Source: Burkholderiales bacterium (GTDB taxonomy: Bacteria; Pseudomonadota; Gammaproteobacteria; Burkholderiales; Burkholderiaceae_E). From it: a DNA stretch of 36,478 bases. Position 1 is the stretch's first letter; every line of letters starts with the position of its first letter. The stretch lies in assembly GCA_005798775.1 (NCBI GenBank), contig SYIM01000282.1, positions 1 through 36,478 of the forward strand, written 5' to 3'. The notes under the pieces are model-generated. The model was given only the letters and a program-made list of their open reading frames with translations, did no database searches and was not told the DNA's origin. The translations under genes were made by a program, and so were the position numbers. Shown here one piece after another: positions 1 to 36,478 of the stretch.

Positions 1-498
1 ATGAGGGCTGAAATCCCATGACGGTGTTCGAATCCCGACAGGCCGGACCCCGGCGATGCGTTCAAGCGTGTCGGCACTGCGAAGCATGAGGTCGCGCTCG
101 GCCGCCTCGGGCAATACCGAATTGCGTTCGTGAATCCAGCCGTGGATGCCAATTTCGTGACCCGCTGCGGCGACCGTACGCTGCTCATCGGGGTAGAGCA
201 TGGCTGTCACCGCCGGCACATAGAAGCTCGCCGGCACCCCGTGTCGTGCCAGACACGCGAGGATGCGCGGCACACCTTGGCGCGCACCGTATTGGCCATG
301 TGAAAGTTTCCCGATCGACTCGCCGCCGTCACGCAGCTCATTGGTTTCATGGTCGGAGTCAAACGACAGCGCCACAGCGAACCGCGCCCCCTGCGGCCAG
401 GACGAGGGCTTCAGACTACGCCCCGCACGAACGCGATTGACCAGTGCCCGCCAGTGAGGTTCCGGCCACTGCCAAGGCTCGAGCGCAGGCGCGTTCAT
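1..498 (-). CDS. Polysaccharide deacetylase family protein (3' end cut by window)
   Basis: NodB-fold deacetylase/amidohydrolase of carbohydrate esterase family 4 type; 166 codons are visible and the frame is open to base 1, so the C-terminus lies outside. Metal-site motifs are intact: an aspartate pair at D47 and D49 in SFDSDHET, a zinc-binding HxxxH at H119-H123 (HGWIH), and an RxP segment around R157. There is no signal peptide, so a cytoplasmic enzyme acting on a small amide or N-acyl substrate is more likely than a cell-wall deacetylase (inference). The ATG (498-496) overlaps the stop of the upstream Bug receptor gene as ATGA, so the two are probably translationally coupled. The substrate is not predictable from sequence; PuuE-like cyclic amide hydrolases are one relative. 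Confidence 0.85.
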   Translation of the reverse strand, partial: MNAPALEPWQWPEPHWRALVNRVRAGRSLKPSSWPQGARFAVALSFDSDHETNELRDGGESIGKLSHGQYGARQGVPRILACLARHGVPASFYVPAVTAMLYPDEQRTVAAAGHEIGIHGWIHERNSVLPEAAERDLMLRSADTLERIAGVRPVGIRTPSWDFSPH

Positions 499-1496
499 TT
501 CTGCCCCCCGGCCTTGAGACGAGCAGCGATCTCATAGGCCCCTCTCGCCTCCGCCGCAACGAACCTCTCAAACGCTTCAGGCGGCATGCCAACGCCCTCC
601 AGTCCAAGCGTCTCGAACTGCTTGCGCACCTCGGTATCGGCGATGGCTTCGCGAACTGCGCCGAACAGGCGGGTGACAATCTCTGGGGGCGCACCGCCCG
701 GCAGCCATAGACCGAACCAGTTGACGGCATTGAACCCGGCAAGCCCCTGCTCCTGAAGCGTGGGCACCTCCGGCAAACCCTGCCAACGACGGGCGCCGGT
801 GATGCCAATGGCACGCAGCCGCCCCGCCTGCACATGCTGAAGCGCGATCTGCGTGCCCACAAAAAACATGTCGATGCGGCCGCCGATGAGATCGTTGATC
901 GCCTCCGGAATAGCCTTGTACGGCACAGACAGAATATCGGTCCCGGTCATAGCTTTCATCATCTCGGCGGGGATGTGGCTGGCGGTTCCCAGGCCAGCAT
1001 TTGCATAGGTGAGTTTTCCGGGCGACTTCCTGGCGAGCGCTACCAGTTCCGACAGATTTTTTGCTGAGACCGACGGATGAACCACCAGTGCTTGCCCGAA
1101 ATTCTGAGCCGCAAGCGTGACATGGGTGAAATCCTTGACCGGGTCATAGCCTACGCTGTCGTGAAACGGAGGAATCGCGGCATGCGAGGCGGTGGTAAAC
1201 AGCGCTGAATAGCCATCCGCAGGTAGCCTTGCGAGATAGGCGGTACCCACCATGCCGCCAGCCCCAGCGCGGTTCTCAACCACCAGCGGCTGCCCCAGCA
1301 CCGCACTCATGCGGGGCGTGAGCGCGCGCAGCACCAGATCGGGTGGCCCACCGGGAGGCGAAGGCACGATGACCCGAATGGGCCGATTCGGCCAGTCTTT
1401 CGATCCAGCAGGCGTTTGCGCCGCAAGCGGCAACACGGCCGAGGCCAGCACAACACACGCAGCCATTTGCAACATGATCCGGCGAGAGGAGGTCAT
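495..1496 (-). CDS. Bug-family tripartite tricarboxylate transporter substrate-binding protein
   Basis: Periplasmic solute receptor of the Bug/TctC family, 333 aa, the usual length. The N-terminus is a signal peptide (hydrophobic stretch about residues 9-25 ending in LAAQTPA). The mature start WPNRPIRVIVP and the following PGGPPD segment are the family hallmark that shapes the carboxylate-binding loop. These proteins bind mono- or dicarboxylates or other small organic acids for TctAB permeases; no tctA or tctB gene is present here. The stop overlaps the start of the deacetylase by 4 bp, and the upstream oxidoreductase ends only 35 bp before this gene, so all three are likely co-transcribed. 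An AGGGA sequence lies about 9 nt before the ATG. The ligand is unknown. Confidence 0.93.
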   Translation of the reverse strand: MTSSRRIMLQMAACVVLASAVLPLAAQTPAGSKDWPNRPIRVIVPSPPGGPPDLVLRALTPRMSAVLGQPLVVENRAGAGGMVGTAYLARLPADGYSALFTTASHAAIPPFHDSVGYDPVKDFTHVTLAAQNFGQALVVHPSVSAKNLSELVALARKSPGKLTYANAGLGTASHIPAEMMKAMTGTDILSVPYKAIPEAINDLIGGRIDMFFVGTQIALQHVQAGRLRAIGITGARRWQGLPEVPTLQEQGLAGFNAVNWFGLWLPGGAPPEIVTRLFGAVREAIADTEVRKQFETLGLEGVGMPPEAFERFVAAEARGAYEIAARLKAGGQK

Positions 1497-1531
1497 GACT
1501 CGATTCCCTTTGCGATGCAGAGGTGCAATCC

Positions 1532-2542
1532 TCAGCGAACCTGAACGGTCTGTGACGCGGCAATCGATGCCTTGATCGCTTCGAAAACAGCAACATTGTG
1601 AACCGCGTCGCCGCCGGGCACGACCATTGGGACGCGCTTGGCCGCAAGCTGGGCGAAGTGTTCAAGTTCGGCTCGCTCGGTACTACCCGGTTCAAAGCGG
1701 ATCACTTCGGGCTGACGCTTCTGGGTAACGTTGTCGAAATCAATCAGGCACACCTTTAGGTCCCAGGTGTGCAGATGTTCGACATCACCCACCTCCACCC
1801 AGCCACGGCTTCCAAATAGCTGCATACGCCACGTTTCAGCTGAGGCGATCACTGTTCCCAGATACCCGGTGGCACCGCTTTGAAAGCGAATCAGCATCGA
1901 GGTGGTGTCGTCCATGCCGAAATCCTGCGCCAGACGCAGACTCTGCGCGGTCACGGTTTCGATCGGGCCAGCCAGATGAATCATCGCATCAATGACGTGC
2001 ACCCCACGCCCTGTCATGCCGCCAGCGGGGCACTCATCGCGATCATGTCGCCAGTGACCGCGCGGAAATCGATAAGCACTCGGTCCGCAGAAGTTACCCT
2101 CGATATGCAGAATCCGACCAAGGGTACCGTCATCGATCATCGCCCGGATCCGCCGCAGCGCGGGCTGATAGCGCCAGTTGTAGCCCACACCCAAGGTCAC
2201 GCCCGCCTCAGCGCAAGCCTGTGCAGCGCGCTGCGCGCGCTCACGATCAAGGCCCATGGGCTTTTCGCTGAACACATGCTTGCCGGCCCGGGCTGCCGCA
2301 ATGATCTGATCGGTATGCTGCTGGTGAGGCGTAGCGAGCACCACGGCATCGATCTCGGGGTCTGCGAGCACCGCGTCATAGTTCGGGAGCAGACGAATCC
2401 GGTGTTCGGCCGCGAAGCGCTGTGCCTTATCCAGTGTTCGTGTGGTGCCCGCTGTAAACCGAATCAGCGAACTCTGGGCCTGCACATGACGCACCAGATT
2501 CTGTCCCCATACCCCCATGCCCACGATCGCAGCCCGGATCAT
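1532..2542 (-). CDS. Gfo/Idh/MocA family NAD(P)-dependent oxidoreductase
   Basis: Cytoplasmic dehydrogenase of about 336 aa. The N-terminal Rossmann fold begins IRAAIVGMGVWG (GxGxxG), followed by the EKP motif (FSEKPMGL) with the conserved lysine and a C-terminal beta-sheet domain containing GRGVHVIDAMIHL, the region that usually supplies the catalytic Asp/His pair. Family members oxidise sugars, inositols, or related polyols and reduce some ring compounds. GTG at 2545 and ATG at 2542 are adjacent in frame; ATG 2542 is chosen because GGGGAGG lies 7 nt before it. It is first in a three-gene minus unit with a Bug receptor and a deacetylase, and divergent from an alpha/beta hydrolase. The substrate is undetermined. 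Confidence 0.9.
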   Translation of the reverse strand: MIRAAIVGMGVWGQNLVRHVQAQSSLIRFTAGTTRTLDKAQRFAAEHRIRLLPNYDAVLADPEIDAVVLATPHQQHTDQIIAAARAGKHVFSEKPMGLDRERAQRAAQACAEAGVTLGVGYNWRYQPALRRIRAMIDDGTLGRILHIEGNFCGPSAYRFPRGHWRHDRDECPAGGMTGRGVHVIDAMIHLAGPIETVTAQSLRLAQDFGMDDTTSMLIRFQSGATGYLGTVIASAETWRMQLFGSRGWVEVGDVEHLHTWDLKVCLIDFDNVTQKRQPEVIRFEPGSTERAELEHFAQLAAKRVPMVVPGGDAVHNVAVFEAIKASIAASQTVQVR

Positions 2543-2612
2543 CACCCGCCCTCCCCGCCTGTCGGCAAAGCGCCGAGCTTAGCAATCCGCACGAGCCACT
2601 GTCCAACCGCGT

Positions 2613-2618
2613 GATAAT
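2613..2618 (+). promoter_or_regulatory. Possible -10 element for the alpha/beta hydrolase
   Basis: GATAAT matches the sigma-70 -10 consensus in 5 of 6 bases and lies 40 bp before the chosen start, in the 116 bp divergent space. No good -35 is seen 16-18 bp upstream, so this is a weak call. Confidence 0.3.
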
Positions 2619-2658
2619 GGCGTGCCGCCGATGCGGCGCGCTTCCGGAGAGGCCTTTC

Positions 2659-3432
2659 ATGCTGCTTCACGCTGTCATCGAGGGGCACGGCCCCCGGCTC
2701 GCCCTTCTTCACCCGGTCGGGCTTCACGGCGGCTTTCTCGCACCGCTCGCAAGCCGCCTTGTCGGGTGCTATCAAGTCATGCGGATCGACCTGCGCGGCC
2801 ATGGCGAGTCACCGCTCGAGCCCCTTGGCCACTCCATGGCCGACTTTGCAGACGATGTGCACGACACCTTGCAGGCGCACGGCTTCGCGCCCTGCGCCTT
2901 GGGGGGCTTTTCTTTCGGATCAATGACCGCGCAGGAACTCGCCATCCGGCATCCGTCCGATGTCTCGGCGCTCCTCGCAATTGCCGGCCCCTGCTCTTAC
3001 GATACGACAAGGCGGGCCACGATCGCAGCCCGCGGCATCGATTCCCTGGCGTACGGTATGTCTGCCGTGATCGATGCAACGATGGAGCGCTGGTTTACGC
3101 CCGCCTTCCGGCAAAGTCCCGAGGCGCTCGCGGCGCGCACGTATCTGCTTGAACGCGATCCACGCGGCTGGGCGCAGGGCTGGAAAGCTATTTCCGGGCT
3201 CGATACCGAACCGCGCCTCAATCAACTGCGGATTCCCGCACTTTGCGTGGCGGGCGAGTGCGATGTGTCCTCCACCCCCGCTGCGGTCCGCCGCATTGCC
3301 GATGCGATCCCAGGCGCGCGTTACGAAGTGCTGCCCGGTGCCCCGCACATGCTGTTCATCGAACAACTGGACGCCACGGCGGCTGTGATGATGCGTTTCC
3401 TCAATGCTCTCCACGATCATCGCGCCGCGTGA
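2659..3432 (+). CDS. Alpha/beta hydrolase
   Basis: Alpha/beta-fold hydrolase of 257 aa. The nucleophile elbow GFSFGS holds the serine, GECDVSS supplies the acid aspartate and APHMLF the histidine, so the catalytic triad is complete. The oxyanion segment LLHPVGLHG fits carboxylesterase, 3-oxoadipate enol-lactonase and NicD-like deformylase groups. The start at 2659 is preferred over an upstream in-frame ATG (2611) because GGAGAGG (2646-2652) sits 6 nt before it and the family N-terminus begins here. It is a single-gene unit divergent from the oxidoreductase at 2542 and convergent with the MBL hydrolase. A role in ring-cleavage or formyl-amide hydrolysis for the region is possible but not shown by sequence. 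Confidence 0.9.
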   Translation: MLLHAVIEGHGPRLALLHPVGLHGGFLAPLASRLVGCYQVMRIDLRGHGESPLEPLGHSMADFADDVHDTLQAHGFAPCALGGFSFGSMTAQELAIRHPSDVSALLAIAGPCSYDTTRRATIAARGIDSLAYGMSAVIDATMERWFTPAFRQSPEALAARTYLLERDPRGWAQGWKAISGLDTEPRLNQLRIPALCVAGECDVSSTPAAVRRIADAIPGARYEVLPGAPHMLFIEQLDATAAVMMRFLNALHDHRAA

Positions 3433-3445
3433 GCGAGCACGAACC

Positions 3446-3460
3446 GGCTCTCGTCGAGCC
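3446..3460. terminator. Short hairpin between convergent genes
   Basis: GGCTC and GAGCC pair around a 5-base loop in the 39 bp between the stops of the alpha/beta hydrolase and the MBL hydrolase. There is no T-run on either side, so termination is only a possibility. Confidence 0.25.
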
Positions 3461-3471
3461 TGCCCGCCGCG

Positions 3472-4374
3472 TCAGCAGCCGACGCAGCGAAACCGCATGC
3501 GAGCGCCCCCCGCGCTTTCGACCCAACCAGCCGTGGGGGATGGAAAATGCGCAGCCAGCAGTAGCGTGCCGCTATCGCAGGTATGTTCGAGGAGGCGCTC
3601 CCGGCAGTCGGCCGACTGCACTGCGTCTTCGCAAAAGCGCGAGGACCACTGGGGCACCGCAATCTGCACTGGCGTGTGGATGACGTCGCCCGTCAGGAGC
3701 GCGCGCTGACCGCTGCTTTGCACCGCAATCACGCTATTGCCTGGCGTATGGCCTGGGGCGGCATCGATTCGCACGCCCGCACAGACCTCGTGCCCGTCGC
3801 CCACCAGCTCGACCTGGCCCGCCTCCATCACCGGTAGTACGCTGTCGGCAAATGAACCATGGTTGGTCGGCGGACGGCCCGCTGCCAGCGCCGTGCGATG
3901 CGCCGCGTCCCAGAATTCATACTCCGTCCGCGCGAACAGATAGCGGGCGCGCGGAAAAGTGGGCACCCAGCGGCCATCCTTCAGCACGGTATTCCAACCC
4001 ACATGGTCGGCATGCAGATGAGTGCACATCACCACGTCGATGTCGTCAGGAGACAGACCCAGCGCAGTCAGCTGATCGAGATAGGTGCTTGAGCTTTGGC
4101 GGTGCCAGGTTTCGCGCTGTGGCCGCTCCTTGTCGTTGCCAACACAGCTGTCGATCAGGATGGTGAGCCTGCCGGTACGGATGACGAAGCTCTGAAAGCC
4201 CATCACCAGCGCATCGCCAGCAGTGAGAAACTGCGGCCGCAACCAGGCATCGGCCTGCGTCTGCGCCAGCACCTCAGGGTTGAACTGAGGCATGAGGACC
4301 TTGGCCGGCGCAAACATGCCTTCTGACTCCAGGACTCGGTCGATCCTGAATTCACCCAGGGGCTGCGTTAACAT
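3472..4374 (-). CDS. MBL-fold metallo-hydrolase
   Basis: Metallo-beta-lactamase-fold hydrolase of 300 aa. The dinuclear metal site is clear: HLHADH (HxHxDH) in CTHLHADHVGWN, a further histidine in APGHTPGN, an aspartate in LLTGDVIH and the C-terminal histidine in LLAAHFPSP. The layout resembles AHL-lactonase and methyl-parathion-hydrolase-like proteins, with lactone, ester or phosphotriester substrates. No signal peptide is evident. The start at 4374 is preferred to 4428 because an A/G-rich AGGAAAAGGAAG precedes it and the conserved region starts soon after. It is divergent from the deacetylase-like gene at 4456 with 81 bp between them. The substrate is unknown; quorum quenching and xenobiotic hydrolysis are only family-level possibilities. 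Confidence 0.9.
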   Translation of the reverse strand: MLTQPLGEFRIDRVLESEGMFAPAKVLMPQFNPEVLAQTQADAWLRPQFLTAGDALVMGFQSFVIRTGRLTILIDSCVGNDKERPQRETWHRQSSSTYLDQLTALGLSPDDIDVVMCTHLHADHVGWNTVLKDGRWVPTFPRARYLFARTEYEFWDAAHRTALAAGRPPTNHGSFADSVLPVMEAGQVELVGDGHEVCAGVRIDAAPGHTPGNSVIAVQSSGQRALLTGDVIHTPVQIAVPQWSSRFCEDAVQSADCRERLLEHTCDSGTLLLAAHFPSPTAGWVESAGGARMRFRCVGC

Positions 4375-4455
4375 CGTTCTTCCTTTTCCTGAATGTAGGA
4401 AAGTAAATTCCGCGGTGCTCAGCCGCACCTGACATGATTTTTACAGGACGTTCCG

Positions 4456-5367
4456 ATGCATTATCCCTGGTCCGCCGCACCAACGCGAAAACCGATTCAC
4501 TGGCCTGACGGTAAACGTCTCGCCGTGATCATCACCATGAATTGCGAGTACTGGGATCTGATCAAGCCGGGCTCCGAGCCCTATTACGCCGGCGGTCCTC
4601 CCATGCTGCCCGACCCACTGCCTGGCAACGTCGCTGACTTCCCGAATTTCACGTGGCGAGAGTATGGCCAGCGCGCGGGCGTCTGGCGCCTGTTTCGGCT
4701 GTTCGAGGAAGCGGGCGTACCGATGTCACTCACCATGAACGCCAAGACGGGTACCGAGCGCCCCGAGGTCATTCGCTTTGGTCTGGATCGGGGCTGGGAG
4801 GTGGTGGCGCACAACTATGAGCAGGGCGAACTCCTCACGCGCTACACCTTTGACCTGGCAGCTGAACGCGACCTGATTCGCCGAACGCTGGAAGTCTACA
4901 AGCAGGTGTGCGGACGGGCAGCGCGTGGCTGGCTCTCATCGTCGCTGCGCAGCACTCCGAATACGCCGGACATCCTGGCAGAAAACGGGTTGCTGTTTTT
5001 CTGCGACTACATGAACGACGATCAGCCTTATCTGATCAGCACACCGTCAGGGCCGATCGTCAATGTGCCCTACACCATCGAGGTCAATGACTTCACCTTC
5101 TTTCACCGCCGAGCCATGACCACCTGGGACGCGGCACGGATGTTGAAGGATCAGTTCGATGAACTGTATCGCGAAGGGGCCGAAAGCGCACGCCTCATGA
5201 ACATCGGTCTCCATCCGCATGTTTCTGGCCACGCGCACCGGATGCCCTGCTTTCGCGAGTTTCTGAGCCACGCGAAAAGCCGCTCCGATGTGTGGTGGAC
5301 CACCCGCGAGCAGGTGGCGCAGTGGTATCTGAAAAACTGCCGCGACCACATCGCAGGGCAAGGCTGA
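4456..5367 (+). CDS. Polysaccharide deacetylase-fold protein with altered metal motifs (PuuE/allantoinase-like)
   Basis: NodB-fold protein of 303 aa. Overall architecture and the C-terminal NIGLHPHVSGHAHR segment are those of the allantoinase-like branch. The classical zinc motifs are changed: the usual aspartate position reads MNCEYWD (N29, C30, E31) and the HxxxH motif reads HNYEQ (H119 to Q123). PuuE allantoinase is a known member that left the deacetylase group and hydrolyses a cyclic amide, so a ring or amide hydrolase is a reasonable inference; a true deacetylase is unlikely. AGGA lies about 7 nt before the ATG. It is a monocistronic unit facing the Liv operon. The two deacetylase-like proteins of this window clearly differ and are not a duplication. 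Confidence 0.85.
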   Translation: MHYPWSAAPTRKPIHWPDGKRLAVIITMNCEYWDLIKPGSEPYYAGGPPMLPDPLPGNVADFPNFTWREYGQRAGVWRLFRLFEEAGVPMSLTMNAKTGTERPEVIRFGLDRGWEVVAHNYEQGELLTRYTFDLAAERDLIRRTLEVYKQVCGRAARGWLSSSLRSTPNTPDILAENGLLFFCDYMNDDQPYLISTPSGPIVNVPYTIEVNDFTFFHRRAMTTWDAARMLKDQFDELYREGAESARLMNIGLHPHVSGHAHRMPCFREFLSHAKSRSDVWWTTREQVAQWYLKNCRDHIAGQG

Positions 5368-5437
5368 GCGCCCTGCCGGGCCAGGCTCCCTCGCGAGGCC
5401 TGAGGGAACGACCGCGCTGATCTGCACGGTCGCAACA

Positions 5438-5458
5438 CCCGGGGCGCATAGCCCCGGG
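5438..5458. terminator. GC hairpin between convergent genes
   Basis: CCCGGGGC pairs perfectly with GCCCCGGG around a GCATA loop (8 bp stem). It lies in the 100 bp between the stop of the deacetylase-like gene and the stop of the Liv binding protein, so it could end both transcripts. No U-tract follows on either strand. Confidence 0.5.
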
Positions 5459-5467
5459 GTAGTCCGG

Positions 5468-6640
5468 TTACTTGCAGGAATCGGGTGCGTGTGAATCGAG
5501 CAGCACCCGCTTGCCGCCCTTGATCTGGATGATGTAGGCGGGCAACTCGGAATCGCGGTCCTTGTCGAAGCAGACCTTACCAGTGACGCCGTCAAGTTCA
5601 ACCGTGCGGAGCGCCTCACGAATGGCGGAACGCTCTTCTTTCAGCTTGGCCGGATCGCCGCTCACCTTAGCGCGCCGCATGGCATCGGCGTAGGCATACA
5701 CGATGTCATAGGCTGACGCGTCGACGTGATGGGCGCCGCTCTTGTTGATACCGCGCTTACCAGCTTCGTCGAGAAATTTTTTCTCGAAGGCGTGGGTGCG
5801 GTCACTAAGATCCCACCAGTACCACGAGACAAAAATCGCACCTTCGCCGTCGGGACCGAGCACCTTGGCAATATCAGGGTCGGCGAAAATCTGCGATCCG
5901 ATCAGCACGCTGTTGTGTCCCTGCCGACGCACTTCCTTCATCACCTTGATCGCGCCCTCGGGCAGGCCGGCAAAGGCGACCACCGCAGGCGTATTACCCT
6001 TCAGTTTGGTGACGTGCGGCGAGAGGTCGGTGGCATTGGTGGCGAAGCCCTCGGCGGGAATCACCAGTTTCCAGCCCGATTTCTCGAGTAGCGAGGGCAT
6101 CCAGCCCGCTAGCGCCTTACCCACGAACTCGTCGCTGGGGTACATGACGGCAGCGGTTTTGCCCGACACCCCCCCCTTGGTCTCCAGCGTCTTCAGGAGT
6201 CGGCCAAACTGCTTGCCCTCATCCTCGGTAACACGGAAGGCCCAGTTGCGATCTTTGGTGAGACCCGGAGCGGAAGCGGCGTTCGGCACCTGCACGATCT
6301 CGAGCCGTTCACCCGCTGCGAAAGCAACCTGTGCTTCCTGGCTTGAGAAGGGGCCGATGATGCCCAGCGCACGCGCATCCTGGGTGAATTTCTGAGCGGC
6401 CACCTGGGCGTTTTTCGCCTCGCTGCCGGTATCGAATTTTTCGATACGGAGCTTCTTCCCATTCACCCCGCCCGCGGCGTTGATCTCGGCCACGGCGATG
6501 TCAACAGCGACTTCGGTTCCGATTCCAACGCCCGCATAGCGACCAGTTTTCGCATGCGTGAGGCCCAGAACCAGATCCTGAGCAGCGAGCGGTCCGGCCG
6601 CAGCCAGTACCCCGGCCAATACGATTGCATTGAGCTTCAT
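5468..6640 (-). CDS. Branched-chain amino acid-type ABC transporter substrate-binding protein
   Basis: Periplasmic binding protein of the LivJ/Peripla_BP_6 type, 390 aa. It begins with a signal peptide (MKLNAIVLAGVLAAAG then LAAQ). The mature N-terminus DLVLGLTHAKTGRYAGVGIG and the segment EINAAGGVNGKKL are family signatures. Liv-type receptors in Burkholderiales bind leucine-like amino acids but also many aromatic acids and amides, so the ligand is open. Its ATG shares one base with the stop of livF (TGATG), making it the last gene of the LLM-livHMGF unit. The receptor usually comes first or last in such operons. This is the only binding protein in the window accompanied by its permease and ATPases. 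Confidence 0.95.
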   Translation of the reverse strand: MKLNAIVLAGVLAAAGPLAAQDLVLGLTHAKTGRYAGVGIGTEVAVDIAVAEINAAGGVNGKKLRIEKFDTGSEAKNAQVAAQKFTQDARALGIIGPFSSQEAQVAFAAGERLEIVQVPNAASAPGLTKDRNWAFRVTEDEGKQFGRLLKTLETKGGVSGKTAAVMYPSDEFVGKALAGWMPSLLEKSGWKLVIPAEGFATNATDLSPHVTKLKGNTPAVVAFAGLPEGAIKVMKEVRRQGHNSVLIGSQIFADPDIAKVLGPDGEGAIFVSWYWWDLSDRTHAFEKKFLDEAGKRGINKSGAHHVDASAYDIVYAYADAMRRAKVSGDPAKLKEERSAIREALRTVELDGVTGKVCFDKDRDSELPAYIIQIKGGKRVLLDSHAPDSCK

Positions 6641-7356
6641 CAGTGTCTCCTTTCAGACGATCCTAGATAAGCGGCGGCGATCCGTGGATCGCCAAGTATG
6701 TCGGCAGCAGGCCCGGACATGGCCAGCCGCCCCAATTCAAGCACATAGGCGCGTTGCGCGCACCGAAGCGCCATCTGAGTATTCTGTTCGACCAGCAGCA
6801 TGCTGAGTCCGTCGCGATTCAATTCGCCGATCAGATCGAAGAGCGCACGCACCAGGATCGGGCTCAACCCGAGCGATGGCTCATCGAGCATCATAAGCTT
6901 CGGGCGCGACAGAAGCGCCCGACCAATGGCAAGCATCTGCTGCTCACCGCCCGACAGGACGGAAGCGAACATGTCGCGGCGGCGGGCGAGGTTTGGAAAA
7001 CGCTGATAGATGTGATCGATTTCCCTGGCGGGGTCGTCACGCCGCGAGTAGGCACCCATCAGGAGATTGTCGTGCACCGTGAGGCTGGTAAAGATCTGTC
7101 GCCCCTCGGGCACCAGCACCAGGCCGCGAGACACGCGGTTCGCTGCAGACGACCCGGCGACCGGCTCACCATTGAAGAGGATCGATCCACTCGCTGGGCG
7201 AACCAGCCCCTGAACTGCCCGCAGGAGCGAACTCTTGCCCGCACCGTTTGCACCCAGTACGGTCACGATCTCACCGGCCTCGACTTTGAGGTCAAGGCCG
7301 CGTACGGCCCGGGTGGTTCCGTAAGTGACATCGAGCGCACGAACCTCAAGCAGCAT
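6640..7356 (-). CDS. livF: High-affinity branched-chain amino acid-type ABC transporter ATPase LivF
   Basis: ABC ATPase of 238 aa, the normal LivF length. Walker A is GANGAGKS, the signature is LSGGEQQ, and Walker B is LMMLDEPS followed by the LGLSP segment typical of LivF; the switch histidine position reads VEQN, also as in LivF. It energises the LivHM permease on the cytoplasmic face. The start at 7356 is chosen because GGGAG lies about 7 nt upstream and the protein then begins MLLEVRALD; longer in-frame starts add a non-homologous N-terminus. It overlaps livG by 11 bp and the binding protein by 1 bp. Confidence 0.95.
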   Translation of the reverse strand: MLLEVRALDVTYGTTRAVRGLDLKVEAGEIVTVLGANGAGKSSLLRAVQGLVRPASGSILFNGEPVAGSSAANRVSRGLVLVPEGRQIFTSLTVHDNLLMGAYSRRDDPAREIDHIYQRFPNLARRRDMFASVLSGGEQQMLAIGRALLSRPKLMMLDEPSLGLSPILVRALFDLIGELNRDGLSMLLVEQNTQMALRCAQRAYVLELGRLAMSGPAADILGDPRIAAAYLGSSERRH

Positions 7357-8098
7357 CGGCGGCTCCCGCGCTACTGCCCAGATAGGCCTCGAGTACCGCC
7401 GGGTCACGGCGTACGCCCTCGTTGTCGCCGTCGTAAATTTTCTGTCCGAAGTTGAGCACCACCACGTGATTACAAAAGCTGTGCACAAAGGGCATGTCGT
7501 GCTCCACCACCAAAATGGTGACCCCGCGCGCAGACACCCGTTCCAGGAGAGTGCGGAGTTCGTCAGTCTCAGCGCCGTTCAGCCCGGCCGCTGGCTCATC
7601 GAGCAGAAGTAGCGAGGGATCGGCAAGAAGCGCGCGCACCACCTCGATACGCTTCTGAATGCCATATGGCAATTCGGACACCACCATGCCGTCATAGGCC
7701 TTCAGTCCCGCATCGGCAAGCGCTGTCCGGGCCTTTTCTGTGGCCCGCCGCCCCCATGCCGGGGCAAGCGGGTGACGCCGATGGTGTTCGCCCAGCATCA
7801 CGTTTTCAACCGCAGACAGATGCGGCATCAGCCGGATGTTCTGAAACGAGCGTGCCAGACCCAAGCCGATCCGCCGAGCCGCGGAAACCCCTGCCGAATC
7901 GATGCCACCGATCAGGATACGCCCGGAATCAGGGGTATAGACGCCGCTGATCAGATTGAAGACGGTGGTCTTACCTGCGCCATTCGGACCGATGAGCGCG
8001 GTACGACTGCCGCCTGGCACGGAAAAGCTCAGGCCCTCAATCACCTGAAGGCCGCCAAAGGCCTTACTGACCGACTCCAGTCTGAGCGCGTCAGTCAC
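7346..8098 (-). CDS. livG: High-affinity branched-chain amino acid-type ABC transporter ATPase LivG
   Basis: ABC ATPase of 250 aa. Walker A is GPNGAGKT, then the FNLISGVY segment and the long LivG-type insert with SFQNIRLMPHLS. The signature position reads LPYGIQKR rather than LSGGQ, which is the usual LivG variant, and Walker B is LLLLDEPAAGLN. The start is GTG at 8098, eight bases before the end of livM (GTGACTGA overlap), with GGAGGGG 6 nt upstream. It forms the ATPase heterodimer with LivF. Confidence 0.95.
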   Translation of the reverse strand: MTDALRLESVSKAFGGLQVIEGLSFSVPGGSRTALIGPNGAGKTTVFNLISGVYTPDSGRILIGGIDSAGVSAARRIGLGLARSFQNIRLMPHLSAVENVMLGEHHRRHPLAPAWGRRATEKARTALADAGLKAYDGMVVSELPYGIQKRIEVVRALLADPSLLLLDEPAAGLNGAETDELRTLLERVSARGVTILVVEHDMPFVHSFCNHVVVLNFGQKIYDGDNEGVRRDPAVLEAYLGSSAGAADAA

Positions 8099-8969
8099 GC
8101 TGAGCCCCTCCGGTCGAGCGACCCAGCAGACGCTCGATCATCGTTCGGGTGATAAGCCCCTGCGGCCGCCAGATCATGAGGAGTACCACCGCGACACCAA
8201 ACACGATGAACCGTCCCGATTCGAGCGGCTTGAGAGAAGGGTCCAGCGACGCAAGATAGCGGAGCAGTTCCGGCACGAGCGTAAAGAACAGCGCACCCGA
8301 AACCGGGCCCCACACCGTCTGGGTGCCGCCCATCAGCACATAAAGCAGCACGTAAATGCTGAACAGCACGCCGGTTCCCTGCACGTCAATAAAGTTGAAC
8401 TGGTGTACCAGCAGTGCACCGCCCACCCCACCGACAAACCCGCCCAGCGTGAACGCCGCCACCTGTGTGCCACGCAGGTCGACACCGAACAGGCGGGCAA
8501 CGCTTTCATCGTCATGAATGGCGCGGACCGACAGCCCGAAGCGGGTGGACATGAGCCATGCCGCGCCGGCAACCACTGCAATCGTGACCGCCACCACCGC
8601 ACCCAGCCCAGGCCACGCGATGACCGACAACCCTGCCGCGCCCCCCAGGCCCGGCCAGTTGAGCAGCACCCCTCCCACCACCTCTGCAAACGCGAACGTG
8701 GCAAGCACCATGTAGACCCCGCGTGTGCGAAGAATGGGAAACGACACTGCAAACGCAATCGACGCGGCAAGCAAACCGCCCGCGGGCACCGCCCCCCAGA
8801 GCGGCAGGCCGTATAGCGACGTGAGCGCGCCCGCTGTGTAGGCGCCCAGCAGCACAAAGCCCGCAGAACCGAGATTCAGGAGCCCCGCCGCCGCTGGCAG
8901 ATAGACCGAGTAGGCGATGATGATGTTGATGGAGAGGACGGCGATCAGCCCCTCGAGGTAGCCGCTCAT
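8091..8969 (-). CDS. livM: Branched-chain amino acid-type ABC transporter permease LivM
   Basis: Inner-membrane permease of 292 aa with many hydrophobic segments (for example around residues 5-30, 60-80, 100-140, 210-230 and 260-280). The segments FSIYVLLYVLMGG and the coupling region RAIHDDESVARLFGVD are typical of LivM. The ATG shares a base with the stop of livH (TGATG) and the 3' end overlaps livG by 8 bp, so the unit is tightly coupled. The length, about 290 aa, fits the short LivM form lacking the N-terminal extension seen in enterobacteria. Confidence 0.94.
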   Translation of the reverse strand: MSGYLEGLIAVLSINIIIAYSVYLPAAAGLLNLGSAGFVLLGAYTAGALTSLYGLPLWGAVPAGGLLAASIAFAVSFPILRTRGVYMVLATFAFAEVVGGVLLNWPGLGGAAGLSVIAWPGLGAVVAVTIAVVAGAAWLMSTRFGLSVRAIHDDESVARLFGVDLRGTQVAAFTLGGFVGGVGGALLVHQFNFIDVQGTGVLFSIYVLLYVLMGGTQTVWGPVSGALFFTLVPELLRYLASLDPSLKPLESGRFIVFGVAVVLLMIWRPQGLITRTMIERLLGRSTGGAQRD

Positions 8970-9892
8970 CAGAATTTGCCTTTGCCGATTCGCGACGCAC
9001 CGAACAAGCCTGACGGCCTGAACACCAGGATGACCAGCAGCAGCCCCCAGACCGGAATTTTTTCGATCTCGGCGCCGAAAAAGCTGATGGCTAGTACCTT
9101 CACCAAGCCCACCAGAAGGCCGCCTGCGATCGCCCCCCAGACATTACCCAGCCCGCCCAATACCATTGCGGCAATGGCATCGGTCGCAATAGCGTCGCCC
9201 ATGAACGGCGTGACCGTTCCGTAGCTCACCGCATAGAGAATGCCCGCGAGTGCGGACAAGATACCGGTGATCACAAACACCAGCGGTACCAGTCGTTGAA
9301 CCTCGACGCCCATCAGGGTTGCAGCATCTGGATTTTCGGCGATCGCACGAAGCGCCCGCCCGATTCGGCTGCGCGACAGCAGCGTCTGCAGGGCCGCTAC
9401 CAGGGCAATGGCGAGTGCCAGCGCGAAAAGTTGCGGCAGCCCAATGACAAATCCTGCGACGGTCAGATCGGTGTTGCGAAAGGGCAGTTCGAATCGCTGC
9501 GGGTCCCCCCCCCAGAGCGTCATTGCAAGGTGCTCGAACACGATCAGAAACCCAAGCGAACTCACCAGAGGCAACGCGTGCTCGGTCGCGTCGCCGTAGC
9601 GGGTTTTCATATAGCGGTAGGTGAAGCGCTCGATGAGTAGCGACGCCAATACCGCCGCCAGTATGCCGAGCGCGAGCGCCGGCAGCCAATGCAGCCCAAG
9701 GGCGAGCGGATGGGCGCCGGGGGTAAGCAGCGCCCATCCCAGCATCGCCGCGACCATGAAGAGCGCCGGGATGGTGAAGTTGAGAAAATTGAGCATACCG
9801 ATCGTGAGCGTGAATGCCACCGCTACGAAGGCCAGAATCCCACCCAGCATCAGCCCGTTGATCAGTTGCTGGATCAGCAGCATGCGCGCCAC
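8969..9892 (-). CDS. livH: Branched-chain amino acid-type ABC transporter permease LivH
   Basis: Inner-membrane permease of 307 aa. The N-terminus QLINGLMLGGILAFVAVAFTLTIGMLN and the coupling segment LRAIAENPDAATLMGVEV are LivH signatures, followed by GLGNVWGAIAGGLLVGL near the C-terminus. Two starts are possible: GTG at 9892 and ATG at 9883; neither has a strong ribosome site and the ATG variant would begin MLLIQQLI, so the real N-terminus may be three residues shorter. It starts 25 bp after the LLM monooxygenase gene and is the first transport gene of the unit. Confidence 0.94.
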   Translation of the reverse strand: MARMLLIQQLINGLMLGGILAFVAVAFTLTIGMLNFLNFTIPALFMVAAMLGWALLTPGAHPLALGLHWLPALALGILAAVLASLLIERFTYRYMKTRYGDATEHALPLVSSLGFLIVFEHLAMTLWGGDPQRFELPFRNTDLTVAGFVIGLPQLFALALAIALVAALQTLLSRSRIGRALRAIAENPDAATLMGVEVQRLVPLVFVITGILSALAGILYAVSYGTVTPFMGDAIATDAIAAMVLGGLGNVWGAIAGGLLVGLVKVLAISFFGAEIEKIPVWGLLLVILVFRPSGLFGASRIGKGKF

Positions 9893-9917
9893 CCGCAGGG
9901 GACCGCTGCCTGCCGCA

Positions 9918-11102
9918 TCAGTGAGGCACCGCTTGCGATGAGCGCGCAGCGGCGAGCCGACGGTTGACCGCTGGCATCACCTCGGTTGCGAGCAGCGCCA
10001 TCGAGCGCATCCAACCCTCTCGCCAACCCGGGTCGGCATAGTCATAGCCGAGTTGCAGGAGGGTACCGAAACCACCAGTGATTTCATGATGCTCGAGGAT
10101 CAGCTCGACCACCTGGTCCGGGGTCCCGACGTACCACGAGCGGTGTTCGATCATCGAGGCCGCGTCGCCCGTGGCCTCCGGCGGCGCCGCTGGCCGTTTG
10201 AAGAGATTCAGGGAACCTGAGCGTCCGATCGTTTTCATGAAGTGACGATCCCAGAACTGCCCCATGCAGCCGTCACGCGCAGCCCGCCGCGCCTCAGCGG
10301 CTGATTCGGCGACATAGATGTCACGGATGTGCCGCCAGCGCGCGCGTGACGGCGTACGACCCGACTGTGCGGCCCCCTCGCAGATCCCCTGCCAGTGGAG
10401 CGACATGTGCTCGGGTGCCACATGAAACGACAGCGGAATGTAGCCGTGCTCCCCCGCAAGCCGCATGGAGGCTGAGCGCGGCATGAACCCGGCCAGTGCA
10501 ACTCGCGGCCGGGGATCGCCATAAGGCTCAATGTGCCAGACATACCGATCGTCGTAGGCTGGCCGATGCACCTGCCAGAACTGGCCGTCGAACCGATCGG
10601 GCCCCCCGGGCTTCCAGCAATCAAAAATGATGGCCAGCGCCTCGCTCGCCATGGCGCTGTGCTGATCGGCACGCGGGTCGACGCCGTAAAGCTGGAAATC
10701 TGTCCCGGTACCGCCCGACCCGAAGCCGAACATCAGACGGCCTCGCGCAAGATGGTCTAGCTGCGCGAGTTCCAGCGCAAGCCTGACCGGGTGCGAGTTG
10801 TACAGCACTTCCACACCAGTGCCGAGGCGGATCCGCGAAGTGTGCCCCAGCGCCCGAGCGATCACCTGCTGCGGCGAGGCGATCGGCTCCCAGGGCGTGG
10901 TGAAATGCTGTCCGATCCAGGCTTCGGAATATCCCAGGCGGTCGGCCGCGCAAAGCACATCATGATTCCAGTCGAGCGCATCGGCAAGCGCTCGCCTTGG
11001 CAGGCTGGCAGGCATGAGAAAAAGGCCGAGCGCGATACCCCCCTGGGTACCGTCAAGGACTGAGTCGTTCGATAGGCGTTGGGTAGCGGGGCCGAAATTC
11101 AT
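9918..11102 (-). CDS. LLM-class flavin-dependent oxidoreductase
   Basis: Luciferase-like monooxygenase of 394 aa with the TIM-barrel signatures GLFLMP at the N-terminus, EAWIGQHF, SRIRLGTGVEVL and RLMFGFGSGG. Enzymes of this class use reduced FMN supplied by a separate reductase, or F420, to hydroxylate, desulfonate or cleave substrates; no flavin reductase gene lies nearby. The ATG at 11102 has no Shine-Dalgarno, because the 24 bases before it are a C9 tract and a T6 tract on the coding strand. The first 20 residues look poorly conserved, so a start nearer GIALGLFL by a rare codon is possible. It heads the livHMGF unit, suggesting that the transported compound is its substrate. Confidence 0.92.
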   Translation of the reverse strand: MNFGPATQRLSNDSVLDGTQGGIALGLFLMPASLPRRALADALDWNHDVLCAADRLGYSEAWIGQHFTTPWEPIASPQQVIARALGHTSRIRLGTGVEVLYNSHPVRLALELAQLDHLARGRLMFGFGSGGTGTDFQLYGVDPRADQHSAMASEALAIIFDCWKPGGPDRFDGQFWQVHRPAYDDRYVWHIEPYGDPRPRVALAGFMPRSASMRLAGEHGYIPLSFHVAPEHMSLHWQGICEGAAQSGRTPSRARWRHIRDIYVAESAAEARRAARDGCMGQFWDRHFMKTIGRSGSLNLFKRPAAPPEATGDAASMIEHRSWYVGTPDQVVELILEHHEITGGFGTLLQLGYDYADPGWREGWMRSMALLATEVMPAVNRRLAAARSSQAVPH

Positions 11103-11103
11103 T

Positions 11104-11121
11104 AAAAAACAAGGGGGGGGG
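11104..11121. repeat. Adjacent homopolymer tracts (A6 and G9)
   Basis: On the plus strand A6 (11104-11109) is followed by CAA and G9 (11113-11121). They lie 2-19 bp before the LLM ATG on the minus strand, where a ribosome site would be expected. Such runs are prone to slippage. Confidence 0.8.
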
Positions 11122-11203
11122 TGAACGCTTCATGCACAGCGGCGGAGTCTACCTTCAAACCCGGATTTAGCGCGAGACGCTTTCAGGGCCATCGCGCGGC
11201 ACC

Positions 11204-11235
11204 AGGCTGGCGGGGGTTAATCCCCCAGCCAGCCT
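11204..11235. repeat. Long inverted repeat in the LLM/NMT1-SBP divergent region
   Basis: AGGCTGGC plus GGGGG pairs with CCCCC, one bulged A and GCCAGCCT around a TTAAT loop, giving 13 pairs. It lies 102 bp before the LLM start and 139 bp before the binding-protein start, in 271 bp without genes. It has no U-tract. It could be a cis-regulatory RNA or DNA structure or a terminator of a leader transcript; the rest of this gap shows nothing firm. Confidence 0.6.
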
Positions 11236-11267
11236 CAGATCTCCGAGATATTGCACCAGCGCATCCC

Positions 11268-11297
11268 TTGAAATGGAACTCTTCGTGCAGAATGAAT
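11268..11297 (+). promoter_or_regulatory. Weak promoter candidate before the NMT1-like binding protein
   Basis: TTGAAA (5/6 to the -35 consensus) is followed after about 17-18 bp by AATGAAT, a poor -10. It is placed about 75 bp before the GTG start. Only the -35 is convincing. Confidence 0.25.
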
Positions 11298-11373
11298 GCT
11301 TGAGGATCTCGCCGGCCAGCGTTTCATGCTCCGCCAGCGTCCGGTTCTGCAAATCTTACTCAAGGAGGCACCC

Positions 11374-12399
11374 GTGACACTATCCCGCCGAATTTTCGCC
11401 AGCCTGACCGCCCTTGGCTGCGCAGCCATCACCGCAGGTTCACTTTTCGCTGCGGCGCCTGCGACCGCCCAGGGTAACCCGCGCGAACTCAGCGTGATCG
11501 TGTTTCCTGGCGGCTTCAACTGGCCCATCTGGGTCGCGCAGGAAAAGGGCTTCTTTGCCCGGCATGGCGTGAAGGTGAATACCATTGACACGCCCAACTC
11601 ACGCTTTCAACTCACTGGAATGATCGAGGGGAAGTTCGACATCGCGATGACCGCGATTGACAATCTGATCGCCTACCGCGAAGGCCAGGGAGGAATCGAA
11701 GCGGATGCCAGCGAGCTGATCGCGGTGATGGGGGCCGACAACGGCTTCCTGCGCCTCACCAGCGTGCCCGAAGTTCGCAGCCTCGCTGAGTTGAAAGGCA
11801 AACAGTTGTCGGTCGACGCGCTCACCACCGGCTACGCCTTCGTTCTGCTTGAAATCTTGGCACGAAACGGCCTGGTGCTCGACCGCGACTACACCACAGT
11901 CGGGGCGGGCGGGGTGCTGCAGCGGTATCAATCACTGCTGAAAAAAGAGCATGCCGCCACCATGCTGATTTCGCCGTTCGAGGTCGTGGCGAAGACTCAG
12001 GGCTTCAACGTGCTGGCCGATGCTGACGCGGCGCTTGGCGACTATCAGGGGCTGGTGGCGGGCGTTCGAAAAACCTGGGCCACGCAAAACGCCCGCGACC
12101 TGGTAGGTTTCATTCGCGGCTATCGCGAGGCACTTAACTGGCTTTACGACCCGACCAACAAACAGCCCGCTATCGATTTGTTCGTCGGCAAGGTCAAGGG
12201 CGCCACCGCGCAAAGCGCGCTCACCTCGTATGACGTGCTCCTCCATCCCAGAACCGGCTTCACGCGCGATGCGAAGATCAGCGAAGCCGGCACGCGCACC
12301 GTCATTCAGCTGCGAGAGAAATTCGGCAAACCCATCAAGAAAATGCAGGGGCTTGCCGCCTACTACGACCCCACGTGGTACACCGATGCCAGCCGCTGA
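11374..12399 (+). CDS. ABC transporter substrate-binding protein, NMT1/SsuA-like
   Basis: Periplasmic receptor of 341 aa. The signal peptide runs from SRRIFASLTALGCAAITAG to ATAQG. The mature part has the NMT1/THI5 features FPGGFNWPIWVAQEKGFFARHGVKV and LKGKQLSVDAL. Relatives bind sulfonates, nitrate, pyrimidines, riboflavin-like or aromatic molecules. The start is GTG at 11374 because a perfect AAGGAGG (11362-11368) lies 5 nt before it; a longer in-frame ATG reading at 11296 has no such support. No ssuB/ssuC-type ATPase or permease is present, so this receptor is an orphan here. The class II aldolase follows after 11 bp, implying co-transcription and a shared substrate (inference). Confidence 0.92.
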   Translation: MTLSRRIFASLTALGCAAITAGSLFAAAPATAQGNPRELSVIVFPGGFNWPIWVAQEKGFFARHGVKVNTIDTPNSRFQLTGMIEGKFDIAMTAIDNLIAYREGQGGIEADASELIAVMGADNGFLRLTSVPEVRSLAELKGKQLSVDALTTGYAFVLLEILARNGLVLDRDYTTVGAGGVLQRYQSLLKKEHAATMLISPFEVVAKTQGFNVLADADAALGDYQGLVAGVRKTWATQNARDLVGFIRGYREALNWLYDPTNKQPAIDLFVGKVKGATAQSALTSYDVLLHPRTGFTRDAKISEAGTRTVIQLREKFGKPIKKMQGLAAYYDPTWYTDASR

Positions 12400-12410
12400 G
12401 ATCTTCGCCC

Positions 12411-13124
12411 ATGAGCAATAGCCTTTCTGCCCTGCTTGACGATCTGGTCACCGCCAACCGGATCCTGGCGGGCCTCGGCATTGTTGACGGCTTTGGCCAT
12501 ATCAGCGTTCGTCACCCTGACCGCTCCGACCGCTTCCTGCTGTCGCGCTCGCTTGCACCCGAACTGGTCACGAGAGACGACATCATGGCGTTTGAGCTCG
12601 ATGGCACGCCGGTGGCGGGTGACCTGCGCAAGCCCTACCTCGAGCGTTTCATCCACGGCGAGATTCTCCGCAAGCGCCCCGATGTGAACGCCGTGGTGCA
12701 CAGCCACGCGCCGTCGGTCGTACCGTTTTCAAGCTCGTCGGCGCGACTGCGTCCGATCTGCCACATGGGCAGTTTTCTGCGAAACGGGGTATCGGTCTTT
12801 GAAATCCGTGAGCGCTTCGGCGCCACCGACATGCTGATCCGTAACGTCGAGCAGGGCGCGGCGCTCGCCGATGTGCTGGCCGGGGACACCGTGGTCCTGA
12901 TGCGCGGTCATGGCTTCTGCAGCGTCGGCCAGACCATTCCGATCGCGGTATTTCGCGCGGTCTACACCCAGAACAATGCTGAACTTCAGAGCCGCACCAT
13001 GACGCTTGGTGGAGAGGTGACTTATCTGGACGATGACGAGGCCGCGCTATCGGAAGCCACCAACCGAGCGGTGATTGATCGCCCGTGGGGGCTCTGGAAG
13101 GCGCGGTTCGCGCCCACTGGCTGA
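12411..13124 (+). CDS. Class II aldolase/adducin family protein
   Basis: Cytoplasmic zinc-dependent aldolase-fold protein of 237 aa. The metal-binding histidines appear in VVHSHAPSV (HxH) and in MRGHGFCSVG, and GHISVRHPD near the N-terminus is the substrate-phosphate or carboxylate loop of the family. Members include fuculose-phosphate aldolase and decarboxylases or oxygenase-like enzymes acting on hydroxy-aromatic or hydroxy-keto acids. The C-terminal WGLWKARF segment resembles catabolic members rather than fuculose aldolase (judgement). The start at 12411 directly follows the receptor gene by 11 bp. Confidence 0.88.
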   Translation: MSNSLSALLDDLVTANRILAGLGIVDGFGHISVRHPDRSDRFLLSRSLAPELVTRDDIMAFELDGTPVAGDLRKPYLERFIHGEILRKRPDVNAVVHSHAPSVVPFSSSSARLRPICHMGSFLRNGVSVFEIRERFGATDMLIRNVEQGAALADVLAGDTVVLMRGHGFCSVGQTIPIAVFRAVYTQNNAELQSRTMTLGGEVTYLDDDEAALSEATNRAVIDRPWGLWKARFAPTG

Positions 13125-13157
13125 GAGGACGCGCAGCGTCTGCGTTTGACGCTCCTC
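13125..13157 (+). terminator. Hairpin after the class II aldolase
   Basis: GAGGA, one bulged C and GCG pair with CGC and TCCTC, starting immediately after the aldolase stop; an internal GACGC/GCGTC alternative also exists. It is not followed by a T-run. Confidence 0.35.
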
Positions 13158-13210
13158 ACAGCTTGCTCAGGCGGTTTCCCTGAAGATGCCTTAGTGTTCA
13201 GGACACGACG

Positions 13211-13951
13211 ATGGCCACTACAACCGGATCGCAAAATGCCTCGGCTCGCCCGTCTGCCGGCCGCGTGCTGGTCACTGGTTTCGAACCGTTTGACGGACAT
13301 CTGCTCAACGTTTCCTGGGAGGTCGCCCGCGCTCTGGATGGAAAGTTGATCGCCAGCGACCCAGCGTCCCGCTTGTTTCAGGTGATTTCCGCGCAGGTGC
13401 CCTGTCGATTCGGACGCTGCATTGATGAGATCAATCGCCTCATCGATACGATTGCGCCTGAACTTGTCATTAGTCTCGGTCAGGCGGAAGGACGGGCCGA
13501 CATCACGATTGAGCGCGTCGCAATCAACGTGCGCGATGCGCGGATTGCCGACAACGACGGCCACCAGCCCGTTGATGAACCAGTGAGCCCAAACGGCCCC
13601 TACGCCTATCCAAGCGGACTGCCGCTCCGGGCAATGCTTCGCTCGCTACAGGCTGACGGCCATCCGGTTGCTCTCTCAAACAGCGCTGGCACCTTTGTCT
13701 GCAATGATCTTTTCTACGGTTTGATGCATCGACTGAGTCACAGCCGCGTTCGCTGCGGTTTCATCCATCTGCCCATCCTCCCCGTGCAACGTCGAAGCGA
13801 GCGCGAGCGTAGCGCCGACCGCGACGACGCCCCGCGCAGCTTCAGCGCGCAAACCCCAACACTACCGCTCGAGGTCCAGGTCGCGACTCTGGAGGCCGCG
13901 ATTGCCTGCGCTCTGGCCCAACCCCTGCTCTCGCAGGAGAAGTCGTCATGA
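13211..13951 (+). CDS. pcp: Pyroglutamyl-peptidase I-like cysteine hydrolase
   Basis: C15-family cysteine peptidase fold, 246 aa. All three catalytic residues are visible: E93 in GQAEGR, C164 in AGTFVCNDLFY and H186 in GFIHLP, and the N-terminus VLVTGFEPFDGH is the family signature. Classical members remove N-terminal pyroglutamate, i.e. hydrolyse an amide next to a lactam ring, in the cytoplasm. The protein is about 30 residues longer than the usual 215 aa, with a 16-residue N-terminal extension and a charged arginine/serine/aspartate insert after the histidine. Its last 4 bp overlap the isomerase-like gene (ATGA), so it may act in the same pathway on an amide intermediate rather than in peptide turnover. 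AGGA lies 7 nt before the ATG. Confidence 0.9.
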   Translation: MATTTGSQNASARPSAGRVLVTGFEPFDGHLLNVSWEVARALDGKLIASDPASRLFQVISAQVPCRFGRCIDEINRLIDTIAPELVISLGQAEGRADITIERVAINVRDARIADNDGHQPVDEPVSPNGPYAYPSGLPLRAMLRSLQADGHPVALSNSAGTFVCNDLFYGLMHRLSHSRVRCGFIHLPILPVQRRSERERSADRDDAPRSFSAQTPTLPLEVQVATLEAAIACALAQPLLSQEKSS

Positions 13952-14712
13952 GCGTGCAGTACGCACCGAAAGGCCTGATCGGCCTGCTCACGCCCCAGGC
14001 CAACACCACTGCGGAGATCGAGTTCGCTGCACTGATGCCGCGCGGCGTTGAGCCGCTGGTCGCGCGCATGACGAGTATGCAATCCACGCTGGAGAGCCGG
14101 CTGATCGAATACTTCGAGCGGCTGGACGACACCATCGCCCAGTTTGCCAATGCGCCGATCGTTGCGGTGGCTGCCGCCTGCACGGGCTCGTCGTACCTCA
14201 TCGGCCCCGAACGCGAGGATCAGCTCTTCAACGGCCTCTCAACCCGGTTCGGACGACCAGTGACCAGTGCGGGGCGCTCGGTCGTCGGAGCCTGCGAGGT
14301 CCTGTCAGCGCAGCGGATCGCGCTGCTGTCGCCCTACTCCGAGAGCCTCACCGCGGAAAGCGTCAAGTACTGGCAGGCCCGCGGGCTCGAGGTGGTCGAA
14401 GTCATCCGGGTTGGATCGGAGGCAACTGCATTTCATCCTATTTACGCCATTCGGTCCGATACGACCCGCGTTGCGCTGCGATCGCTCACCACTGACCGCG
14501 CGCAGGCGATCGTCGCGCTCGGAACAGGTATGCCGTCGCTCGCCACCGTGCTGGAGCATCCTCAGTGGCGCGGTGCGCCTGTATTGTCCTGCATGCTTGC
14601 GCTCGCCTGGAATGCTGTTCGGCTGGCGCAGGGCGCATCCGCCCAAGCGGGCCCCCTTCTTGACGTGATCTCAGGAAAGGGCTGGGGAGCGCGATTTCGC
14701 GCAAGGTTCTGA
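13948..14712 (+). CDS. Maleate isomerase / arylmalonate decarboxylase family (Asp/Glu racemase superfamily) protein
   Basis: 254 aa protein of the Asp/Glu racemase superfamily. The two cysteines used by maleate cis-trans isomerase and racemases are present: C78 in AAACTGSS and C215 in VLSCMLALAW; the N-terminus LIGLLTPQANTTAE is typical of the maleate isomerase branch. Alternatives are arylmalonate decarboxylase-like or hydantoin racemase-like enzymes. In nicotinate and related pathways NicE isomerises maleate to fumarate, and this gene would fit that last step. It starts in the ATGA overlap of the pcp-like gene and is the end of that unit, convergent with the FAD monooxygenase 37 bp away. 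Confidence 0.88.
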   Translation: MSVQYAPKGLIGLLTPQANTTAEIEFAALMPRGVEPLVARMTSMQSTLESRLIEYFERLDDTIAQFANAPIVAVAAACTGSSYLIGPEREDQLFNGLSTRFGRPVTSAGRSVVGACEVLSAQRIALLSPYSESLTAESVKYWQARGLEVVEVIRVGSEATAFHPIYAIRSDTTRVALRSLTTDRAQAIVALGTGMPSLATVLEHPQWRGAPVLSCMLALAWNAVRLAQGASAQAGPLLDVISGKGWGARFRARF

Positions 14713-14749
14713 ACTGGCAGCACGTCTGGGGGCGACCGGCGGGCGCGCT

Positions 14750-15949
14750 TCAGCCTAGCGATTTTGAGCGGCGCAGACCATCGATCATCGACGTGCGGAG
14801 CAGATGCGCGCGCGCCCGCGCAGGGTCGGCAGCAACCGCCTGCAGATCCGCCAGCATGCGGCGACGGTCCTCGAGCGCGGACTCCCACATGCGGGCGCGG
14901 TTACCGTCAGCCTGGCCGATGATGTCATCCCTCATGACCGGTAGCCTGCGCGCCTGATAGCGGGCCAGCATGCTCTCAGGCCGGGCACCCTCGGCAATAT
15001 CGATCAGCGACTCAGCGAGTTCGAATACGTCGTGAATGCCGCCGTTCATCCCCATCCCCCCTTTGGGATGATTGAGGTGCGCGGCGTCGCCCGCGATCGC
15101 GATTCGGCCCTTCACCCAGTGCGAAGCAAGCCGCTGGTGGACGCGATACGGCCGCACTTCGCCAATGGGCGCAGCGCCTGCAGCCGGCGTGATCCGTCCC
15201 AGACGCTCGGCGATTCGCTCTGGCTGCATGAGCGCTTCCGCCGACTCATCATCATGAGGATGGAGACTCACCCGCCAGACGTCGGCCAGTCGCAGAAGGC
15301 TGTAGGTGCCGTCGGGCGCCCAGACATAGTTGATACCCGATAGACCGGGCAGGTGCTCCTCAAACGGAAAGGTGGTGGTGACAAGCACCGTGGTCTCGGG
15401 GTACACGGTGCCTTCAAATTCGGCGCCGATCGCCTCGCGCACCACGCTTCGCGAACCATCGCAACCGACGAGAAACGCGCTCTGCACGCGGTGGAGACTG
15501 CCTTGTGCATCGCGCCAGTCAAGCCAGACCCGCTCGTCATCCTGACCGATGCGTTCCACCGGCGCGCCCCGAACGACCGAGCCGGGTGCGTGGCGCTCAA
15601 GCCAGGCCTCCAGGGTGTTCACCAACACCGACTGATCGCACTGCAGACGCCACGGATGGGCGGTGATGTCAGCGATGGTCGCAAGGTCAAATTCCGCGCG
15701 CTCGCCGGTTTCATGAAGCCTGATCTGCCAGGTGGGAGTTTTGCGACCTGCCGTATGAAGCGCCGCACCGATTCCGTCCTCATCGAGCAGATCCAGCGTG
15801 GGAGGATGAAAGGTGGAACTGCGCAGCATCGGCTCAAGTCGGGGCTCACGTTCGAAAATCCGAACTGCATGACCTGCTCGAACGAGCCGCCAGGCGAGCA
15901 CCAATCCCACCGGGCCGGCACCGACGATCAAAGTGAAAGCGTCATTCAT
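14750..15949 (-). CDS. FAD-dependent aromatic monooxygenase (PHBH/UbiH type)
   Basis: Single-component flavoprotein hydroxylase of 399 aa. GAGPVGL (GxGxxG) lies at the N-terminus, the DG segment is CDGSRSVVREAIG near the middle, and the second FAD motif is IAGDAAHLNHPKGGMGMNGGIHD. Members hydroxylate or oxidatively decarboxylate phenolic or pyridine acids with NAD(P)H and O2; 6-hydroxynicotinate 3-monooxygenase and salicylate hydroxylase belong to the same group. The start at 15949 is chosen because the fold begins there; the open frame continues 82 codons upstream without homology. Its promoter region is shared with the tautomerase and Mo-enzyme genes on the other strand (99 bp). Confidence 0.92.
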   Translation of the reverse strand: MNDAFTLIVGAGPVGLVLAWRLVRAGHAVRIFEREPRLEPMLRSSTFHPPTLDLLDEDGIGAALHTAGRKTPTWQIRLHETGERAEFDLATIADITAHPWRLQCDQSVLVNTLEAWLERHAPGSVVRGAPVERIGQDDERVWLDWRDAQGSLHRVQSAFLVGCDGSRSVVREAIGAEFEGTVYPETTVLVTTTFPFEEHLPGLSGINYVWAPDGTYSLLRLADVWRVSLHPHDDESAEALMQPERIAERLGRITPAAGAAPIGEVRPYRVHQRLASHWVKGRIAIAGDAAHLNHPKGGMGMNGGIHDVFELAESLIDIAEGARPESMLARYQARRLPVMRDDIIGQADGNRARMWESALEDRRRMLADLQAVAADPARARAHLLRTSMIDGLRRSKSLG

Positions 15950-16048
15950 CGAAGTCTGCGCAAAAAGGCGTAAATTGGAACACCTGATGGTAGCGCAGCC
16001 TGGCCCTCTCACGGCATGCTGGGGCTTTAGATTTCTCGGAGATATGCC

Positions 16049-16261
16049 ATGCCTGCCCTGCGAGTCGACCTCTTTGCCGGTCGCACCACTGAACAGAAAC
16101 GGGCGCTTGCGCAAGCGCTCACCGAAGCCTGCGCGAAGACACTGGGCGTCTCGCCCGGCAGCGTTGACATCATCTTCACCGACGTTGAACGTCATGACTG
16201 GGCCACCGCCGGCCGACTGTGGTCAGACGAAACGAAACCGGCCCCGCCGCCCGCAGGCTGA
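16049..16261 (+). CDS. 4-oxalocrotonate tautomerase family protein
   Basis: Small tautomerase of 70 aa. The sequence starts MPALRV, so after methionine removal the N-terminal proline can act as the catalytic base, and RTTEQKRALAQALTEA plus the SVDIIFTDVERHDW strand-loop match the family. These enzymes move double bonds in 2-hydroxymuconate-type products of ring cleavage or, in other branches, dehalogenate. GGAGA (16038-16042) lies 6 nt before the ATG. It precedes the 2Fe-2S subunit gene by 51 bp and probably shares its transcript. Confidence 0.88.
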   Translation: MPALRVDLFAGRTTEQKRALAQALTEACAKTLGVSPGSVDIIFTDVERHDWATAGRLWSDETKPAPPPAG

Positions 16262-16312
16262 CCCTGCGCCTGCACTCACGCAGCCGAACCGATCCACTAC
16301 AAGGAGACATTC

Positions 16313-16792
16313 GTGCCCGACTACACGCTCAATATCGACGGCACCCGTCACACCGTGACCGCGCAAGCCGACGAGCCACTGCTCTACGTGCTCATCGACC
16401 GTCTTAAGCTGAAGGGACCCAAATTTGGCTGTGGCGTTGCGCAGTGCGGCACTTGCACGGTCCTGGTCGACGGCGCACCGATGCGCTCCTGCGTGATCAG
16501 CGCTGCTTCGGTCACCGGTCGGGCAATTCGCACCCTGGACGGGCTGGCGCAAGGCGGCAAAGCCCATCCGGTGCAGCAGGCGTTCATCGATCAGCAGGCG
16601 GCCCAGTGCGGCTATTGCGCCAATGGCTGGGTCATGAGTACCGTTGCGTTGCTCGAGAAAAACCCACGGGCGAGCGACGCTGAAATCCGCGAAGCCATGT
16701 CCGGAGTCCTGTGCCGCTGCGGCACGCAGATCGCCATTCACCGAGCCATCCACCAGGCGGCCCGCACCATGGCCACCGGTTCGAAATCCTGA
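16313..16792 (+). CDS. (2Fe-2S)-binding subunit of a periplasmic-type molybdenum hydroxylase (IorA/NicA-like)
   Basis: Electron-transfer subunit of the xanthine dehydrogenase family, 159 aa. The plant-type cluster is ligated by C40, C45, C48 and C60, and the second cluster by C99, C102, C134 and C136; the CRCGTQ ending is typical of the IorA/NicA branch rather than CRCTGY of the CoxS branch. The start is GTG at 16313 with AAGGAG 6 nt before it. The protein has no signal peptide; co-export with the Tat-targeted large subunit is the expected route. The large subunit starts 13 bp after the stop, and no FAD subunit accompanies this pair. Confidence 0.93.
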   Translation: MPDYTLNIDGTRHTVTAQADEPLLYVLIDRLKLKGPKFGCGVAQCGTCTVLVDGAPMRSCVISAASVTGRAIRTLDGLAQGGKAHPVQQAFIDQQAAQCGYCANGWVMSTVALLEKNPRASDAEIREAMSGVLCRCGTQIAIHRAIHQAARTMATGSKS

Positions 16793-16805
16793 AGGAGCAA
16801 CGCGC

Positions 16806-19124
16806 ATGAACGAAATCACCGTATCGCGCCGCGCCTTTCTACAGTCCTCGGGCGCGCTGGTTATTCAGGTCGGTGTGGGCGCAGGGCTCGCCACCGGCGC
16901 CCTGGATGCTGCCGCGCAGGCCGCCTCACCTCGAATCGTTGGCCCTCACCCGAGTTCGCTGGACACCTGGATCCGGATCGCAGCCGACGGTATCGTCACG
17001 GTCAACTCCGGCAAGATGGACTGCGGACAGGGGCTCGATGTTGCCTACGCACAAATCGTCGCCGAAGAGCTCGACGTTCCGTTCGAAAGCGTTCAGGTCA
17101 CGCTCGGCGATACCCGGCTCGCCCCCAATCAGGGTGGCGGCAGCGGCAGCACCGGGCTTCGCATGGGCGCCAACCCGCTCAGAAACGCGGCTGCCGAGGC
17201 GCGACGTGTGCTCGTCGCCTCGGCCGCCCAGCAGCTCGGTGTTACCGCATCCTCCCTCACAGTCCGAGATGGCCGGATCTTCATCACCGCAGAGCCGGCA
17301 CGCGGGGTCACCTATACGCAGCTCGTGGGCGGAAAGAACTTCAACACCCAGCTCAAGTGGAATAACGCGATCGGTAACGGGATGAATGCCACGGGCGAAG
17401 CCAAGCCGAAAGATCGTTCCGAGTATCGCATTGTCGGCCGGGAGTTCAAGCGCCGCGACATTGCCGACAAGATCATTCCCACTGAGCACTACACCGCACA
17501 CATCCGGCCAGCCGGACTGCTTCATGCTCGCGCCGTCAGGCCACCGGTAGCCGGCGCACAACCGATCTCGGTCGATGGCGCATCGATCGCCGCGATCGCT
17601 GGTGCGAGGCACTTCGTGAAGGGTGGCTTTATAGCCGTAGTTGCTGAATCCGAGTGGGATGCAGTTCGCGCCGCGCGCCTGCTAAAGGTGCAGTGGAGCG
17701 ACGTGCGCCCTCCCTTTACGGGCGGCGACACGGGCGTTTTCAACTACATTCGGCAGGCGCAACCCACGGCCTCCAATGCGATACCGATGTTTGGCGGCAA
17801 AAAGGCCTTTGATCCCGCGCCCACGCTTGCCGCCCTGGCACAGTCTGCGCGCGTGATCGAGGCCGACTACGAATGCGCCTTCCAGTCGCACGCCAGGATC
17901 GCTCCCTCGTGCGGAGTGGCCGACGTACGAGGCGACAAGGCCGAAATCTGGGCCGACACCCAGAAGCCCCACTTCCTGCGCGACGGTATCGCCAAATTCC
18001 TTGGCCTCGCGCCAGAGAACGTGCAGGTAAAGTGGATGCATGGCGCGGGCTCCTATGGGCGAAGCGATGCAGACGAAGCACCTTATGAAGCGGCGCTTCT
18101 GTCACAGGCCTTGGGCCGACCCGTTCGCATGCAATGGTCGCGCGAGGAGGGAACCGCATGGGATCCCAAGGCACCGGCTGGCATCATCAGCATGAAGGCC
18201 GGTCTGGATAAGGACGGAAAATTAACGGGCTGGTATTTCCGTGCAAAGGGTTTCAACGGCTGGGACGTTCGCTTCACGGGCGAAAGCCCTGAGCACGTAC
18301 TGGTCGGGATGCTCACTGGTCACCCGAAGTGGAACGCCTACAACTTCAACGTTCCCGAGGAAACCTATCAGTTCCCCAACCATGTGCACTGGTGGGAGAC
18401 GGTACCCCCTTATTTGCAGGAGGCCTCACCGATGCGAACCGCGCATCTGCGCGCGCCCCAGGAACTTCAGACCCGGTTCGGCCAGGAATGTTTCATCGAC
18501 GAGGTTGCGCTCGCCTCGGACGTCGACCCGGTCGAGTTCCGGATCAGGCATCTCAAGGAGCCGCGTGAAATCGACGTCATCCGCGCAGCCGCGAAAGCGA
18601 TCGGCTGGCAGCCGCGAACCGATTCACGCCGGGAGCGCGGATCAGTCATGGTAGGAAGAGGTATTGCGCTTCATTCGGGCTACCAGGCGCATGCAGCCGT
18701 CGCCGTCGAGGTCGAGGTTCACCGCGACACCGGACGAATCTGGCTCAGGCGTGTCGTCATCGGACATGACTGCGGCATGATGGTCAATCCCGCCGGGGTG
18801 CGCGCCGCCCTCGAAGGGCAAATCATGCAGGGCATCAGCCGCTCGCTTTACGAGGAGGTAAGCTTCAACGAGCGCGAGGTCACGAGCGTTGACTGGCGAA
18901 CCTACCCGATCGCCACGCTCGACGACGTGCCGGGACAGGTCGAGATGGTGCTTCTCAACCGGCCCGACAAGCCGATCGGCGGCGCGGGCGAGCCCGCAAT
19001 CGTCTGCTTCCCGGCGGCCATTGCCAACGCAGTGGCCGATGCAACCGGTATCCGCATCCGCGCCTACCCGCTCACGCCGGAGCGCGTCAAGGCTGCGCTT
19101 GCCGGCGCACCACGCACCACCTGA
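16806..19124 (+). CDS. Tat-exported molybdopterin-binding subunit of an IorB/NicB-type hydroxylase
   Basis: Molybdopterin cytosine dinucleotide hydroxylase large subunit, 772 aa. A twin-arginine signal is at the N-terminus (SRRAFLQS followed by a hydrophobic stretch and AAAQAA). The catalytic glutamate is E729 in GGAGEPA, and the GGGSGST and MVNPAGVRAALEGQ segments match the family. Relatives hydroxylate isoquinoline, nicotinate or aldehydes with electrons passed through a c-type cytochrome; none is encoded beside it. The start at 16806 has AAGGAG 7 nt upstream; longer in-frame openings lack homology. A periplasmic ring hydroxylation coupled to respiration is inferred. The exact substrate is unknown. 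Confidence 0.93.
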   Translation: MNEITVSRRAFLQSSGALVIQVGVGAGLATGALDAAAQAASPRIVGPHPSSLDTWIRIAADGIVTVNSGKMDCGQGLDVAYAQIVAEELDVPFESVQVTLGDTRLAPNQGGGSGSTGLRMGANPLRNAAAEARRVLVASAAQQLGVTASSLTVRDGRIFITAEPARGVTYTQLVGGKNFNTQLKWNNAIGNGMNATGEAKPKDRSEYRIVGREFKRRDIADKIIPTEHYTAHIRPAGLLHARAVRPPVAGAQPISVDGASIAAIAGARHFVKGGFIAVVAESEWDAVRAARLLKVQWSDVRPPFTGGDTGVFNYIRQAQPTASNAIPMFGGKKAFDPAPTLAALAQSARVIEADYECAFQSHARIAPSCGVADVRGDKAEIWADTQKPHFLRDGIAKFLGLAPENVQVKWMHGAGSYGRSDADEAPYEAALLSQALGRPVRMQWSREEGTAWDPKAPAGIISMKAGLDKDGKLTGWYFRAKGFNGWDVRFTGESPEHVLVGMLTGHPKWNAYNFNVPEETYQFPNHVHWWETVPPYLQEASPMRTAHLRAPQELQTRFGQECFIDEVALASDVDPVEFRIRHLKEPREIDVIRAAAKAIGWQPRTDSRRERGSVMVGRGIALHSGYQAHAAVAVEVEVHRDTGRIWLRRVVIGHDCGMMVNPAGVRAALEGQIMQGISRSLYEEVSFNEREVTSVDWRTYPIATLDDVPGQVEMVLLNRPDKPIGGAGEPAIVCFPAAIANAVADATGIRIRAYPLTPERVKAALAGAPRTT

Positions 19125-19140
19125 ATCGCGCCTGCGACCG

Positions 19141-19176
19141 GGTGAACTCGCCCACCCGCCGGTGGGTCAGCTCACC
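19141..19176. terminator. Imperfect long hairpin between convergent genes
   Basis: GGTGA, CT and CCCACC pair with GGTGGG, AG and TCACC around a CGCC loop, giving 13 pairs with two internal mismatches. It spans the 42 bp between the Mo subunit and mutarotase genes and the last 10 bases of the latter. It could terminate both convergent transcripts; there is no U-tract. Confidence 0.5.
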
Positions 19177-19982
19177 AGCAGCTCGATACGCAGGCGACCC
19201 CGAAATATTTCCCCCGGGGCGAGCCGGCTGGGGCGCGTGATAATCACGGGCTCGATGCACACAAACTGGCGCCAGTCCTCGGGTCCGAGATCACTGATCG
19301 TACGGGAGAGTTCCCGTCCCGGGTTCCAGATCATCCACTGATCGAAGCCAGAGCACGACAGCCGCACAGGGTGGCCACCAGCATTCAGCGTGAGCGGTGG
19401 CGCCTCGGCATAAAGCCGCTCGAAAGTGTCGCCCGTCCAAGAAAGCGGTGTCAACCGCTCCCGCGACACACGCGTGTCATAGCGATCAGAAAGCCCGGAG
19501 CCCTCCAGCCCGATCAGCGTTGCTGCCAGACAGTCAAGGGTCGAAAAATAAGGATGCAGGCCGCCCGTCCAGTCAAACGCACTGCGCCCGACATTCTCCA
19601 CAGCAAGCATGATCTCGAGTGCGTGTCGCTCGAGTTGCCCGGTCAGTTCGAGTCGGGCAGTGTGCGGCCAGCGCTCGTCTAGGGTCTGATCCATCTCAAG
19701 CTGGTAAGAAAAGCCCGTACCCTTGGCGTGCAGCGCCACTTCGCGCCAGAGCGCTGTTCGAACCAGACCATGTTTGGGCAGGGGCCCAAGCTCGCTGAAC
19801 TGCGGGAATATGACCGGGACGCCACCACGGAACGGTGCCTGAGGGCCAGGCAAGCGCCCGCTCGCGAACAGGAGTTCGTGATCCAGCCCCTTGCCCGCCC
19901 AGACCGCCGACATCAGCTGCGCGCCGAACGGCTGGTGCCGCAGGCGCCAGGGTTGGGATGCGGGAGGGAGTTCGAATCTCAC
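19167..19982 (-). CDS. D-hexose-6-phosphate mutarotase-like protein (aldose 1-epimerase family)
   Basis: Beta-sandwich epimerase of the YeaD type, 271 aa. The segments FRGGVPVIFPQFSELG and KHGLVR supply one conserved histidine, TGGLHPYFS a second and CIEPV the conserved glutamate. It should interconvert alpha and beta anomers of hexose 6-phosphates in the cytoplasm. The start is GTG at 19982, only 2 bp after the stop of the CoxS-like gene, so it is read as the last gene of the long dioxygenase/Mo-hydroxylase unit, where a sugar enzyme looks out of place. It may simply be a housekeeping gene captured by the operon. Confidence 0.9.
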   Translation of the reverse strand: MRFELPPASQPWRLRHQPFGAQLMSAVWAGKGLDHELLFASGRLPGPQAPFRGGVPVIFPQFSELGPLPKHGLVRTALWREVALHAKGTGFSYQLEMDQTLDERWPHTARLELTGQLERHALEIMLAVENVGRSAFDWTGGLHPYFSTLDCLAATLIGLEGSGLSDRYDTRVSRERLTPLSWTGDTFERLYAEAPPLTLNAGGHPVRLSCSGFDQWMIWNPGRELSRTISDLGPEDWRQFVCIEPVIITRPSRLAPGEIFRGRLRIELLVS

Positions 19983-19984
19983 GA

Positions 19985-20518
19985 CTAGTCCGGATTGCGT
20001 GCGCTCGACCCTGCCCCGCTCATCCGCCCGGCGGCCACTTCCGCCACAGCACTCACAATCGCGTGATAACCCGTGCAGCGGCAGTAATTACCGGAAAGGT
20101 GGTCTCGGATCCGGGCACGATCCGTGGTGGGCGAGCGCTCCAGAAGTTCTGCAGCGCAGAGCAGCATGCCGGGCGTGCAGAACCAGCATTGAAGGGCATT
20201 GTGGCGAACAAAGGCATCCTGCAGGTCGGCAATCTCGCCGCTTGCATCGAGCCCCTCCAACGTGGTGACTTCACAGCCATCGACCTGTACGGCTAGCACC
20301 AGACAGCCGCGAACGATGTCGCCATTGACGCGAACGGTACATGCGCCGCACACACCATGCTCGCAGCCCACATGGGTGGCTTTGAGGTGCAACTCATGGC
20401 GAAGAAAGTCCGCAAGGTGTGTCCGCGGCGATACATGGCGCCGCGTCGCACGACCGTTTACCACGACGCGGACTTCGATCGGCTCATCTGGGGACAACAT
20501 AGGCTGGGCTGAGTTCAT
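19985..20518 (-). CDS. (2Fe-2S)-binding small subunit of a CoxLMS-type molybdenum hydroxylase
   Basis: Small subunit of 177 aa. Plant-type cluster ligands are C52, C57, C60 and C72; the second cluster is C111, C114, C146 and C148 with the CRCTGYH ending of the CoxS/xanthine dehydrogenase group. The ATG at 20518 has AGGA about 6 nt upstream and overlaps the stop of the FAD subunit as ATGA. The complex is cytoplasmic, since no signal peptide is seen in any of its subunits. It is physically separated from its presumed large subunit by the FAD subunit, a VOC and an enolase-family gene. Confidence 0.93.
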   Translation of the reverse strand: MNSAQPMLSPDEPIEVRVVVNGRATRRHVSPRTHLADFLRHELHLKATHVGCEHGVCGACTVRVNGDIVRGCLVLAVQVDGCEVTTLEGLDASGEIADLQDAFVRHNALQCWFCTPGMLLCAAELLERSPTTDRARIRDHLSGNYCRCTGYHAIVSAVAEVAAGRMSGAGSSARNPD

Positions 20519-21393
20519 ATCGTGTCCTGAGAGGAAGCGTTGCCGTGCGCCGACCACGACCGGAGCGCGCGCTCAACCAGTACTGCGGCAAGATGAAGCC
20601 GGGTATCGGCGCTAGCCTGCAAATCGGACGGGGGATCAAGGTCAGTGGCCAGTGCGGCCTTCAGCTCCCCACGATCCGGCACGCGCATTGACCGGCGTGC
20701 ATCGGCCGCCAGCGCTTCGGCGTGCGGCGCCCGCATGGGCCGGTCGCCACAGCCGAGAAACGACAGGCGCAGCGTCTGGTCGGCCCGCGCAACAGCGGCC
20801 AGCCCCGCGATCGCATAGTCGCCACGGCGCCTGCTGATCTCGTCAAAAAAAACCTGTTCGCCAGAGGCGCTGACGGGAAACACGACTGCGGTCAGAATCT
20901 CGCCATCGCCCACAACGGTGCTGTAGAGACCTTGAAAAAACTCAGCTGCTGGCACAGCCCGACTGCCAAGGCTGCCGTTGATGTGCATGACCGCTTCCAG
21001 TGCCAGCGCACACGCGGGAAGTTCGGCGGCAGGATCGGCGAGCGCCAAGCTTCCCCCCAGCGTGCCGCGATTGCGAATGGCCGCGTGTGCAACATGCGGC
21101 AGCGCCAACGACAGGAGCGGCACCGAAGCTTGAACGACCGGGGACGAGAGCAGCTCTGCGTGGCAGGTGAGCGCGCCCGCCCTCAGCCCGCGCTCGTCGC
21201 GCGTGACCCCCCGAAGCTCGGCAATCCGGCCAATGTCGACCAGCACCGCTGGCTGCGCCACACGCAGCGCCATCATTGGCAGGAGACTTTGACCACCGGC
21301 CAGGATTCGCGCCTCCGGCCCGTGGCGAAGAAGCGCTTCGCGCGCCGCCGCGAGCGACTCGGGACGCAGATACGAAAAAGGAGCTGGTTTCAC
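20515..21393 (-). CDS. FAD-binding medium subunit of a CoxLMS-type molybdenum hydroxylase
   Basis: FAD subunit of 292 aa. The two flavin-binding motifs are present: AGGQSLLPMMALR and RNRGTLGGSLALADPAAELPA. It relays electrons from the iron-sulfur clusters to a cytoplasmic acceptor. No ATG fits the domain start; GTG at 21393 (beginning VKPAPFSYLRPES) is favoured because GGGG lies 8 nt upstream, with GTG at 21399 as the alternative. A longer open frame overlaps the VOC gene and is rejected. The gene begins 35 bp after the VOC stop and ends in an ATGA overlap with the small subunit. Confidence 0.88.
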   Translation of the reverse strand: MKPAPFSYLRPESLAAAREALLRHGPEARILAGGQSLLPMMALRVAQPAVLVDIGRIAELRGVTRDERGLRAGALTCHAELLSSPVVQASVPLLSLALPHVAHAAIRNRGTLGGSLALADPAAELPACALALEAVMHINGSLGSRAVPAAEFFQGLYSTVVGDGEILTAVVFPVSASGEQVFFDEISRRRGDYAIAGLAAVARADQTLRLSFLGCGDRPMRAPHAEALAADARRSMRVPDRGELKAALATDLDPPSDLQASADTRLHLAAVLVERALRSWSAHGNASSQDTI

Positions 21394-21427
21394 CGGCACA
21401 ACCCCAATGACACTGACACCACGTGGC

Positions 21428-21850
21428 TCAAGTTTTCGCCCCCACCCAGCCCTTGTGCGAGATGTCAAAGACCACGCCATTCGGGTCTCGGAACTTGCGC
21501 TCGAAATCAACGCCGCCGCCGCCTTTCAGTTCTCGATGGAAGCGGCCACCGTTCTGCTCGATATGTGCGCTCATCGCCTCCAGATCCTCGACGATGAATC
21601 CAATGTGATGAATGCCATTGAAGTCTTTGCCGCGCTCGTCTCCGGCCGCCGAATCGGTATGGAAATGCAGCAGAGTGAGGTTCACCACGCCATCAGATAA
21701 GGAGAGTCCATCGCCAAAGGGCGTAGCCGCGAAATTCACCCGCTTCATACCGAAGGTGCTTTCATAAAAGCGCGCAGCCGCTTCGATATCTGGTACCGAG
21801 ATGGCGATATGCCGCAGGCTCGCCTTGAGGCTAGGTTCAGAGTTGCTCAT
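21428..21850 (-). CDS. VOC (glyoxalase/bleomycin resistance/extradiol dioxygenase) family protein
   Basis: Vicinal oxygen chelate fold protein of 140 aa with two beta-alpha-beta-beta-beta repeats. Likely metal ligands are the histidine in LRHIAISV, the glutamate of the first repeat, the histidine in IHHIGFIV and a C-terminal residue in FRDPNGVVFDISHKG. Members include glyoxalase I, methylmalonyl-CoA epimerase and ring-cleaving dioxygenases; the short single-module length favours an isomerase or lyase. GGAG lies 8 nt before the ATG. It lies between the enolase-family gene (11 bp) and the FAD subunit (35 bp), inside the Mo-hydroxylase unit. Specific reaction unknown. Confidence 0.87.
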   Translation of the reverse strand: MSNSEPSLKASLRHIAISVPDIEAAARFYESTFGMKRVNFAATPFGDGLSLSDGVVNLTLLHFHTDSAAGDERGKDFNGIHHIGFIVEDLEAMSAHIEQNGGRFHRELKGGGGVDFERKFRDPNGVVFDISHKGWVGAKT

Positions 21851-21861
21851 GAAATGCTCCG

Positions 21862-23079
21862 TCAGCCGGCATTGATCGAGGCAACGCTGGCCGAATCACG
21901 GTCACGCGTCACCAGGGGTTTGAGCCATTGAAACAGGCTATTTTTTAGCTCGAATCCGACGCCGGGTGCCTCACAGGCTGCGGCGCGGCCCGTGGCGATG
22001 GCCGCGCCGTCCCAGAGGCCACCAAACGGCAGTGACACATCCGAAGCCGATTCATGCATGCCAAGCCCAAGTCCGGCGACCGCCTGCGCCGCAAAGAGAT
22101 GGCCGGCGTGAGGCACAAACGCCGCGCGCTTCCAGCCGGCGGCCTCAAATTCGGCCAGGATATGAAGATATTCACCCACACCGTAGCTGAGCGAGATATC
22201 AATCTGGATCAGGTCGCGATCGGGCCGCAACCCCCCGTAGCGAAGCAGGTTACGCGCATCATCGAGCGAAAACAGATTCTCGCCGGTTGCAAGCGGCAAG
22301 GGCGTCCCGGCGGCAATCTTCGATAGCCGGAGGAAGTCGAGCGGCGACGCGGGTTCCTCCACCCAGGCCACATCCAGGCGAGCCATCGCCTGGAGCCAAG
22401 CGGATTCAATCGCCGCATCGAGCTTGCCGTTGACATCAACAGCCACCCGCGCGCCTTCCGCCGCTGCAAGTGCCACGCGGGTACGGGCCAGATCATCGTC
22501 AATATTTGACCCGCCCAGCTTGATCTTGATGGTCGAGAATCCTGCCGACCTGGCCGCCTGGACCTCCCGGGCAAGTCCGTCGAGCTCTGCTGTGCCGCGG
22601 CCAGGGCGGAAGTGTCCGCATGATCCATAGACATCGAACGCATGTGCCTGCCCGGGCGCGCGTCGCCCCGCCCGCTCGGCGAGCACTCGCCAGAGCGGCC
22701 TCGCCTCGAGCTTGGCCCGCAAATCCCAGAGCGCTGCGTCGATCAGCCCCACCGCGCCGGGCCGCTCACCATGCCCTCCGTCCTTTTCGTTTTCCATCAG
22801 CGCAGCCACCGCCGCATCGGGATCGATCAAACCCCGAGCGTCGAGCAACGCCCCAGGCGAGGCGGCGAGCAGCCGTGGAATGAAGCGGTCACGCAGCAGC
22901 CCCCCCTTTCCATAGCGGCCGATGGAGTCGAACGCATAACCCACGACCCGCTCACCGTTCATCACACAGTCCGTCACCACCGCGAGCGCCGATGCTGTCA
23001 TGGTGTCGTAGGCAACCGACGCGTTTCTCATCGGTGCAGCGAGCGGCACGGTCTGCTCGTCGATGGCAAGAATCTTCAA
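21862..23079 (-). CDS. Mandelate racemase/enolase superfamily dehydratase, D-tartrate dehydratase-like
   Basis: Enolase-superfamily enzyme of 405 aa. The barrel residues are in place: KIK (K185, K187) on strand 2, metal ligands D215 (DVNG), E241 or E242 (VEEP) and E267 (TGEN), and H324 in VPHAGH. The N-terminal cap and the stretches NEKDGGHGER and LLRYGGLRPDRD strongly recall TarD, the D-tartrate dehydratase of Bradyrhizobium. It should dehydrate a hydroxy or dihydroxy acid by abstracting the proton next to the carboxylate. The start is TTG at 23079, 13 bp after the CoxL-type gene; I see no ATG nearby. The physiological acid is unknown, and it interrupts the L and M subunits. Confidence 0.9.
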   Translation of the reverse strand: MKILAIDEQTVPLAAPMRNASVAYDTMTASALAVVTDCVMNGERVVGYAFDSIGRYGKGGLLRDRFIPRLLAASPGALLDARGLIDPDAAVAALMENEKDGGHGERPGAVGLIDAALWDLRAKLEARPLWRVLAERAGRRAPGQAHAFDVYGSCGHFRPGRGTAELDGLAREVQAARSAGFSTIKIKLGGSNIDDDLARTRVALAAAEGARVAVDVNGKLDAAIESAWLQAMARLDVAWVEEPASPLDFLRLSKIAAGTPLPLATGENLFSLDDARNLLRYGGLRPDRDLIQIDISLSYGVGEYLHILAEFEAAGWKRAAFVPHAGHLFAAQAVAGLGLGMHESASDVSLPFGGLWDGAAIATGRAAACEAPGVGFELKNSLFQWLKPLVTRDRDSASVASINAG

Positions 23080-23091
23080 GCGATGCCCGGG

Positions 23092-25530
23092 TCAGAAAGC
23101 GACCGGCGCGGACGCTGCGGACCGGTCGGCAGCGGCCGCCAATGCCAGCAGCACCCGCTCCGGCGTGAGCGGAAGCTCGAACATCTCAACGCCGTGAGGT
23201 GCGAGCGCATCGTTCACCGCATTGGCCACCGCAGCCGCAGCCCCCACAATGCTCGCCTCTCCCACACCCTTGCCACCGAGCAGCGTCCCGGGCACTGGTG
23301 TTTCAACGTGCCCGACCACGATATCGGGCATTTCCGCAGCCATGGGAACCAGGTAATCGGCTAGCGTACCTGACAGCAGTTGCGCGTGATCGTCATAGCG
23401 GCACTCCTCAAAAAGCGCGGCGCCGATTCCCTGCACCACACCGCCTCGTAACTGCTCATCGACCAAAAGCGGATTGACGACGCGTCCGCAGTCATCAACT
23501 ACCCAATGCCCCAGAAGATGGATCAGTCCGGTATCGGTATCGACCTGCACCAGGCTGGCCTGAACGCCATTGGCAATCTGGTAGGGGCGCGATGGCTGAA
23601 CATGCGCGGTCACCATCGGCTCCACCGGGCCAATCGGGCCCAAGCGATACGGCTGGTAGTGCAGAACAAAGCCGATCTCGGCGAGCCCCACACTGCGGTC
23701 CGTACCCACGACCCGAAGCCTACCCTCGGCGAACTCGAGATCAGCTTCCTGTGCCTCCAGCAGCTCGGCCCCCGCCTTCACCAGCCGCTGTTTCAGCTCG
23801 CCCACTGCCACAAGAGTCGCCTCGCCACTCACGGACAAACCTCGCGAGGCCCAGGTTCCACCGCCCATGGGGGTCACCGCGGTATCGCCGTGCACGATCC
23901 TGATTGAATCGAGATCGATCCCGAACGCATCGGCAATCAGCTGACCGAGGCCAGTCTCCAGCCCCTGGCCCTGAAACTGGGCGCTGGTGATGCAGGTGAA
24001 TCCACCGTTGGCCTCCAGCCGCAGTGAACAGCCATCACCTGCCGCAATCGCCACGCCCGCGCCGCCGTAGGCCATGGAGTTGGGGGCCGATTGTTCAATG
24101 AAACTTGCAAACCCGATACCAAGGCTACGCCCCTGCGCACGTGCCTGCCACTGCGTATCGCGCAGCAACGGGTAATTCATCAGCTCGAGCAACTGGTCTG
24201 TGCAGGCGTTAAAACTCAGCTCCCCGCCAGGCTCCAGGCCACCCGGGGTTCGCGGTCCGTCGCGCTCGAGCGAGCGGAAATTTCTGCGACGGATTTCCAC
24301 CGGGTCAATACCGAGCGCGCGTGCGGCGGAATCAATCAGCATCTCGGTGACCGCGCAGGCAATCGGTTGCCCAACGCCTCGGTAGGAGCCGATCGCGGGT
24401 TTATTTTGAAAAGCGACGCGGACCCGGGCACGAAGCGACAGGGCCCGGTAGGGCGCTGCAATGCCAGAGACGGCATGCAAGGCCTCCAAGGCGCTACTGC
24501 GGGGATACACCGATACCGCGCCCGCTTCGACCTGATCGTCCACCTCGAAACCCAGCAGCGTGCCGTCGGCCGCCACCCGGATGCGTGCCGATACTGTGTG
24601 AGCGCGCGAGTGAATGTCGGACGCAAACGCCTCCAGTCGGTCGACCACGTATTTCACCGGACGCGCAAGAAGCCGCGCAGCGGCGGCTACCGCCATTTCG
24701 TCCTCATAGCAATGAAGCTTCACACCAAACCCGCCGCCCACATCGGGCACCACCACCCTTACCTGATGCTCGGCGAGCGACAGCTGGGCGGCAAGCACCG
24801 CCCGCATTTGGTGCGGAACCTGCGTGGACGCATGGACGGTGAGCTGCTGCTGCGCGGGATCGAAGTCGGCAATCAGGCCTCGCGGCTCGAGCGACACGCC
24901 AGTATGGCGCGGAAACCGGAGCCGCCGTTCAAGGTCAACCGCAGGCGGGGCGTGATCGCGGACCGCATCGATCCGATGTTGAAACAGGAGGTTATCGCCG
25001 AGCTCGGCATGCAGGATGATCGCATCGCTCGCAAGGGCTGCGGACGCACTCGCGAGTGCGGGGAGCGGGTCCCATTGAGCATCGATCAGCGCAACCGCGT
25101 CCTCAGCCTGCGCCCCTGTCTCGGCGAGTACCAGCGCAACCGGCTGGCCCTGCCAGAGCGCGCGCTCCTTCACCAATGCAGACTGCTCCACGGAACGATG
25201 CGCAGCGAGCGTGGGCATTCGCGCGATCCAAGGCTTGAGTACCGGCTCCAGATCATCAGCAGTCAGTACCGCCACCACACCTGGCGAGTTGCGCGCCGCC
25301 GTGGTGTCCAGCGCCAGTAACCGGGCATGCGGATGAGGACTGCGAAGAAACGCAGCCGCCAACGCACCCGCGATCTGCAGGTCATCGAGATAACGGCCGC
25401 GCCCGGAGACCAGCTGGCGCGCCTTCGGCCGTGGTAGCGGCTGACCGATGAGCGAACGCCGCCGCTGTGGACGAGATACGGGGCCCTGCCCCGACTGAAT
25501 GACCGGGAGCTTGATGCTGTTGCTGTTCAA
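23092..25530 (-). CDS. Molybdopterin-binding large subunit of a CoxLMS-type hydroxylase
   Basis: Xanthine-dehydrogenase-family large subunit of 812 aa. The N-terminal IGQPLPRPKARQLVSGRGRYLDD is typical, PDVGGGFGVKLHCYEDE binds the cofactor region, and the catalytic glutamate is E758 in GGKGVGEAS. The active-site loop reads SYRGVGQP and lacks the CO dehydrogenase cysteine signature AYRCSF, so this is an organic-substrate hydroxylase, not CO dehydrogenase. It starts with TTG at 25530 in a TTGA overlap with the TRAP receptor gene. It should work with the FAD and 2Fe-2S subunits encoded 1.7 kb further on. The substrate is likely an aromatic, heteroaromatic or aldehyde compound (inference). Confidence 0.93.
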   Translation of the reverse strand: MNSNSIKLPVIQSGQGPVSRPQRRRSLIGQPLPRPKARQLVSGRGRYLDDLQIAGALAAAFLRSPHPHARLLALDTTAARNSPGVVAVLTADDLEPVLKPWIARMPTLAAHRSVEQSALVKERALWQGQPVALVLAETGAQAEDAVALIDAQWDPLPALASASAALASDAIILHAELGDNLLFQHRIDAVRDHAPPAVDLERRLRFPRHTGVSLEPRGLIADFDPAQQQLTVHASTQVPHQMRAVLAAQLSLAEHQVRVVVPDVGGGFGVKLHCYEDEMAVAAAARLLARPVKYVVDRLEAFASDIHSRAHTVSARIRVAADGTLLGFEVDDQVEAGAVSVYPRSSALEALHAVSGIAAPYRALSLRARVRVAFQNKPAIGSYRGVGQPIACAVTEMLIDSAARALGIDPVEIRRRNFRSLERDGPRTPGGLEPGGELSFNACTDQLLELMNYPLLRDTQWQARAQGRSLGIGFASFIEQSAPNSMAYGGAGVAIAAGDGCSLRLEANGGFTCITSAQFQGQGLETGLGQLIADAFGIDLDSIRIVHGDTAVTPMGGGTWASRGLSVSGEATLVAVGELKQRLVKAGAELLEAQEADLEFAEGRLRVVGTDRSVGLAEIGFVLHYQPYRLGPIGPVEPMVTAHVQPSRPYQIANGVQASLVQVDTDTGLIHLLGHWVVDDCGRVVNPLLVDEQLRGGVVQGIGAALFEECRYDDHAQLLSGTLADYLVPMAAEMPDIVVGHVETPVPGTLLGGKGVGEASIVGAAAAVANAVNDALAPHGVEMFELPLTPERVLLALAAAADRSAASAPVAF

Positions 25531-26477
25531 CGGTCGAGCACCTGCCGCAGCGCACGGGTCTGCTCTGGCGCACGCTTGATCATCTCGCTCCAGTAGGCGT
25601 CATAAGCGCCCTTCCTGAATTCAGCGCCCAGATCAACCGCGCGGATCCCAGCATCAGCCTGACGCTTACTTTCCGCTGCCACCTTGTCAGCCACCCACTT
25701 GACGTTTTCCTGATCGAACCAGGCCGCGGTCTTTTCCAGTGCTGCGCGCTGCGCCGGCGTGAGCGACTGCCATTTCTTGTCATTGACCAGCACGTTGACA
25801 ATGACCGTGTAGAAACCCGGATCAACGCGATAGCGTGTGAAAGCACCCCAGCCCAGATCGAAAATACCGATGAGCGGCCAGCCGTAACCGTCAACCACGC
25901 CGCGTTCGAGCGCCTGTTGAACTTCACCGGGTGCCGTGTTGACCAGACTCACTCCCAGAGCCTGAAAGAACGGCGTGTAATTGGGGGTGGTGCGCAGCTT
26001 CATCGCCTTGAGGTCCTCCACCTTGGCAACGGGCTTGCTCGTAAAGATATGAAACCGGATGCCATCACCGTAGGAGGCGAGCAGATGAGTGCCCATGCGC
26101 TGGCGATGGGCTGCCTGCAAGGTTGCATAGGCGCCAGATTTTTTTTGCTCGATGGTCGAGGTGGTGGCCAAAATCTGCGAATCAGCCTCGGGCATGACGC
26201 TCACATAAAACGCGGGCGGCAGGCACACCACATCAAGCACGCCGCTACGCACAGCATTGGCCTGCTCGAAAGAGGGAATGGCTTCCGGACCGCCCACCAG
26301 CCGAATCTGGACTGTCCCCTTGGCTTCGGTATTGAGCTGGTTCACAAATCGTCCGCACATCTCGCCGAACGCCGTGTTCACCGGTACGAACACCCCTGCC
26401 CGAAGGGTGACTTCCTGGGCGGCTGCCGCCCCCGCCAACCCCACCGAAATCGCCGCTGCGGTCAATAAATGCTTCAT
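25527..26477 (-). CDS. TRAP transporter substrate-binding protein (DctP family)
   Basis: Periplasmic receptor of 316 aa. A signal peptide runs MKHLLTAAAISVGLAGAAAAQE. LKAMKLRTTPN contains the conserved arginine that binds the ligand carboxylate, and ALERGVVDGYGW is the family segment after it. DctP proteins deliver organic acids to DctQM permeases; no dctQ or dctM is found in the window, so it must use partners encoded elsewhere. GGAGA lies 5 nt before the ATG. Its neighbours (Rieske dioxygenase upstream and Mo hydroxylase overlapping downstream) suggest an aromatic carboxylate as ligand (inference). Confidence 0.93.
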   Translation of the reverse strand: MKHLLTAAAISVGLAGAAAAQEVTLRAGVFVPVNTAFGEMCGRFVNQLNTEAKGTVQIRLVGGPEAIPSFEQANAVRSGVLDVVCLPPAFYVSVMPEADSQILATTSTIEQKKSGAYATLQAAHRQRMGTHLLASYGDGIRFHIFTSKPVAKVEDLKAMKLRTTPNYTPFFQALGVSLVNTAPGEVQQALERGVVDGYGWPLIGIFDLGWGAFTRYRVDPGFYTVIVNVLVNDKKWQSLTPAQRAALEKTAAWFDQENVKWVADKVAAESKRQADAGIRAVDLGAEFRKGAYDAYWSEMIKRAPEQTRALRQVLDR

Positions 26478-26521
26478 TCGAGTCTCCGTTAATCGATGAT
26501 ATTCAAATGGCCCTTGATTAC

Positions 26522-27004
26522 CTAAAGGGGTACCGCAAACCCTCGATGCCCACCGTCACAATCGAGCAGCCGCACGGTCTTCGAGACCATTCGGAGTTGC
26601 TCCTGATTCACGTCGAGACGATGCAGGCAGCGCGCGCTAAACAGCCGTTGTTCGGCCTCGCGGACCATCACAATCAGTTGTAGCGAGGACACCTCAATTC
26701 CACCTTCAGCGGTGGTTTCAGCGGTGAGCGCACTCAGGTGGTGATGCGTCCGAGACGGCGGCTGTTCAATATGGATCACCGGGCTCGAGAGCCGCCTGAC
26801 GCGAAGCGAAAGCAGCCGCCGGTCTTCGTAGAGAAGCGACAGCGCATCATCGGGAGAGCGCTGCTCCCAGGAAGCTGGCATCCAGTACCAGGCATCGTCG
26901 GCGAATAGCGAAAGCCATTCGTCAAAGCGACGCTCGTCGAGCAGGCGCGCCTCGCGTACAACCAGCTCCATCGCACGGCTCAGCGTCTCAGGATCTTGGC
27001 TCAT
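26522..27004 (-). CDS. Aromatic ring-hydroxylating dioxygenase beta subunit
   Basis: Small structural subunit of a Rieske oxygenase, 160 aa, NTF2-like fold. The segments LLDERRFDEWLSLFADDAWYWMPAS and RTHHHLS match the family, and length is normal. It stabilises the alpha3beta3 assembly and has no cofactor. The start at 27004 overlaps the alpha stop as ATGA; a longer upstream reading inside the alpha gene is rejected. No ferredoxin or reductase gene follows; the next gene is the TRAP receptor 44 bp on. Confidence 0.93.
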   Translation of the reverse strand: MSQDPETLSRAMELVVREARLLDERRFDEWLSLFADDAWYWMPASWEQRSPDDALSLLYEDRRLLSLRVRRLSSPVIHIEQPPSRTHHHLSALTAETTAEGGIEVSSLQLIVMVREAEQRLFSARCLHRLDVNQEQLRMVSKTVRLLDCDGGHRGFAVPL

Positions 27005-28326
27005 GACGCTGCTGCGCTCGCGACTGCCATCCAACGTCTCCACGCGCCAAACTGTAGCCTGATCGGCATTTCGCTGGTGCCGGGGGCGAGCCACTCGGAA
27101 CCAGAATCGCGATCGCGTCGCGCACCTCTCGAGACGTCCAGCCATTCCGGGCCCTGACCCGCGAAGCCCCGCTGGCAGCGCTCGAACACCTCAAGGTCAT
27201 CGGCCGCCACCAGCGATGCAGGCGAGGCCGCCGCCGTCAGAAAGCGTAGCGTGAGGCGGATCATCTCATCCGGTGCGCCATCGAGCGCGAAGCACCAACT
27301 GGTCACCTGGGTGAGATCGGGGGCAAGCGGCTGAACCACTCGCATCGCCTGAAAACGGGAATTGATCGATACGTTCGGCCAGACCAGATTGTTGAACCGG
27401 TCAATCGCCAGGATCTCTCGTGCTCGCGACTCACCGTTCGCTCCAGCCAGCGCATCGAAGTAGCGCCTGAACACGGGATCATCGCGCTGCGCGGCAATCA
27501 CCCCCTGCCGATAAAAGCTGTCCATGCTCACATGGCCACCGCCAAAGCCATGGATCGACAACTCGTCCCAATCCGCCGGCCGCAGACCGTTAGCGAGTTG
27601 CATCTGAACCACTTGCCCCGTCACCCCAGGAAGCGACGCAGCATCCCGATCTGAACGCGCTGCGGTCACCGCGCTGGCATGAACGACACCGGGATGAACC
27701 AGGTCAACCGCGTTCTCCATAAAAAGCTTCCAGTTGCCGCGGTAGACCATGCGGAGCGCCCCACCCACCTGGGTCACGCGTCCGGCTGGCGCCCGATCCA
27801 CCAGATTATCAATGGCAAACGCAATACCCTGAAGAAATTCGGCAAGCGACGGGCCTTGAGCCGCATGGCTCGCAAACACAAAGCCTCGATAGGACTCGAC
27901 TCTTGGCGCGCGCGCAACATTTCGGGCACTTGCATCATGCAGGTACGCCTCCGGGTAGCCCTCGGGCAGCGGCAGCCCGGTGAGCGTGCCCGCCGAGTCA
28001 AAACTCCATGCGTGATAAGGGCAAATGAGATGCCGGCTGTGACCGCGTTCGCCACTCACCAGTCGGGAGCCCCGATGCGGACAGCGATTATGGAGGAGCG
28101 ATAGCGCGCCTTCCTCGCCCCGGATCAGGATCATTTCATCCGGTCCCAGCCGGGTAAGCAGCCAGTCGCCCGCGGCGCTCACCTGACTTTCGTGACCGAC
28201 ATACAGCCATGCGCGGCGAAAGATTCGCTCCTGTTCGGCAGCAAACACTGTCGGATCGGTATACACCGAGCGGTGCACCCGCTGCTCCGTGGCAAGAGCT
28301 GTGAAGTCAGGACTGGAGGGTGGCAT
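27001..28326 (-). CDS. Aromatic ring-hydroxylating dioxygenase alpha subunit (Rieske)
   Basis: Catalytic subunit of 441 aa. The Rieske cluster is ligated by C82, H84, C102 and H105 (CPHRG ... CPYHAW). The mononuclear iron site has D208 and H211 and H216 in ENAVDLVHPGVVH, with the carboxylate ligand probably D377 in DDLEVFERCQ. It inserts O2 into an aromatic acid or ring using electrons from a ferredoxin and reductase that are missing here. It heads the long minus unit; the ATG has no clear Shine-Dalgarno. A good promoter lies 83-111 bp upstream. Substrate class, likely a benzoate, anthranilate or similar ring acid, cannot be fixed. Confidence 0.94.
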   Translation of the reverse strand: MPPSSPDFTALATEQRVHRSVYTDPTVFAAEQERIFRRAWLYVGHESQVSAAGDWLLTRLGPDEMILIRGEEGALSLLHNRCPHRGSRLVSGERGHSRHLICPYHAWSFDSAGTLTGLPLPEGYPEAYLHDASARNVARAPRVESYRGFVFASHAAQGPSLAEFLQGIAFAIDNLVDRAPAGRVTQVGGALRMVYRGNWKLFMENAVDLVHPGVVHASAVTAARSDRDAASLPGVTGQVVQMQLANGLRPADWDELSIHGFGGGHVSMDSFYRQGVIAAQRDDPVFRRYFDALAGANGESRAREILAIDRFNNLVWPNVSINSRFQAMRVVQPLAPDLTQVTSWCFALDGAPDEMIRLTLRFLTAAASPASLVAADDLEVFERCQRGFAGQGPEWLDVSRGARRDRDSGSEWLAPGTSEMPIRLQFGAWRRWMAVASAAAS

Positions 28327-28408
28327 GAGGCATCAAACAGGGCAAAGGCGATCACCATCCGGTTTCGACCATGCGACACCGGTTGGCTGCAAAAACAGGA
28401 AGCCTCAG

Positions 28409-28437
28409 ATCATGACGATCCTAAGCCGCGCTGACAA
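28409..28437 (-). promoter_or_regulatory. Promoter candidate for the dioxygenase unit
   Basis: Reading the minus strand, TTGTCA (28437-28432) and CATGAT (28414-28409) are separated by 17 bp; the matches are 5/6 and 4/6 to sigma-70. It is well placed before the dioxygenase alpha start at 28326. Confidence 0.45.
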
Positions 28438-28486
28438 GCGGCGCGACAGCGGCGGATGGGAGCGGCGGACGATTCGGGTCCGTGGT

Positions 28487-28516
28487 TTGCCCTATCCTTG
28501 CGGGCTGGCCTAAAAT
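28487..28516 (+). promoter_or_regulatory. Promoter candidate for the adenylate cyclase
   Basis: TTGCCC (28487-28492) and TAAAAT (28511-28516) are 18 bp apart, matches 4/6 and 5/6. The cyclase ATG is 27 bp after the -10. With the minus-strand promoter this makes a 216 bp divergent control region; no strong operator repeat is evident in it. Confidence 0.5.
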
Positions 28517-28542
28517 GATTTCCCGTTAACAGGCGAGTAGCG

Positions 28543-30528
28543 ATGGAGGAAGCACGCGACACCCGGAAGCTTGCGGCAATCATGGTTGCCGATGTAGTCG
28601 GCTATTCCCGCCTGGTCGCGGCCAATGAGTCAGGCACGCTATCTCGGCTCAGGGCATGCCTCGGCGCCCTGATCCATCCCGCTGTTTCAGAGCGAACCGG
28701 CCGAATCTTCAAGACCACCGGCGACGGCTTTCTTGCCTCGTTTGATAGCGCGATCGATGCCGTGGAGTGCGCGGTCCTCATTCAGCGCCGCATGGCGGAG
28801 CGAGCCGCCGGCGAGCCTGCCGACGAACGGATCGTCTTTCGCATTGGCATCAATGTGGGCGACGTGGTGGTTGAAGGCGACGATCTCCAAGGAGGTGGCG
28901 TCAATGTGGCCGCACGTCTCGAGGCCGCAGCCACACCCGGTGGCATCACCATCTCCGGCACCGTCTACGACCATGTGCGCGACCGACTGCAACATCCCAT
29001 CGAAGACCTTGGTGAGATCAGCGTCAAGAACATCCCCTATCCCATCCATGCCTACCGGGTGCACACCTCGGATTCCCCTGGGGGGCAGCCCACTGCGCCG
29101 CGCCGCATCGCCCCCGCTAACACTTCGCAACGCCGGGGATTGCAGCTCAGTCCCGCGCTGGTCGGCCTCGCACTGGTGACGATTGCGGGCGTCCTGGCGT
29201 TCTGGCGCCCCTGGGCCAGCCCGCCCGAGCTGGTGGCTGGACCCGACAGCGAGCTCACCCCCGCGCAACAGGCCGCAGCCGCGGCTGGGCAGATCCTGTC
29301 GCCACGTTTGCCCCGCGCACCATCAAGCGAACGGAACATGCTGCTCGTGCTGCCCTTCACCAATCAATCAGGCGACCCGGAGCAAGCATATTTCAGCGAC
29401 GGCGTGACCGAAGACGTGATCAACTCGCTCGCCCGGATTGCGGGCTTCACGGTCATTGCGCGTAACACCGCGTTCACGTACAAGGGCAAGCCTGTCAATG
29501 CGCAGACAGTTGGCCAGGAACTGGGTGTTCGCTACCTGCTCGAGGGCAGCATTCAAAGACAGGGTGACCGCCTGCGCCTCAACGCACAGCTGGTCGACAC
29601 CGCAAGCGGCAACACGGTATGGGCTGAGCGCTTTGATCGCCGGATGGCCGATGTGTTCGTGGTCCAGGATGAACTCGCCGACCGCATCGTGGGCACCGTT
29701 GCAGCGCAGCTTCGCCGTCGTGAGGGTCAGCGCGCACTCGCTGCCAACCCCGAAACGCTGGATGCCTTTGATCTCACCCTGCGGGCGCGTCAGCTTCGCG
29801 GCACCAGCAATCGGGATGACCTCATCGAAGCTCGGCGGATGCTGGAGCGGGCCATTGCGCTCGACCCCCGCTTCGTGCCGGCCCACACCCTGCTTTACGG
29901 CGTGGTTAACCAGTTTTTTATCAACCGCTGGACCGCAGAGTTTAACGCGCCAGCCACCACTCAGGCCATGCTCGATATCGCAGGCAAGGCGGTCTCGATC
30001 GCGCCGTCTGACTCCATGGCCCGCGCCACCTATGCAGAAAGTCTCACGCTGGTTGGCCAGCACGGTACGGCCGTAGCGCAGATCGAGTCGGTGGTGTCGA
30101 ACACCTCTGCCGACACGGACCTTCTCAGGCTTGCAGCCACCGTTTTCGGCCGCGCTGGCGAATTCGAACGTTCGGTATCGGTAATGAAGCGGGTGCTGCA
30201 GCTTGACCCGGTGACCACCCCTGGCAATCTTGCCTCGCCACTGGGGAGCTCACTCTATCTGCAGGGCAAATACGCTGAAGCGGCGGATTACGCTGGCCAG
30301 TGCGTTCGCCGCGCGCCCTCCAACAGTCTTTGCAGACGCTGGTATATCGCCTCGCTGGCACAACTGGGCAAGCTCGACGAGGCTCGTCGCGAGGTCGCTG
30401 AGATGATGGCCTTGAGCCCTGGCCTCACGGTAAGCGAACAGTCACAGCGCATGGCACGCAGCTATCGAGACCCCGAACACGTGCGACATCACGCCGAGGG
30501 ACTCAGAAAAGCGGGTGTCCCTGACTGA
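28543..30528 (+). CDS. Class III adenylate/guanylate cyclase with membrane anchor and TPR-type C-terminus
   Basis: 661 aa signalling protein. Residues 10-175 form the cyclase domain with metal aspartates D17 (IMVADVVGYSR) and D61 (TTGDGFL) and the GGVNVAARLEAAA helix. A hydrophobic segment of about 20 residues (LVGLALVTIAGVLAFW, near 205-222) follows. Residues about 265-390 hold the FlgO/TolB-N-like part VLPFTNQSGDPEQAYFSDGVTEDV. The rest consists of TPR-like helical repeats (LERAIALDPRF, MKRVLQLDPVT). Catalysis would make cAMP or cGMP from the cytoplasmic side with the C-terminal half outside the membrane. It is divergent from the dioxygenase unit, and so could be its regulator, though such proteins are common in Burkholderiales and Rhizobiales. 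Confidence 0.9.
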   Translation: MEEARDTRKLAAIMVADVVGYSRLVAANESGTLSRLRACLGALIHPAVSERTGRIFKTTGDGFLASFDSAIDAVECAVLIQRRMAERAAGEPADERIVFRIGINVGDVVVEGDDLQGGGVNVAARLEAAATPGGITISGTVYDHVRDRLQHPIEDLGEISVKNIPYPIHAYRVHTSDSPGGQPTAPRRIAPANTSQRRGLQLSPALVGLALVTIAGVLAFWRPWASPPELVAGPDSELTPAQQAAAAAGQILSPRLPRAPSSERNMLLVLPFTNQSGDPEQAYFSDGVTEDVINSLARIAGFTVIARNTAFTYKGKPVNAQTVGQELGVRYLLEGSIQRQGDRLRLNAQLVDTASGNTVWAERFDRRMADVFVVQDELADRIVGTVAAQLRRREGQRALAANPETLDAFDLTLRARQLRGTSNRDDLIEARRMLERAIALDPRFVPAHTLLYGVVNQFFINRWTAEFNAPATTQAMLDIAGKAVSIAPSDSMARATYAESLTLVGQHGTAVAQIESVVSNTSADTDLLRLAATVFGRAGEFERSVSVMKRVLQLDPVTTPGNLASPLGSSLYLQGKYAEAADYAGQCVRRAPSNSLCRRWYIASLAQLGKLDEARREVAEMMALSPGLTVSEQSQRMARSYRDPEHVRHHAEGLRKAGVPD

Positions 30529-30542
30529 TCATCGGTCAGTCA
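30522..30542. terminator. Inverted repeat spanning two convergent stop codons
   Basis: TGACTGA pairs perfectly with TCAGTCA around a 7-base loop. It covers the stop of the cyclase gene (30526-30528) and the stop of the SDR gene (30536-30538), which are only 7 bp apart. Confidence 0.35.
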
Positions 30543-31279
30543 AGCACCAGGGCGCCGCTGGTGTTGAACACCTCGCCACTCACCGCCGCGCAGTCATCCG
30601 AGAGCAGAAACATCACCTGGGCCGCCACCTGATCGGCACTGCTGAACCGTCCGAGCGGAATGGTTTTCAGGAGCCGGGCGCGCCCCGCCGCACCCAGCCG
30701 ATCAAGCATGACGGTATCCACCGGTCCGGGCGCAATGCAATTCACCCGGACGCCCGCGCTTGCCCAGTCACGCGCGAGAAATCGGGCGAGATTGATGATC
30801 CCGGCCTTTGCCACCGCATAGGCGGCCCCAGACACCGAGCTGCCGCCAGTGCGACCGTTGGTTGATGAGAAAAGCACCACCGCGCCTCGTGAGGCTGCCA
30901 GATGGGGCGCTGCCTCGCGACAGAACAGAAACGCCGAGTCGAGATTGACCGCGAGCTGGCTGCGCCACTCGGCAAGCGAACAGGCTTCGATACCGCCCGA
31001 CCCCACGCGTCCCACGGTGTGCACGAGCCAATCGAGACGTCCAAAGTGCGCGACCGTTCGCGACACCGCTTCGGATGCGTCAGCTTCTAGCGTCGCATCG
31101 CCTGCCAGACGCAACATTCGCCGCCCGGAACGACACGCAAGGCGCCCCGGAACATCCAGGGCGGCGATGCTCGCGCCAGCGGCGTGAAGCCGCGTAACGA
31201 CCACCGCACCAATGCCGCCCGCAGCGCCCGTGACGAGCGCCACCTTGCCAGCTGCAGTTCGCGCTGGTGAGATTCCCAT
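30536..31279 (-). CDS. Short-chain dehydrogenase/reductase (SDR)
   Basis: Classical SDR of 247 aa. The NAD(P) loop is TGAAGGIG; the catalytic set is N in VNLDSAF, S in LFSSTNG, and YAVAK with the Tyr and Lys, followed by INLARFLARDWASAGVRVNCIAPGPVDT. It oxidises or reduces a secondary alcohol or carbonyl, or dehydrogenates a dihydrodiol. It lies 3 bp after the TenA/HDO-like gene and probably shares its transcript. It is convergent with the cyclase gene. Typical substrates cannot be read from sequence. Confidence 0.92.
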   Translation of the reverse strand: MGISPARTAAGKVALVTGAAGGIGAVVVTRLHAAGASIAALDVPGRLACRSGRRMLRLAGDATLEADASEAVSRTVAHFGRLDWLVHTVGRVGSGGIEACSLAEWRSQLAVNLDSAFLFCREAAPHLAASRGAVVLFSSTNGRTGGSSVSGAAYAVAKAGIINLARFLARDWASAGVRVNCIAPGPVDTVMLDRLGAAGRARLLKTIPLGRFSSADQVAAQVMFLLSDDCAAVSGEVFNTSGALVLD

Positions 31280-31282
31280 GGC

Positions 31283-32014
31283 TCAGGCTGCCCGCCGCGG
31301 TTTCCAGTCACCTGATTCGATCGCACCCCAGATGCCATCGAGCATGGCAAGGCGTTGGCGGGCTGACGCCGCAACCGCAGCCACCGCCTTCCGCTGCAGC
31401 GCAGGCGTGAGCGCATATCGATAAGTGATCTCGAGACCTTCCCCTTCGTGATGCGTATCGTTGTCAATATGCACATGGAAGAACTCGAGGTCGTTATCAC
31501 TCATGCCCATCGCCCGGCACGCTTCCACATAGCGCGGATAGAGCGTTGGGGTCTGCCCCTCCAGCGCCACCATGATGCCGGCTGCAGCCTCCGCGAGTTC
31601 GCGAAACGCCACCAGCTCGTAAATCCAGCTGCGCATTGCCCGGGTACCCGGGAGAATCTCGCCGCGATCAGCGGCCTCGTAAACCCGGCGTGGCGATACG
31701 CCGCAAGCCTGTGCGAACCGAAGGAGCAGATCAGGGTGACGCTTACCTGGCTGATCAGGAACTTCTTCACCAATCAGGTTCTCGAGCATGTGGCGCCGCG
31801 CGTCGAGATCGGGAAGCCGACAGAAGAAATGGCCAAACTGTTGCGGGATCAGTTCGATGTAGTAGAAGTGCTGGATTGCCCAGAACCCGAGCTGGGCGCG
31901 TGTCAGTCTGCCTTCGGCCCAGGCGAGTGAAAAGGGATGCGCGCCAGAATGGCGCTGCGTGCGGGCGGCAACGAGCGCTTTCGAAAACGCTTGTCGGTTC
32001 ATCGATTTATCCAT
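31283..32014 (-). CDS. Heme-oxygenase-like fold protein (TenA/PqqC/diiron-oxidase type)
   Basis: Helical protein of 243 aa related to PqqC, TenA and heme-oxygenase-like diiron oxidases. It keeps candidate iron ligands: E54 in YIELIP, H62, E83/E84 and H93 in LIGEEVPDQPGKRHP, E139/E142, and an HxxxDxxH set at H182, D186 and H189 in FHVHIDNDTHH. Such ligand sets occur in CADD and UndA-type proteins, whereas PqqC is cofactor-free. It may be an O2-using oxygenase or decarboxylase that produces or modifies a small metabolite (inference). AAGGA lies 5 nt before the ATG. The SDR gene follows after 3 bp and a Bug receptor precedes it by 54 bp, so the three are likely one transport and modification unit. 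Confidence 0.82.
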   Translation of the reverse strand: MDKSMNRQAFSKALVAARTQRHSGAHPFSLAWAEGRLTRAQLGFWAIQHFYYIELIPQQFGHFFCRLPDLDARRHMLENLIGEEVPDQPGKRHPDLLLRFAQACGVSPRRVYEAADRGEILPGTRAMRSWIYELVAFRELAEAAAGIMVALEGQTPTLYPRYVEACRAMGMSDNDLEFFHVHIDNDTHHEGEGLEITYRYALTPALQRKAVAAVAASARQRLAMLDGIWGAIESGDWKPRRAA

Positions 32015-32068
32015 TTGCGTCCTTTATCGGTTGACGGGTCGATCGGCTGGCGCCCATGCCCGCGAGGC

Positions 32069-33040
32069 TCAGCGCACCTGAGTGCCCAGACGCTTGACCA
32101 CCTCGCCGTATCGACGATGGTCGGCTGCGATCTGCTGTGCCATGCCCTCGGGTGTGGAGGTGACGATATGAGCGTCCTGCCCGCCGATCGAGGCGGTCAC
32201 CTCAGGTGACTGCGCAGCTCGAACCAACTCTGCATTCAGCCGCGCCACCACCGCGTCGGGTACCTTGACCGGCACAAAGAAGCCGAACCACTGATCATAT
32301 TCGACATCGCGAATACCCAGCTCTGCCAGCGTGGGCACATCGGGCAGCATCGCGGAGCGCTTCGGCCCGGCATAGGCAAGGGCCTTCAAGCGGCCCTCCT
32401 TCAGGAAGGTCTGTGCCGAAAGATATGACGAGAACAGCAGGTCAATCCTGCCCCCCACTGTTTCAGTCACCGCCTGCGCGGCGCCTTTCATTGGCACGTG
32501 CACCATTGGCGCACCGGCGACCTGCTGAAACATTTCGCCCAGAAAGTGCCCGGCGGTCCCTGTCCCCTGCGACGCGAAGTTGAGTCCGCCCGGGCGCGAT
32601 CTGGCGAGCGCAACGAGCTCCTTGACGTTGTTGGCGGGTAGCGACGCTGGTACGACCAGGATGCTGTGAAATGAGAAAAACGAGGTGACAGGCCGGAAAT
32701 CTCGGTTCGCGTCGAAGCCCACCTGCGTATTGAGGTGCGGATCGATAGCGTGGGTGCCGACGTGGCCGACGAACACGGTGTAGCCATCGGCAGGCTGCGA
32801 AAGAACGGCCTGCGCGGCAATCGCCCCCGCGGCACCTGGCCGGTTTTGCACGATGGCGGGTTGACCCGTGTATTCGGAAAGCTTTTGCGTAATCAGCCGG
32901 GCGACCCGGTCCGTGGATCCGCCTGGCGGAAATGGCACGACGATTGTGACTGGTTTGGCTGGAAAGGCCGGGTCGGCGAATCCGGGGGACGCCCCCGCGA
33001 GCGCCACGAATGCAGCAATGAGTCTTGAGACGAATGACAC
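32069..33040 (-). CDS. Bug-family tripartite tricarboxylate transporter substrate-binding protein
   Basis: Periplasmic receptor of 323 aa. The signal peptide covers about residues 1-22 (ends SPGFADPA), then FPAKPVTIVVPFPPGGSTD gives the Bug hallmark. LNFASQGTGTAGHFLGEMF and YKG-equivalent VPMKGAAQAV segments line the ligand site. The start is GTG at 33040 with AAGGA about 6 nt upstream. No TctA or TctB partner is near. It heads the unit with the heme-oxygenase-like protein and SDR. Ligand unknown, probably a carboxylate. Confidence 0.93.
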   Translation of the reverse strand: MSFVSRLIAAFVALAGASPGFADPAFPAKPVTIVVPFPPGGSTDRVARLITQKLSEYTGQPAIVQNRPGAAGAIAAQAVLSQPADGYTVFVGHVGTHAIDPHLNTQVGFDANRDFRPVTSFFSFHSILVVPASLPANNVKELVALARSRPGGLNFASQGTGTAGHFLGEMFQQVAGAPMVHVPMKGAAQAVTETVGGRIDLLFSSYLSAQTFLKEGRLKALAYAGPKRSAMLPDVPTLAELGIRDVEYDQWFGFFVPVKVPDAVVARLNAELVRAAQSPEVTASIGGQDAHIVTSTPEGMAQQIAADHRRYGEVVKRLGTQVR

Positions 33041-33327
33041 TTTAGTTCCTTCCCGCAGTCGGCTGTTTCAGGCCCAGGCACCCGGCGAGTGCCAGGGTTA
33101 ATGGTAGCCGAGCCAATGAGGAGTGCGCCACCGCAGCCGGCTGGCTCACGGGGCTGGCGACCCGGTGGACCGCGCGCTGCCGGGTAGCCCCGGTGTCGCT
33201 GCTCGACCGCGGCGGGTGCCCAGTGACGGCCCGCCGACGGTTTGCCTGGCACGTTGGTTGCATAAGAGAGCCAGATTCCCGACTCCCGGTCGGGAGCAAA
33301 GCATCCCAAGGCCTTTAGGAGGACGAC
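33041..33327. promoter_or_regulatory. Gene-free divergent region before the micro-ORF
   Basis: 287 bp without a convincing gene. It separates a Bug receptor (minus) from the micro-ORF (plus) and contains the hairpin at 33277-33295. No strong promoter is seen; the spacing between TTGCCT (33242) and the following TAAGAG-like sequence is short. Confidence 0.4.
33277..33295 (+). repeat. Hairpin in the leader of the micro-ORF
   Basis: TCCCGAC pairs perfectly with GTCGGGA around a TCCCG loop, 21 bp before AGGAGG. It could protect or regulate the leader RNA, or be a transcription-factor site. Confidence 0.5.
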
Positions 33328-33459
33328 ATGCAAGATGTAAAAAGTCTCTCGCGTGCTCTGATGGTGGTGACCTCGGAAATCCTGACTGTGACACTCGCTG
33401 GTGGGCTGGTGCTAATGTTTTTCCCGACCGCCTGGATGCACTCGCTGGGCCTTGCCTGA
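33328..33459 (+). CDS. Small membrane protein, 43 aa
   Basis: An uncatalogued short reading frame: 43 codons, beginning MQDVKSLSRA and ending in HSLGLA. Hydrophobic residues from about 18 to 35 (ILTVTLAGGLVLMFFPTAW) would form a single transmembrane helix, and the first ten residues carry positive charges, so an N-in topology is likely. Evidence for expression is a perfect AGGAGG (33317-33322) 5 nt before the ATG, after a hairpin leader. The stop is TGA. I recognise no family. It may be a partner of a membrane complex or a spurious frame. It is the only gene in the 506 bp between the two Bug genes. Confidence 0.6.
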   Translation: MQDVKSLSRALMVVTSEILTVTLAGGLVLMFFPTAWMHSLGLA

Positions 33460-33485
33460 CCACACCAGACCGAAGACGAAACGCG

Positions 33486-33499
33486 CGGGGCTACCCCCG
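33486..33499 (+). terminator. Short GC hairpin after the micro-ORF
   Basis: CGGGG and CCCCG pair around CTAC, 27 bp after the micro-ORF stop and 48 bp before the next start. No T-run; tentative. Confidence 0.25.
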
Positions 33500-33546
33500 G
33501 GCAAAGCCGTTAGACTGCTGGCTTGACCCGCCAACAGAAGACCGAC

Positions 33547-34521
33547 ATGCCCAACCAGGCGCGACGTGCCGTCGTGATCGGATCAGCAACTGCGCTCTCA
33601 AGTCCCTGGCTGCACGCCCAGGCGTACCCCAGCCGCCCTGTCCGTATCATCGTCCCCACCACCCCGGGTGGCGGTTATGACAACCTCGGGCGCCTGGTCG
33701 CTGAGCGTCTGTCTCCAGAACTTGGCGTGGGCGTGGTGGTCGAAAACCGCACAGGAGGCGGAACACTGGTGGGCACACAGGTGGCTGCCGCTGCGGCCCC
33801 CGACGGTTACACACTGGTGGTTGGCGGTCTCGCCAACATGGCGCTCAACGCTGGGCTCTACAAGAATCCGCAGTACAACTCCGCCACCGATTTTGTGCCG
33901 ATCGCCCTGGTAGCAAGCTTCAGTTACTGCCTGGTTGCGCGCCGCGACCTGCCTCAGAGCACCCTCCCCGAGCTGCTCGCCCATGCGCGCGCGAACCCTG
34001 GAAAACTCAATATGGCAACCGGCGGCACGGGTTCGGGCCAGCACGTGGCAGCGGTCATGCTGCGACGTCTGGGCAACATCCAGATGGTGGAAATTCCCTA
34101 CAAGGGCGCGCAGGCTGCCTACACCGACCTGGTTGGCGGTCGCGTCGATCTGTTCTTTGACAACACCACTACCGCGCAACCGCTGATCGAGGCGGGCCGG
34201 ATCAAGGCGATTGCCACCTCGGGTTCACAACGCGACAAGTCGTTGCCGGGTGTACCCACCGCAGCCGAGGCGGGGCTTCCGGGCATGGTACTCGAAAGCT
34301 GGTTGGGTATCTTTGCCCCGGCACGTACCCCACCGGCTGCGGTGAATCGGCTTCGCGAAGCAATGACGCGCGTCGTGGCTCAACCCGATCTTCGCAAGCG
34401 CCTGGAAGACGGCGGCTGGCGCATGCTCGATCAGGACGCTGCAAGCACCGAGCAATTCGTCCGTGCCGAAGCCGAGCGCTGGCCCACTTTCCTCAGAGAG
34501 GCGGGGATCAGCGGTGAATGA
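33547..34521 (+). CDS. Bug-family tripartite tricarboxylate transporter substrate-binding protein
   Basis: Periplasmic receptor of 324 aa. A short N-terminal signal (ARRAVVIGSATALSSPWLHAQA, twin-arginine-poor) precedes YPSRPVRIIVPTTPGGGYDN, the Bug hallmark, and MATGGTGSGQHVAAVML follows. ATG 33547 is taken as start; an in-frame TTG at 33523 would add eight residues. Shine-Dalgarno support is weak for both. The gene overlaps the NTF2-like gene by 8 bp. No permease genes accompany it. The ligand is unknown. Confidence 0.92.
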   Translation: MPNQARRAVVIGSATALSSPWLHAQAYPSRPVRIIVPTTPGGGYDNLGRLVAERLSPELGVGVVVENRTGGGTLVGTQVAAAAAPDGYTLVVGGLANMALNAGLYKNPQYNSATDFVPIALVASFSYCLVARRDLPQSTLPELLAHARANPGKLNMATGGTGSGQHVAAVMLRRLGNIQMVEIPYKGAQAAYTDLVGGRVDLFFDNTTTAQPLIEAGRIKAIATSGSQRDKSLPGVPTAAEAGLPGMVLESWLGIFAPARTPPAAVNRLREAMTRVVAQPDLRKRLEDGGWRMLDQDAASTEQFVRAEAERWPTFLREAGISGE

Positions 34522-35104
34522 CATCACACAGAGTATCGAGCGGTTGATTCGCGCCTGGGCACTCTGGCGAGATACCCGGCAGTGGGACCTGCTTCGCACC
34601 TGCTATTGGCCGGGCGCGCGCGTTCGGACCACCTGGTTGGAGGGCACGGCCGAGGACTTTATCGAGGCCTCGATCCGCTCGGCGACCAACCCCCACGCGC
34701 CACTCGCGCAGCACGCACTCGGAGGCACTACCGTCCGGATGAGCGGAGATCGCGCGCTGGCTGAAACCCGTATGACGATTCTGTTGCGCACAGAGATCGA
34801 TGGCGTTGAAATTGATATCACCGCTTGGGGACGGTTTGTGGATCGGCTCGTTTGCGCGCAAGGGGAATGGCGGCTCGTACAGCGCGACCCCATTCACGAA
34901 AAAGACCGTCTCGACCCGGTTGATCCCCAAGCAAACCTGAAACTGGACCCGACGCGTCTGGCTGCGCAGCCACGTGCCTACCGGCATATCGCCTATGTGC
35001 AATCATTGGGGGGCGCTCGTATCACCCCCGATCTGGTCGAACACAACTCGCCCGCGCAACAGGCACTTTATGAGGCCTGCAACCACTGGCTGAATCGAGG
35101 CTGA
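34514..35104 (+). CDS. NTF2-like/SnoaL-like protein
   Basis: Protein of 196 aa with an N-terminal NTF2/SnoaL-like cone fold, shown by IERLIRAWALWRDTRQWDLLRTCYWPGARVRTTW followed by a predicted mixed sheet ending in GEWRLVQRDPIHEKDRLDP. This fold serves in ketosteroid isomerases, dehydratases, and small hydroxylase subunits. The C-terminal 70 residues are not recognised. The start is GTG at 34514, eight bases inside the receptor gene, with GGGGA about 6 nt upstream; translation is likely coupled. It may process the compound brought in by that receptor (inference). Confidence 0.8.
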   Translation: MNDITQSIERLIRAWALWRDTRQWDLLRTCYWPGARVRTTWLEGTAEDFIEASIRSATNPHAPLAQHALGGTTVRMSGDRALAETRMTILLRTEIDGVEIDITAWGRFVDRLVCAQGEWRLVQRDPIHEKDRLDPVDPQANLKLDPTRLAAQPRAYRHIAYVQSLGGARITPDLVEHNSPAQQALYEACNHWLNRG

Positions 35105-35131
35105 CGCTCGCGTAGACGCGCTGCGTACCCT

Positions 35132-35896
35132 TCAGCCGAGGAAGCGCTGTTTGAGTGAATCCGCGGCCGAAGCAAGCAGTGATGCATCAGAGCCCACCGC
35201 CACAAACTGCCCACCAATCTCGAGAATGCGCCGCGCATCCGGTTCATGTGAGGTCAGAAAACCCGGTGCCCGACCGGCTGCGCGAATTCGCCGGATCGCC
35301 TCCTCGATTTTCGGCCAGACATCGGGGTGGTGGCGCTCGCCGACGTGCCCAAACGATGCGTGTAAATCGGCCGGTCCCACGAAAATGCCGTCCACACCGT
35401 CCACAGCCGCGATCGCTTCAATCTGATCGAGCGATATCACGGTCTCGACCTGCAGCAGGATGCAGAGCTCAGACTCCGCACGTTGCGGATAATTTTGTAT
35501 CCGTCCCCAGCGCGTTGCTCGCGTGGTACCGCCCACACCGCGCATGCCGCGCGGCGGATAACGCATCGCCGCCACCGCCGCCCTCGCCTGGTCGGCATTG
35601 TCAATCATGGGAATCAGAACCGTCTGGGCGCCGATATCGAGCACCCGCTTCAGCATGACCGCATCGTTCCATGGCACCCGAACCACGGCATGCGTGGGAT
35701 AGGGCTCGGCCGCCTGCAGCTGGCAGAACAGCGACTCCAAATCGTTGGGGGAATGCTCCATATCGAGCAGCATCCAGTCAAATCCCGCGCCAGCGAGCAA
35801 CTCGACAGTGAGGCTGGATGACAGCGTGGACCACAGCCCGATCTGCGGGCGACCCGCGGCGAGCGCGTGCTTAAAGGTATTGCGGGGAAGTTCCAT
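35132..35896 (-). CDS. HpcH/HpaI family class II pyruvate aldolase
   Basis: Divalent-metal-dependent aldolase of 254 aa, the typical length. Signatures are WMLLDMEHSPND near the N-terminus, LIPMIDNADQARAAV, the metal-binding glutamate in LQVET, VDGIFVGPADLHASFG and VAVGSDASLL. Family enzymes cleave 4-hydroxy-2-oxo acids to pyruvate and an aldehyde at the end of ring-cleavage pathways such as homoprotocatechuate. The start at 35896 is chosen because CGGAG lies about 8 nt upstream and the fold begins at MELPRNTF; an in-frame ATG at 36001 lacks homology. It is monocistronic and convergent with the NTF2-like gene. Confidence 0.92.
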   Translation of the reverse strand: MELPRNTFKHALAAGRPQIGLWSTLSSSLTVELLAGAGFDWMLLDMEHSPNDLESLFCQLQAAEPYPTHAVVRVPWNDAVMLKRVLDIGAQTVLIPMIDNADQARAAVAAMRYPPRGMRGVGGTTRATRWGRIQNYPQRAESELCILLQVETVISLDQIEAIAAVDGVDGIFVGPADLHASFGHVGERHHPDVWPKIEEAIRRIRAAGRAPGFLTSHEPDARRILEIGGQFVAVGSDASLLASAADSLKQRFLG

Positions 35897-36019
35897 ATGC
35901 GACTCCGGTCTGAGTGTTGGTGGCTGCACCACCTGTTTCGATCGTAGCAGCTTGCGGCTTGACGAAGCCCGCGCGCATGGCCACGATCGACACGACATCA
36001 TTCAGGGCGCGAGGCTGCA

Positions 36020-36478
36020 ATGAATCGAGATCACGACGCTGGCGAATTTTCCCAGCAGGCACCGTATTCACGAATTCTTCCAAAACTCGTGATCATCGGC
36101 CTTACCTGGGGCGCCCTGTATGCCGGCGTCGCTTGCCCACAGAGCGCCGGCACGGCAACGGCCCCGAGCGCGGTCGCGCTGGGCCCAACTGACATCGGCG
36201 GTGTGGTGACCGGGGCTACCGGCCCTGAGGCTGGCGTCTGGGTGATCGCGGAAACCTCTGACCTTCCCACCCGCTTCACAAGAATCGTGGCCACCGACGA
36301 TCACGGCCGATACCTGCTTCCCGATCTGCCGGTGGCCAACTATTTGGTCTGGGTAAGAGGCTACGGTCTGGTCGACTCGCCCAGGATGATTGCCAAGCCA
36401 GGGCAGACGCTTCAGCTCCGCGCCGTTCCCGCACCCGACGCTGCCTCAGCCGCCCACTATTACCCGGCGATCTATTGG
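36020..36478 (+). CDS. Carboxypeptidase-regulatory-like domain protein (3' end cut by window)
   Basis: N-terminal 153 codons of a protein that runs off the right edge. After a short charged start comes a hydrophobic signal segment (LVIIGLTWGALYAGVAC) suggesting export, possibly as a lipoprotein because of the cysteine at its end. The next part (GGVVTGATGPEAGVWVIAETSD ... DDHGRYLLPDLPVANYLVWVRG) is a carboxypeptidase-regulatory/transthyretin-like beta sandwich, and the region ends with HYYPAIYW. From memory, longer relatives carry a heme-binding CxxCH region further on; this is not visible here. GAGG lies 5 nt before the ATG at 36020. Confidence 0.85.
   Translation, partial: MNRDHDAGEFSQQAPYSRILPKLVIIGLTWGALYAGVACPQSAGTATAPSAVALGPTDIGGVVTGATGPEAGVWVIAETSDLPTRFTRIVATDDHGRYLLPDLPVANYLVWVRGYGLVDSPRMIAKPGQTLQLRAVPAPDAASAAHYYPAIYW

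Follow-up and report, generated by a model that had tools for sequence, protein, structure and literature searches.

Results

The stretch of Burkholderiales DNA analysed here, 36,478 nucleotides in all and called the window below, carries the following genes:

2659..3432, + strand, alpha/beta hydrolase, PcaD-like (NCBIfam PcaD 3e-46, below cut-off)
3472..4428, - strand, metallo-beta-lactamase-fold (lactonase-like) hydrolase (Pfam 5e-22)
4456..5367, + strand, PuuE-like (allantoinase/polysaccharide deacetylase type) hydrolase (NCBIfam PuuE 3e-45, below cut-off)
5468..9892, - strand, LivKFGMH-type ABC importer, five genes (Pfam)
9918..11102, - strand, luciferase-like flavin monooxygenase (Pfam 6e-43)
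11296..12399, + strand, NMT1/SsuA-type solute-binding protein (Pfam NMT1 5e-13)
12411..13124, + strand, class II aldolase-fold decarboxylase-like protein, nearest Mlr6791 (PDB 2z7b 8.6e-51)
13211..13951, + strand, diverged Pcp (pyroglutamyl-peptidase) family protein (TIGR00504)
13948..14712, + strand, one-cysteine maleate-isomerase/AMDase-fold enzyme, core gene 2 (Pfam Amdase 1.5e-14)
14750..15949, - strand, FAD-dependent aromatic monooxygenase, PnpA/HspB-like, FAD_binding_3, core gene 1 (Pfam PF01494 1e-56)
16049..16261, + strand, 4-OT family tautomerase (NCBIfam PRK00745, 92.3 bits against a cut-off of 80)
16313..16792, + strand, [2Fe-2S] subunit of an IorA-type Mo hydroxylase (Pfam Fer2, Fer2_2)
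16806..19124, + strand, Mo subunit of an IorB-type Mo hydroxylase, Tat-like signal (Pfam MoCoBD_1/2)

An earlier sequence-only reading had drawn a cluster around 13211–19124. All five reading frames that it named there are intact and match Pfam/NCBIfam models significantly, and the alpha/beta hydrolase that it placed at 2659–3432 has its PcaD match below the cut-off. The genes within its limits are present, but the run continues beyond them, with the order from 2659 to 15949 kept in two of four congeners. The Mo hydroxylase, which it gave as a single span, is there as two genes.

For several of these genes further matches narrow the family. The best NCBIfam models for the metallo-beta-lactamase-fold hydrolase are AidB/YtnP lactonase, below cut-off; the nearest PDB entry to the luciferase-like protein is 3,6-diketocamphane 1,6-monooxygenase (4uwm, 2.8e-41), and the PuuE-like hydrolase matches 3cl6 at 3e-40. 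After 2z7b, the next PDB match of the decarboxylase-like protein is at 1e-11, and it scores 97 bits, under the cut-off of 200, with the NCBIfam model for 3,4-dihydroxyphthalate decarboxylase. We take its nearest relative, Mlr6791, to be a pyridine-dicarboxylate decarboxylase. The tautomerase has, on our reading, Asp at the position of Arg39 of 4-OT, and is transcribed divergently from the monooxygenase. Across its full length the window also encodes a further Mo hydroxylase and a Rieske oxygenase, along with several binding proteins.

A block of 14 genes (genes 03–16, 2659–15949) recurs with its order unchanged in G037 and G036, two of four congeners, at 60–98% protein identity, and the other two are without it. 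The NMT1/SsuA-type protein, the Liv importer, the PcaD-like hydrolase and the PuuE-like hydrolase (98% and 94% identity) are among the genes kept. IorAB (16313–19124) is absent from the block in both G037, where the gap is clean, and G036; the tautomerase is present in G037 and was not found in the G036 stretch. Three of the four congeners have the monooxygenase (92, 84 and 72% identity), and in the fourth nothing matches at 1e-100. The monooxygenase of G038 that comes closest (about 70%) has only a distant Amdase-family gene in its vicinity, at 4 kb and following a second monooxygenase on its downstream side, and in G013, from another genus of the same family, the two core genes are adjacent (54% and 46%). 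Across 83 monooxygenase loci, genes for Pcp, decarboxylase-like and luciferase-like proteins at 35% identity or more accompany the monooxygenase only in the two block-bearing congeners, and in none of 18 loci do decarboxylase-like relatives elsewhere adjoin the core. On these two grounds, the block beyond the core may have been put together locally.

The widely conserved core consists of the FAD monooxygenase (14750–15949) and the maleate-isomerase-like (Amd-like) protein (13948–14712). An Amd-like protein occurs in 64 of 79 related monooxygenase loci, 58 of these at 35% identity or more, and in 41 of the 48 monooxygenase loci that span at least 19 kb, compared with 1 of 24 control loci, which were not taxonomy-matched. 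Of the 55 loci with calls for both core genes, 37 have the two midpoints at most 1.7 kb apart. Further supporting the association, distances within the two families correlate (Mantel r 0.54; top of 999 shuffles, 0.14), and the window and G037 cluster with L061 in both core-gene trees (unrooted; support 0.92 and 0.82). The Allorhizobium plasmid locus L032 combines a Liv importer, the monooxygenase, two Amd-family genes, a PuuE-like gene (55%) and a metallo-hydrolase.

Accessory genes were counted anywhere in 53 loci with both core genes and in 23 with the monooxygenase but no called Amd. LeuC-type hydratases occur in 17 of the former and 1 of the latter, LeuD-type proteins in 10 and 0, PrpB/PEP-mutase-type lyases in 12 and 2, class III CoA transferases in 10 and 2, and isochorismatases in 9 and 1; aldehyde dehydrogenase shows no such excess, being present in 23 of the 53 loci with Amd and 9 of the 23 lacking it. 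Among window genes 01–30 neither LeuCD nor a CoA transferase nor the relatives' PrpB/PEP-mutase-type lyases were seen.

PnpA/HspB-type FAD monooxygenases carry out para/ipso hydroxylation of hydroxy-aromatic compounds. Among 60 of 107 PDB matches to the monooxygenase profile, PnpA (6ain, 7e-85), a para-nitrophenol monooxygenase, ranks first and HspB (7da9, 3e-69) second, with the next at 3.5e-43.

The second core protein has a predicted structure (pLDDT 94) that best matches 4fq5_B (Z 26.9, 2.6 A over 230 residues), followed by 2xed_B (Z 26.8), and this model gives it the Asp/Glu racemase-type fold, near to maleate isomerases of solved structure. Maleate cis-trans isomerases (NicE/Iso/MaiA) require two catalytic cysteines, and the sequence-only reading had credited the window protein with both. 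That proved wrong, because only the first is kept: Cys78, present in 58 of 63 family sequences. The place of the second, which structure titles give as C200 of P. putida Iso and C194 of the Nocardia enzyme, is taken by Gly192-Thr193, and residue 192 is Gly in 61 of the 63 sequences and Cys in 2. The second cysteine meant was perhaps C215, a position with Cys in 33 and Ser in 29 of the 63. The Gly74Cys-Cys188Ser variant of arylmalonate decarboxylase (PDB 3ixl) has the same fold (Z 24.4) and, like the natural family, Cys at the first position and none at the second, but is only 19% identical to the window protein.

The pcp-like assignment at 13211–13951 was borne out, for a diverged form. The protein passes the pyroglutamyl-peptidase model TIGR00504 (218.5 bits against a cut-off of 201.75) and retains in the alignment Glu, Cys and His, which we take to be the Pcp catalytic triad; its stop (13951) overlaps the start of the maleate-isomerase-like gene (13948) by four bases. 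Sites conserved in 10 of 11 other Pcps of the family are altered alike in the three block copies, among them G28 to D, E30 to H and P34 to V, with P134 also differing from 10 of the 11, and an insertion containing RDDAP or REDAP is common to the three. The remaining Pcp, from G038, agrees with the block copies at sites 30, 34 and 99 and carries a comparable insertion, but lacks the block residue at most of the other listed sites; this nearest relative is not part of the block and has a dihydroxy-acid dehydratase and a channel gene as neighbours. It is possible, though we lean against it, that the gene encodes an ordinary pyroglutamyl peptidase that lies here by chance. The score above the cut-off, the kept triad and the position of the G038 relative would agree with this; the overlap with a core gene argues against it, as do the substitutions and insertion common to the block copies, even though G038 has some of these.

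The Mo hydroxylase has the IorAB-type architecture, a [2Fe-2S] subunit (16313–16792) with a Mo subunit (16806–19124) that carries a Tat-like signal; the latter contains SRRAFL, which we take to be a twin-arginine-like motif. The nearest PDB relative of the Mo subunit is the large subunit of an aldehyde dehydrogenase (8gy3, 4.5e-47). The closest IorB copy found (77%) sits in a different cluster, where its neighbours are FAA-hydrolase-family proteins, an alcohol dehydrogenase and an FMO-like oxygenase, and among the 83 monooxygenase loci no gene was called that reaches 35% identity to IorB. With IorAB missing also from the block of two congeners, the earlier choice of this enzyme as the centre of the cluster is not supported. 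Mo hydroxylases are common in N-heteroaromatic breakdown, and some Mo hydroxylase does occur in 7 of the 83 loci, as against none of the 18 decarboxylase-like control loci. In four of the seven (L059, L064, L066 and L069) a two-subunit pair adjoins Amd and the monooxygenase (Fe-S subunit 48–52% and Mo subunit 28% identical to those of the window), and G036 has a three-subunit Mo enzyme after the monooxygenase. On these counts Mo hydroxylases may be occasional accessories, though their presence near the core in seven loci may also mean that they matter more than such a role allows.

Discussion

As proposed earlier, a catabolic cluster is present: a flavin hydroxylase, a maleate-isomerase-fold enzyme, a decarboxylase-like protein and hydrolases fit ring degradation, and no description of the cluster appears among the literature matches listed. 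We consider it rather likely that the locus is a catabolic island and that, at its conserved core, a PnpA/HspB-type FAD monooxygenase works together with a one-cysteine maleate-isomerase-fold enzyme. The cluster probably degrades an aromatic acid, the module serving aromatic-acid and possibly N-heteroaromatic catabolism; for this genus an N-heteroaromatic acid is a plausible substrate.

What the comparison shows is that the block is kept, that the two core genes go together, that the second cysteine is lost and that the block of the congeners has no IorAB; the substrate and all the chemical steps are ones that we infer, as follows. The importers and binding proteins would take up the aromatic acid, the Mlr6791-like enzyme would strip a ring carboxylate, and the monooxygenase would hydroxylate and perhaps open the ring. 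The PuuE-like protein, the metallo-hydrolase, the alpha/beta hydrolase and the diverged Pcp could then cleave a ring-opened amide or lactone, and the Cys78 enzyme could isomerise an (alkyl)maleate-type acid to a usable form or decarboxylate it. The product may leave through alkylmalate-type reactions, as suggested by the LeuCD, CoA transferase and lyase genes that some relatives add, with Mo hydroxylases acting as occasional accessories. Weakening the core reading are the narrow spread of the wider block, which two of the four congeners lack, the Mo hydroxylases near the core in 7 of 83 loci, the use of controls unmatched in taxonomy, the opposite strands of the two core genes in the window, the G038 monooxygenase with only a distant Amdase-family gene, the lack of enrichment of aldehyde dehydrogenase with Amd, and the failure to see LeuCD, CoA transferase or lyases among window genes 01–30.

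The same core might instead act on an oxygen-only aromatic or furan-type acid, with the PuuE-like and Pcp-like genes as unrelated neighbours, which we hold to be rather doubtful. PnpA as the closest solved monooxygenase relative is consistent with such a substrate, as are the 23 and 17 of 53 loci with aldehyde dehydrogenase and LeuC-type hydratase and the mere 9 of 53 with an isochorismatase-type amidase, the sole amidase type counted. However, the second closest relative, HspB, is a pyridine enzyme, the decarboxylase-like gene is nearest Mlr6791, the PuuE-like gene accompanies the core again in L032, and this substrate is given less weight because Mo hydroxylases recur in the seven loci.

That same recurrence lends more weight to a nicotinate-like route, in which IorAB would act first, hydroxylating an N-heteroaromatic acid, other enzymes including the monooxygenase would follow, and a Pcp-like cysteine amidase would stand in for NicF. 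The genes stand side by side, the Tat-like signal and the four-base overlap agree with it, and core-adjacent pairs or a three-subunit enzyme occur in the loci named above. Even so, this IorAB-led variant is poorly supported and, in our judgement, improbable: IorAB is missing from the block in both block-bearing congeners, IorB at 35% or more was not called in the 83 loci, the nearest PDB relative of this Mo subunit is an aldehyde dehydrogenase and its 77% relative sits in another cluster, and the isomerase-like protein is without its second catalytic cysteine. NicB-type Mo subunits of the aerobic nicotinate pathway have cytochrome c domains, whereas in the 772-residue window subunit Pfam finds at E 0.001 only MoCoBD_1 and MoCoBD_2 and no cytochrome domain. 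Neither for nor against the route, PF02073 has no match in the 78.5%-complete genome, the reach of this model for NicX being uncertain. No NicF-type isochorismatase (PF00857) was matched among window genes 01–30, which counts against the route as a whole and leaves the diverged Pcp a possible cysteine amidase in NicF's place. Lastly, it is very unlikely that these are independent genes in a region rich in catabolic genes, as the two strands, the second Mo hydroxylase, Rieske oxygenase and binding proteins, and the failure of Pcp, decarboxylase-like and luciferase-like genes of at least 35% identity to accompany the core beyond the genus might suggest, given the 14-gene order in two congeners and the 64 of 79 monooxygenase loci with Amd.

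Our preferred reading, a catabolic island around the two core genes, bears partial likeness to known systems. In vitamin B6 degradation the Mlr6791 decarboxylase is followed by a FAD ring-opening oxygenase and then an amidohydrolase; the window likewise unites an Mlr6791-nearest gene, a FAD monooxygenase, and lactonase-like and alpha/beta hydrolases in one block, but the best solved relatives of its monooxygenase are PnpA and HspB, and no entry named as the vitamin B6 ring-opening oxygenase is among the 60 of 107 PDB profile matches. For PnpA itself, the genomic partners differ. The nicotine pathway of P. putida S16, with the genes hspB, iso, nfo, hpo and ami (PMC3812094), also joins an HspB-family FAD monooxygenase to a maleate-isomerase-fold enzyme; in contrast, the window's isomerase-fold enzyme is without the second catalytic Cys, and no isochorismatase-family amidase is among window genes 01–30. 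In the Kpi pathway of Arthrobacter IN13 (PMC7356986), a FAD monooxygenase, a feature common to the window, starts 4-hydroxypyridine breakdown and KpiC, a hypothetical amidohydrolase, opens the ring.

More broadly, we tentatively suggest, as a possibility, an undescribed module widespread in Alpha- and Betaproteobacteria, in which a PnpA/HspB-type monooxygenase would open the ring of a (hetero)aromatic acid without any metal-dependent ring-cleaving dioxygenase, the product then being processed towards alkylmalates by a natural maleate isomerase relative of the one-cysteine kind. Comparing relatives takes the Mo enzyme out of the centre of the cluster; the first outline had the wrong enzyme there. 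In the one-cysteine isomerase-fold family the engineered arylmalonate decarboxylase variants have a natural counterpart. If our reading is true, the two-gene core, which dozens of proteobacterial genomes contain, would mark a degradation route for a substrate that the literature found does not name, and would offer a small, testable gene set in cultured strains.

Gene layout and conservation of the block

Every gene named in the sequence-only reading exists at the locus, which comes from a 3.54 Mb metagenome-assembled genome of 78.5% completeness, and to that extent its observation stands. We lean towards a catabolic module centred on the FAD monooxygenase and the adjacent one-cysteine enzyme (Amd), together called the core.

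Genes of the window from the alpha/beta hydrolase to IorB (coordinates, strand, product)
2659-3432, +, alpha/beta hydrolase
3472-4428, -, metallo-hydrolase
4456-5367, +, PuuE-like hydrolase
5468-9892, -, LivKFGMH importer
9918-11102, -, luciferase-like monooxygenase
11296-12399, +, NMT1 binding protein
12411-13124, +, class II aldolase-fold decarboxylase-like protein
13211-13951, +, Pcp-like protein
13948-14712, +, maleate-isomerase-like protein (Amd)
14750-15949, -, FAD monooxygenase
16049-16261, +, 4-OT-family protein
16313-16792, +, IorA-type subunit
16806-19124, +, IorB-type subunit

Further along the window lie a second Mo hydroxylase of the three-subunit CoxS/M/L type (19985-25530), whose subunits are separated by an enolase-superfamily gene (21862-23079), and the alpha and beta subunits of a Rieske ring-hydroxylating oxygenase (26522-28326), the alpha subunit having benzoate 1,2-dioxygenase as its top model with a score below cut-off. 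An iron-containing haem-oxygenase-fold/TENA-like protein (31283-32014) also sits amid catabolic genes. PF02073, a putative model for the ring-opening dioxygenase NicX of the nicotinate pathway, had no match in this 78.5%-complete genome.

Of the four congeners, G037 and G036 keep the gene order that runs from the alpha/beta hydrolase through to the monooxygenase, here the block, at 60-98% protein identity (tblastn). A close PuuE-like gene is missing from both G038 and G039; in G039 the monooxygenase, too, has no match at 1e-100. IorAB is missing from the block of both G037 and G036. In G037 the 4-OT gene directly abuts the intergenic stretch that follows IorB in the window, so the difference is a clean presence or absence of some 2.9 kb carrying IorAB. 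Neither the 4-OT gene nor the next gene, an epimerase, was found in the G036 stretch, where a three-subunit Mo hydroxylase matching 19985-25530 of the window comes directly after the monooxygenase.

Association of the monooxygenase with Amd

Genome contigs were scanned with a monooxygenase profile and the best 80 loci taken; L034 and L035 were excluded from counts as lying on the same contigs as L022 (G037) and L023 (G036). A simple gene caller recovered the monooxygenase in 76 of the 83 loci, and short contigs are frequent among them; per-locus counts are therefore lower bounds. An Amd-like protein was present in 64 of 79 loci (L022, L023, L031 and L032 being left out of this count), in 58 of them at 35% identity or more, and in 41 of the 48 loci of at least 19 kb, versus one of 24 control loci, unmatched for taxonomy, around 18 decarboxylase-like genes and six IorB relatives. 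Where both genes were called, their midpoints lay within 1.7 kb in 37 of 55 loci. Pairwise divergences of the two families are correlated (r 0.54 over 54 sequences, against 0.14 for the best of 999 shuffles); quick trees of both proteins join the window and G037 to a Rubrivivax bin (L061). The Pcp, decarboxylase-like and luciferase-like genes each recur at 35% identity or more in 2/83 loci, both of them congeners.

In another genus of the family (G013) the two core genes are neighbours on a contig of 4.5 kb, at 54% and 46% identity. The monooxygenase of G038 is about 70% identical and is accompanied only by a distant Amdase-family gene, 4 kb off, which lies downstream of a second monooxygenase (41%) and close to a CoA transferase. 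Adjoining the G038 monooxygenase is a 72% relative (L176, 10961-11974) of the tripartite-tricarboxylate binding protein encoded by gene 31 of the window (32069-33040).

Neighbours of the core in relatives

Gene families were made by clustering and counted anywhere in a locus, with one or two representatives of each annotated.

Neighbour families: loci where both core genes were called (n = 53) versus loci where the monooxygenase was present and Amd was not called (n = 23)
HpaE-like aldehyde dehydrogenase, 23/53 versus 9/23
GntR/HutC-type regulator, 22/53 versus 3/23
Tripartite-tricarboxylate binding protein, 21/53 versus 6/23
LeuC-type hydratase, 17/53 versus 1/23
PrpB/PEP-mutase-type lyase, 12/53 versus 2/23
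LeuD-type subunit, 10/53 versus 0/23
Class III CoA transferase, 10/53 versus 2/23
Isochorismatase, 9/53 versus 1/23
SDR, 9/53 versus 3/23
TRAP DctM, 9/53 versus 1/23
HMG-CoA-lyase-like, 5/53 versus 2/23

By these counts the aldehyde dehydrogenase is no commoner with Amd than without. Two loci (L078, L087) share the order regulator (on the opposite strand), binding protein, Amd, monooxygenase, lyase-like gene, CoA transferase, LeuC and LeuD; in L049 the monooxygenase is flanked on one side by the lyase-like gene, CoA transferase, LeuC, LeuD and Amd, and on the other by an SDR, an aldehyde dehydrogenase and a TRAP transporter. From the LeuC, LeuD, CoA transferase and lyase-like neighbours we infer that the core yields an alkylmaleate- or alkylfumarate-like acid in loci of this type. 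The best distant match to the block is an Allorhizobium plasmid locus (L032), which carries a Liv importer, the monooxygenase, an Amd-family gene, a PuuE-like gene, a regulator, an aldehyde dehydrogenase, an SDR, a metallo-hydrolase, a second Amd-family gene, a PEP-mutase-type lyase and an isochorismatase.

A Pfam scan covered 108 of 221 neighbour family representatives, the commonest families having been left out beforehand, and placed two luciferase-like proteins among the 25 commonest of 137 Pfam families. The recurrent families identified in the compact operons L036, L041, L049, L078 and L087, where some single genes were unscanned, suggest, and do not prove, that a ring-cleaving dioxygenase is absent near the core. 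In a setting unlike the other loci, the monooxygenase has as neighbours a methyltransferase-domain protein and a major facilitator transporter in L051 and in eight sphingomonad loci (L050, L052, L054, L055, L056, L058, L065 and L095).

Properties of the encoded enzymes

The sequence-only reading credited Amd with both cysteines. Profile alignments place Cys78 at the first catalytic cysteine and Gly192-Thr193 at the second, and among 63 family members Cys78 is kept in 58, Gly at residue 192 in 61 and Thr193 in all 63; position 215 (C215) holds Cys in 33 and Ser in 29. By our reading of its alignment, the second Amd-family protein in L032 carries both catalytic cysteines. The predicted model (pLDDT 94.2) matches maleate isomerases best (4fq5_B, Z 26.9, 2.6 A, 230 residues; 2xed_B, Z 26.8) and arylmalonate decarboxylases next (3ixl, Z 24.4, 3.3 A, 229 residues). 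Judging by the titles of solved structures, a Nocardia isomerase with its second cysteine replaced carries a covalent succinyl-cysteine, and an arylmalonate decarboxylase has been engineered to the one-cysteine pattern of Amd. These structural matches, the cysteine pattern and the one-cysteine structures suggest that Amd, classed as maleate-isomerase-like only, shares the predicted fold of the maleate isomerases and probably acts through Cys78.

The best solved relatives of the monooxygenase profile are PnpA (7e-85) and HspB (3e-69), with the next at 3.5e-43. A study of P. putida S16 gives 2,5-dihydroxypyridine as the HspB product, which passes on to fumarate via hpo, nfo, ami and iso (PMC3812094).

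For the decarboxylase-like protein the best NCBIfam model is 3,4-dihydroxyphthalate decarboxylase, under its cut-off. Among solved class II aldolase relatives Mlr6791 scores 8.6e-51, the others 1e-11 or weaker; Mlr6791 is a pyridine-dicarboxylate decarboxylase. A 1e-40 search of 300 genomes of the order finds relatives of the gene in 20, one of them the genome of the window; the core genes are missing from all 18 loci inspected, which came from 18 of the remaining 19 genomes.

The Pcp-like protein, whose stop overlaps the Amd start in the window, passes the curated Pcp model and keeps the Glu, Cys and His of the Pcp catalytic triad. Pcp is present in 14 of 74 genomes of the family. At sites conserved in at least 10 of 11 non-block Pcps, the three copies from the block carry shared changes, and they also have in common an insertion containing RDDAP or REDAP, which was not seen in 10 Pcps from other genera of the family. 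The Pcp of G038, outside the block, agrees with the block copies at sites 30, 34 and 99 and has a comparable insertion. The diverged form occurs in four of five genomes of the genus (window; L009, L010, L011). All 124 plasmid Pcp records are below 60% identity and, among the matches listed, are annotated as ordinary Pcp or not at all. Judged from these sequences, a changed substrate is plausible; a role in place of the NicF amidase would be speculative.

Mo hydroxylases and the place of IorAB

Seven genomes among 300 from the order, including that of the window, have an IorB at 1e-150; within the family (74 genomes, E 1e-100) the matches other than the window's IorB itself are 38-42% identical. 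The best other copy in the order (L168, 77-78%) looks intact from its sequence; a stop reported in it lies at the extreme end of the match (open frame to 9642, match to 9633) and does not point to decay. Its neighbours are FAA-hydrolase-family proteins, an FMO-like oxygenase and an alcohol dehydrogenase, and its 16.2 kb contig holds an Amd-family match (28%) but lacks matches to the monooxygenase, Pcp and decarboxylase-like gene of the window. In a plasmid search with five of the window's proteins, the best IorB relative (46%) was in Ancylobacter, with no monooxygenase or Amd match within the 14.6 kb read; a paper on that strain, by its title, concerns 1,4-dioxane.

Apart from the window's genome, six genomes have a close IorB relative (1e-150), and each of them also has the decarboxylase-like family (1e-40), versus 13 of the remaining 293 (Fisher p 3e-8). 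The two genes are not adjacent in the stretches read, and catabolic-rich genomes could explain the co-occurrence.

No IorB at 35% identity or more was called across the 83 monooxygenase loci, and with its absence from both congener blocks this speaks against IorAB as the centre of the module. Some Mo hydroxylase is nevertheless present in seven of these loci, versus none of 18 decarboxylase-like control loci, so that Mo hydroxylases are not wholly absent near the core in relatives and a simple reading of IorAB as unrelated is disfavoured. In L059, L064, L066 and L069, from Limnohabitans and other Burkholderiales bins, a two-subunit enzyme (48-52% to IorA, 28% to IorB) adjoins Amd and the monooxygenase; L023, from G036, carries the three-subunit enzyme, and L039 and L098 have CoxL-like matches (31-34%). 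A Mo hydroxylase is thus an occasional accessory of the core, not a constant part. The earlier interpretation holds in part: a catabolic module, centred on the core, is likely; the nicotinate variant led by IorAB, with a Pcp-like cysteine amidase replacing NicF, is improbable, and it is those seven loci that keep us from rating it lower still.

Implications

In the open-licence literature we found, among the matches listed, no account of the monooxygenase/Amd gene pair, nor the pair in connection with trigonelline-, homarine-, furan- or maleimide-type substrates, all considered as candidates. The module centred on the core is an assembly of known enzyme families, and an N-heteroaromatic substrate is possible in this genus.
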